From: Apostichopus japonicus
Taxonomy: Eukaryota; Echinodermata; Holothuroidea; Aspidochirotida; Stichopodidae
Length of the DNA stretch: 64,000 nucleotides
Reading direction: 5' to 3'
NCBI RefSeq assembly: GCF_037975245.1
Contig: NC_092561.1
Location: forward strand, 17,861,001-17,925,000
Below the pieces are notes generated by a model. That model ran no database searches. It had not been told where the DNA came from and saw only the letters and a list, made by a program, of their open reading frames with translations. Of this stretch, positions 1 through 64,000 are shown piece by piece. Position 1 is the first letter of the stretch; each line of letters starts with the position of its first letter. The position numbers were made by a program, and so were the translations under genes.

Positions 1-276
1 CCCAGTTTTATTGGAGAGATTCCGATTTTACAACTACAACCAGAGCTCGTCAACTACAATTGCAGAGTTTTTAGCCGAACTAAAGAGAATGACTAGCACG
101 TGTAATTTCTGAAGGATGCACTGCGTGACCGGTTCGTTTGCGGGATATCCAGAAAAGGCTCTTGTCGGAAGACGATTCACTAAAGCTGGATAATGCCGTG
201 AAAATTTCCATGAGTATGGGGTCCGCCGCCAAAAAACGCAGCTATTATCAAGGAAGGGTCTGCCAGCGTTCATCAC

Positions 277-903
277 GTGGCATCTAAGCCAACGAGTCAT
301 CGAGTGTTCTGTTCGTGCTGCGGTAAACCAGGACATTTTAAAAAGGACTGTCATTATAAGGACTATAAGTGTCACATTTGTTATTGTGTTGGACATTTAA
401 AGGCTGTTTGCAGGCGAAATTCAGATGTGAGTAAACCACGTGATAAGGAACGTAATTCTAAGCATAGGACAAGTAAAAAGAGTAAACATAGTTCGAGAAT
501 TAAGGAAGTAAATCAAACCCCTGAATATGATTCTAGTAGTAGTGATGAAGAGAGTGGTGACGAAGACGTCACAGTTTACTATGTAAAGTTACTTGCGTCA
601 AGCAAACCAGTTGAAGTTCAAGTTGAAATTGAAAACCAAAAGATATCTATGGAATTAGATACGGGGGCTGGTGTTTCCCTAATTCCAAACGATATGTTTG
701 TTAAGGCACTGTCGCCTAAGGTTGACATTAAACCTACAAAGGTTGTTTTGAAAACATTTACAGGAGAGAAGATACCTGTAAAAGGAAAATGTATCGTTAA
801 AGTTAAGTATAATGGAATCGAAAAAGCATTGGCATTGTTTGTCATTGCAGAGAATGGTCCCGCCCTTTTGGGTCGAAATTGGTTGGAACACTTGCCTTTA
901 AAT
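277..903 (+). pseudogene. Gypsy Gag nucleocapsid and aspartic protease segment
   Basis: An open segment of 209 codons ends at TAG (904-906). Near its start are two tandem CCHC knuckles of the form C-x2-C-x4-H-x4-C (within CSCCGKPGHFKKDC and CHICYCVGHLKAVC). A Ser/Lys-rich linker with an acidic SSSDEE stretch follows. Next is a retropepsin-like domain with the catalytic LDTGAGVSLIP motif and a C-terminal LLGRNWL block, both typical of Ty3/Gypsy proteases. No convincing ATG starts it, because it continues from a degraded Gag. The stop falls between protease and RT, in the same frame as the RT segment. Confidence 0.88.
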
Positions 904-906
904 TAG

Positions 907-1653
907 CAAGAAATCAATCGTGTGTATTTGTCACCAAAAGACAAAGTCAATGAGATATTGTCTGGTAGTAACGTACTTAATAAGAAATTGGGTACAGTCA
1001 AAGGCATCCAAGCGAAACTTAGGATAAAACCTGATGCAACGCCTAAATTTTACAAACCAAGGCCCATGCCTCTAGCTATCAAGGATAAGGTATCAGAAGA
1101 GCTAAATAGACTAGTGAAGGAGGGTGTGCTAGAAAAAGTTGATTTTTCTGATTGGGCCGCCCCAATTGTCCCAGTGAGAAAAGGGGATGGTAATATCCGG
1201 GTTTGCGGGGACTACAAGGTCACAATTAACCCAGTAATGCACCAACAAGAATATCCTTTGCCCCGTCCAGAAGAGTTCTTTGCACAGCTGCAGGGTGGTC
1301 AAAAGTTCTCAAAAGTAGACTTGTCAAATGCATACTTGCAAATAGTTTTAGATCCCGATTCCAGAAAATATGTTACGATCAACACCCATTTAGGTCTTTT
1401 TCAGTATACAAGACTACCGTTTGGAGTAAGCTCCGCCCCTGCAATTTTTCAACAATGCATGGACCAAATTTTGGGTGGGTTAAATGGGGTGGGTTGCTAT
1501 CTAGACGATATTATTGTCACTGGTAAAACTGACGAAGAACATTTAAGGAACTTGGGTCAAGTAGTCAAGAAACTCGACGAGGTTGGTTTGAGACTTAGGG
1601 AATCAAAGTGCTCATTTTTTCAGGACTCGATCGAGTATCTTGGTTTTATATAG
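907..1653 (+). pseudogene. Gypsy reverse transcriptase, fingers and palm, truncated
   Basis: This is the RT region in the same frame as the protease segment, separated from it by one TAG. Recognisable RVT_1 blocks are FSKVDLSNAYLQI (first catalytic Asp), LPFGVSSAPAIFQ, and CYLDDIIVTG containing the YLDD active-site box. The thumb starts (ESKCSFF, EYLGFI), then a stop occurs at 1651-1653. Immediately after it, another frame continues for about 15 codons with the expected Gypsy sequence, which shows a small indel. RNase H and integrase are absent. Confidence 0.9.
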
Positions 1654-1879
1654 ATGCTAAGGGAATTCACCCATCTCCTGCAAAAGTTGAGGTGCCGACA
1701 CAACAGGAAGCATTCGACACTGTACAGACATACTATTTGTACGGTCTAGTGATATTTTGTTAAAGAGTTGCTTCCAATTTATCGGGGTCTCATCAATGAT
1801 TTATAGATACATAAAAAGAATGGTATGTTATTTCTGGACATTTATAGAGGGATATGTACGGTATAATTGTCTATTTCAG

Positions 1880-4800
1880 GTATTGCAGCCAGGTACCCCA
1901 AAAGTGCCGAAGGAGAGCTTCGACACTTTTTATTAAATCAAGAAAACCATTCACCGAGGGATAGACCAGTTCTGAACGCCAGTGATACTGTAGTTGTCGG
2001 ACTAACGGTCGAAGTTTACGCCATGCTTGATCTGGTGAGCCAGGGCGATTGTGGCGCCTTTAAAAATTAGCCACACGTAATTACGTACTTAGTTTTTACC
2101 CCTTCTGAGACCTTTTTGTCAAACAAATTGAATTATAAGTAATTAAGTAATATTTGTAAATGTTTGTAAGTATTTATAAATATGAGGTAGCATATTATAA
2201 CTAAGTTATGTGTAAGGTGAGAATAAGAGAAATGTGGTATAGAAGTTATTCTACACTATTTAGAAGAACAACAATCACTCCAGGACCGATTTCCTTCTCT
2301 TTAAGCTCCACGCAACACAAGCAGATAAGAATTGAGACTTGTCAGGCCACTGTAACCGAGAGACATGAACTATACTTTAACATTTGCTCAATTTGATTAT
2401 CTATATACTTGTATTGTGCGAGTTCTATCATTGATTTGACAATCATAAAAAATTCAGAAGTCATATTTCTATTTGTATTGTTTCTTTCCAGAATGAAAAA
2501 GATCAAATACTAACGACTGCTTCTTGGTTGACCATGGTAAGAACATGTGTTGAAAATGATACGTAATATTTACACACATATTTAATATACATGTTACCTT
2601 TCGACTTTTCAAATGTTTTCACTTTAATATAGCTCGTTGACATTGCAGATGGGTTACTTTCGATATTATCTTAGTTTGAAAGTTGATTCAAAGTTTCGTT
2701 TCGTACAATTAGTCAAATTTAGGTTATGTTTTTGAATTTGATATCACTACGATATTAAATTAATTCCGAATGTATTTTGTCATAATAATATGGTTATTTA
2801 ATGATACATTAAAAAAAGCTACAACAATTTGCTGAAACCGTAGTTGATAATCGTTGGAAACATTATACAAACAAACAAAAGGAAGAATAAAAATATTCCC
2901 CAGTTCGATGTCACTCGTTTCTTAATGTTCTACAGATATGGTTTAAAGAAGAAGTTACATATTTCTCAGCACTGACAAGTGTTAACTATCGTTATTACAA
3001 CTTGAAACTATCAGAATAAATGTTTATTCATGATTAAAATTAATCACATTTGCATATTTTTATTTCAGACCTGGACAGATGAGCGAATGTCATGGGATCC
3101 GAGTAATTTCAGCGGCGTTGATCTAATACATATGTACGTTGACGAAATATGGACACCAAAGATATTCCTCAGCAACTCGTAAGTACTCGTGTCTATATTA
3201 CTGGAAAGAGGCTAAAATAGGTTGATGTTTATTAGAAAGCTTGTAGATGTGAACATGGTAACTGATCAGAGGTGCTACATTGCGTCCGAAAAAGAGCTAT
3301 TCTCTCTGTAAAAGCTATTCCCCAAAAGTTCACATGTCACAATGAATAACATATATTGCATTACACTCTACTAATATACAATATTAATATAATGTTTTAG
3401 TCATGGTCATATAAAGAGCCAAACACCAAAGCTGAACATGATACCAGCTGAGCGATGACAAAATGAAATGATACTAAAAAAATATATCTGAATGCCTCCT
3501 CGGAAACCTCTGTAACGCGAATTGATGTCCCATTATTGTTTATTTAAGACGATTGTTCGTTTTATTTCATCTAGATTGAGCGAGGAAGCTCTTGGTATTG
3601 TAAACTCGGAAAGAGGATCGATCTTACTGACGTCAAATGGCCACGTTCATCTCGGGGCTCCCGTTGTCCAGTCTACACAATGCCACATCATGTAAGTTTA
3701 GAAACCAATTAATGTCATGATATAAATTTTAGAGAAAAAGGTAAACATGTGTCACATCTTATGACGATAAATAGCGTGTGAAGTTGTTACTAGGAAGTTG
3801 ACTAACTAAGACAATGATTTTATTAGGATCCAAATTCCAAAAGAATGATACCAAATTGACAAGGATTCCGTTTGTTGTCTGATTTAATCATGTCAACGCC
3901 AGACTAAAACTAGTATGGTGACACAAGGGTTGAAGCGATTAATTTATCGAGAGCTGATCACATGTTTTTTGTTGAACTTGATGGTTATGGAAATGTATAT
4001 CTTATAGCTATTGTTTCCCTATAATGATTGGCAAGAACGCAAATTACTGTTCACGTTTACCTTTCTTTTTTTTTATTTTCACAGCATCACATACTTTCCG
4101 TTCGACACACAGTTTTGTCCTTTTCAATATATCCCAGAAACCATGCTTGCTCATCAAATGTATTTCTATATCGCCCCGCCAAAGAACGAACGCACTTTGT
4201 ATAGCAATCAATGGGACCTCCTCAATGTAACCGTGTTCAGCGGTGTGTATCCAGTAGAAGAGTTCGTAGAAGGCCGCCATATTGATTATTATACATTGGG
4301 CTCAGTGTGCGTTCATCTACAAAGAGACCCTACCTACTATATCACAGCTCTCATCCTACCTTCAACCTTTCTCTGTGTAATGTCATTTGTAACATTTTTG
4401 GCGCCACCCGATAGCGGCGAGAGAATATCACTGGGTGTATCAATGGTACTTGGCTTAACTGTATTCCAGTTGCTCATCGTGGATACATTACCATCATCTA
4501 GCAAGACGCCTCCGATTATCGGCATTTATCTGGCTGCAACCTTTATTCTTGCCTGTCTCGCTGTTCCTTTCTCTTTGGCTAACATTGCCATAGCTTACGG
4601 AGACAGACGATTATGGATCCTGAAGTACTCATTGTGTAGGAACATCCTGCTAGAGATACTGCCTAATATGTTCTGCACGCCAACTTATAGAGACAGAATT
4701 CACATCGTACCCGTTGTCGTAAAACCACAACCACTTTTCAATGAGAAGGATGAAGTTATTACTCTGTCAACTACGGAAGAAGCACCAAAGAAGAATCAAG

Positions 4801-5263
4801 TGGCATCTTTGCCACCAACGCCTTCGCCACCGCCGTCGCCAGGAAGGCATGCGGAGAAGTTATCAGCTAGTGAGAAGGTAAAAACACCTCATAGATTAAT
4901 GGAAATGCTGGTTTTTTATTGGTTAGTAACATGATTCGATAATGAAGTCATCAAAGATAAAAGTTTATGTCATTCAGCGCAATACATATTTGTTTTTATA
5001 CTTGGAACGTTATGCATAGCAACTCAACTCACCATTTTCAGTAAAAAATATAACTAATAAAAAAAAAAAAAACAGATAAAAAATTAATTTGTTTGTTTTT
5101 CCTGCTTTCATTACAGAGGCAACTGGAAGCGCGCACGGTTGCCTTGGTGATGGATAGATTGTTCTTGCTTGTGTTCATCATTGCGTTCTTTGCTGTCACT
5201 GCATATGTGATAATTCTCTTTGGGCAAGATCCTGGACGAACGGATGAAAGTTGTGTGATATAA
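1880..5263 (+). CDS. cys-loop ligand-gated ion channel subunit, nicotinic-type (receptor gene A), 5'-partial
   Basis: Six exons are read: 1880-2034, 2492-2536, 3069-3178, 3575-3691, 4085-4877 and 5117-5263 (stop TAA). All introns are GT-AG, and together they give 455 codons. The expected first exon (signal peptide, phase 1) is not found between the Gypsy remnant and 1880, so it probably lies before the window. The product is a pentameric plasma-membrane channel subunit. The extracellular domain ends in a 13-residue Cys-loop (C...YFPFDTQFC) that spans the exon 5/6 junction. TM1 (TALILPSTFLCVMSFVTFL) is followed by TM2 (ERISLGVSMVLGLTVFQLL) with Glu at -1', as in cation channels, then TM3, a short proline-rich cytoplasmic loop, and TM4 in exon 7. 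It has no vicinal Cys pair and no nicotinic loop A WxPD (WTPKIFLSNS instead). The ligand is therefore unknown and acetylcholine should not be assumed. Confidence 0.87.
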
Positions 5264-6364
5264 ACAAAATGAAACGTCAGTTTAGATACGTTACATTTGA
5301 TTTGATTTCACGGACATTATTAACATAAACAGTAAAGTCATCTTATTCTCATAGTAACAATCGAGACTTCAAGAGTTACTACTTTTCCAGTTTCATTAAT
5401 ATAAGTTTGAGTAAGTTGTAAACACCTTTATTACAGAGCACTGTCAAGTTTTTAATGATTCCTTGTACTCTCATCTTTGGTGGCAGATTTTTATGTTGCT
5501 AAAGAAAGAAGAAGGAAGAGAAAAAAGAAGCAGTTTCTCAGCAGAGAAAGTACATTTCTCTTAAAAGATTTCTTCAAGATAGTTTATTCAAATTAAAATC
5601 TGTAAATAATTTCATGTTTTTTTAATACATTGTAGAAAGAGGAAATCGTTCAATTGATTATAACGTATTTGAGTAAATGCAGCTGTAGTTGCTCGCGCAA
5701 AACAAGAGAGTAACATAGGATGATGGACCGCAATGTATGGAACCAAATCCACAGTTTTTTTTATGTCTTTTGCGAATTATGTACCAATGTAAGGATTGAG
5801 TTGTCACGTCGTCAAGCCAAGATCTACCAAGTTGTGACAAGGAAGCGGAGTCAAATATCGCATTAGCAACATATTCGATTTGGCATTGTAAAAACAAACT
5901 TGACCATAAGGAGGGAAGGGTGATAGTCGAAGGGTTGTGTACATTTTGCTATACGTTTTGGCTGGATCGTATTCATAAGAGATTGCGGTCCGCTGATACA
6001 TAGAAGCATACTCCGGTAGTTGTGCTTATTCTAATAGATTCATTGGGTACGATCACATATTTAGTTTCACACTAATAATGTAGAAGTAATCAGTTGCACG
6101 TATAAAGTTTCCCTCCCCCATAAACAATAACACGAACAAAGATACATATTGATAAAAACAATGGAAAATAATCATTAATCATGAAGTTCCGATAGCTATT
6201 ATGGTTTCACGTTATTTAGCTGCTAAATGTCTTGAGAGCAAGAAAAAATAGAAAACAAGTCGGCTCCTCAGGGCTAGCCTAATTGTCAATGTTTTGTTTC
6301 GTCAGTTCTAATAACCCGACAAAAGCAAGTTCTATTAAATTGATATAAAAATAAGCACAAACTT

Positions 6365-6812
6365 AACTACATTTATATCTACATTTAACACCATTTGTTC
6401 TTTAAAATATGTTGTCTCATTTAAAAGATATTATTTGTGGTCACAAAAGTTTTATATTCTCTGATTGAGTATTGTATTGCATCTGTATAACTTACGTAAC
6501 GTTTCGCATAAATTATTAATTGATGGCCGTTTGAAGGGAATGTATCCCTACCAATGTAATTTATTAACTAGAAGTGTAAAACCAGCGTAAATTGTCAATT
6601 GATGTTAATTCTAACATGAAAAAGAATATCTATATTTAACACAATTTAGTCTTTAATTTTTTTGGTCTCATTTAATAGATGTTATTTGTGGTCACAGAAG
6701 TCTTATATTCTCCGATTGAGTATTGTATTGCATCTGTATAACTGACCTAACGTTTTGTATAAATTATTTATTGATGGCCGTTTGAAGGGAATGTATCCCT
6801 ACCAATGTAAGT
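6365..6812. repeat. two-copy direct repeat, about 250-bp spacing
   Basis: About 190 bp at 6365-6570 recurs at 6616-6812. Shared landmarks include GTGGTCACA, GATTGAGTATTGTATTGCATC and the 3' block TTGATGGCCGTTTGAAGGG...ACCAATGTAA. A weaker third trace (TTGAGTATTGTGTTGCATCTGT) lies near 7610-7640. There are several mismatches between copies, so this is an older local duplication or two copies of a dispersed repeat. Confidence 0.75.
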
Positions 6813-9590
6813 ATGATACCAGCGTATATATTCAATTACTGTTGGTTCTAAAATTAAACATGATGTCGTAAATTTCTAAGGCAGAAGTAGCTTTAACGGA
6901 AATCGGTCATAAACATTGGAAACAGTAGAGGTTTTACAATATTGTACACACTTTTATACAAACTTGGTAAATCGTAACAACATGCAGGACACGCTACTAA
7001 CAGAGCTTGGCATTAACTTAACCCGATAAAACCAATTTTTATAAAACAATTCAGGAAAAAAAATATATACGTAATGCAGAACATCGTTTAAAACAAACTA
7101 TAGGCCAACTTTTTTACGTTATACACCCTGGTTAGAGTAGAGATAATATAAGAGTGCATGTTATGCTATATTCATTTTCTAAAGCGTCAAGTGATGCTTA
7201 TTTGCATATTGTAAATATTTAGACGGATGAGTATTTCAATGTTATTTCTGTTATTTGTATGTTAATTAGTTGTAGTAATAGCTGTAACTGTTGTTAGTGT
7301 CGGATGGCATTCGATTGCCGGGTCTTGAGTGAGACACCTCGTGAATAGATTTAAGCAATGCACGCAACTCAACCTGTAGGCCTATATGCTTCCTTAATCT
7401 AGTCTGAGTCTCTCCCGCTACGCCTCACTCCGCAGGAACGTCCTAACAGACAAGCACAGAACCCCTTTAACGCCATAACTACTCACGTTACAATAATTAG
7501 AGGGCGGGCTTTAAAATACAAATCTGATTTTAATTCTGTCGTTCCGTCGTACCTAAAATGGTGTTGCCCTAACTACAATATTAATCGGGGTCATACTATA
7601 ATATTCTCCTGTTGAGTATTGTGTTGCATCTGTGGACTTACCCATTGGTCTGTCTTTTATACTACGTAGGCCAACTACTTCAGTTAATGAGACTCAGATG
7701 GTTACATCCTGATTTTTCAAAACTAAAAGTGTTGTAACAACATAGCCTGGGCTGAAAGCAGTGATTTTTTATATATCTACAAAAATAGTAAAATTCATGT
7801 TGTGCCTCAAGACATCTTTTAATAACCCCCATAGTTTGGACGATTAATGTTAGGTGCATTAGTTACATCTATTATAATTATATGATGAGATACATACATT
7901 TAAAGATATATAAAATTTTCTGTAATTATACTGCAGAAAAAAAAATTGAGCTGGTCGTAAAGAATATTAAATAACATATTCGTTTTTGATTTTCTTTGAA
8001 TATCTCATTCGTTTTGTGTGTCTTTTTTGGTTGTTATTTTGCTGTTTCCTAAAACATGTTATAGAGAGTAAACCATCTCACAGCAAAATATTCCAATAAG
8101 TGCATATTTACTCTCTCCCTACACGGCATGATACCGTCATTGTGGTAAAACCCAGCTTGTTATATGCACTAGGCATTAACAGATCCATGAAATTGCATTA
8201 ACCATACACAATAAGATCGATGGCGAAACTGAGGCTGCTGAGTATAGGGAGAGACTATAGGGTATGTGAGGGGGGGGGGGGGGGGGGGTTAGGTAATATA
8301 ATTGATGTTTGCTGGCTTGCAAGGTAATACTTGCTCAACAGATACAACTTATTTAAATATATATTTTTATATATACTTTTTTCTCTCGGCAGTGGACAGA
8401 CGTTCATTACTCATGTCATACTAGACACCAACCATATATATGTATCTAAATGTTGTATTTATACTCAGAATGCTACCACCACTTCCCATTGCACCTCCCC
8501 AAAACAAAACAAAACAATGAAAAGTACTATGAGGAGTTGGAATACGTACACTTTCGTTGCCAGAAAACAAAAGATAGTTGAACAGATCCGTAATACATTT
8601 GTCTATCTTGATTTTTCCAACTTTTTTTATATTCCTCGAAAAATTAATACACTCTCACAATAAATGTATATACAGTGTAAACGAGAGCAATTGTTAAATA
8701 ATGTTAAGACGATGTCGTTGTGTAGCACCATACAATAGTCTCATCCGTCGGCTATCAGGGATTATTGTAATGTCCAGATTCCCTATATAAAGAGTGATTA
8801 ATTTACTTGACAATAGAATGAAGCTTGCTGCAGGACGACTTTGAAAGGATGATAATTTCGTAGGCTGATTTTCTCATTAAATTCGATCAAATTGTTTATT
8901 AATGGAATCAATAAGTCTTAAATCTGCACTTCTCGCATTCCCTCCCCAACAAAATATGCAATCCAACCACACATCCCAAACCTAACCTCGTTAGACTGGC
9001 AGGTTTAGTGAAATAGAAGCACGCGGGGAAGGTGGGGGGTGGGGGGATTAGACGAGGGCAGTGTTGTACACATATTCATGGATCGAATCACTCAAGCTGA
9101 AAAGTGAAGTGGCTCAAAAATGTTGTGAATTGTTTTCCTATAAAGATAATGCGGTAAGTCAAGACAGTGGCTGCACTCGAGTCAGAGATGTTGTTGGCAA
9201 TGACTTGACTAAATAGATAAACTGACATGTTTTCAACTCTGGTGATTGGGGACGGGGGTTTTGTGGGACTTGCTGGGACAATGTCATCGTGCGCAACAGC
9301 AAAACATAGGGTCTCGCTGACTATCTTTGCAGGGATGAGACGTGTGTGGCAGGGTACTTTTCGTGATGATACGGATATTTCTGTAATATCCCTAATCAAT
9401 GTCTTCCAAGTTGAAATAGCAGAGACTGAGCGTTACATTAGCTAGTGGTGTGATGATATGGTGACTGTTCAGAATAACTTTGACAATATTTAAAACTACG
9501 AAATGTGATAATCATGTGACATGGTTTTCTCATTGTTTGTCTCCTAGTTCCACCAAGTCATGGATTATTTCGAGTTAACTTCCAAAATCC

Positions 9591-9746
9591 ACAGCAATAG
9601 AGTTGTTATTGAAATGATGGGATGCAATCATCAGCAATAGAGTTGTCAATGGAATTATGGGATGCAATAAACAGCAATAGAGTTGTCAATGAAATGATGG
9701 GATGCAATCAACAGCAATAGAGTTATCAATGAAATGATGGGATGCT
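9591..9746. repeat. 40-bp minisatellite, about 3.9 copies
   Basis: The unit begins CAGCAATAGAGTTGTCAATG and continues with AAATGATGGGATGCAATCAA. It repeats at 9592, 9632, 9672 and 9712 with few mismatches. Confidence 0.92.
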
Positions 9747-10072
9747 CTTGTTAGTTGTAAGTCTGTGTGTCTTTTGCTGTTTGCATCAGTTTAACTATGC
9801 CTAACCAAAAGAAAATCAATTTAAAACAAACATATTTACATTTATCTTTTATTAATACTTGCATAATAATAGACAGATGGAGCCAAAAACATTTTATACG
9901 ATTACAGACCTTCCTTGTTAATCGTCGCCAAACTTTCCTTGCTTGTTGATCAGTGCCAGCTACAATATGAAACATTATTTCTCTAACGCATTACGAAGGG
10001 AGTTTCACTGGGTAACTTGTTTAACATACCAAAGTAACACAAATATTTACTTTCATCAAACTTGAGAAACTG

Positions 10073-10076
<4 letters not shown>

Positions 10077-10120
<44 letters not shown>
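10077..10120. repeat. TA dinucleotide microsatellite
   Basis: An uninterrupted TA run of roughly 40 bp. Confidence 0.95.
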
Positions 10121-10124
<4 letters not shown>

Positions 10125-10498
10125 TATCGACCATACCGGTCTCGAGTCATCTCATACCAGAACAAATTCGCCTTTAGAATCGCTTCCATCGTATATGGTT
10201 AGCCCCATCGAGCCCGCCCTATAATTAAAATCTCTCTGAATTGAGTAAACGAGGGAAATGAATGCCATCCGCCACATTGGGAATGATGTATGGTTATTTA
10301 ATAACGTCATAGCTTACGTAGCAGATACAGGGGTAATTCTGGCCAATAATAATGGGCGATTCTTCTCCAATGATGGTAGGCTTCCAATTACGTCTCATCT
10401 TGGAGTAATACATTGTCCCTAATAAATAACAGTTACTAATTAACTACATTAAAACGTAATCTATGGCACAATCGTTTCTCTCTTGAGTACAACTATCC

Positions 10499-13400
10499 TC
10501 AGGATACACAAGCGTCATCGAAAACGGCATCGTTCCGTCTGAATTCCAGAATTAGAGTGATACCAATGAGCAAAAAAACAGCAGAGAAAATAATCAATAT
10601 AAGCCTGTCCATCACCAATGCCACCGTTCGAGCCTGTATATTTTTCTGTGAAGAGATAAAGATAAAATAGGCAAAGCTTATCTTATCAATCGTTTATTTT
10701 GCTTGTTTTCTAACAATTAATCGATGGAAGGTTGTAGCAAATGTTACGTTACTATTATTAACAACAGAGGCAATATTTTAAAGCATGCAGTTGAAGGAAA
10801 TTATTAAAAGTTTAGGTAGATATTTGCCTTTTACTTCGCAACTTTCCCTTGCGGTGACATAATCCGTATGTTAATGGTTTAACCCTAGCGACGAGTAATT
10901 TCTTCGTATTCAAGGTAACCTTGCTAAAGTTATCACTTCAGTATACTCGAAATTAGCTTAACGATAACAATCAATTAATTTTCGAATTTGAATCAGCAAT
11001 TGTCAGGATCTGGTTTATCGACAATATTGTTTCTGATTAAGTTATCATAATAGCTAACAACAGCAGTCACTCCTAGCAATGCCTTTCTATTCCCTACTAA
11101 ATAGTGTGAGAAGTCCCGTCAATTAATTATTACTAAATCCAAGATATTGCAACCTTCACTTACAATTGGATATCCTTAGCGGACATTGGTATCGCCCCCA
11201 CCCCACAATGCTAGAAAGCAACTAAGCAACATTTTTCAGAAAACTGTTCAATTACTCAGTTAGAATGAGGTGAACAATTGAACATTTTGCAGAAAATAGT
11301 TGAATTGACGAGATATGATAAGTTGTCAATTAAACATTTTTCAGAAAATCGTTCACTTACCCAGTTGGAATGAGGTGAACAATTGAACATTTAGCAGTAA
11401 AATAGTTGAATTGACAAGATATGATAAGTTGTCAATTAAATATTTTGCAGAAAATTGTTCATTTACTCAGTTGGAATGAAGTGAACAATTGAACATATTT
11501 TCAGAAAAATGTTGAATTGACGAGACACGATAAGTTGTCAATTGAACATTTTGCAGAAAATTGTTCAATTGGTCAGTTAAAGCAACTGAGCAATCCAACC
11601 TTACTGATTTTTGTTAAAATATTATCTGGTTATCTAAACAATTTACTGAAAAATGTTGACTTATTAGGGCAAAGTTTTCTTATGTTAATGACACTTTTAC
11701 GCTTCCATACATTACTATTGACTTTTAATTTTTCAGTTCGACTCTCCTGAGGAAATTTGGTCTCCGTAGCAACACCTTGGGACCTGGTATCCTACCTTCT
11801 AAACATTGAGTAGCAGTATGTATATAATTTCAAGATACCAACAACTTTCAATTCATGTTTATTAAAGAATAGCATAAGAAGGTAATAATGTGGACAGCGT
11901 ACATTGTCGGGTCCACACTTGGTCATTTCTCATTGATCCATGTAATTAAATGATTCCTATTTTACATTAATAAACAAAATATAAAAGTAATCACAGAAGT
12001 TTAGTACACCTTTTCACGTCCTTGTGGCACTATATGGCAACACATATTAGCAAAATGATACCGCACATTCACTAATAAGAAGTTTAAATCATTGTTCATT
12101 TCTTATAATTGTGGGAGTGGCGGATGCATTTTAACCCGAATAACAGTTTGGTTTGCTTCTCCTTCGTCAACTACATACCTTATCCACGCTTTTTAATTCC
12201 TTCTGTGGTATATTATCCTGCGTCGGTTCAATCTGATTTCTTTTAACTTTCGTTACTTTCTTCACATCTGAATCACCAACATCCGACTCTTCATCGGAGT
12301 TTGTCACCGTGGATGGTTTAACTTCAATTTCATTTACAATCTCCTCTCTAAGTCTGTCTTTGTAAGTAGTGACGAAGAGCATCGCAGGCAAAATCTCTAA
12401 GAATGCTCTTCTAAGCCAAGGCCTCTTCATCGACGAGAATGGGCTATCGCCGTATGCGATGTTGATATTGAACAACGAGAATGGCACCGCCAAACAGGCC
12501 ATACAGAAATTTTCTGTCAAATATTCACCCAGAAGGGGGGTATCCTTGCTTGCAACTGGCAGTGTCTCAGAAACGAGCAGTTGGAAGACCGTTAAACCAA
12601 GGACCATGGATACTCCCAGCGATATACGTTCCCCGCTATCAGGTGGCGCTAAGAAGGTCACAAACGCCAGGGCGCACAAGAGAGTTGACGGTATGATAAG
12701 CGTTTGGATGTAATAAGATGGATCTCTTTTCAGAGTGATACAGAAAGATACCGCCGAGTAGTTACTTACAGGTCTGTTGTCTACATAATCAGGCAAATCA
12801 TAATATGTTGCATTGGTGGCGGTTACTTTAAGCAAATCCCATTGGTTGCTTTCCACGAATAAAGTAAACAGATTACTATCAGCGTATAGAGTTATGTGCT
12901 CCTCGATTTGATTCTCGGGCAGAAAATGGAATGGACACGCCTGAGAGTCGAAAGGGAAATATACAACACTGGCGAAAAGAAAGCAAAACGGTTAAATTGT
13001 GCACGGATCAGAGGCGACACCATGATGATAAAACACTTAAAGGAATTAAGGGCCAACCCTTGGCTTAGCTGACAATTGTGTTCGTATGATATCTGGTAGC
13101 ACTTCGTCATGTTTTCACTTGGATATTGTTATTTAATATTTTGTATTTGACAGTGACTTATTCATTGGATATACCAATAATATTACATAATGTTACATGT
13201 AACGCAGTGTTACTAGCTAAAGGCCAGTGGTTTGGATTTTTCTTGAGGACAGCAATAGGTGACGGTTACCTTCACGAGAGTATATATGAGCCAATTTGCT
13301 CTATTAGTTTGTTTTAGAAAATCGTTGCAGTACTTTTGCATAGTTCATGGCTGCCTTTTACATCGTGTTATACTCAGTATGACCTATTTCGGGGAGACAG

Positions 13401-16400
13401 AGATTCACATAGGGCTGTAACAGCTTAACACAATGGTCTCACTCTAGAATGATCTAAGTTCATTTACTATATCATAGGGAGTCTTTAAAGTAACACACAG
13501 TCAGGAAATCGTGCTGGATTTCCTAATTCTATCACAAGGGAGAATCCACTTACTTAACGGGACATTGTGTCGTCTGTATAAGTGCACCTCCGAGCTGCAT
13601 TGTCCCTGAAGATGTCACCAAGATCTTGGACCGAGGTGATGATAGGATACCTTGATTATTTGTTTCCAACCTATACGAAATCACAAGAAACGTGCAAACT
13701 AACAGTGACTGTTCCTCAAAAGTAGCGAAAATAATAAAAGTCTCACATCGTTAGATTAAAGATAAATGTATGGATTAACTACACGTTTAGTTAATGCATT
13801 GATGAACATATCACGGTTAGGGTTTCTTAATCTTTAGATATCCTTAGGTCATCCCGTGACGTAAAGAGGCGAACAAGAATTTGACAAGCGTACTCACGAG
13901 TTGCTTAGGTATAACAGTGGCGTCCAAACTTCGTCACCACTTACAAGAATAAGGTCAGTTCCACCAAAATCTTCAGGGTCCCAGGTAAACCGCTCGTCTC
14001 TCCATCTCTATAAGACAGATGTAGTAAATTCAACCCCGGCAAAGATGGGTTATATTACATAAATCCAGACAAAATATAAAATAAAAATATTGTTCTCAAA
14101 ATTTGTTGGTCCATCAAAACGCAAAGAACTATAAACTTAATAAGTATAATGACATAGGCTACTGGGAATAAACACATTTTAATGATCCTGACTATTCTTA
14201 GAGTTTAAGGCATGCCCAGTGAGATGTTTAGTTCGGGGCAAAATCAGATGCTTAAAAGTAGGCCTAACCCATAATAGTAAGAAACAGTATAATTTATCAC
14301 AACGCTTAAAACGAAATATTTGAGAAAAAACGAGTAATGTATAAATACTGAAATAGACGGCAATGATAAATACGTTTTAAAAACGAATTGAAAAAAATGA
14401 AAGAATACACGGATACACTATTCTTGGCACCGTATGAAAATTCTCACCAGGGAAAGCCACGAGGCTGTTGATATTGATTCTTCTCGCTCGTTCTGTAACG
14501 TAAAATATTCAACACGACTTAAGTTCCATAAATCAGAAAGTTTCATAATTGCTACTAATCCTAGTCGTACTCCCATCCGTAAATCACCATAAATTAAAAT
14601 TAGTTTGCAGTGCATCTCCCGTTACATTGACATTGTAGTACATCTCCATAAATAAATTGACATTGCAGTGCATCTCCATACATTAAATTTGCATTGCAGT
14701 GCATCTCCATACAATAAATTGACATTGCAGTACATCTCCATACATTACATTGACATTATAGTGCATCTCCATACATTAAATTTACAGTGCAGTGCATCTC
14801 CATACATTAACTTGACATTGCAGTGCATCTCCATAAATTAAATTTACAGTGCAGTGCAACTCCATACATTACATTGACATTGTAGTGCATCTCCATACCA
14901 TAAATTGACATTGCAGTGCATCTCCATAAATTAAATTTACAGTGCAGTACATCTCCATACATTAAAATTACATTGTAGTCCATCTCCATACATTAAATTG
15001 ACATTGCAGTGCATCTCCCGTTACATTGACATTGTAGTGCAACTCCATACATTCAATTTACATTTTAGTGCAACTCTATGCATTAAATTTACATTGCAGT
15101 GCATCTCCATACATAATTTATTTTGGTTTAGTGTTTACTCTTTTAGAAACGCATAATCGCCAGAAAATAATGAAGCCTTTCCCATGACAATAAACGATTC
15201 CAACGCTGTTCAAGTTTTAAATCATTATACCGATACATTTATATGTTTCTATGTTACGAAGTCTTTCCTAAGTTATACAAATTCTTTCTTCCGTCATTAT
15301 TTCAACATTAAAGTTAAATTAACCGATTATTTAGCTGTTTCCTACCCTTTTTGTAAAATGTTACTTAGTAATGGATGGTGTAATTAGTTTCCTTAGGATT
15401 GTTTAATCTTTCTTTTGTTTATTAGGACACAATAACTGTCTGATATTTTACCTTAAAACGCACACACAAAATTGAAAATGAAGATAAAATGATTTGTGAA
15501 TATACTTACAAGCTCCAGCATAGAGTAAAGCTGCATCGATATCCAAACTTCAACTGACCTCGATGAGTCTAAAACCGGACGCACTCTTGACGAATAATTC
15601 GCTTGGTTGAATAGAAAATTCCGAATTTGACCTTCCGAACTCAGTGGAAATCTTCCATTTGTCACTAAACGAATATAGCGTCGAATGTATTAATTAACTG
15701 TTAAACAATAACATTTTCGAAAACTTAAGCATGATGAAATAAAGGAAAGAAAGTAGAACATGTATCTTTTTCTTTTTTTCTACAACCGTGTAAGGGTTCC
15801 AGATGAAAGTAATTAGATGTTCATTCATACTTAGTAAAGATTCCTAAATCCTATTGGTCCATTCAGGTCAGCTGACCGTGGTTAATCCTGTGAGTAACGC
15901 ACGGTAAAATTACGGGGCATCACTTTAATAAATCTTTGGTTATATGTAACCAAAAATGTTTTGTTTTATGATTTCCCCCACACAAATGGTAGTGTATGAA
16001 TGAACGGGGTTAATCAACGGTCTAGCGTGCGTTACTCACATGATTAATGCACTCCGGGTGTTAATGCTATCGCTGGATGCACTCGGGCTCCGCCCTCGTG
16101 CATCGCTTGCATTATCCCCCGATCGTGCATTAATCCTGTGAGTAACGCACGCTAGACCGTTGATTAACCCCTTATTAACTAACATTTTACAGTGATCACA
16201 TAAAAAGGGTTTCCCCAAAAATCACATCCCAATCACAGGTGTATTTATAAAAAATGTGCGCACATTGGTACATTGGTTTACGAATATTAATTTGACGCTG
16301 TTAAAACAATTGGTTATTTACAAATAACAACAATTAGCTGCATGGTAAATCATATCGTCACGATAAACCTCTTAATATAAACTATTCTGTTAATCCGCTA

Positions 16401-17232
16401 CTCTTGATTTTCTTAACAGATGTTAATCTCAGGATTAATACTGACTACTTTTGAATTAAACTTGACCAACTCCAAACCAGAAATTGTAGGTTAGAGTTAG
16501 TAAATGTTCTCGATATTCAGCAGATAATTCTTTGAAAAGTCGTAAAAAAATCATGCGTACAGTCATTCCTTCCTTCCTAACTTGGCTCCATTGTAGCAAG
16601 AGAAACAGGGCCCTCAAAAACCACTATGGTTATGAGACTCTACAGTGTAATCATGTACGAAGTTCAGCATCCACCTGTTAACACTATTATTGCACCATAA
16701 AATGGATACTAATAATAGAACCATTTTAGCATCTAACTTTGTTTTTCGTTAACAAACGGATGGGTACAGTGTATTACTTACCTATTAAAGATTCTTACAT
16801 AGTTACATCTAGTTATATAGTTACAAGCTTTACCTTCTTAACACTAATAGTACATGCCATTCGAAATAGCTCTCGCCTGTTGTTTTCTAAAATATAAGTT
16901 AAACATCAATTTCAAAATGTAAAAGGAAAGTATTATTATTATTATTATTGTTATATGACAGTTTAATCAGTTGCACAAAATACTATGTGATCACGTAATA
17001 AATTGAAATGATGCTATTAAAAATACCGAACTGATATACAAGTCAGTCAAATTAGTTTTGCTTTTATCTTGCAAGTTCGTTCAAAAAAGTTTAATGATAA
17101 AAATCATTTCAGCCACTATATGTTCTAATTCTTAGAAATGATATATTCAACACATAAAGTTTTATTATAAAAAAAAAAAACATATTTACCTGATACCATT
17201 GACACCAGTATGCAGATGGTTAGAATGTCCAT
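10499..17232 (-). CDS. cys-loop ligand-gated ion channel subunit, nicotinic-type (receptor gene B), complete
   Basis: Seven exons in transcription order: 17232-17190, 15664-15510, 14492-14448, 14007-13898, 13670-13554, 12968-12179 and 10645-10499. They total 1407 nt (468 aa plus stop) with consistent phases and GT-AG borders. Exon 1 encodes a hydrophobic signal peptide (MDILTICILVSMVSG). The ligand-binding domain runs to about residue 240 and has a 13-residue Cys-loop (CPVNVVYFPFDSQAC). TM1 is at about 245-264, TM2 at about 272-292 (ERISLGVSMVLGLTVFQLL, Glu at -1'), and TM3 at about 302-325. A highly charged cytoplasmic loop (DEESDVGDSDVKK) follows, then TM4 at about 432-455. There is no C-loop Cys pair. 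It is head-to-head with gene C, with 1.3 kb between starts. The start is the only in-frame ATG before the hydrophobic stretch. Confidence 0.93.
11232..11590. repeat. 105-bp tandem repeat in gene B last intron, about 3.4 copies
   Basis: The landmark TGAACAATTG recurs at 11271, 11376 and about 11482. Each unit alternates CAGAAAATNGTT and TTGAATTGACGAGATATGATAAGTTGTC segments and itself contains a half-length sub-repeat. It lies between exons 6 and 7 of gene B. Confidence 0.85.
14595..15113. repeat. 31-bp minisatellite in gene B intron 2, about 16 copies
   Basis: The degenerate unit is close to CATTAAATTGACATTGCAGTGCATCTCCATA. CATCTCCATA recurs every 30-31 bp. Read on the minus strand it gives a repetitive methionine/tyrosine-rich open frame (14807-14989) that is an artefact of the repeat. 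Confidence 0.92.
16006..16171. repeat. 166-bp hairpin-forming inverted repeat (MITE-like) in gene B intron 1
   Basis: The left arm GGGGTTAATCAACGGTCTAG...GTGCGTTACTCACATGATTAATGCAC is matched by its reverse complement on the right, ending at TGATTAACCCC, with about 45 bp per arm and few mismatches. The centre has a smaller GC-rich palindrome (GATGCACTCGGGC...). A partial relative with GTTAATCCTGTGAGTAACGCACGG lies at about 15880-15910. No clear target duplication is visible. Confidence 0.85.
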
Positions 17233-18541
17233 TTTTGGATAACGTAAAACCACTTGTCACCTATACCAGCGGTATCCATGGAATGACAAAGCAATGTACG
17301 TTTGGCCCGTACCGAGAGTGATGTTAGTAAAACCTTGATGACAAGAATCAATCCATAAGTAAATGTTTGCAGACTTTCAATATCAAAGCATTAACGTCAT
17401 TACTCATTGGAAGAGATCAAATAAAATGACGATTTACTACCTGGAAAACAGTTTAAGGGGGAAGAAACTGGATCTTTTTAATTAGTTTGTGTTTTACTTG
17501 AGCGGAAATAGAAATGAAGATATTATGTCACTAGATGAAACAGGCTCCAATGTCGTTCTGTTCGCCCATAATGACCGTCTTATATCGTACGTGTACAGCT
17601 CAGAGCAACCATTTTCAAACTGTGAACGAAAAAATACCCGAGGTAGTAATAAGAAATATATTAGTATATATTCTATCATGAAATATTAATTAGCGGTTTG
17701 TTTGTCGTACTTTTCCAACGCGTCATGAATTCTACATTTCCTCAAATAAAGGCGAAACTATTAAATCTTAATAGATCGATTATAAAATTCGAATAAAGTT
17801 TTAAAATTTGCATTTTTTACAATATAAAAAATATGATTTTCTTCTTTTTGGTCCCAATCTAAATGTAAAACCTAAAAATATGAAGATGAAAAGTGATATA
17901 TTATTCAGTTTTTACAAAGTTTAACTAATAATACCACAACATTAATAACTACATCAAATAACAGAGGTCTTACGCAAGACGTAATCGTCATTCACCTTCC
18001 TTCGTGCTTTTTTTCTGCTTTATCTTCAAGTTGCTATATAAACCATTTGAATTGCTGATTTAATGAGCTGTTTTCTATGGAGTGCATTTATCGAGAGTAC
18101 TAATGCATCGTTGATTCCACTTTAATACATTAAAGTACGCTTCATCGGCCAACATATCAACTCGGCGTTAGATAAAACAAAGAAGAAACACATAAAATTC
18201 ACTAATAAAAGCTCACAGTCACGAGGAGATTTATATTTTATATGTATTGAGTGAATACAGCTGTAATCTCACTGATATTAAAATCAGAAGGGATGGCCAA
18301 GATTGATATGTAATTGCATAAGATTACGGGTGTATTTCACGACGTCAACCAGAAGGTAGATATACATTGAGAGATAAGGCGGGTGAGGTAGAAGAGAAGG
18401 AATATATTTGTGTTTTCGTGCACTGCGTTTTCACCGTACAAAATATAGATAGTATACGAGGCTATACCGAGCGAACCACGCAGGATATTTGTTATTAGTT
18501 ATATATATTTATAATTATTAATTTCCTGCATATCGACAAAC
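17233..18541. promoter_or_regulatory. shared upstream region of divergent receptor genes B and C
   Basis: 1.3 kb separates the divergent start codons of genes B and C, so both promoters must lie here unless 5' untranslated exons extend further. The sequence is AT-rich. I see no motif that fixes a core promoter; a TATATATATTTATAATTA stretch near 18497 is only a composition match. The open frame at 17489-17689 has no recognisable content. Confidence 0.5.
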
Positions 18542-21500
18542 ATGGAGTTTAAATACAATACACATTTCAAAATGGATTGTCGTGTCTGGTTAATTGTGTT
18601 CATCACGCTTACCACAGTGACAGGTATATAAATATAATTTTGTTAAATTTTTATCTTTACAATCTCTATCACAAATATTTGTGATCTAGCTCTTGAAGTA
18701 TATATACTTGCATCTTTATTACTTCTTAATTACTGTGATATATTTATTCATTTATGTTTGTTTTTTTATCTGCCAGGAATGGTTCCTAAAAGTTTTGAGG
18801 GTCAAATTCGAGACAGATTACTTAATAATGTCAACTATTCTTCGAAAGAAAGACCAGTTATTAATGCGAGTGATGCTGTACAAGTTGATATGAAGATGCA
18901 GATATATGCGATGCTAGAACTGGTAAGTCTTTATTACATTTTCTAGTGTTATGCTAAGAACGAATTTGAAAGTAAAATCTTTATTAACATCTCGTCTAAA
19001 CTATTCAATTGTAGTTCCGGTAATTGACACAAATACTACATACATACATTCTGTTTTCAATTTGAATCAGTAGTTAATTCCTTGCAACTTACAGTTCGTA
19101 GAAAATAATCTCTAAAGACATTTTAAAGTCTGATCAATTGTGAGTAAAACTCGGAAAAACTTATCAAACTTTCTGGAAGTTTTGAGTCACTCGATGAAGA
19201 TATTTCAAGAGAAGTCGAGTTATAATAGTGCAACTAAAGTACAGTGTCTTTGATCAATATAAGCATTTAATGTGCTTTTTGTCATTTTTAATCCGTTAAT
19301 CTTAATCCCTGATAGCGAGATCATACACCCTCAAACTATACTTGGCTGTATACACATTTGACACAGAATAGTCATCGTAGCAAGGAAAACAAGTTTTCAT
19401 CTCCCAAGATATTTGATCGCAAATCTCTTGGCAATTCGTCACTAATACAGTGTTACAAGAAACCAGGTGTGAAATAATACCCGCTGTTAGCGAGAAAGAC
19501 TTCAAAGTCCTATTCATGCAGCTCGCGAAACCCTAAAATATTGTAGCAATGTTTTCTATCCATTATACCATAATTAACCATAACAATCGAATTGAAATAT
19601 ATGGTACTTAAAACATACTATAAAAACAGAGCAAAAGACAATAGAACAACATACTATCTCTTGTCAAGGCTCAGGTATTTTCAATAGCACACAGAGCGTT
19701 GACCCAACTTCCACATTGAAGAACGCAAGGGCTCTACTTTGGTCCCATTATTTGCACCAGTTTCCTCTCAAAACTTTTTCACTTTTTCATGTGATATGTA
19801 GAACAAAGAGCATAGGGCCTATTTGTGATAGTGTATTACCACATAACATAGAAAAAAATGTGCATATAGCTATTTCTGATCTCTTCTTCTGAATGATGAC
19901 CAAATTTAACCATAATATAGTTCCGCGAAACTGAACAAGCTGCATTATATTACTGCATATCATAACGGTAACGAAAAGTCTTCTTTGTAATTATTTAAGA
20001 ACAAAATCTCTTGAAGCAAATTTGTGAAGTTTCATGTCAATGTAATTGCTTTAAAACATCTTCACATGCGTTTCGTTATTCGTTTATTGTTAGTTCAGTT
20101 AAACTGAGTATGTGGAACCTTGAACTAATCAATCATATAAACGCATTCGTATACAACTCACCCAGCGTGTTCGCATGCTATAATATGCGTTTCCAAACGG
20201 TCGTCTTAGTGTGATTCGAAATTGTATAGATTATTTGCTGTTCACCTTTTAATGAAGTATTATCGTTATTATATATAGACATGTTATAATTTCCTTTCAG
20301 AGTGAGCATGATCAAGTAATTACAACGGCCCTCTGGATTACTCTGGTGAGATGCTTAATTGAAATTATTCTCGGTAGTTTATCCCACTCACTATGATATG
20401 CCTCCTCCAGTTTTGTAAGAATTATATTCACAAATGCCCCGTTTCACGAATATCAATTGCTCGATAATCGTATTGAATAGTAACCTTCTTTCAATATTCT
20501 AAATTTATTTAATTAAGACTGTCCTCTTCTGTAAAAAAAAAAAAAAAAAAATACATGAAAACATTTTTTTTTCTAAAAAGCGCCCTTTCTTTAACAAATC
20601 TAAGAATATTACAATCTAATTAAAACTAGCCATGTGTTAAACAACTGTTACATTATTACTTGAATGTGTGTTCACAGAATGTACATGAAGAATGAATTAC
20701 TACGGAGGTCTGGATATGCATGAGGAGATGCTTAGTTTAGATTGTTCTTCTTTTCATATCCAATTAACTGTCAGATAATTAAAAATATCCTCTCCCAATC
20801 CAAGTTTTAAAATGTATTAAAAAGTAGCCAATTCTTTAATTAAAAACGCTTTTTTTTTATTAAGAAGAACCCATTCATCTATTGTTTTTATAATTTATTT
20901 AATAGGTGAAATTTGTCTCAGTAAAATAAAAAATAAATAAAGAAATAAAGTAAAACAGTGAAGTTCAACGTTAATATAAGTGCCATTTTAGTGATGTATT
21001 AGAATTAGAAATGTTATGAAAAAGGGTCCTCTTGTTGAAGCCAAAAAACAAAACATTCAAATTGTCACTCTACTTAAGTAATTAGTGGTACAGAGTGTAC
21101 AGTGTGGATCCATTTTGAGTTGTGGTTTTGATGAGAGAGCGCGGTGGACAATTGGCTAAGGCGTCGGACTCGTGATCCTAGGATTGCTGGTTCGATTCAT
21201 GACTAGTTCATTACGTCGTGTGCCTTGGGCAAGATGCTCTATCTCACTTGCCTCTCTCCACCCAGGGGTTAAATGGGTACCTGTGAGGTAACTTGTCATT
21301 GGGCGCACTATATAGCTGCTGCCGACTGGGAGGATTGTCTCTGGGACAGTTTATCATTGACCAGGGGTAATATAACGTCTGTAAAGCGCTTTGAGACCTA
21401 TCGCTGGTATAAAGCGCTATATAAAAAGCAAATATTATTAAATAATTTTGTGTTAGCCACCTCAACTCAGACTCATATGCACCAATAATTGTGCCCCCTC

Positions 21501-24500
21501 CCCCTCTTACCCACATCGTATCCTCTTCCGTATCAACCCTGGTATAGGTAATCCAGATTTGTAAAATAACCATTGAGGTATGTACGAACATGTTCACATT
21601 TACAATTACGTTTATTAACTTGAATTTTGCCAATTTTATTTTAAAAGACAAAATGTTGAGGATTTTTTTGAATTTGATGTTTCAAATTAGTTCAACAATT
21701 AAAGTTAAAAGGAGTCCACGTATATTGCACAATACTCGTTGGTTACTGTAATAACGTTGTTGCTTGGCAATCTAACGCCGTTAACTATTTTAATAACAGC
21801 TTATACTGCATATGGAAATTTGCTTAGCCAGTTATTTGATAACTTTTGGTAATATTTCACACAAAAACAGAAAACAAGTAATCATGTTCATAATGTATGT
21901 AGAAATTGCGTCACGCGCATGCCAATAGCTTTTCCAAGTATACATAAATTAGAAGGTGCATTCACATGGTATCATGCTTTTCACTGTTTGTATCTACAAC
22001 GTTGATCAGTATATCTAATTTTACAATACTATTTTTCAAAATGTTAATATAATTTAAAATTGTAAATACTTCATCAAGTTTTAGACACTCACCATATCCC
22101 GAAACATTCAATGGTGTTCGTTTGTAGATACTTAACTTTCTCAGTGAGATTGAAAACAGAATCAGGAAACAAAGTGTTACAGTATAGTTTTGCAGTTTTA
22201 TAATGTAACAGTGTTATAGAGTAATAATGTTAAAGTATAATTAAATGTATATATTTATTTGTCTTAGCGTGCATGACCGTTATTTAAGAGGGGAACAATA
22301 CCTCAGTAAAAGTAACCAAGACAATAGTACTTATTTTCATTCAGCTGTCTACTAAAGTTGTTACTGTGTGTTCCATTTTCCTTATAAACAGCGATGGAAG
22401 GACTTGCGTCTTTCTTGGAATGCGTCTGAGTTTGGAGATGTGACAGTCGTGCCAGTGTACGTGGAAGAGATATGGACTCCGAGCATCTTCATCACTAACG
22501 CGTAAATGACATATTAGCTAACTTTAAATATGAGACCAATCAGGGTTGGAATGAGAGTGTGGGTAGGGTAAGATAGTTAAGTCAACCATGTGTTTATATA
22601 AAGTAATATTATGTAAAGAAAGTTAAGAAACATTTTGATAGGACAAATAATTAATGGAAGGAATTCTATGGAAACAGTGAACTAACTTGCGTTCTCATCC
22701 GGAACTTTTATCTGCATTAGAGGTCACTGGGAATTCCATATTGTTACCTGAATTACTTTTAGTTTAGATTAGTCTATTAGCAATACTTAAAGTCATCAAC
22801 AATTGTTGTTCAAATAAACGAAGGAACAAAAAAAGCTATATATTTAATACACGTTGTTGGCTGCTGTGTCGTTTACAATTGCATATAATTACAAGGACAG
22901 AGTGTGACAACATTTTGTCGACTTAATGTAAAACTAAATATTAGTTTGCCTCCTTTTAGCCCACTAGCCATAAAATGTATTATGGTTATATTTCCACTTC
23001 AATGCTGAATTTCTTTTTATTAATGGTTAAGCCTAAATATCAAGAATAAATTATTTGCTTCTACTCAACAGATTGGACAGTGATTCTTTGTCTATCGTCT
23101 CACCAGAGAGAGGAATGATATTGTTAGATTCGGATGGAGTGGCTACTTTGGGAACCCCAGCCGTCTTGTCTACACAGTGTCCTCTCTCGTAAGATATTTG
23201 AGCACGTCGATATTTATGAAAGTTTATTAAACAAAATGAATACAGTGAGAAATTGTTGGATAAATCCAACACCCCCACCCCCACGACATAAAGTGCAACG
23301 TATGGACACGTCATATTAATTTCATTATAACTATTTAGTTGATTACCTGAAATATACAGCAATATCAATCTTTTCAATCCCATCATTTCTCTCGATTTCT
23401 CTGACTTTGCCATACTTTTTTCTTTTTTAACTATTCCTTATTTTGTATCGATATTTCTTGTTTGATTTCAGAATTTACTACTTTCCTTACGATAAACAAG
23501 TATGTCGTTACCACTTTCTGCCCACTAACCAACCTAATGACCTTGTCAAGATACTAACACGATCGCAAGGACTACTCGGCACCTACAGCAGCCTTGACTG
23601 GACAATTACAAATCTTACCAATTATGATGGAGAACTAATCATCCCAGATTTTACTCCAAATATTCATAGAGGAAATTTGAGTATGGCTGTGTTCTGTTTG
23701 CACCTTGAGCGAGATCCGTCATACTATATCAGGGTACTATTAATACCGTCTACACTTCTTTGTATATTGTCTTTTCTAACATTCTTTGCTCCCCCAGATA
23801 GTGGTAAAAGGATATCGTTGAGCGTATCTATGGTTCTTGGTCTGACCGTTTTCCAACTTCTTGTAGCGGATATTTTGCCAACAACTCTCGAGGATTCTCC
23901 AATTCTTAGTTATTATCTGATAGTCAATTTTGTCCTTGCTTGCAGTACCGTACCAATATCATTATCGAATATTAACATCGCTTATGGTGATAAGAGACTC
24001 ACTGTTCTAAAGTTTACGTTCATGAGACGACTGTTGGTTGAATATTTACCACGGATTCTTGGTGTTACGTCGTACAGTGAAAGGATAAACTGTTTGAACA
24101 AGCCACATAAGAGGAGGAATCAACTTGAAAACAGCGACATGGAGACCAGGACACCAGAGAGTTTGGATGGTCACTTAGACACGACTGAAAAGGTTCGTTT
24201 AGGAAATAATTCTTTATTTGAATGTTACCTTGTCCAGTTTGCTCAAGACAAGTTATAATGTAACAGTTACGGTAACCTTTCATTCTGACTAAGATATGCA
24301 AGAGCAGAGATTACAGTAACTACTGTAAATCTAAAGTTTTGTACCACAGTAAATACTAGATCGTGCTGACAAATCTGATAAATCGGTAGCATGTGCTATT
24401 AAGTTTACAGTACGAACTGAGGATATTTTTAATTCCAACAAATCCTAAACAACTGGATGTTTTGGAATTACACATATCCTCAGTTCTTAAAACAACTGAG

Positions 24501-24752
24501 TGTATCTCAATAGTTAATACAATGGCATCACACACGAATCTCACTATAATCTCATATTATAATCCTCCTAATTTACTTTCTTTTTCTTTTCAGACTAAAA
24601 TAGAAGCTCGCACCGTCTCTCTTGTGCTCGACAGGATTGCTTTCGTTATTTTTTTGGCATGTTTTCTCTTCTTTTTGATACAAGTTATTGTTGATTTCAA
24701 TGGAAACGATGGCTCAACTCAACTTTCGTGCAAAGAAATAAATTCAGATTGA
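18542..24752 (+). CDS. cys-loop ligand-gated ion channel subunit, nicotinic-type (receptor gene C), complete
   Basis: Seven exons: 18542-18623, 18777-18922, 20301-20345, 22392-22501, 23072-23188, 23472-24192 and 24594-24752. They total 1380 nt (459 aa plus stop), all GT-AG with consistent phase. An in-frame ATG at 18572 would give a tighter signal peptide (MDCRVWLIVFITLTTVTG); both are possible starts. The Cys-loop is CPLSIYYFPYDKQVC with 13 intervening residues. TM1 is VLLIPSTLLCILSFLTFF. The TM2 entry reads DSGKRISLSVSMVLGLTVF, so Lys replaces the Glu found at -1' in paralogues A, B and D. TM4 sits in exon 7. The cytoplasmic loop is the shortest of the set. It lacks a vicinal Cys pair. A candidate poly(A) signal AATAAA lies at 25500-25505. 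Confidence 0.93.
21135..21445 (+). mobile_element. tRNA-derived SINE
   Basis: The head looks like a tRNA gene: an A-box-like TGGACAATTGGCTAAG and a B-box GGTTCGATTC. The body ends in TGTAAAGCGCTTTGAGACC...GTATAAAGCGCTATATAAA followed by an ATT-rich tail. Such a GCGCTATATAA tail is common in metazoan SINEs. It lies in intron 3 of gene C on the sense strand. Confidence 0.85.
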
Positions 24753-26184
24753 AGAACCGCGGCAGATCTCTGAAAATGGAAGCTTGAAAGTGAAGTTTTT
24801 GCTTCTGTCTTCTCTGTGTGAAGAAACGTATTATGTAAAAACGTTGCATGGAATCTGTCCGCTTTCAACGCAAGAAAAGATAAAACACCAGCCAATCACT
24901 ATTGCGGATTAATCTCAATTGTTGGATGTAACGACGACAAATCAAGTAAAGCGGATCCATCAAAATATTTCAGTTAAATTAAACATTACAAGACGTTTTG
25001 AGGAGTTTTGAGTTACGGTATCCAAATGCTTGGGGAGTGCTTAACTTTCAGAACTATTCATGGAAAAAGGTTAATATGTTGTTGTTGATATGTTGTTCTA
25101 TATATCTTTTTTGCTTGTAAATGTCATATCCCTTACTACCGCACCTCCTCTTTGGAGAGCAAACATTTTTGTTGGTACTTTACTAATTCTTGATAGGGAA
25201 CTGTTGAAGAAGCGAACAGTTTCGGATGGATAATGCGAAATGTCATACATTTAATTAGCAGTTCTCTTTATTTCCTTCGTGTCCTCATATAAGCAAATAA
25301 TTACATATTGTACGGCAACATGTTTTGTTATTTCTTTAAACAGTATGTGTCTATTGAATAGCCAATTTGAACATGATATTGTACCAAAATATTTGTCTTA
25401 CAACAGAATGACCTAACATCATATTCCAAAGGCAGGTAATCTATCTCTTTAAATATTTAAAGGCAAATTTCATCAACCATTTGTTACTTGTTGTTTTTAA
25501 ATAAATTCGTAATGAATAAGTTGATTTTTATTTTTGGGCTGCGGTGGCAAAACTAAATAGTTTCCGGCAATTCGGTTATCTACTTACGCATTGATAATCC
25601 TCTACATTATATAGAAACAACAATTAATCTACGAAAACATACGGTCAACTAAGAGATAAACCATGGATTCATTAGAATTGAGAAACCCAAACAAGAGATA
25701 TAATGATCATAACCATGATTAATCTTTAGCCGACGTTACATTTTCAATCTATCATTAAAGGACAAATTGTCTTTCATCTTCCACAAAACTTGATTTACTT
25801 GGTACTATAAATTCACCGAGACTTCACACAATACAAGGTGCTTGATTACAGTTTAATATATATGTCAAACAGAAGAAAACGTGGCTGATTGAGGAAAGAA
25901 TAAAACAGAGTAGTACTCTCACTAATAAACCAAGAACATACTTTATGAGCACTGATGTTGCAATACACTTACGTCACTAAGTAATAACGAACGATTTGGA
26001 CTAATTAAAGCAGGCAAACTTGCGTATTTGTCCTTTTAACGATAATCGATCATTCTCGCGATTGCTATGAGTTTATACAAATATTGCCTCTTGAGTCATT
26101 CAAGCAACTAAAAGAAGACTTAACTTGAATTCTTAAAACATTTTACATCTTCCATCGTCGAAAAAAAAAGGGCATTGTGTTTCA
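24753..26184. other. 3' flank of gene C and intergenic DNA
   Basis: No coding content recognised. It contains the gene C 3' untranslated region, with a possible AATAAA at 25500-25505. Beyond that it is AT-rich sequence without a repeat I can identify. Confidence 0.5.
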
Positions 26185-27309
26185 ATGGATATCCGTCTAA
26201 GGTTATTTTTGTTCCTCTACCATTGCATAACGCCAGGTTGGTCTAAATCTTCCCACCAAAAACACATTACATATTTATTCTAACGTATAGTTGACATATG
26301 TAGTATTTGATGCAAACGGCTCATCAAGACGTTTGACCGGTGTTAAGATTTCACGTATGCCATATTAATCTTGCAATCATATCAAATGTCTTCAGAAGGG
26401 GTTGTACCTTCTTACAAAAAAAAAAACCCTAGAGTTATCATACTTTGAAATTCATATTTGGTTGAATCTAGCTTTGCCAACATTGTAGATATGGATTGAA
26501 CTATACCGTTGCGAACTGTCAAAACTGTCGTTTTAGGGATGAAGTAAATACGTTCTTCATATATTACAAAAGATAAGATACTTTTATATATCACAATTTC
26601 GATTTAAATAGTTTGGGTCTTTACTAAAATCTGACGTCAGTACTCCTGACCTACCTTGACAATGTAGAGAATACATGAGTTAATAAAGGACTTTGAAATT
26701 TATTTTTAAATCAGTCTAAACAATTGTTTCCCCTAACGACAAAAAATAACAAGAAGTATCGACAAGAGAAGCCCATATTATGAATTTGATAAATCATTTA
26801 TTGGGAGAGTACTCAAACAGATTATTTATTTACTTACCCATAATTTTCTCTGAAGGTTCCATTAAAGCTGTAATTATTGAGCTGGCAGTCCTTTGTGGTA
26901 AAGGCATATAAGCAACGATTACAATTCTCAAGGGAAAAAAAGAAAAAAAAAAGAAAAGAGTTTTCAGTTTTCAGTCACTTTTACAATTCATTTCTGTTAA
27001 ATTTTGATACAACAAATTCAATCGTGACTTGTTGTATGAAATTGGAAGTGTGAGAGTGCGTGAACGCGTAATTGAACAAGATTAAACTTGAAAAGGAAGT
27101 TTTGCAAAGTGGCAAGCCATTGATTTGTTAATTTTTACTTCCTGACAAATACAATGGCAAGATATCCCAAAAGTCATGAAGGTCAAATATGAGAATTTCT
27201 GCTGAAACAAGCCAATTATTCCGCAAAGAAAAGACCCGTGATTAATGCGTACGATACTGTACTTGTATCTATTTCAGTAGACCTACAGATATATGCAATA
27301 ATAGATCTG
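26185..27309 (+). pseudogene. cys-loop receptor relic: exon 1 and exon 2 only
   Basis: 26185-26236 encodes a signal-peptide-like segment (MDIRLRLFLFLYHCITPG). It is 52 nt and ends in phase 1 before GT, exactly like exon 1 of genes B, C and D. 27154-27309 matches exon 2 (YPKSHEGQI...LLKQANYSAKKRPVINAYDT...IYAIIDL, then GT), but has an in-frame TGA at 27190-27192 and no clean acceptor. Exons 3-7 are not detectable before gene D begins at 28856. I infer a fifth tandem paralogue that died and lost its 3' part. Confidence 0.78.
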
Positions 27310-27351
27310 GTAAGCTTATGTCTTCCTGTAAGGTATCCCTAACCACCCAAT

Positions 27352-27488
27352 ACTCAAGGCTTGTACAGTAACTACTGTTCATGTTACTGTCCTGTAACAC
27401 ATGTTACATGTGGTACGAACACAAATTAGTAATAACTGATGCACAGTTGTGATACATGAACAGTAGTTTCTGTACCAACCCTCGAGTG
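27352..27488. repeat. palindromic MITE-like element
   Basis: The left arm ACTCAAGGCTTGTACAGTAACTACTGTTCATG pairs with the reverse complement of the right arm (27452-27488: CATGAACAGTAGTTTCTGTACCAACCCTCGAGT) over about 33 bp with a few mismatches. The centre carries the small palindrome AACACATGTTACATGTG. Related words (GTAACACATGTTACTACTGTTC) recur at about 27700-27725, so a second decayed copy may follow. Confidence 0.7.
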
Positions 27489-27888
27489 CGAGTTCTTTAA
27501 TACACGATTCTAAAATGAAGTCTGTCTTATGGTTTCATGCTATGAGTAGGCCTATGGATATACCCGAACATGGCCTTTCTTCGTTCCCGGCATGACTAAT
27601 TGGCGTAATTTAAAGAGAGGTGTGAGCTGGATTCAAGCATATATACTGGACCCCTTTCACTTCAAACGCACAGCTAGTACAAGAACTACGGGTTCCACAT
27701 GTAACACATGTTACTACTGTTCAAGTCCCACACCCGTACATCAGTAATTACTACAATGTGTTCGTTACACGGTAACATGTTATCGTTCCATGCAACACCA
27801 CAGTCAGCTGGACAAGGAAAATCAAACTTTATTCGTTAACTGAAAGAATTTGGACCGTTGTCATTACTAGGATTTTGTCATCTTCTAT

Positions 27889-28264
27889 CATAGGCGTAGG
27901 AGCCTAATCTGATTTGGGGGGGGGGGGGTGGCTGTAACCACTTGCCCGAAAAAATATAACCAACATTTTTCGCGGCCTCCGCGCGCGTTCAACATGTTAA
28001 TATGCATATCATATCGGCATTCATCGGTTATTACATCACATGCCAATAACGTACAATCATTTTCCGTGTTTATTACCCTTCCACATTGGTTAGAATTGTT
28101 GGGGAATTCGTTCCAATAATGATGATAATAATAATATAAGTTTAACCATTGAAAAACACAAAGTAGGTACCCGAAAATTTCTCAGCATATTACCCGAATT
28201 TTCACAAACATTTTTGGTTGGGGGCTGCAGTACCCCTAGCTCCACCCAGCCTCCTACGCCTATG
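27889..28264. mobile_element. hAT-like MITE, 376 bp (copy 1)
   Basis: The termini are inverted repeats: CATAGGCGTAGGAGCC at the left and the reverse complement of CATAGGCGTAGGAGGC at the right. Flanks CTTCTA on both sides look like a decayed 8-bp target duplication. The second copy in this window (59694-60569) has a perfect 8-bp duplication. The interior has a poly-G run and shared blocks such as CTTGCCCGAAAAA and CGCGCGTTCAACATGTTAAT. Confidence 0.82.
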
Positions 28265-28855
28265 ACTTCTACCAATGGTCTACGAAGCTTCCGTGAAGTA
28301 TCGTGATTCTTACTCTTTTCTGACTCGAATATATTAACTTCTCACGTATTTAAATCCAAATCCACCGGTTTAAACCATTTAACATAAATACTTATTTTAA
28401 CGATTCAGGTGACGAAACTCCCAAAATGTTTATTCATAATTTAAATTCTACAGGTCGATATAGCACCAGTTAATTAATCTTAGGTCCTCTTTACGCATAG
28501 AGCTTTCACTCTCATGAGTGCTCCAATTCTTTAATCACCAGTTCTCATTTTCAACGCAAAGGTTGGCGCTATGCCATTACAAAAAAAAAAAAAACAATAG
28601 TACAGACGTAATAATCAATCCTTTTAATGAAAATTTTCATAAATCAACCTCTGTTGAAGGTAACCACTTTCGATACTACCAAAATTAACGACAAGGAAAC
28701 TGTCGTCGTCAAATTTTGAAAGACTTGTTCTTCTGCTATCGATCGAACGTTAAGTTTTGTGGCCCAAAAAACCTTGTTTCAGTTTTAGAACGGCCTTCGT
28801 TCGGTTCATTGCGTCGCATTGTAATATACCAGCACAGTACATAAACTGTAAAACA
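28265..28855. other. intergenic DNA upstream of gene D
   Basis: No gene recognised. It is the presumed 5' flank and promoter of receptor gene D. It contains an A-run near 28580-28595. Confidence 0.4.
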
Positions 28856-30237
28856 ATGAGCACCTTCATGGATTTTTTACTTTGGACATGGTTCATGCGC
28901 GCAGTGATCGCAGCAGCGGCAGGTATTTATGGTATTATGTATTTATAGTAATAACAGTAAGGAGTTCATCAATGAAACTTTATGTCTGCTTACAAATAAA
29001 AAACTGACTGGTCAATGTTTTCACGTACCGTATGTCATAAGCTAGTTTATAAATTAACGCGATATTTAAAACACATTAGTGTAATTGCCAGTAATCTTTA
29101 AGGCATGTCTTTGCAGTAATTTGCTGTAAACGTGTCTTGTTACGCATACTTTAGAACAGCTATGTGTTCAGTTGGTTTGATATTCGCATCATAACATGTG
29201 ATACTTCTAAATGTTTTATACAACTCAATCAGGATTTGTTCTTAGATGTGTGCTATTGTTTGAAGGTTCATATTAAGAGAGTGTAGAAAGAAATGAACAG
29301 TTAGTGCAATGCTAATAGATAAGTATCAAAAAGTATTAATGTCATGCTTTGAATGTATATATATATGCAGAACCTTCTTAACTCCATCATTCATGTGCAA
29401 ATCGACATTAATTAGGTTCAGATTCAGTTTACTCCAATTATTTAGGTCAGAATTAGTTTACTTCAATTATACAGAAAGACGGTTTGATGCTAACACACTG
29501 TGAAACTCAGCTCACGATATGACGGGAAAAAAATTGAAAATCCTTATGCCTTATCGCTCATTCGTGACATTGTTTTACAATTCATCTTCCCTCAATTTAG
29601 GTATGATATTGTTCTTTCTCGTTTGCTCAAGAATAAGAAAGTGACATGAGATAGTAATGCAAAACAAAACACATAAGCTTAATCAATGTGTACCTAATTT
29701 GTTTTCATCGCAACATATTAACAACTGTGTAGATCTCTACACCAAACAAAAATATTGGCTCGTTTTATATATTATGAATTATTCCATCTAAATAGATTTC
29801 CTTTCACAACTTGCATATAAATGCCTGTAATTTACCTACATCAGAGAACGTCATAGAACTAGCCCGATTCGGAACTAACTGTCGACAACAGACATTAAAG
29901 TATAATTAACGCTTCTTAACATACACAGTACAAGTGTCGACTGGGTACGCCAAGAACAATGAAGGACAGATACGTGATTACCTACTGAGCCAAGTCAATT
30001 ACTCTTCGAATGACAGACCTGTCGATGACTCTAGGGACAGTGTTAACGTAACAATGGGATTGACTCTATATGTGATGATGGACTTGGTAATTTTTCTTTT
30101 TTAATAGCAGTAACCTATATTTTATCTAAATATCAGCTCTATATTAAACTACTCACATGAACACTGATTAGATACCAGGTTGGCGGAAGGGGGTTCAAAT
30201 GGAGGGGAACATATGTTTAAGGGAATTGGAGTGTTAT

Positions 30238-30480
30238 TGGAGTGTTAGCTCAGTGGTTAACGTCGATGCCTTTTAATCATAAGGTCACCGTTTCGAGTCA
30301 CTCCCAGATAAACGTATGTCGTCCAGTTACAGAGTTGTTGACAATTAACAATTCATACTCATGGACGTTAAATATGAATGTAAGAGACTGACTTCGGTCA
30401 GCTTGCGGCATTGATAAGCTAATGAGGCTTCTTCGCGAGTTCCTGCTTGCAGGAGGATCTAATATACAAGGAAAGAGGAA
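30238..30480 (+). mobile_element. tRNA-derived SINE, same family as the copy at 59791
   Basis: The A-box-like TTAGCTCAGTGGTTAACG and B-box-like GTTTCGAGTCACTCC are followed by a body shared with 59791-60235: GTCGTC, GACGTTAAAT, GACTTCGGTCAGCTTGCG and TTCGCGAGTTCCTGCTTGC. The two copies are well diverged. It lies in intron 2 of gene D. Confidence 0.85.
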
Positions 30481-31276
30481 CACATGACTTTGATTTGAGG
30501 AGTCAAATCACAAAGTTACGTCAAACTTTCACAGCAAAAAGGATCCTCTGCGTATTCCGGTAAGAAAAGGTACCAATACTTTATTTTACAAGAAAAGGTC
30601 TACCTTTTCACTAAAGTTTGCTATATGAAGACACTATGTTTATATTACAACTTTGGATTTTGTTTCAACAAAGGAGAATATTGAATTTTCAAAATAGGCA
30701 CATGTAGTTTTAAAGAAAAAGGGCAATTCCGAAGTTTTTAGTACATAAAACATCCGTCCCCGCACCCGTCATCCTTGCTAGAGATAACAATGGTCAGATC
30801 AGTGCACTAGTATAAATAAGGGTGAGCCAATATATAATCATAATCATATTATGAGTGTGCTATCTTTATATACATTATGTACTAATTTAAAGTAAAATCA
30901 ACTCTGAGATGATGATTCAATAATAGCTAATTAATTTGTATTCGATCGTCATTCATGTTCATGTGAAAGGCTAGTAATTTATTTTAACTTCTCTTCACAG
31001 AATGAACGCGATCAAGTTTTAACCACCAACCGTTGGATTTCTCTGGTTGGTTTAATGTATTCTAGCGATACTGTTTATAAACTAACAAGAATTAATTTTT
31101 GATTTTGTAAAAAACAAACGTTGTCTACTTCCACGTTGTCGCATGTAAATATCATTTACCAGATCTTTGGCATACATTTTCTGTCATGCGGAAAACAATT
31201 TTACTTTTCTATTTATATTGTGTATTTGGGGATTTACACAATTTGCGACAAAGTGTTACCATAATATTTAATGAGC

Positions 31277-31833
31277 GAGAATAAATGTACATATTATGAG
31301 AGAGACAAAAAAGTTAGCACAGTAAATTTAAGGAATATTTTACGAGCAATCCTGGGGGCTTCCCGCTTTGTCTAAACCAAACGTTTCTAACCTAAATCTT
31401 AGTTTTTCAGCAAACAATTTGAAATCGGGTTTTGAGTCGGGTAGTTGAGTTTACATGAACCAAATTTATGATTATTATTATTATGATTGTTATACATATT
31501 TTGAAGATGATTGGTTATATTTATGTCTTCTGTCTTTCTGTTATTTATGTTAGAGAATAAATGTACATATTATGAGAGAGACAAAAAAGTTAGCACAGTG
31601 AATTTAAGGAATATTTTACGAGCAATCCTGGGGGCTTCCCGCTTTGTCTAAACCAAACGTTTCTAACCTAAATCTTAGTTTTTCAGCAAACAATTTGAAA
31701 TCGGGTTTTAAGTCGGGTAGTTGAGTTTACATGAACCAAATTTATGATTATGATTATTATTATTATTATGATTGTTATACATATTTTGAAGATGATTGGT
31801 TATATTTATGTCTTCTGTCTTTCTGTTATTAAT
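31277..31833. repeat. 276-bp tandem duplication in gene D intron 3
   Basis: A block starting GAGAATAAATGTACATATTATGAG at 31277 repeats from 31553 almost unchanged. The differences are a few substitutions and the length of a TTA/TGATTATTA microsatellite. The near-identity implies a recent duplication. Both copies are non-coding. Confidence 0.92.
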
Positions 31834-33339
31834 GTTTCTTTCTTATATATCTACTATCTACTATTTACTATCTATAAATATTCCGATGCTCTTGTTGACA
31901 TTTTTATTGCCCTTACAATATGACATGAGGAACATTTTAATAAAGGTTTTTTTTTTCTTAAAAATATCCAAGCGTATTAGTTATGGCGAAATCGTTTAGA
32001 AAGAGATTTTAATTCATTTGTTTGTTTAACATCATCTTAATACTCATCGATTTATTTTTCAAGTTAACTTGTTATTTCATCTACAGCGTTGGCAAGACAA
32101 CAGGCTGGCCTGGAATGCATCAGATTTTGGAAACGAGACTACTGTTGCAATGTTAATGTATTCAGAAGAGATCTGGACCCCAAGTATTTTCATTAGTAAC
32201 TCGTAAGTTTATCCTGCTCTTGTTCACCAATATTTATCACTAGATTATTTACAACCGAGCCGAGTAAAAGCAGAGTAACGCCGAGTGAAGAACATTAACA
32301 GTCGCTAATAACCTTATCGTTATTACTGTTGAACAACATATGATATTCACGATTTCGTTTTGTCTTTTATGACTGAGCCCGCGCCTTAAATAACTCATTC
32401 CGACCGGTATATATATATATTCTCCGTCTATAGATGAACTCAAGCGGAATTGCTGTGAACTTTACAAGGCAAACGTACTTCATTACATACTTCATCATAC
32501 AAACTGAAATGGTTGCTTGATGTGGGAAAAGTGATAACATTAGTGATAAGATAGTGGTAATAGAAATAGGGATAACAACATTAATTCCTTTGATGGAATG
32601 ATTAGGTACTGCCAAACAAAGGTCACGACAAGTAGTTATAACACTATGCAGAAACGACTCAGTTCTTACAAGGAAAATCGTAGATGGTCGGACAGTATGC
32701 GTGAGCTTAAATAATAGAACCTTGTAAATTTTAAATGGCGTTTGGCGTCATACAGAAAAACTCAACATGCATCGTTTTCCCAATTGGCCGTGTGTAGTGA
32801 GCGACAATAAAACTGTAATAGAGTTTTTAAACATGTAGCCAATCACTACGAAACATATGTGCATGCTTCATAACATGTAGCCATTGTCCAATTGAGTCGG
32901 GCCACTTTTACTCCGGACATTATGCGAGCCGTCTTATTACTGAGACCAATGGATGCTGTGATGTATTTGCGAACATGTAATACGGTTAACATCGATGAGA
33001 GAAGTTGTTCTTGTTTCTTCTGAATGTCATGTAATGTCGTGTACTTAACCTAGTTTATGTTTTCATAAACTTGCTCAGGTTGTACACGGAATCTATGAGT
33101 ATCGCTTCCTCGGGCAGGGGTGTGCTTCTTCTCACCTCAGATGGAATCGTCAGCCTCGGAACTTCTATGGTACTCTCAACTAAATGCAGGCTCATGTATG
33201 TAACAATGAATTGAATAGAAAATTTCATAACTTTCATGTAATACGTATTTATGTCTGACAATAAAAAAATCATCAAAATTAAAGTACTATTTAATAACTA
33301 ATAACAGATCAAGAACAGGCAGAAGCAAACGGTACATTA

Positions 33340-33359
33340 TATATATAGTTATTTATATC

Positions 33360-33401
<42 letters not shown>

Positions 33402-33404
33402 CTA

Positions 33405-33450
<46 letters not shown>
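33340..33450. repeat. TA microsatellite in gene D intron 5
   Basis: Two long TA runs are separated by TTTATATCTATATATG. Confidence 0.93.
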
Positions 33451-34343
33451 ATACATAATATGTGCATCAAATTACAGGGGCGGTATTTAATATTACGCAT
33501 TGTGAATGATGCGCGACATTATGATGAAAAAGTAGTTGGTCACTCCGATTACTGGTTAGTGTTGTGTTACAACACAGGATAAAAAAAATGTGTTAAAAAC
33601 TTTACTACTTTGAACATTGTTTCATAGAAAGTGAAATATACAATTAGCTGACCCATCTCTTTACGGAAAAGAATTTTGTTTCAAAATTTGATATGAAAGG
33701 ATACGTGAAGCCATGTTGGCCGAAAATGTGCTGAACGTCTGTAGCCATTAGTATTTCGAAACAAAAAGCAATAGAAGTGACTGTTTTGCAATATTTTTTT
33801 GTCAATTTCATAGAACAGCTGTCCCGTACGATATAACTGTTATGCAAAGTCCAAACCTTCAGAATTCTTTGGTATTCTGTCCAGTTTTCGACAATTCCTC
33901 AGCTTCTTAACACAATTTGTATTTATTTTCTCTACAGGGTTCATTACTTCCCCTACGATACACAAGCGTGTCCTTTCTATTTCATTCCCGAGAATCAACC
34001 CTCCGATAAAATCAGTCTGATCCCGTCATCTCCAAGAGACGATTCTGGAATAAATGATAGCAATGAATGGACTGTCGTTAACTTCAATAGTAACAACGGA
34101 GAATATTTAATCCACGGTCTAACTCCAAATAATCACACCTCCTTGTTAAGTTACGGTGTGTATTGTCTTTCCCTTCAAAGAGATCCAAGTTATTATATCT
34201 CAACTCTTGTGTTACCCTCATCGGTTTTACTTTTACTAGCTTTCGCGACGTTCTGCTTGCCTCCTGACTGTGGAGAGAGAATATCACTCGGAGTGTCAAT
34301 GGTTCTTCACTGTAAAAACTAAAAGGGTTCATTTACCCCAAAA

Positions 34344-35110
34344 TAGGGTAAATGTAAATCCCGCATGTGGACACAAAGTATGGGTATTTATAACCACATT
34401 TAGGTGTGAATTTACCCTTTATTGTGTCGCTATGCAGGATTTACATTTACCCACTATTTGGTTTCTTTTACACAATTTAGGTGTGAATTTACCCATTATT
34501 GTGTTGCTATGCAGGATTTACATTTACCCACTTTTTGGTTACTTTTACACAATTTATTTGTAAGTTTACCCTTTATTGTGTTGCTATGCAGGATTTACAT
34601 TTACCCACTATTTGGTTACTTTAACACAATTTAGGTGTGAATTTACCCATATTTGTGTTGCTATGCAGGATTTACATTTACCCACTATTTGGTTACTTTA
34701 ACACAATTTAGGTGTGAATATACCCATATTTGTGTTGCTATGCAGGATTTACATTTACCCACTATTTGGTTACTTTAACACAATTTAGGTGTGAATATAA
34801 CCATATTTGTGTTGCTTAGCAGGATTTACATTTACCCGCTATTTGGTTACTTTAACACAATTTAGGTGTGGATTTACCCATATTTGTGTTGCTATGCAGG
34901 ATTTACATTTACCCACTATTTGGTTCCTTTAACACAACTTAGGTGTGAATTTGCCCATATTTGTGTTGCTATGCAGGATTTACATTTACCCACTATTTGG
35001 TTACTTTAACACAATTTAGGTGTCAATTTACCATTATTTGAGTTGCTAAGCAAGACTCACATTTACCCACTATTTGGTTACTTTTAAACAATATAGGTGT
35101 AAATTTATGA
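34344..35110. repeat. left subterminal array of the transposon, about 77-bp unit, 9 copies
   Basis: The unit contains GCTATGCAGGATTTACATTTACCCACTATTTGG, then ACACAATTTAGGTGTGAATT. The block GGATTTACATTTACCC recurs about every 76-77 bp from 34438 to 34975, plus a decayed copy near 35050. The first partial copy (34344-34375, GGGTAAATGTAAATCCCGCATG) is inverted relative to the rest. Variants differ at scattered sites. Confidence 0.92.
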
Positions 35111-37280
35111 CTTAGTTGTGTTGATGTGTGGGATTATTCCATTAGATCTTTTAGTACTATTATGCTTAAGATGTACAACTACCTCTTTGATGCTGCTGCA
35201 CATAATTTACAATTATATTAAAGGTATTCTGTATTGGCCCAAAATTATAGCATGCTATAATCGCTAGATGTTTTCAAAGAATACTTTCCTGGAGGTCACT
35301 ACCCTCCAATGGTTCACAGACATTCTACATTGAGCACACAAGATGACTGAATGTCTCAGTGAGAAAAATTTCCTCAAGAGTGGTAATAAAAACAGTTCAG
35401 AATTTTAAGCAAAGGTGACCATATTTGGCCAACACAGCATACCTTCATTGGGCTACATAACACAATGCAATTTAATTGTGCAGATTCTTGAATTAATATA
35501 ATGGGTAAGAATGTTAAATTAGGAGAAAACTAGAAACTTCAAACATGAATACTACACTGCATAAACGTGATATGAATAATCAATGCAATTGCATGTTTAT
35601 ATCAATCTAGGAATATTCATGCATAATGTACAATATGGTGAAGCAACACTTAAAGTTGGTAACATATGTGTATACTAGTAAAACCTTGACTAAAAAATGT
35701 TACATTTACTAATGTATGATCACATTTTCTCAACAATTAGAAACTGCCACAACCCATTACAAGGCATGTCAGGTATTAAACCATGTAACAATTTTCATTT
35801 ACATCGATGAATACATTTGTAAAATTAAGGTGTGCCAATCTTTTAACATTAACATAAATCTCTATTGACCACAAATATTACTTTCAGGTTGTCTGTTATG
35901 ATTATGCTGTATCACTGTCACCTTAAAAATCTGGTATCACTCAAAAAGTGCATTACTTTGGCATAACATTGGTAAAAAAGACCATAACTCCCACTTTTAT
36001 AAAATGGCTCAGCAAAAATTGAGAAACTTGGAGAATATTAAGATAAACAATCATAACTTACTAATAAAAACAATTTGTATGTAAACAACTAACTTTGCAA
36101 ATCAATGCAGGTACATCAACATGCTTTTGTTTATGATCAAACCCATCAGTTCTCACTGACCATGAATGTTGCATCAACACAATAATGGTTTACATGATAA
36201 GACCTGTATGTTACTAAGTTGTAAATTAATAACTCTAAAACATACCTTAACTCTAATGTATGATTAATTATACAGTTCTTAGTGCTTTAACATTTCATGT
36301 TGATTTATCTTGATTACAACAGTACACTCAAAAAGTTGCATTAGAGTGGTGCATGTTTATGTGCACCACCCCCACCCCACCAACCAAATTTTGTTGTGAC
36401 AGAACAAGCCACAATATATGGAACTTTCTTGTCACTGATCTAATTGTTCCAGCAATTGTCTCCATGATTTTATTTATATGTGCATCAAGCATTACAAAGA
36501 TTATCGATAACAACTTCCTGGTCTTGGTATAAATTGACAAAAACAAAATCAAATCGAGCAAAGATACGGTGATGCTTAAGTTTAGGCCTATGATTGTGAA
36601 TGATCACCATTAACCATCTGTGTTGAGTGTAACCGAGGCTAACTGAGGAAGACTAGCATACAATTAGTCTACACTAAGCTTGCTTCAACTAGGCTGAACG
36701 TTAAACCTTAATCACTATACCCCTCTATGTTTATTGTAGACCCCACAATTTATCACAAAATATTACTGTACACAATTTGCTATTCTTAATGCTCATCAAT
36801 CTTGGTTTGAATGTATAAAAAATTTACTGGCTTAGATAATTTGCTTAATATCAACTAATTGCTGTTTGGCCTTCTTATTACACCCAGTTCTAATTGTATT
36901 AACAGCTTATTATTGACTTTACTATATGACACCTTTTATAAAGTTGCATTAGTGTTCCAACTAAATTTTCGCCCCCAACTTTGCTCTTCGTCATAACAAG
37001 GCATGTCACAGCACTTCAAACTTGTAGTTGCCCCTGATCTCACTGTTTCACCAATATTGTAATGTTTAGTATTATATATCATTTAAGTGTATTAAGAATT
37101 ACCCAAATTATCATTTTACACATTATTTGTCTTGTAAAATTGTGCTAACAAACTAAATCCCTGAAAACAACACTATGCAAATCCAGCAAACAATCTGAAA
37201 AACATAACTAACAATAATTCTGGGTCAACAAATAACAGAAAAACAATAGAACTTGAAGAAAAGTCACAAAATGAAATAAA
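35111..37280. other. non-coding interior of the transposon, downstream of the SAMD3-like gene
   Basis: 2.2 kb of AT-rich sequence with no recognised gene or tandem repeat. It includes the probable 3' untranslated region of the minus-strand SAMD3-like gene. Confidence 0.5.
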
Positions 37281-40200
37281 TCATGCTTGAAGTTTTGCAA
37301 TTAATGAAATGATCTTTTGAGGCAATTTCCCCTTGTCTTTGCATTGCAGCAGAACATTTTGCAGAAATGTCAGTGTTCCTTTTACTTTGCCGTTATACTG
37401 TATGTTGAAAACATAATATGTTGCCAGCAGGATTAGAACTGCCTCAGGGAAAGATGCTGCAGTACTGCATTTTTCGTTTTCTGCAATGATTGTTGTTTGA
37501 TGGGTCCAGCGGATCCCCAGTGTATGTTATGACCGGTGTGTTGATTTCAACATCCGAGCTAACCTATCAAACAATGAAATAAATAGGATGATTAATTCCT
37601 GATAACACATTTTCAAAGGTAATCCAGCTTCTTCAGAATCACATACACTAAACTTGCATTTGATAATATTACTTGGGAGCTGATTTGAATAAGCATCATT
37701 TCTAGCTATAAATGAATATTGCGAATGTTTCTATAACTCAGGGTATATATAAACCAGAATGTCAAATAACTTAGTGATTCCTTGCCATTATGAAGCAACA
37801 TTAGATGGCAGATTTTCCAACTTCCACCGTGCTGACCTGATATCACCAGAAGTGCCATTGGCCTTAGAGTATCGAATAATAGGTACCTATATAAGAAGAT
37901 TGAATTTGAAACCAACTATCATTTCTTCAGCGATCAACTTTATTAAGACTTGGCTCTAATTGAAGACAAGTGAACTGTGACCTCCATACAAAACATTCGG
38001 GATTTGCTACTTACCAAATGCTACCTAAATTCAATTCATGATATGTGGTGGTAATTAAAGGGTTCAGGTTTTCATGTTTGTTGATCTCAAATGACCTCTG
38101 ACCACAATCAAAAACAGGAAGAACCACCTACTCACCAAGGGTTACCTTGTGTTATCTTTTAATTCAAAGAAAAAATAGGGATCATCTGCTCACCAGGGCT
38201 ATCTAAATATTACTCTTGAAGTGCAAACCATCTTTCACTTCTTGAGGTATAGTGTTTACAAACCGAGGCCTCACACACACCCCGATCAGCATTGCATAGA
38301 TTTCTTTGGCCTTAGAAGGGTTATCGACATATTACTCTTTACATCTTTTGCAAGTTTACAAATAATACACCAACTAATGAAAGGGTTATTAAAATGGGAA
38401 GCTTACATCATCATCACTGTTTATAAACAGAAAGTTGCGATCTTCTTTCAGGAAGCCAGGTAGTATCCAGAGAGCTGCGGTCCATGTAGCATCTGTAGCA
38501 GAAATAAACACTGAAGTTATTGTCTTCATTCAGTGTAAATGAATGTAAAATGTAACACAACAGTAAAAAATTTCATGCTGATTTCCTGAAAATAACATAA
38601 TGATTTAGTAAGTTGATGTAGTGTATCAATGCAGTTTTATCTCTGCACTCTTAAAAATAACTACATTGAAGTGTTCCTTAATTAATGTTTTATTGCAGGA
38701 TTCAGTAAACCATCTAATTCATCCAATGACGACACTGTTGCTACTTTGCCTCATATGGTCACAACTTGTCTCCTTGCTCAGATTATCCTGTATATATGAA
38801 ACAGGATTGGCCACATTTTTCTTCATTATCTTGAAAGACCTTGGATTTTTTTTTAAGTTTTCAAACATCTGCCATCAGTTTAACTAATTTATATTTTAAG
38901 AAGCTGACAAAATGCTTGTCTCAACTGAAACTGTTAAGACATATCTCCTAGTCTACATAATAGTAAACGTTTTTATTATTTTTGGTAATTAACTCAGCAC
39001 TTTGAGATGTTAACTTACCCCTTTTGTCTTTTTCTGTCAATTGCTGAATAAAGTTGTTGTATTCAACAAGGAATCGAAGAGTGCCCTTTGAGTGATTTGT
39101 GTTGTAGGTGATGATCTTTGCTGCAATGTCATCAAGATTTTTGTAGAACATCTCCGACACTGCATCCCAACTGATGATGGCTGAAAAATCTTCTATGATC
39201 TATGAATTAAGGTAATAAAAAGGATGATAATGACATTGTATTAATAAACAACTTTCAAACAGGAACTTTCAGCCAAGTATTTGTGTTAGATCATTAAGTC
39301 AGTAAAAGAATCTTGTTTTGGCAGTTATTCATGATTTTCTTCAGTCAAACCTCTATTTTAGTAGAAATTCTAAACATTCAAATACTCTTACATATCATCC
39401 ATGGTATTTAGATTCACCTACTTTTTGAAAATCCCTGTCAAAGCTAACAATGTGTTTCTTCCATGGTAAATAAAACAGCTATGATTAGCTCACTTGGCAG
39501 GTTAATTTGTGGCAAAATACACTCATGACCCTTTTCCTTGAACTTTGTCTACCTCAAATGATTCTTGAACTAAAAAAGGTAGGAATCATCTACTAACCAA
39601 ATGCAATCAACATTCTAAGGGATTTTTAAGAAGCCAGTAACTGACAATTTTTCCACTTATTGCACTGTGTTTCATGAATATCAGCTATGATTCAAGGAAG
39701 CTTCCCTTCCTGAGAAATCCTGAGAGCAAGCTATGCAGCATGAACACAAGTTCATTCACCCTTACATACACAAGCCTTAACATTGGCTTATGATTTCTTC
39801 AAACCAACAATTTCCAGTGTAGAACATTATAATCATAAGTCTTAATAATTAGGAATCATTTGTTTGAAATTACCTGTTCTTCACAAAATAGAGTAGGAAA
39901 TTTGCCTCTGATTTCTGCTATTGGTGGTTTCTCCTCAAGTACAAGTCTCCTTCTCTCTCCAAATGTCAGTGCCATTAATGACTTAATTTTGTTCTTGTCT
40001 TGTTTTTTCTTTGTTGATTCCTTTTGTAGTTCCTTAATGTGCAGTTTGATAGTCTCCTCTGTTTCACCCTCAGGTAGAGTCCAATCAGCTCCCTCTTTTC
40101 TTTCTCCCTCGTCAGTTGTTGCATGTGTAGATGTCTTCCTCTTCTTCACAACTACATCCCTCGTCATGTGTCTCCTCTCATTTCTGAACTTATCTTTGAG

Positions 40201-43200
40201 TGCATTTTTCAATGCATCCTACAAAACCAAGATGCAAAAATGAATGGAAGCTGCAGTATGATGAGATAATCTGATATCAATGTTACATATTCTGTTAAAA
40301 TACCTTTCTTCAGTCTGGACTTGTAATTTAAAGAGCTATGAAATTGTGATGAACACTTGAACACAAAGTATATTGTAATTTTGTTACAAGGTCTTAAAAA
40401 CAGCTGAACAATTCAAATTAAACTTCAACACTATTGTTAGGTATAAAACTCGGCAACCTCACAATGTAATTTATGCACATGTTTCATCATGTCACCTCAC
40501 CCATTTTAAAGAGTAGACACCTTGATCTTACAAGCATGCACATCTGGACATTCATGTCAGATGCATGCACAATGTGTACTGGTTCATGCATCTTCTCGGG
40601 TAGGCCAGTAAATTATATGAATATGTATGTATACATATATGTCACAGGAGGGGGCTAATGTGCAAACATCTGCATGTATACAAGACCCCAGACTACAATA
40701 TCCCCCCCTCCCCCACCCACCCTGTGCTGCAGCAGTTCAACCCTTGCATCCACCCAGTTAAGTTCCCTCAAACTGAAAAGTACTTTTACAAACCAACAGC
40801 AAAATTAATCTATAGTGGATGTAAGATTTTACCCTTGAAATGGCAGGAGAAACAATCTAGTTTTGAATGCCCCATCATTTGACATGTCTTTATTAAAAAG
40901 ATCCAGCTGTACATAGTTCTTCACTAGCACCAGCTACTGGATATAAAAATGGCTTTTGACAATTAAGCAAATACAGTGAAAATAGTCTCCTGTCTACCTG
41001 AAAAGCACCAATTTGACTGATACCATTAGTAGTGGTAGTTTTGTACAAAGTAGTCGAAATTACACAATCTAGTCAGGTGCTTTTTATATGTACATATACG
41101 CCCACCTTCTAGATAATAAATGAAGAGCTTAATCATATACTTACATAAGGCTCACAGAATGGTAATTTGATTGCCAAGTTTGGAAAGGACTTTATGACTG
41201 CTTTAGCTGCTGTATTGTATTGATCTGTAGTAGGATACCTACAAAAAAGAATATCACTTTATAGTTGATTCACATACAGGGTTAGTGCCAGCTGTAAAAT
41301 TTAGGAGGGGGGGGGCAATTACCCACTTGACCAACTCTTTTGGGGGGGATTTAGTATATTGGGGGAGCCTTTTTAAAATGCGGAGTGAAAGGAAAAGATG
41401 GTACTGTCTGGGGCTCCAAAAGCTCCAGTTTTTAACCTTCATATCAGCAGGACAGGGCTTGGTTGGGTGAGACTCATACAGGCCCAATGATCTCCCATAA
41501 TAGAAATTTCTTATGTTACGGGATACTGCGGACTATCTCTATAGTGGTCTCTTGTATCATTCTTGAAGATATATTGTCTAAATTGTTTTGTTTTTACTAT
41601 GTAATTCTTAATTCCTTGTTTTAGTCTGATGTTGATCTGGGAGTGAAATAAACCTTACACACACAAACACCAAAAATTACATTTTTAAAATAATATCAAC
41701 AACTTATTTTGCAACTTAATAATAACAGTGAAAAGTTCACCCATTTACCCACTAACCATCAAGTCCTGCTTGTACTAAGTACCTTACCTAGCACCCCCAT
41801 TCCCCCCAGACAGGCTGAGTCAGCTAAAAGGCTATGATTTTATATTTGAGGTCGCTGCCTGAGCTTGTTTGTTTTGGTAATGTGGATATCCCCATCTGAA
41901 GTTAAAATATGAACAGAACTTTAACAAAGTTGTAACCACATCATTCCAAGGTTCCACAATATTAAAATCTGTAGGTTATTGACACATGACGTCTTTATAT
42001 GCAAAAAATCAAATGCGAAAATACAGGCTTCCAAAGGTGTTATTGTTCCAGGTTAAATATCACCACAATTTCAAAGATGGCATACTTACACATTGACATA
42101 TTTCAAAGCTAGTAATTCTGAGATGTTGAAAAGTCAAGATTCCAAAGACTTGTGCATTATGCATGCGTATGACATTTGAAGGCAAAAATTTACACTGGTT
42201 TAGCATTAGTGATTGAAAAGACAAAATATTAATATTCAAATAGGGAAAGGTACTTACACAGTAAACAAGCACATTTTGTCAAATGTAGCTTGGATTACAG
42301 CAGATTTAATTCTGTTGCTGACAGGTCCCCCTTTTAATAGTTCTACCAAGATGTCTCTCCTAACATCATCTTGATGCAGCTCAAACTTGCTTGGCCATGG
42401 CAAGAACTTTTCTTCTTCATGAAAACTATCAAGCATGCAAAAAGGGTAAACAAAACTTTATTAGCAAAATGTATAGAATTAGCACTTTCAATAAAGTGAC
42501 CCTAAACAAATTTTACATGAACAATACAGATTATACTTTGACACAGGTTGAACAGCTTGATTTTCACTACTTCAGCTGTAAGTTGTTGAACATGCATGTC
42601 AGTACTTAGCAAAATGTGACTTCATATTAAATGGCCTCTTCAAATAAGGGGCTTTGTACTGAACTTCTTTAGGGAATGTGTGGGACTTACTGTTAACCAA
42701 CCAAGTTCCACCAACCCCCCACCCCCCATACCCTAATATATTGTAGTGACCCCTGATTTGAATTAGTATACTGTAGTATAATATTTCTATTATGGCTCTT
42801 CCTACTCATGTGACAATGTTTTTGTTACTGAATTGTTGAATTCATGCACCATAACTCTTAGATTTGTCTTTTATATGCAATATTTATTTTCTAAAATGCC
42901 ATAAAATATAATTGTAAGGTCAGCACCAGAAATATGCAAGGTTTAGCTGATATTGCAAATTAGTTTGGGGCAACTGCTTATTCCCTTAAATAAGCTCTTT
43001 TTTGCTTCTGTCAAGGTAGGATAATAATTCAAACATGAAATATTACATGTCTTACCTGTCTGAAACATCACTGGTACAAGGTACATCTCTTTCATTTCCA
43101 GCCAATATAATGGTGTCATCTGAACTTGAAGAGCTTGTAAATGAACTGGCACTGAGGCATGCAACTGACAAAGGAGTGTCCAAAATATGTATTATAAATT

Positions 43201-44029
43201 ATTTTTCTAATTTGCAAAACCCCAGGATGTAAAGATTAAATATGTGTTGCTCATAAGTACAAGAAACAAAATAACTGGATTTGCATTGCAATTTGCTACT
43301 TACTATTAAATCTTCAACTGCTAACCAATTTGATATTGATTAGCACTTTCATTAGACAGTAATGCTTTTTGATTGATATTGCAAACTGTAAACTGTTACA
43401 ATGAAAATTTGAAGTAGTATTCAACTTTGGCATACCAATTTGTCCCTTGCAGAATACCTTCAGACTGTGATAATTTCTTATCTTAAAGCTTCCCTGAAAT
43501 TTCAAATATGAATACTATAGTGACTTCCTCCTGTCAAATATCCCAAAACTTTCCACTACTGTAGGGGGAAAGCCATGAGGAGAGGTTATGACAATGTACA
43601 TACATTCATACAAGAATGTTTTATGTGCATATATTATCCTTGGAACTACCCAAGTACCAATAAGTTCCAAATGGGGTTCACACATCACATTATGCCAATA
43701 AGGCTCCTTCATGAAATGGTAATAAACATGCTGCTGATAGGCAAATTTTTCTGGACAACAATCTTTTTGCAATCGTGTACAAGAAGCATTTATACTTACC
43801 TTCATCTCTTTCACCAATCACATTCAGTTTAACTGCTTTATCTTCCATCTGCTCTTCTTCTATATCACCGTCAATGTCCACCCAGTCGTCAAAGTGTTTA
43901 TCAAAGACCTGAAGCCGAAATTTCTTTATCCCAAATTGAGATTTGATTTCTGGTTCTACATCACTTGCACTACATAAGAAAACCCTTTTTCTGGATCCAT
44001 AAGTTACATGGTACCGTTTAAGTGCTTCA
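37281..44029 (-). CDS. SAMD3-like protein with N-terminal PB1-like domain, 5'-partial and with one frameshift
   Basis: Eight exons in transcription order: 44029-43800, 43164-43056, 42425-42258, 41238-41145, 40218-39874, 39199-39019, 38492-38407 and 37563-37281 (stop TGA). Phases agree throughout. Exon 1 encodes a PB1/ubiquitin-like module (KKFRLQVFDKHFDDWVDIDG...AVKLNVI). Exon 2 is Ser-rich. Exons 3-4 hold FLPWPSKFELHQDDV and YPTTDQYNTAAKAVIKSFP. Exon 5 holds LKDKFRNERRH, a basic linker and KFPTLFCEEQ. Exons 6-8 include ALWILPGFLKED and LILLATYYVFNIQY. This order is typical of multicopy SAMD3-like proteins of fish and invertebrates; no SAM domain is visible. The last exon is 283 nt and changes frame near 37490-37515. 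No ATG is found, so an upstream exon is missing. Confidence 0.75.
41285..41480. repeat. G-run-bearing dispersed repeat fragment
   Basis: The sequence TTAGGAGGGGGGGGGCAATTACCC, then TTTTGGGGGGGATTTAG, resembles low-complexity G-rich transposon ends seen elsewhere in the window (59150, 63400). It lies in the SAMD3-like gene's intron, just downstream of its fourth exon. The family is not identified. Confidence 0.4.
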
Positions 44030-44137
44030 CTGAAGACACAAATATATAGAAACTAAAAAGTTGTTTCTTCTAACCTTTGAAGTTCAAAGTAACAATGATA
44101 AGGAATGAGATGCTCTATTTTAAGTATTAATGTTTCT

Positions 44138-46669
44138 CTAAACAAAGTACTTAAGTGTTACCATTCTCTGATTTTGATTTGTGTAAATTGATAAGGGTAA
44201 ATGACAAGCAAAATCTTCATAAGCAAATATGACCCATTTTTGTTGAAAACACAATACATAGCTATGGAAATGTTGACTGTAACCAATAGTGCGCAAAACC
44301 ATCAAAACAAAATACACTTTACCACCTTTGATAAAGATTGCATCTATTTTGCCAAATTCATGCAACCTATTTTCTCTTGCCTCTAGAACCATGCAACAAC
44401 CTTTTGCATACAATGAACTGTGTAATTCAACAAAAGCTAATGTATGCACTTCTTCAATGCTTGGAAATTGACTTTTCAAAGCTCTCTGAATCCCATCACA
44501 AAACTGATGTAACTTTTGAATGTCCCCTCCTGAGTTGGATGTCATTTTGTCATCCAAAAAATTCTGACCAGCTCCATAATAGCACATAAGTAATTGATGA
44601 CGCCTTGCCAATGTCTTACACAAATTCCGCCTGTTTTTCTGCCTATTGGCAATTTCTTTGAAATATGCATGTTTAGCTTCAAACCTCATTGTCCAGCAGT
44701 GAACAAGAGGTCCATATTTCAATATTGAACGAGGGTAATGCAATAAGTAATGACTTTTGGGTTTAATTCTATCGTCAGGAAAGAGCTCTTTCAGAGCAAC
44801 CAGAAATCCATGCACCAAATATTCCAAGTATGCAACCATTTCACACGGTATAGAGGGAGCAAATGTAATTTCACAAATATCCATAAGTGACAAAAATAGT
44901 TCCCAGTATTCATTTCCCTCTGGAATTGAGCTTCCTATGATTAAAGGCAATAATCTCATCAGGCACCATGTTTGAGATGCTGTTTGTTTGATTTTGAAAC
45001 TTCCCAGGTTAGCAGTGGTATTGCAAGTTGGTTTGCTTTTCTGATCACTTTTTCCAAAGGGAAAAAGTTTCAAAGCACTGTTAAAAGATTCCAAAGTGAA
45101 AAAGCCATCCTGAATAAATGTTGTCACAACCTTCGTCATTAATTCTGGAACAAGTCCTTCGAGCAAATCATGAGCTGGATCAGGTGGTAGACAACTGATT
45201 ACATCAAAGTATTGCAAATCTGACAAAACAGATTTAGAAGCTACTCCATAAACATGCCTAAGACCTTGATTTTCCATAACTAACTGCACCTGATGTTTGT
45301 GACCAACACTTGTTCTTTCGATTAAACTGGATGAATCAAAATGATCTTGAATGTCATTACTACTTGCCATGCAAAATCTACATATTCTACCAGCATGAAA
45401 ATGTTGCTGAAAGCCTCCTAACTGATGTGCTGCCAAGTTATCCATGGAAACCAAACTAATGCAACCCTTGAATGTAAACTCCTCCTGGTTTAAAGTTGTT
45501 ATTGTCACCCCCTTACTTTCTAAGACTTTAACATCCTCAAGAAGCGGTTTGAGCACTTTCCCAAAGCCATACTGTTTTATTAATCTTGTACAGCAGAGGC
45601 AAACAAGCTGAATTGTTGACAATTTTGACCGAAACTTTGGGGATAAATTTCCAAGAACAAAATAAAATGCAGCAACTTTGTAGCTGTTAGCTTTATTTCT
45701 AAGTGGGTTCACCACACCAAAATCATCATAATAAAAATGAACTTGGAGTGCATGTGGCTCCAAAGAGAATAGGGGATGATTTTGAAATGCTTCACCATCA
45801 CAGTAATCCTCATATCGCTTGTCCCCATGTCTAGAAAGGGACTTCAGAACTTCTGCTAAAATATCATCATGACTTAAAAGACTTTTTAGAGTATCAAGCA
45901 ATGGTACATAAATGAATGTATCATCTTTCCCACAGGTGGAACCTAGCACATGTTCACCTGGCTCAACTAAACCAAAATGCTCCTTATAAAAAGCTGTCTG
46001 TTTATAGTCTGAGGCCAACTTTTCAAAGATGTTATTTTTCTTTTCAAACTTTTCATCGATAAAGTTAAAGATATCAGGATTTTTAGCCACTGTGAAACCA
46101 GAAGCTGAAAGTTTTTCTTTGATCTCTGTGCTATCATCCCTTGAACTGTTATAGATGAGTTCAGATAGCTCTAATATTATGCTATTTGTAACAGTAAGTG
46201 GTAGTTTATGCTTCTCTTTCATGCCTAAGATGAAAAGAGCAAAGTCTCTTTCCGTGGATCTTTCACCGATTTCTCTGATGTGTGATCCATCACCCAGAGC
46301 AGCAGCATCGATAGCACTTATTCCAGTTGATTCTGCAAGACTATTTTTATGCGAATTATGAGTCACATCATCAACTTCTAAACCAATGTTTTCCGTCACT
46401 AGACTTGTGCCTACTTCAGTATCCTCATGCCCACCAGAGTTACTGTCATGCCTTATGTTAACATCGAACACTCTTTTATGAAATTTCCGCAGATGGGAAT
46501 AAAACGTGCTGAACACCCGATATTTTCTTTCACAACCATCTATTCCACATCTTATGGAGAAGTTGGGTTCAATACTATGTGAGAATCTTATGTGATGTAA
46601 CAACTTTTTGAAAGTAATGGTCCTGAAAGTGTTACATATTGAACAACTTTGCATCTGCAAGGATGCCAT
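44138..46669 (-). CDS. transposon-encoded protein: C2H2 fingers plus CACTA/Transposase_21-like domain
   Basis: An uninterrupted ORF of 872 codons if read from the ATG at 46756. I prefer the ATG at 46669 (MASLQMQSCSIC), just before the first finger, giving 843 aa. In the longer numbering, C2H2 fingers lie at about 38-60 and 70-93. YYDDFGVVNPL (342-352) with YFVLGNLSPKFRSKL, SCLPPDPAHDLLEG (521-534) and KSHYLLHYP...WTMRFEAKH (667-696) follow. These resemble conserved blocks around the D, D and E of CACTA transposases (DGxNP...NLPP, DxxHxxxxG, RFE). Candidate catalytic residues are D344 or D345, D526 or D530, and E693. CRFC (459-463) may bind zinc. The C-terminus (MVTLKYFV) looks natural. It is intact, so possibly functional. 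Its role as transposase is inference. Confidence 0.8.
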   Translation of the reverse strand: MASLQMQSCSICNTFRTITFKKLLHHIRFSHSIEPNFSIRCGIDGCERKYRVFSTFYSHLRKFHKRVFDVNIRHDSNSGGHEDTEVGTSLVTENIGLEVDDVTHNSHKNSLAESTGISAIDAAALGDGSHIREIGERSTERDFALFILGMKEKHKLPLTVTNSIILELSELIYNSSRDDSTEIKEKLSASGFTVAKNPDIFNFIDEKFEKKNNIFEKLASDYKQTAFYKEHFGLVEPGEHVLGSTCGKDDTFIYVPLLDTLKSLLSHDDILAEVLKSLSRHGDKRYEDYCDGEAFQNHPLFSLEPHALQVHFYYDDFGVVNPLRNKANSYKVAAFYFVLGNLSPKFRSKLSTIQLVCLCCTRLIKQYGFGKVLKPLLEDVKVLESKGVTITTLNQEEFTFKGCISLVSMDNLAAHQLGGFQQHFHAGRICRFCMASSNDIQDHFDSSSLIERTSVGHKHQVQLVMENQGLRHVYGVASKSVLSDLQYFDVISCLPPDPAHDLLEGLVPELMTKVVTTFIQDGFFTLESFNSALKLFPFGKSDQKSKPTCNTTANLGSFKIKQTASQTWCLMRLLPLIIGSSIPEGNEYWELFLSLMDICEITFAPSIPCEMVAYLEYLVHGFLVALKELFPDDRIKPKSHYLLHYPRSILKYGPLVHCWTMRFEAKHAYFKEIANRQKNRRNLCKTLARRHQLLMCYYGAGQNFLDDKMTSNSGGDIQKLHQFCDGIQRALKSQFPSIEEVHTLAFVELHSSLYAKGCCMVLEARENRLHEFGKIDAIFIKGGKVYFVLMVLRTIGYSQHFHSYVLCFQQKWVIFAYEDFACHLPLSIYTNQNQRMVTLKYFV

Positions 46670-46756
46670 AAGGCCTAATCTAACAAAACCTTGGCTAGGC
46701 TTTATTAGGATGGCTTGGCATAAGTACTGGACAAACCTCACAGCATTAATGCACAC

Positions 46757-47208
46757 TCAGTTTTAATAGTTCAGTCTTGGCCTGCGCTAGCTAGGCTTAT
46801 AAACTTTGATACAATGGTAGGCCACAGTGTAGGCCCTGCATTGTACTAGTGGCTGTTACTTGTAAGACATAGCCTAGGCTTAGTTATAAAGTCTTCTAAT
46901 CTTATATAGGCGAATAAGTAGCAGAACAGTTAGGCTAGTAAAGCCTAGGCATAACAGTTATTTAATCTGTACTTTTATAAACCAAACAACTCTTTCAAGG
47001 GCTTAACGTCAACTTACACTTGTGACATGTTGCTTTAGATTCATATAAAAATACAAGCGGCCGTTGAAGGTGAAGTCCAGTCGTGTCAAGTCTCGTCAAA
47101 TGTAACGGCGAAGCGCTTCTGCGGGAACAAACTATGAAATACTAGGATTGGTCGCCAAGCAGTGCAGTGATGACAGTATACTGTATACTGTACTGTACGT
47201 ACGTAGGT
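46757..47208. promoter_or_regulatory. 5' region of the transposon's minus-strand genes
   Basis: No coding frame. Several GCCTAGGC/TAGGCCTA words occur, along with a more GC-rich patch near 47060-47130. By position it holds the promoter of the C2H2/transposase-like gene and perhaps the missing first exon of the SAMD3-like gene. Confidence 0.35.
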
Positions 47209-47212
47209 TTAA

Positions 47213-48670
47213 AGAGGTTATGAAATGAAAAATTTTCATGTCTTAGAATGGTTTATCTACATTACTACAACACCATCCATGCACAACTTTCCGTAAATAC
47301 GGCTTCAAACGCCAGAAATTCGCTGTCAAAGTATTCCCCAGAGACCTCTCGAGCTGCCACTCGTAAAAAAAAGCAAAGCTGCCCACCGCAGTTCATCTGA
47401 CGTCATCAAAGGAACCATTTCAGCCAAAGCCGACTCCCCGCTGTTTACCGATACGGCGTTACACAGTTCACTACATGTAACCACAACACTCTTCTCATCA
47501 ATTGAAAATGTCTCTCCCGAATCTTCCGATTCAGAGGAAATCTCTCAGGACATTCGTAAGCTTTGACGAAAATTATTTTCTTGAGGAAGAAGAGGAGGAA
47601 ATAGTTTTCGAGGGTGATGAAGATAATATCGGTGTTTTTCCCTATCAATTGAGCCCCTTGCAGAAGAATTGTAAAACGATCCGGTGGCCGAGACGCGTCG
47701 CTGCCGATCAAAGTCCCCGAGCAGAACGGTTGGACGACCCTGAACCGAAACTGGTCGGTTGAGCATAAACAAAACCACTGTTATTAAGACCATCATATGA
47801 TTTAAATTATCTCGAATGTCGATGATCCTGCTACTTAACCTCGTAGCGAAGCTTCTAGAATTTTGTGTCTTACAGTGCAAGGAAAATGTGACATTCTGTA
47901 CATTGCAACCCTATAGTACTAGTAGTGGTAACATGGGTCTAGACCTAACTAATAGACGTTGTATAACAGGCTAGCCAGTGTAATTGTATCATCCAACTGT
48001 TACGTAAAATCACAACACAACGCCAGTTTTACCAGAAAAGAAAACTTGCAGATCTAGTATTGATTGTTCTTAAACCAACTGGCTTTAAAATTTGTGCGAA
48101 ATATTAGGTAACCATAAAAAAAATCGTCATTTGCTGTATCAAGGAGGCCTAGGCTATGGTCATAACAAGTAATTTGGCAACAGTATAGGCCTACAGGCAC
48201 TCGTAACGTTGTGTATGTGTAGTGTTTTGAGCGAGTCGTGTTCAAATTCTTCGATTTTGTCATCTTTTGGAAAAGCTTGCAGTAGAAATCCGTCTTAACT
48301 TGTGGTGGAGCAACCTGATACCACATCGGCTCGGCATTTTTAACATTTACGAGATAAATTTACGTAAAAACAAACTCCAAACACCAAATCTCAATTACTA
48401 CGGAGCACTGCAACAGTGTAATGGTGTGTGTTCTCAGACGTTTAAGAATGTAAACATAGCGTCTCGGAAGTGAGCTGAGTTCCTCGACTGACGTCACGCC
48501 GCGTTACCGTAAATACAACAATTTTTAGAAAGTTTTTTATTACCCTCGAATTTTTGATCGTTTATTCCTCGAGAATGCAAGCTTCGTTTGACACAAATTG
48601 GGTATCATTGGAAAGCTACGAGTGTACAGAATACGATGATAAAGAATTTTTTTTTCATTTCATAACCTCT
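47213..48670 (+). mobile_element. nested 1458-bp TTAA-specific DNA transposon (piggyBac- or Kolobok-like)
   Basis: Perfect 20-bp terminal inverted repeats AGAGGTTATGAAATGAAAAA are flanked on both sides by TTAA (47209-47212 and 48671-48674), the target site used by piggyBac and Kolobok elements. At this length it lacks a transposase and must be non-autonomous. It sits inside the larger element, so it inserted later. Confidence 0.9.
47502..47762 (+). CDS. short acidic ORF inside the TTAA element, uncertain
   Basis: An 86-codon frame whose product has an acidic run (YFLEEEEEEIVFEGDEDNIG) followed by VFPYQLSPLQ. The second Met (MSLPNLP) is as good a start as the first. A NIGVxPYxF-like acidic leader is reminiscent of N-termini of repetitive proteins in marine invertebrates, so it may be a leftover first exon captured by or belonging to the element. 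No domain is recognised. Confidence 0.3.
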   Translation: MKMSLPNLPIQRKSLRTFVSFDENYFLEEEEEEIVFEGDEDNIGVFPYQLSPLQKNCKTIRWPRRVAADQSPRAERLDDPEPKLVG

Positions 48671-48674
48671 TTAA

Positions 48675-50040
48675 GGCATTGTGTTAGCGCCAAGCGCCAA
48701 GCGCGAACGAACCACCCTTTGTGAAAGAAAACTTGTCATTGGCTTAAAGTTTGAATCTTTCATTTGATATTATGTGGGGTTCTTTCTAATTTTTCAGATA
48801 TGCACCCATTTTCTGGAATACCAACTTTGAATCTTTTACATTTTTACCAATATTTATTACCACATCCACATTCTTGAAAGGCTGTATTCAGTGAATTAAT
48901 GTAAAGTAGTGTTTTAGGAAATTTGTTTTTAACCAATGAGAAGTAAGAACACTTCTGAGACGTATAGTCTGTCATTATTCTCTCGGCGCGGCCTGGCTGC
49001 AAACGTAACTTTTATTTCTAGTACGAATGAGTACATCATTGTAGAAAATTCTATAGAAGTCACAATGAAAAAAATGTTTCAGCTATGGTCGACGTTTAAG
49101 GGCCAGGCATTGTTATCATCCGTTGTGGGGATAAATGTATGCTGGCCGTGCGAAAAAGCACAAAACACTTAAACGTACACAATCATGACAAAAATATTGT
49201 TCCAGCTAGCTCAAGCTGTACTTCTAAGAATATTTTGTGAACAAGTGTCTCGAGAAATACTCACGTTTAGGCTCTATCAGTTTGAATTGTGAGTCAAACC
49301 GTCTTCATGGGCCAATCCAGAAGGGGAGGGATTCAGTGTTTCGAGAAAATGATCGCAGTAGCTTATATACTTTCCGTTGTTTTGTTATGTACATAAGCGT
49401 ACGGGACTACCTTCGTTGAGGGGGGGGGGGGGGGGTTGGTCTGACGCAACACAAGCTAGCATGCTCGAAAAAGAGCGGCTGGTCTGAAGAAAAGGGTACC
49501 TTCTGATCGATGGGTTGCAAACCTTCACCCCGTCTCATACGCGCCCATGGTTAGACCTATGTAGATCTTATAGATAATTGTCTGCACCCCTTAATCAGGT
49601 GTTGGTATTTATAGGTTGGGCGCCGCTCCTTATCTGTTCATTACCTCAGGATCATTTGCTATTTTGACTGTATTAGTTAGTCTTGCCTTATTAAACTTTC
49701 ACGAAACTTCATATAGGCCTATCCTACGACTCCATTCATATCCTCTCACCCCCACATAAGAAACAGTTATTATTTTACTAATAACCATGCAGACATTTCC
49801 ACGGGGAAATTCGGGGATACTCCATATATCTGTACAGTTTGCCGTATATTTATAACACGATATAGGCTATTAATAAATAAATGTCAAGCTAAACAGCTGG
49901 CCTATTGTCGCCCCAATTCCTTTTGACAGTAATTTGCATTGGTTGTTGGGACTTTAGAAATTGGGCCTATAGTCGCCGGGGCAGCTCTGTGTTCCAAAAT
50001 GTGCATGTAGGGTACTATAGGGTGCATACAAATAATGACG
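48675..50040. other. non-coding part of the transposon, right side
   Basis: No gene recognised. It contains a poly-G run (about 49420-49435). Otherwise it is unclassified sequence between the nested TTAA element and the right subterminal repeats. Confidence 0.5.
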
Positions 50041-50688
50041 GGCTAAGACCCGAAAATACTGGTAGTGATGTATATTAACCCATGAACGAGTAAATTTATA
50101 CTTCAGTACATAAATACTGGGTGATTATTCCCCCAGGGTGGCATTTTAAACTAATCACAAGTGTATAGAACAACTACAACCACATGAAGTGTATAAATAG
50201 CTCCTATCTTGTGTGATTCTACCCTCTTACGATACTTCAAAATAAGTGTTGTTGGTGTTATACCCTTTTTGACTTAAAACAACATACTAAGAAGGGTTAT
50301 TTTACACCTTGTTACTAAGGTATACATTATTCGTGCAAAGTACATGTTATGTGGGTAAAATTACCCTATTGGTTAAAAAGGGTACTTTTTTGAAAAGTGA
50401 GTGTAAAATAAGCACTGTAAATGTGTAAATGTACATAAATCATTGTGTCTTATTACACGCACAGTATGTAAATTTACCCACAAAGATCAGAAATACACAA
50501 ACCGGCTTTACCTCGGGGTATATGTACACGTTAATCGGGTAATGGCCAAGGCAATGGTTATGTTTACACTTTGTGATGGTATAACTACATTGTGGATGTT
50601 TATTATACACTTTTTCAGTGTTTAATAACAATCCATGTGTTAAAATACCTGACAACAGTGTAGAACTACCCGTTTATTTTTTAGAGTG
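50041..50688. repeat. right subterminal region of the transposon
   Basis: Dense short words GGGTAAA/TTTACCC, GTGTAAA and AAGGGTA occur in both orientations, for example GTGGGTAAAATTACCC near 50350, GTAAATTTACCC near 50467 and CACTGTAAATGTGTAAATG near 50412. The last begins like the element terminus. This mirrors the left array but is not a regular tandem repeat. Confidence 0.75.
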
Positions 50689-50690
50689 TT

Positions 50691-52162
50691 GGATTAACTG
50701 TATTTCAACTCCTAGTAGCGGACATTTTACCAAAAACTAAAGGCTCACCTATTCTCAATCAGTACCTAAGTAGAAACTTTATAATTGCTTGCTTAACTAT
50801 AGCATTTTCATTAATGAATATCAAAATAGCATATTGTGATAGCAAATTATTTCTCTTGAAGTTTTCTTTTACTAGGAAACTGTTCTTAGAATATTTGCCT
50901 CGTATAACCATGGTCCCTTCATACACGGAAAGAATACGAAATGTAGGTACCGATCACATGAATCCGGTCCAAACGAATGAAAAAACATCGAAATAAAGTC
51001 GAAAGCGATTTTCCAGTGACGTCATCTACTCACAAAGACAACGTCAGTAAAAGAGAGAAAGTAAGTGGAGCATAGTTAATAATTATAGAAGAAACTAATT
51101 CGTCTTTTGAAACGTCAAATAATTGTATGAGTAAAATAATTCCCATGTATACCTGCAAATTCCAAAAGTTAGAAAAATATACGTGACAATCAACTTCGTC
51201 TATGACATTTTCTCATAATTATTATCTTTTTCTTTTAGTGTTGATTATTCGAGATGTTTTTGATGGGACCACATAATTGGTGTAGCCCACTTACATTACT
51301 TCAATGTCAAAACGTAGAGATATTTTGTGTATGAGTTTTTTTTTTTTTCTTGTGTGAAAAAAAAGTTCAAATAGGCCGGTTTACAGTCACTTGTGCCGAT
51401 GTCGTTCTTGTATTTTTGGGTGTTTAACCTGTACTGGCATCCATGTTGTCTAATGTTTCCTTTGTATAACATTTTCTTATCACAGTTGCCATGTTTTGCA
51501 TGAGTAACAAGTTTGTGTGTACCTACGTTGAAAGCTTTAATTATGCAAAAAGGTTCACACCGAAACGGCAACATGATCTTCAAGCAAATCATTACAAAAA
51601 CAAAACAAACCATAGCATCGAACATCCTAACATCCCCAGTCAGCCAATCTACCAAAACCAAAACTGTATCCCAGTGACCATAACACGATCACCCGTAAGC
51701 CTCTCTAATACGGAATGAAAGTGACCTCATAAGCAAATAACAAACAAGCAGCACAAAAACCTGAGCAGTGCTTTCAAAGCTACCACATCCATTTGTCGGG
51801 TACACAATCATAAGGTAATCACGCAGTATAACTGTAAGATTCCGAGCCCAATGTGCAATTCGCCACCACGATTTACTCCATTGTTCAACTTGAATATCAA
51901 CAGGTGTACACGGAAATGTTCTTATAATTTTGCATTCAAATGTACATTGGATTACTGTAAACTGATGAACACTTTAAGAAATTAAAGAATCACGAATTAC
52001 CTTCTCTTAACTCCACAGGACAAGATCGAAGCTCGCACAGTTGCTCTGGTCATGGACAAACTCCTGTTGTTCGCCTTTCTCATAACCTTCGCAATTTTCT
52101 GCATCAGTACAATGATTCAATTCAACCAAAACCCTGTAGTATCTCCGCATACTTGCGAGTAA
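50691..52162 (+). pseudogene. cys-loop receptor gene D, 3' part (exons 6b and 7)
   Basis: 50691-51060 resumes exactly where 34308 stopped: GLTVFQLLVADILP (rest of TM2), TM3, IAYCDSKLFLLKF, LEYLPRI and the start of the cytoplasmic loop, ending at a GT donor. 52019-52162 is TM4 (KIEARTVALVMDKLLLFAFL...SPHTCE, stop TAA). Exon 6a plus 6b totals 741 nt, divisible by three. The homologous exons of A, B and C are all 1 mod 3. The frame hits TAA at 50994-50996 just after an A6 run, whereas the +1 frame aligns with gene C (KHRNKVES, compare RRNQLENS). Gene D therefore has a second lesion, a 1-nt loss, independent of the transposon. Confidence 0.9.
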
Positions 52163-54828
52163 TATTAAGTATATTTCGATACTGTTCCATCTACAGAAGA
52201 TTTAATGTATGTGAAGATATATTGTGTTTAACATATCCCAAAAGCAGACGGTTAAAGCAAATTAAACTTGGCAGCCATTTTGCACTTTTAAATAAGATTT
52301 TAAATTTTTGAATGATTACTTAGGATAATTTAGAAATAATTTATGTCGTCGCAAGTAAGTATAATCTGAAGTGAGTAATTGACAAAACATTACCTTGTCG
52401 TAAACTGAAGTACACAACAAGGATCATGTTAGTTATAAATTAGTGTTATGCTTTTTTGAGTTTGTTGTCGTACATGCGATTACGCAAATGTGGAGATTTG
52501 GGTATATTGGCTTTGTGAGGGTTTACGTATCAAATGCGAGGGTTAAGGATGAGGATGGCATTGCCCATCATCTACATCGTCCGGGCATTTCTTACATATC
52601 TATTTCATCCAAAAACATCATTTGTGAATGGAATTTAGAAGCACAAAATTGCGCTTAGGCGTAATTGATAGTCTAAATATGCTTATAATAATATATGTAG
52701 TCATACGAAATCCACGAAATCTTAATTATTATATATCTAAGTCGGATGATTTTGTTTATTTTGTTTATTAACTTTACCAAAAAAAAATGTTTGTTTGTGT
52801 GTTACGCTTAATGTTTGATTAAATTATGCTGCGAAGAGAAAAATCTAAGAATGGCCTATCCTTATAAATCCATCTTGTAAAACAGGGTTAATGATGGTGT
52901 ACCATCTTCTCGGAATGTTCATATTATTTCGAAATCTGTCGGAAAATGGTGGTTATCTTTGTTGACGTTATGCTATCTTTATACAAAGATAATATCAGTT
53001 ACCATACCATACCATTTATAACAATACGCAGCAATAAAATCAAATATAAATAGGTTTGTCTATTGTACTTAAGAATTTACTGATGATCACTTTTTTTTTT
53101 AAAGATTTCGTTCAATTCTGAAACTTATTTCTAGAAGACCTTCAGACACGTAGGTAATCACACTTCAACCATTAAATAAAGCTTAAATCGCTCACCTAAT
53201 GAGTTGTTATGTGGTAGTGTTGCATCAATAAACCAAAAAGATAATATAACTTAACGACCACGAAGTTGATTGCCTATGAGATGAATGTTATACTCTTTGC
53301 AGTGTGACAGAGCAAACAACTAGTAGATATTTTTTTTCAAAAACTTCAGTGATAATTGAAACGTTGCTATGAGCATAACACTTCTCGTGACTGCTAATAG
53401 TCTGAGTGGTAAAGACAAACAATGCCAGGGCAATATTTTAATGGCTTGCCAACTTTCAGGATTAATTATTTTTTTTTTTTTAAAAGGGAAATTTTGGTTA
53501 TTTGTCGGCTGTTACTGAGGCTCTCACCATAAAGTTACTTCACCTGAATGATATTGCAACGTTCAAAGTTAAATGCGATGTATGTAGTAATTTTATGTAG
53601 TTATTTTATTCACCGGTTGTTCTTTTCCTAGTTTTTATTCATCTTGGTTAAACAAAAATATATAAATACATATGAGACACATAGAGCAGTTGAGGACACC
53701 TGTTAATACTTACACGGTTGAAGAATAATATACTTTGTTTGTCTTTTCCCATCTTTGTTTTGCTTTTTTTCTCTGACTTAAAAGATTAAAAGATTGAATA
53801 ATTCTATCTAAGTTATACCATGTTATCCTATGCACTAAAGCACGGTGACTTCTTCATTGAAAATATTGGATTAATGAAAACTTAAACTAGGGAAGGATAC
53901 ACACTTGCAGAATTTGAAGAAAACTATAATAACGAACAAATTAAGATTTAGTAAAAATATTTTGATGCAAAGTTTACCGTTTATTGAGTGAGATTGGTCA
54001 ATTTATTTTTCTGCTTTATGTATTCCTTGAAACTCCTTATTTCCCGATTGCCCTTTAATGAACATAAGTGAAGACATGCTTTAGAAAATCATTACTCGAG
54101 ATAGGAATACACTAGAGAGCTTCCCATAGCTTTATTTTGCACACAAGACAGCCTGCATCAATAAACAACCTTTTTCCGAGGGGTCACAGGGACCTTTTTT
54201 TTTTTTTTGGTCTTCAAAGATTTGTTTACATTCAAAACACCGGTCGTTTTGACCTTTTTTTCAAAAAAATCGTGAGAACAGTGAAAAATGTCAGTCAACC
54301 TGACCCTATCTTATACAACTATCTAATACATACAAGGAATCAAATCAGGAGCCTCAGAGGCATATGTAGAGAGATGGCTCTATATTTGGGGAAAATATGT
54401 CAAAAAATAACGTTTTTCGGTCTATGTTAAGGCCAAAAAACGGTCAACTTTCTGAAAATATTTCTCCCGAATGCCTCACCCTACAGAAAAGATTTTTAGC
54501 TCTCCAGAAGCGCCACACTGAAATTCAACTCTACATAGAAACAATTGAGCAATAGCGCCTCCACTTTGTGAGTAATCCCTGGCAATTCAACTCGAGCATT
54601 TCTACGGTATAGAATTTCGGTCAACCACAGTTGATATGCTTGCGTCGTTAGGGTCAGCCTCATTGAAGGTAGCAGCCACTAACAGCAGACACTAACAGCA
54701 GCCACTAAGAAAAAAAGGACAGTAAGACATGACACACAGTACTACAACTGCGGTCGTGTGTGCTTGATGTAACCAGTATTACCAGCGACAGTTGACGAAA
54801 AAACGCTAGATTGGCGAAAATAAAACCC
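52163..54828. other. 3' flank of gene D and intergenic DNA
   Basis: No coding content recognised. AATAAA at 53033-53038 is a possible poly(A) signal, though rather far from the stop. Open frames at 52443-52658 and 54137-54430 have no recognisable features. A small CAGCAGMCACTAA repeat lies near 54672-54708. Confidence 0.5.
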
Positions 54829-55976
54829 CAAACGCGCTGTATAAACTTAATGTGTATAATGATCAGAAAAATGATTATTTTTTCAAAATCGATTAACTTT
54901 AGTTATGGAGCCTACTAGGATGTCCGGTTAGCACCACATTAAAGTAGAAAGGTTCCTCTTTTACGTGGTATACCTCTACTATCGGTAACAAAAATGATTT
55001 CTTGACCAAAAGTTACCTTGAAGTTTTAACCCCGATACAGACCCTTCTCTAAACGCGCTGTATATACGTAATGTGTAATGATCAGAAAAATGTTAATTTT
55101 TAATTTTTTTCAAAATCGATTAACTTTAGTTATGGAGCCTACTAGGATGTCCGGTTAGCACCACATTAAAGTAGACAGGTTCATCTTTCACGTGGTATAC
55201 CTCTACTATCGGTAACAAAAATGATTTCTTGACCAAAAGTGACCTTGAAGTTTTAACCCCGATACAGACCCTTCTCTAAACGCGCTGTATATACGTAATG
55301 TGTAATGATCAGAAAAATGTTAATTTTTAATTTTTTTCAAAATCGATTAACTTTAGTTATGGAGCCTACTAGGATGTCCGGTTAGCACCACATTGAAGTA
55401 GGCAGGTTCCTCTTTCACGTGATATACCTCTACTATCGGTAACAGAAATGATTTCTTGACCAAAAATGGCCTTGAAGTTTTAACCCCGATACGGACATCT
55501 CTAAACGCGCTGTATATACGTAATGTGTAATGATCAGAAAAATTTATGATTTTTACTTTTTTCAAAATCGATTAACTTTAGTTATGGAGCCTACTAGGAT
55601 GTCCGGTTAGCACCACATTAAAGTAGAACGGTACTTCTTTCACGTGGTATACCTCTACCATCGGTAACAAAAATGATTTCTTGACCAAAAATGGCCTTAA
55701 AAGTTTTAACCCCGATCCGGACATCTCTAAACGCGCTGTATATACGTAATGGGAAATGATCAGAAAAATTTATGATTTTTATTTTTTTCAAAATCGATTA
55801 ACTTTAGTTATGGAGCCTACTGGCATGTCCGGTTAGCACCACATTAAAGTAGAAAGGTTCCTCTTTTACGTGGTATACCTCTATTATCGGTAACAAAAAT
55901 GATTTCTTGACCAAAAGTTACCTTGAAGTTTTAACCCCGATACAGACCCTTCTCTAAACGCGCCGTATATACGTAG
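54829..55976. repeat. 226-bp satellite array, left segment, about 5 units
   Basis: Unit starts (AAACGCGCTGTATATACG) lie at about 54830, 55051, 55278, 55503, 55729 and 55956. Conserved blocks include CAAAATCGATTAACTTTAG, TATGGAGCCTACTAGGATGT, CCGGTTAGCACCACATT and CTACTATCGGTAACAAAAATG. Units differ by scattered substitutions. The same unit resumes at 61248. Confidence 0.95.
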
Positions 55977-56655
55977 TAAGCATGAGAGCCCTATAGCCAA
56001 TCAGCACTTGCCGATTCTTAGAAGTCTTTGAGCCTGAGGTCTGTAGGCAGCCAGCCAAAATTTTGGCAAGGAGTGCTTCAGTATGGAACGCGAAAAGGGC
56101 AACCATATTTCGTTGTCTAAACTAAGTTTGTTGCAGTCTAAACTAAAGTTGTTGCTGCTGTTTTACCACGTTGTTGCTCAAACTCATGTTGTTATTTTAA
56201 CTTCCGTTGTCTAAACATACGTCATTGTCTAAACTGACGTTGTTGCTATCGGCGCTGTTCAAAATTGCTCAACCGCGTAATGTAAACCAGAATGCAAAAT
56301 GTATTGAGGTTTCGATGACTTCAGTACACTAGAAAGGTGTTAGTATAAGCAGAACTAGCTGTTACTATAGAAATGGCCCGAACCACCATTTTGATACATT
56401 AAATAAACACAGGTCAGTCTATTGTACGTGGCTATACACACCTGCACCAAAAACAATAGGGGTCTTGGAGGTCCAGGTCCATTTGGAGTCACCAAACGCA
56501 AACTTGTGGAAACCTTGTTTTATAAGCTACCGTATCTCCCACAGCCAGCCTATCAGATAACATGTGCGTTAGTACAACTCATACGAATAGGAGGCTGCAC
56601 GGTAAACAACTTTAAAAATGTTATAATGTTATACTTATAGGCTATGCATATACGC

Positions 56656-57115
56656 TGTGAATGTCGGAAATCAAGTACAACGTCGAGTGTCTAGACAAAG
56701 TACCAGTATAAAAATACTGCATTTTTAAACTGATTTCATTGAGCGCCTCCAACAATGTGTAGAGATAATCTGGGAATGTCGGTAATCAAGTAAAACGAGT
56801 GTCGAGACAAAATGCCAGCATAAAATACTGTACTTAAATTGAATTATTGAACCATTACATGATGTCTGGATATGTTGTGAATGTCGGCAATCAAGTAAAA
56901 CGTCGAGTGTCTAGACAAAGTACCAGTATAAAAATACTGCATTTTTAAACTGATTTCATTGAGCGCCTCCAACAATGTGTAGAGATAATCTGGGAATGTC
57001 GGTAATCAAGTAAAACGAGTGTCGAGACAAAATGCCAGCATCAAATACTGTACTTAAAATTGAATTATTGAACCATTACATGATGTCTGGATATGTTGTG
57101 AATGTCGGCAATCAA
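56656..57115. repeat. 220-bp direct repeat inside the foldback element, about 2.1 copies
   Basis: TGTGAATGTCGG begins copies at 56656, 56876 and 57097. Each unit holds two related half-units around ATGTCGGNAATCAAGTAAAACG...GAGACAAANTACCAG. The copies are nearly identical. Confidence 0.9.
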
Positions 57116-58700
57116 GTAAAACGAATGACAGTAATATTACTAAAGACAAATGTTTTCGTCCCGATCGAACACCAATTGCGTTTATTATATGACCTATACT
57201 TTTACTAGTGTTTATAGTTGAGAAGATGCGATCTTATCATTGCCTGTACTTTGTGAATTCTCTACACAATATATATATATGGCGGATGCCATCCAGTGCC
57301 CTAGCTTCGCTGTTTTACAAGGGCGGCCGTCCGACCTTCATTTCGCCTGCCCTGCCACTCTTTCCTCCTCTCCAACTCCGTATATAGTACCTCGATGCTT
57401 TGACCTGCAGCGATTTCACCAGCTACCCCAACTCTTCAAATATCCCCGCAAATGTAGTGTGCATATCTCGCTAAATTCCACGCAATTTGTATTAGGCCTG
57501 TTCAAACTTCGGAGTTTCAACTGCACATGCGCATATCCTGAAAATTTGTGGAGAAAAGATTATATCACCTTACCTACAACACATAGCCTTAGTCAAAACT
57601 CGAGTGTATCTTGGATGATTCGTTTCTTGCATAACATGTTAGCGGGTTTTTGGTCTAAAATTCTTAACAATGCTGAGCGGGGTTTGTGTATATTCCATTT
57701 ACAACACAATCCCTTTCGCAAATCGAAACTCCGAACTGGATTGGTGTTACGAATGAACTTGCTTGGCGGGTTAAGTAAACTAGTTATGTGAGTCATATTG
57801 CCTACGTACTTCAATACTGTGCCCCTCTTGTTACTCACGAAGCGCAGACTACATCCAACCATAGAGCAACTGATCCAACATTTACCCTGGATGCTTTTCA
57901 GTATTTGGAAACAACCAACTCCACGACAATTATAGTATTTAAATAACATTTTTACGCAATGTCGAAACTTCAATGACTACTTTTGACGATGTATAACTGC
58001 AGTAGTTTATGCACACGAATTAGTGTTGCACCAGAATCATGACTTGAAGCACGTGGTCAAAGGGACCGCAAAACTTTACGCAAGTTTGCAACGAAGAAAT
58101 AACTGTGGTATAAATGCACATTTTACATTATCAACTCTCAATATGGAGAGAACAAAACATACTGTGAGATTTAAAGTCCTTTTCAGTATCAGAGATGTTG
58201 TGGTAGCTTCCCGCAAAATTCATAGATTGTCTCAACTCATAACTTTCTGTAATAAAACAATTATTCAAATATGACATTAACAATATAAATGTAAATAACG
58301 TCCTCGGAGTTGTATCAACTATCATGTAAATATCGTTAACAACGTGATTTTGTTCGACAAATCAGGTTGTTAAGGATATTTACATGGTTGTTGCTACAAA
58401 TCCGGCATGACATTAACGATCACCCCCCCCCCCCCCTTTTCGCGTTACATAGTTAAACCATCATACTTTGCGTTCATTGAGCACTGAAGATGCAAGCATG
58501 TTTGCAGACAATGGGTAAGGGACTATTAACCAAACAAATCTCGGGAAATTTGAGAAAACATCATTGGCTGTATTTAGCATGAAAATCTCTGTAATAGATA
58601 TGCTATTAGCACTGCACGGAAGCAACTTGCGGTTGATTGTTATAATTTTTTTGAAAAGAAAGAATGATGTTCGTTCACAATGTGTCCACAACGGAACTTT
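57116..58700. other. unclassified interior of the foldback element
   Basis: It contains a 183-codon open frame (57240-57791) with no recognisable domain and with overlapping open frames on the other strand, so I do not call it a gene. A poly-C run is at about 58421-58437. Confidence 0.4.
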
Positions 58701-59469
58701 AGATAGCAACGAAAGTGAAGACATCAACGTGAGTTTAGACATCAACCGTAAGTTAACTTAGCAACGAAAGTTTTAGACATCAACGTGAGTTTAGACATCA
58801 ACCGTAAGGTTTATAAATCAACGTGAGTTTAGACATTAAGGCGCGTTTAGTCGTCAACGTGACTTTAGACATCAACGTAAGTTTAGACATCAACGAACAA
58901 CAGCAACATGGTAAACTAGCAGCAACAGCTTTAGTTTAGACAGCAACAAACTTAGTTTAGGCAACGAAACAAACTTAGTTTAGGCAACGAAATACGGTTG
59001 CCCTTTTCGCGTTCCATACTTCAGGTCTGCTCAGGTAGAGGGGAGAAGGTGTAATAGGGTAGGTCAGTGGTATTGTTTGAGAGAGTGGGTAAAACAGGAT
59101 TTAAAGGGGGAAAATTGGAATTATAGCCAGTGGTGTGGCCAGTATTCTGCTAACGGAGGGGGGGGGGTACCCCTCATGGGCCCAAAATTGGTGGAATCTG
59201 AAAAATGGCCTGAAATTTGGTGGGCCATAAAGTTTTGTGGGCCCTACATTTTTAAGCTCGAAAAGGTATGAGCTTCTGCACCATTGGTGCTCTAGTTGAC
59301 GTTTCCATTTTTCCTCTCTCACTAATGTATCTATATATATATATACTATATATGGTCTAGCATAACGCGTGTGTGTGTATGAACGCCTTGAACAATTGTT
59401 CAATTGTGCAATGGAACCAACTGTGGCTGGTCTTGAACTCGACCGAGTCGTCGGGGAACATGACGCATT

Positions 59470-59560
59470 TCGGGAAGTGTCATTTCCAGCGATCTGGGAG
59501 GCTTTTTCGGCCAAAATTTTCTTGTACGCTTCGCTTAGATAGTTTGCCTACAGGCTTCGC
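59470..59560. repeat. dispersed repeat fragment, related to 61118-61247
   Basis: It shares CATTTCCRGYGATCTRGG, AAATTTTCTTGTACGC and GCTTAGATAGT with the segment at 61118-61247. This is probably the 3' part of an unidentified transposon family. Confidence 0.6.
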
Positions 59561-59790
59561 CCTTCCGTTGGCAAATTACTCGCTACACGCCTGTTCGAAT
59601 TTGTAAAGCAAAGAGCAGACATCACATAATATCAGTGAGCATGAAAATGCATGTTCAAAAATGAACAGCCTCAAAACTGTCTATGTGTGTAGTCAAAGGC
59701 GTAGGAGCCCAATTGGATTTGGGGGCTGTATAACGACTTGCCCGAAAAATATAACCAAAATTTCGCGCGTTCAACATGTTAATGTCAATA

Positions 59791-60235
59791 GGCGGAGTGT
59801 ATAGCCTAGTGGTTAACGCCGGCGTCTCCCAGTCATGAGATCCCCGGTTCGATTCCCCGCCGACAGCAAGGTGTGTCGTCTGGCAAGGGTGTTGTTCAAT
59901 AACAACTTCCCGACATGGACGTTAAATGGATGTGTGCCGAGAGATTGGCTTCGGTCAGCTTGCGAGTCTATAAGCCGCCATGGCTTCTTTCGCGAGTTCC
60001 TGCTTGCGGGAAGATCACACATACATACATACATACATACATACATACATACATACATACATACATACATACATACATACATACATACATACATACACCC
60101 ATACATACATACATACATACATACACACATACATACATACATACATACATACATACATACACGCATACACACATACATACACGCATACATACATACATAC
60201 ACACATACATACACACATACATACACACATACATA
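59791..60235 (+). mobile_element. tRNA-derived SINE with long CATA tail
   Basis: The head folds like a tRNA: GGCGGAGTGTATAGCC opening, A-box TAGCCTAGTGG, B-box GGTTCGATTCC and CCGCC closing. The body is shared with the SINE at 30238. It ends in about 220 bp of CATA repeats (60016-60235). A 5-bp target duplication CAATA flanks it (59786-59790, 60236-60240). It is inserted in hAT-like MITE copy 2. Confidence 0.9.
60016..60235. repeat. CATA tetranucleotide microsatellite
   Basis: Nearly pure (CATA)n with a few CACA and CGCA variants, forming the tail of the SINE. It generates open frames in several reading frames on both strands that are not genes. Confidence 0.97.
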
Positions 60236-61117
60236 CAATATCATATAAGCAAGCATAGGTCATTACATCGCATGGCATCGTGTACCGTACGGTCCTTGAA
60301 AGTTGCGCAGTCATCCGCAGGATGCTAATGTAAACAACGAAATGTCTTATGTAGATGGAGAAAAAGCATACAGGTCCAATTATGTCAAAACTCTCTTTTA
60401 CAGTAGTAATGGCGAATTAGTCTGCCAAGCTTAGAACGTTATTTTAATTACCAAGGAGATAATTTTTAAACTATTCATTTATTCTCAGCATATTGCCCGA
60501 ATTTTCAGGGGAACAAGTTTGGTTGGGGGGGGGGGGGGGGGGGCTGCAGCCCCGCCTCCTACGCCTATGTGTGTAGTGTTCGGTTTCGAAATATCTGATA
60601 TCGAAAATATCTGCTATTTTTCATTTCCTTCAACGAAGTTTTATAATTGCCGTTATAAGAGGTTGTAATATTTGTACATTAATAAATTAACTGTGTCTGA
60701 ATTTTCGAAAACTTCCTGACCAACATTCTTCATCATACTTCCCTCTACTCGTAGCAATTTTGACCGGTCTGTTAGGGGTTGAAGGAGGTTTCTCTATATA
60801 GGTTGTCCATAGATTGAATTTTGTGCAACATTATGTATATGTTTTGAAGTGATTTTCTTCACGAGAAATGTGAATTTTCAAATTCTGAACAAATAATGGG
60901 CTTTAAACTTTGAAAAGTGGGGCTTTCGGATATTGTGGGCCGTGACGTAGAATCACCTACAAAAGCAATGATCAACAGGACATGCAATGAAGTCGAACAT
61001 GATGTGTGACTGGTTACAATCTTCAAAAAGGTTATGGATGAAAAAAAAAATATTGGGAAATACTTGGTTCTCAGACAAAAGTGTACATCTGGTTGGTCAT
61101 TTTCAAGTCCGAGAAGT

Positions 61118-61247
61118 GCCATTTCCGGTGATCTAGGGGGTATCAAAACCTGAAATTTTCTTGTACGCACCGCGCCAACCGATGGTGGCGCTCCGCTTAG
61201 ATAGTAATTCGCGCCCCCCGGATTAGGAAATCCTGGATACGCCCCTG
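61118..61247. repeat. dispersed repeat 3' end fragment
   Basis: It ends GGATTAGGAAATCCTGGATACGCCCCTG, a boundary style common to transposon copies in marine invertebrate genomes. It abuts the satellite array exactly at about 61247 and is related to 59470-59560. Confidence 0.6.
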
Positions 61248-62805
61248 TTATGTGTAATGATCAGAAAAGTGGTTAATTTTTATTTTTTTCAAAATCGATT
61301 TACTTTAGTTATGGAGCCTACTAGGATGTTCGGTTAGCACCACATTAAAGTAGAGAGGTGCCTCTTTTACGTGGTATACCTCTACTATCGGTAACAAAAA
61401 TGATTTCTTGACCAAAAGTTACCTTGAAGTTTTAACCCCGATACGGACATCTCTAAACGCGCTGTATATACGTTATGTGTAATGATCAGAAAAATGGTTA
61501 ATTTTATTTTTTTTCAAAATCGATTAACTTTAGTTATGGAGCCTACTAGGATGTCCGGTTAGCACCACATTGAAGTAGACAGGTTCATCTTTCACGTGAT
61601 ATACCTCTACTATCGGTAACAAAAATGATTTCTTGACCAAAAATGGCCTTAAAGTTTTAACCCCGATACAGACCCTTCTCTAAACGCGCTGTATATACGT
61701 AATGTGTAATGATCAGAAAAATGTTAATTTTTAATTTTTTTCAAAATCGATTAACTTTAGTTATGGAGCCTACTAGGATGTCCGGTTAGCACCACATTAA
61801 AGTAGAAAGGTTCCTCTTTTACGTGGTATACCTCTACTATCGGTAACAAAAATGATTTCTTGACCAAAAGTTACCTTGAAGTTTTAACCCCGATACGGAC
61901 ATCTCTAAACGCGCTGTATATACGTTATGTGTAATGATCAGAAAAATTTATGATTTTTATTTTTTTCAAAATCGATTAACTTAAGTTATGGATCCTACTA
62001 GGATGTCCGGTTAGCACCACATTAAAGTAGAAAGGTTCCTCTTTCACGTGGTATACCTCTACTATCAGTAACAAAAATGATTTCTTGACCAAAAGTGACC
62101 TTGAAGTTTTAACCCCGAAACGGACATCTCTAAACGCGCTGTATATACGGTATGTGTGATGATCAGAAAAATTTATGATTTTTATTTTTTTCAAAATCGA
62201 TTAACTTTAGTTATGGAGCCTACTAGGATGTCCGGTTAGCACCACATTAAAGTAGAAAGGTTCCTCTTTTACGTGGTATACGTCTACTATCGGTAACAAA
62301 AATGATTTCTTGACCAAAAGTGACCTTGAAGTTTTAACCCCGATACAGACCCTTCTCTAAACGCGCCGTATATACGTAGTGTGTAATGATCAGAAAAATG
62401 GTAAATTTTTATTTTTTTCAAAATCGATTAACTTTAGTTATGGAGCCTACTGGCATGTCCGGTTAGCACCACATTAAAGTAGACAGGTTCATCTTTTACG
62501 TGATATACCTCTACTATCGGTAACAAAAATGATTTCTTGACCAAAAATGGCCTTAAAGTTTTTACCCCGATACGGACATCTCTAAACGCACTGTATATAC
62601 GTAATGTGTAATGATAAGAAAAATGGTTAATTTTTATTTTTTCAAAATCGATTAACTTTAGTTATGGAGCCTACTGGCATGTCCGGTTAGCACCACATTA
62701 AAGTAGAAAGGTTCATCTTTCACGTGGTATACCTCTACTATCGGTAACAAAAATGATTTCTTGACCAAAAATGGCCTTAAAATTTTAACCCCGATACAGA
62801 CCCCT
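61248..62805. repeat. 226-bp satellite array, right segment, about 6.9 units
   Basis: Unit starts (AAACGCGCTGTATATACG) are at about 61455, 61682, 61907, 62132, 62359 and 62584. The first unit is partial and starts at TTATGTGTAATGATCAG, about where the left segment broke off. The unit sequence is that of 54829-55976. Confidence 0.95.
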
Positions 62806-64000
62806 AACAAAACTGATTTCTTGATTAGATTTAATTATGATTCAATTTTGTCCTTCTTGTCGGAACAAACTGAATATTTGTGCTCCATAGCTACTGTTTG
62901 TATCAAATCTACTTCTGTGCTCCACCTGTACCGAAATATCAGACTATATAGACAAAATACGTAATCAAATAAAATTGATAACTTTTCGTCGTACTGTATT
63001 TTCTTTCAAAAGAAGTTAGTCATTTACCTTTTTGAGGCATGACAAGAAAATCTTCACATCGTACCATAAGACCACATATAACCAACATGAAGTCTGTGTG
63101 GAATACATTGTATATTTAACACACGATCGGATACTTTTGTTAACTAGTACGAATCATCCTGCAGTATGATCTTGAGGTTCTAAAGAATGACTGACGATAT
63201 TAATCTCTCTTCTCATTACCTCTTTGTAAAAGTATAATTTGTAATATTATCACAACAATAAAACGTCTTATAAGTTAAACAGACTCTCTATGAGACATGA
63301 CAAACCCTATATTCACACTTAGTTACATCCAGTAGCATATCAAATACAAGCACTGGCGGATTCAGGGCCTCTGTTTGGGAGGGGCCAAAGTGGCATTAGA
63401 GTGATATGGGGGAGGGGTCTAAGGGGATGGGGTGCCCCCCTCCCCTTTGGAAAATTTTCTATTGCTGAATGCCCTCAGATGCAATTTGGTGCGACAAAAG
63501 TGTACAATGGTGATGTTAATTTACTTCTAAAAAAAATGTTTCCCAGGTGTAATTTTCTAAAATATTTATAAAACAAAGTTGGGATCATCTTTCTCAAGAA
63601 ATTTTATTTCTCATAGGTTATAAATTTCTTACAACCAGCCTGTAACTGCAAAATGGTGTTAAACTGTAAATCCTCATGCTCATACATTTACATAGCTCCC
63701 AACTCTTGAGAAGGCAAATGCTGGTCCATGCCACGAATCGCCGTCCTGGGGGAGGGGTATAAGGTGAGGGGGTGTCCCCCTCCCCTATTGAATTTTTTTG
63801 GAATCCTGGTGATGCCTACATGTAAAATGGTGGCACTTATAAAGGCTTTTGTCACCCAAAATTTTCTGAGAAATATGCATTTTTTTTGTGTAACATCAAT
63901 AAATTGAATAGTAGGTGATAATTCATTCTTTCCCGTGGCATGAAAATGTTCGCTGCTCGCCCAAATTCAAAGGTTCAAATGATGCTGTAAAGGAGGTTTT
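62806..64000. other. intergenic DNA with two G/C-run repeat fragments
   Basis: No gene recognised. GGGGGAGGGGT...GGGGTG(C/T)CCCCCTCCCCT occurs at about 63409-63445 and 63750-63786, two diverged copies of one short repeat family about 340 bp apart. A CACTGGCGGATTCAGGGCC start near 63350 suggests the edge of a dispersed transposon. Confidence 0.5.

Follow-up and report, generated by a model that had tools for sequence, protein, structure and literature searches.

Within a 64,000-nucleotide window of the Apostichopus japonicus genome (the whole stretch of DNA analyzed here), the exon of a receptor gene is broken by a long insert that holds two genes. This raises the question of what kind of element was inserted and whether both genes belong to it. 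A sequence-only reading of the window had described a two-gene CACTA/Mirage-like transposon, and we examined its borders, its genes and their relatives in turn.

Borders of the insert and the interrupted receptor gene

The sequence-only reading had placed the element at 34309..50688. The right border stood, whereas the left border lies one base earlier, at 34308. The left end reads CACTGTAAAAACTAAAAGGGT (first base 34308) and the right end, inverted, reads CACTCTAAAAAATAAACGGGT (last base 50688), and the proposed match between them at 18 of 21 positions was reproduced. When all reverse-complement 21-mers in the whole window were compared with the left end, the one ending at 50688 was the top match; every other 21-mer reached at most 15 matches, the score of the runners-up, ruling out a chance pairing. 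The expected TT duplication was present on both sides (Table 1). Because both genes lie on the minus strand, the 5′ end of the element was placed at 50688. The two ends read CACTG and CACTC and thus contain the CAC..GTG core, while differing from plant CACTA.

Joining the flanks without the insert gave ...GERISLGVSMVLGLTVFQLLVADILP... in a single frame, which restored SLGVSMVLGLTVFQLLVADILP. The stretch SMVLGLTVFQLL is common to three unbroken receptor open reading frames (ORFs) in the window (4008-4934, 12167-12991, and 23431-24258), all of which match Neur_chan_memb above the Pfam cutoff; the interrupted ORF matches it at 23 bits, under the cutoff of 28.1. The suggestion that removal of the insert restores the TM2 reading was therefore borne out, the flanks giving one frame that resembles the uninterrupted paralogous ORFs. 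The insertion disrupts a receptor exon on the sequenced haplotype. Together with 33837-34322, which is broken by the element, the three intact ORFs make up a Cys-loop receptor gene cluster whose members lie in either orientation. Elsewhere in the window, two adjoining ORFs (214-1653) resemble, by eye, the zinc-knuckle/protease part and the reverse transcriptase part of a retroelement, and a long simple repeat (59813-60416) translates to IHTY or VCMY runs in several frames.

Table 1. Coordinates of the element and its features in the window
Feature	Position	Strand	Remarks
Whole element	34308..50688	-	16,381 bp; based on terminal inverted repeats, TT duplication and restored host frame
TT target duplication, left copy	34306..34307	not assigned	
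Terminal inverted repeat, left (element 3′ end)	34308..34328	+	18/21 match to right end
Left subterminal array	34398..35107	+	Tandem; 77-bp unit, 9.2 copies, 92% matches
SAMD3-like exon 9	37281..37563	-	Frameshifted here relative to P0018
SAMD3-like exon 8	38407..38492	-	
SAMD3-like exon 7	39019..39199	-	
SAMD3-like exon 6	39874..40218	-	
SAMD3-like exon 5	41145..41238	-	
SAMD3-like exon 4	42258..42425	-	
SAMD3-like exon 3	43056..43164	-	
SAMD3-like exon 2	43800..44029	-	PB1-like predicted fold
Transposase ORF	44138..46669	-	843 aa plus stop; located in SAMD3-like intron 1
SAMD3-like exon 1, coding part	47018..47028	-	MSQ plus two bases of the next codon, then GTAAGT donor; matches start of P0018/P0019
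Smaller nested element with inverted repeats, upstream of SAMD3-like exon 1	47209..48674		1,466 bp; perfect 24-bp arms; TTAA at both ends
Right subterminal region	50220..50671	not assigned	Nine TACCC/GGGTA words, both orientations
Terminal inverted repeat, right (element 5′ end)	50668..50688	-	18/21 match to left end
TT target duplication, right copy	50689..50690	not assigned	

Both subterminal regions carry a repeated motif, a feature of CACTA/EnSpm elements, with TACCC having been chosen after looking at the sequence. The left 820 bp (34308-35127) contain 18 instances of TACCC/GGGTA and the right 640 bp contain nine, against 19 in all of the 14,921 bp separating these end regions. For this motif, picked after inspection, 0 of 500 shuffles attained either end count; at the right end, the counts of the longer words TTTACCC and TTACCC were reached in 11 and 4 of 500 shuffles, respectively. 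The TTAA target and the ends of the smaller nested element suggest that it is non-autonomous and presumably Kolobok- or piggyBac-like.

The transposase and the class of the element

The transposase is predicted to consist of an N-terminal C2H2-like part, a DDE/C2C/HxxxH part and a C-terminal BAH-like part. Elements of the CMC(T) superfamily (EnSpm/CACTA, Mirage, Chapaev, and Transib) are defined by a DDD/E triad whose second D and last E enclose C(2)C and H(3-4)H motifs (PMC12730594). The transposase carries this motif, with the catalytic and zinc residues D315, D410, C430xxC433, H640xxxH644, and E664. The superfamily also has 5′-CA..TG-3′ termini and a target site duplication (TSD) of 2-5 bp; CACT..AGTG ends and a 2-bp TSD (TT) were present here, as read from a single insertion. 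Comparison of the protein with P0001 showed differences at 5 of 843 positions, and comparison with A. japonicus P0005, over 252 positions, showed one.

Of the C2H2/Transposase_21-like gene described earlier, the gene itself was recovered, but its Transposase_21 match scored 19.1 bits, under the Pfam cutoff of 28.6. Transposase_21 is a precomputed domain in P0002 and P0003. No BAH domain appeared among the 22 Pfam families listed for the 14 members. The predicted fold is RAG1/Transib-like, and RAG1, BbRAGL, and HzTransib were the best structural matches among those listed, at 9 to 15% identity. This ranking is what speaks for a Transib/RAG-type element instead of CACTA, a reading that we regard as highly improbable: the ends are CACT..AGTG with a 2-bp TSD, while RAG and Transib make 5-bp duplications, and sequence matches were to Transposase_21 in 8 of the 14 members (best 1.4e-5) and, weakly, to DUF4218 in 3 of 14 (best 0.034). 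A fold likeness to RAG1 and Transib is to be expected from the motifs common to EnSpm, Mirage, Chapaev, Transib, and RAG1 (PMC12730594).

Motifs, fold and the insertion itself make a DDE transposase of the RAG1 fold, acting by cut and paste, well supported. Placement in the CMC superfamily was supported by the DDE residues, the C(2)C and H(3)H motifs, the CA..TG ends, the 2-bp TSD and the RAG1/Transib-like predicted fold. Within the CACTA/Mirage-like label, EnSpm would fit better than Mirage, judging by the CACT/AGTG ends.

The second gene and its pairing with the transposase

The name SAMD3-like was taken from the source names of near-identical or related proteins. The second gene claimed under this name exists, but the name comes from the labels of its relatives, and Pfam found no SAM domain in P0018, P0019, P0003, or P0005 at E values up to 0.5. 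A DNA-binding domain was not found in the SAMD3-like protein either, no Pfam family reached its cutoff, and the mean pLDDT was 69. Databases list this gene, whose intron hosts the transposase ORF, as an ordinary animal gene. Compared with A. japonicus P0018, the copy in the window showed five differences in the first 431 residues. Judged from its sequence, including the exon 9 frameshift, the SAMD3-like gene of this element is probably unable to yield a full-length protein. A second A. japonicus model, P0019, is without the stretch encoded by exon 4 (42258-42425), which may reflect alternative splicing or a deleted copy.

On the minus strand, exon 1 (47028-47018) is followed by the transposase ORF (46669-44138) and then by exon 2, from 44029, which by sequence match places the transposase ORF in the first intron of the second gene, as in the En/Spm tnpA/tnpD layout; the sequence-only reading had overlooked this arrangement. 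Exon 1 was recognized upstream of the transposase ORF through its match to A. japonicus relatives. The models P0003 and P0005, which hold both parts, fuse them not at exon 1 but at a donor within the transposase ORF, joining the two at the same point, WTM|SE; the window carries that donor (ATGAG|GTTTGA), in phase with exon 2. If it were used, the two genes could have separate promoters, with the SAMD3-like protein starting at the ATG before this donor or as a transposase fusion. We consider this improbable, given that P0018 and P0019, which represent clusters of 23 and 12 records, begin MSQV, a start encoded with a donor in the window solely at 47028, and that P0003 and P0005 may have a common annotation history.

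Host genes merely flanking an insertion were rejected as an explanation, both genes sitting within the element borders. We then ran profiles of both parts on 21 retrieved proteins, with E values calculated for the set of 21. For the SAMD3-like profile we used P0018, P0019, and P0020 together with portions of P0003 and P0021, and the transposase profile included the transposase part of P0006. Five of the 21 proteins combined both parts in one gene model: P0003 (Holothuria leucospilota), P0005 (A. japonicus), P0017 (Merluccius polli; SAMD3-like iE 5.7e-16), P0021 (Astyanax mexicanus; weak transposase tail, 7e-5), and P0006 (H. leucospilota; weak SAMD3-like portion, 1.2e-4). The remaining 16 comprised 13 with the transposase only and three with the SAMD3-like part only (P0018, P0019, and P0020). 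The view that the gene pair is part of the element was thus supported, both genes lying within the terminal inverted repeats and the pair recurring in these five models, two of them with weak scores. As far as protein records alone go, the element appears to be multicopy.

The same survey bears on whether the transposase, complete by its DDE motifs, moves the element alone, the SAMD3-like gene being a captured host passenger with another role or none. The 13 transposases without a SAMD3-like part, the Lytechinus protein P0020, which has the SAMD3-like part without a transposase, and the frameshift in this copy are all in keeping with a passenger. However, the 13 consist mostly of separate ORFs or of short contigs whose neighborhood is out of view, so that absence of the second gene is not implied; the pair was found repeatedly in sea cucumbers and fishes, and the nested exon 1 layout would couple the expression of both genes. 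On balance, a passenger seems unlikely.

A proposed mechanism and comparison with known systems

We instead favor as likely a CACTA/EnSpm-type cut-and-paste transposon resembling maize En/Spm, with one transcription unit and the transposase ORF in the first intron of the second gene. Transcription would begin near the right end and proceed leftward. Splicing of exon 1 to exon 2 over the transposase ORF would give the SAMD3-like protein, and RNA left unspliced or spliced otherwise would give the transposase. The SAMD3-like protein could bind the TACCC-type subterminal repeats and, since PB1 domains oligomerize, assemble through its PB1-like domain and so pair the two element ends, much like TnpA in maize. 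Such a TnpA-like helper role is suggested by its position, the co-occurrence of the pair, the subterminal repeats and the PB1-like domain. The transposase would cleave the CACT/AGTG ends and insert by a cut staggered by 2 bp, and its BAH-like tail may read chromatin; this copy would rely on other copies for the full second protein.

More tentatively, the element may represent an animal CACTA lineage moved by a RAG1-fold transposase with a chromatin-reading BAH tail and an end-assembling, PB1-containing SAMD3-like protein, in which case animal genes annotated SAMD3-like, perhaps including vertebrate SAMD3, would belong to transposons or descend from transposon genes by domestication. Genes annotated as an animal family would then be a transposon accessory gene, which would explain their abundance in the records, and annotations of SAMD3-like genes should be revised. 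An animal would then share the nested two-protein arrangement of maize En/Spm, though with a second protein that appears to differ, making the required role of the helper testable in a new system. By its RAG1-like predicted fold, an animal CACTA transposase would join the proteins compared when the origin of RAG is traced, and the BAH tail, if real, would suggest that insertion is guided by chromatin.

A SAMD3-like partner, a BAH-like tail and CACT ends at this size were not found in the literature searched. Compared with RAG1/ProtoRAG and Transib, the ends and the duplication are different and identity is 9 to 15% among the matches listed; the predicted PB1-like fold also suggests that the partner gene is not RAG2-like. 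Plant CACTA elements of the tnpA/tnpD type (maize En/Spm, Tam1, and soybean Tgmt*) share CACT ends, subterminal repeats and large size, with Tam1 at 17 kb and Tgmt* at 20.5 kb, and in them, too, a second gene with several exons has the transposase ORF in its first intron (PMC2613891). The sea cucumber element differs from them in its SAMD3-like second protein with a PB1-like predicted fold, its predicted BAH-like tail and its animal host, and in its 2-bp TSD, compared with 3 bp in Tgmt* (PMC2613891) and for CACTA as given in PMC4158355. The second proteins of the plant elements, En TNPA, Tam1 TNP1, and those of Tgmt*, are themselves unlike one another (PMC2613891).

Among animals, zebrafish EnSpm-N elements likewise represent EnSpm in a deuterostome, but the one described in the passages considered from PMC3485254 is a 346-bp non-autonomous element, and no gene pair is mentioned there. 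SmTRC1 of Schistosoma mansoni and other animal TRC elements share with the present element an animal host and 2-bp duplications (found for 7 of 14 SmTRC1 copies) and carry Transposase_21, which the present transposase matches below the cutoff, whereas their ends start with CCC and their size is about 4.5 kb (PMC1636069). The broad layout has a precedent there, because the RNA of SmTRC1, an animal CACTA relative, is alternatively spliced and one clone holds two ORFs in tandem (PMC1636069).
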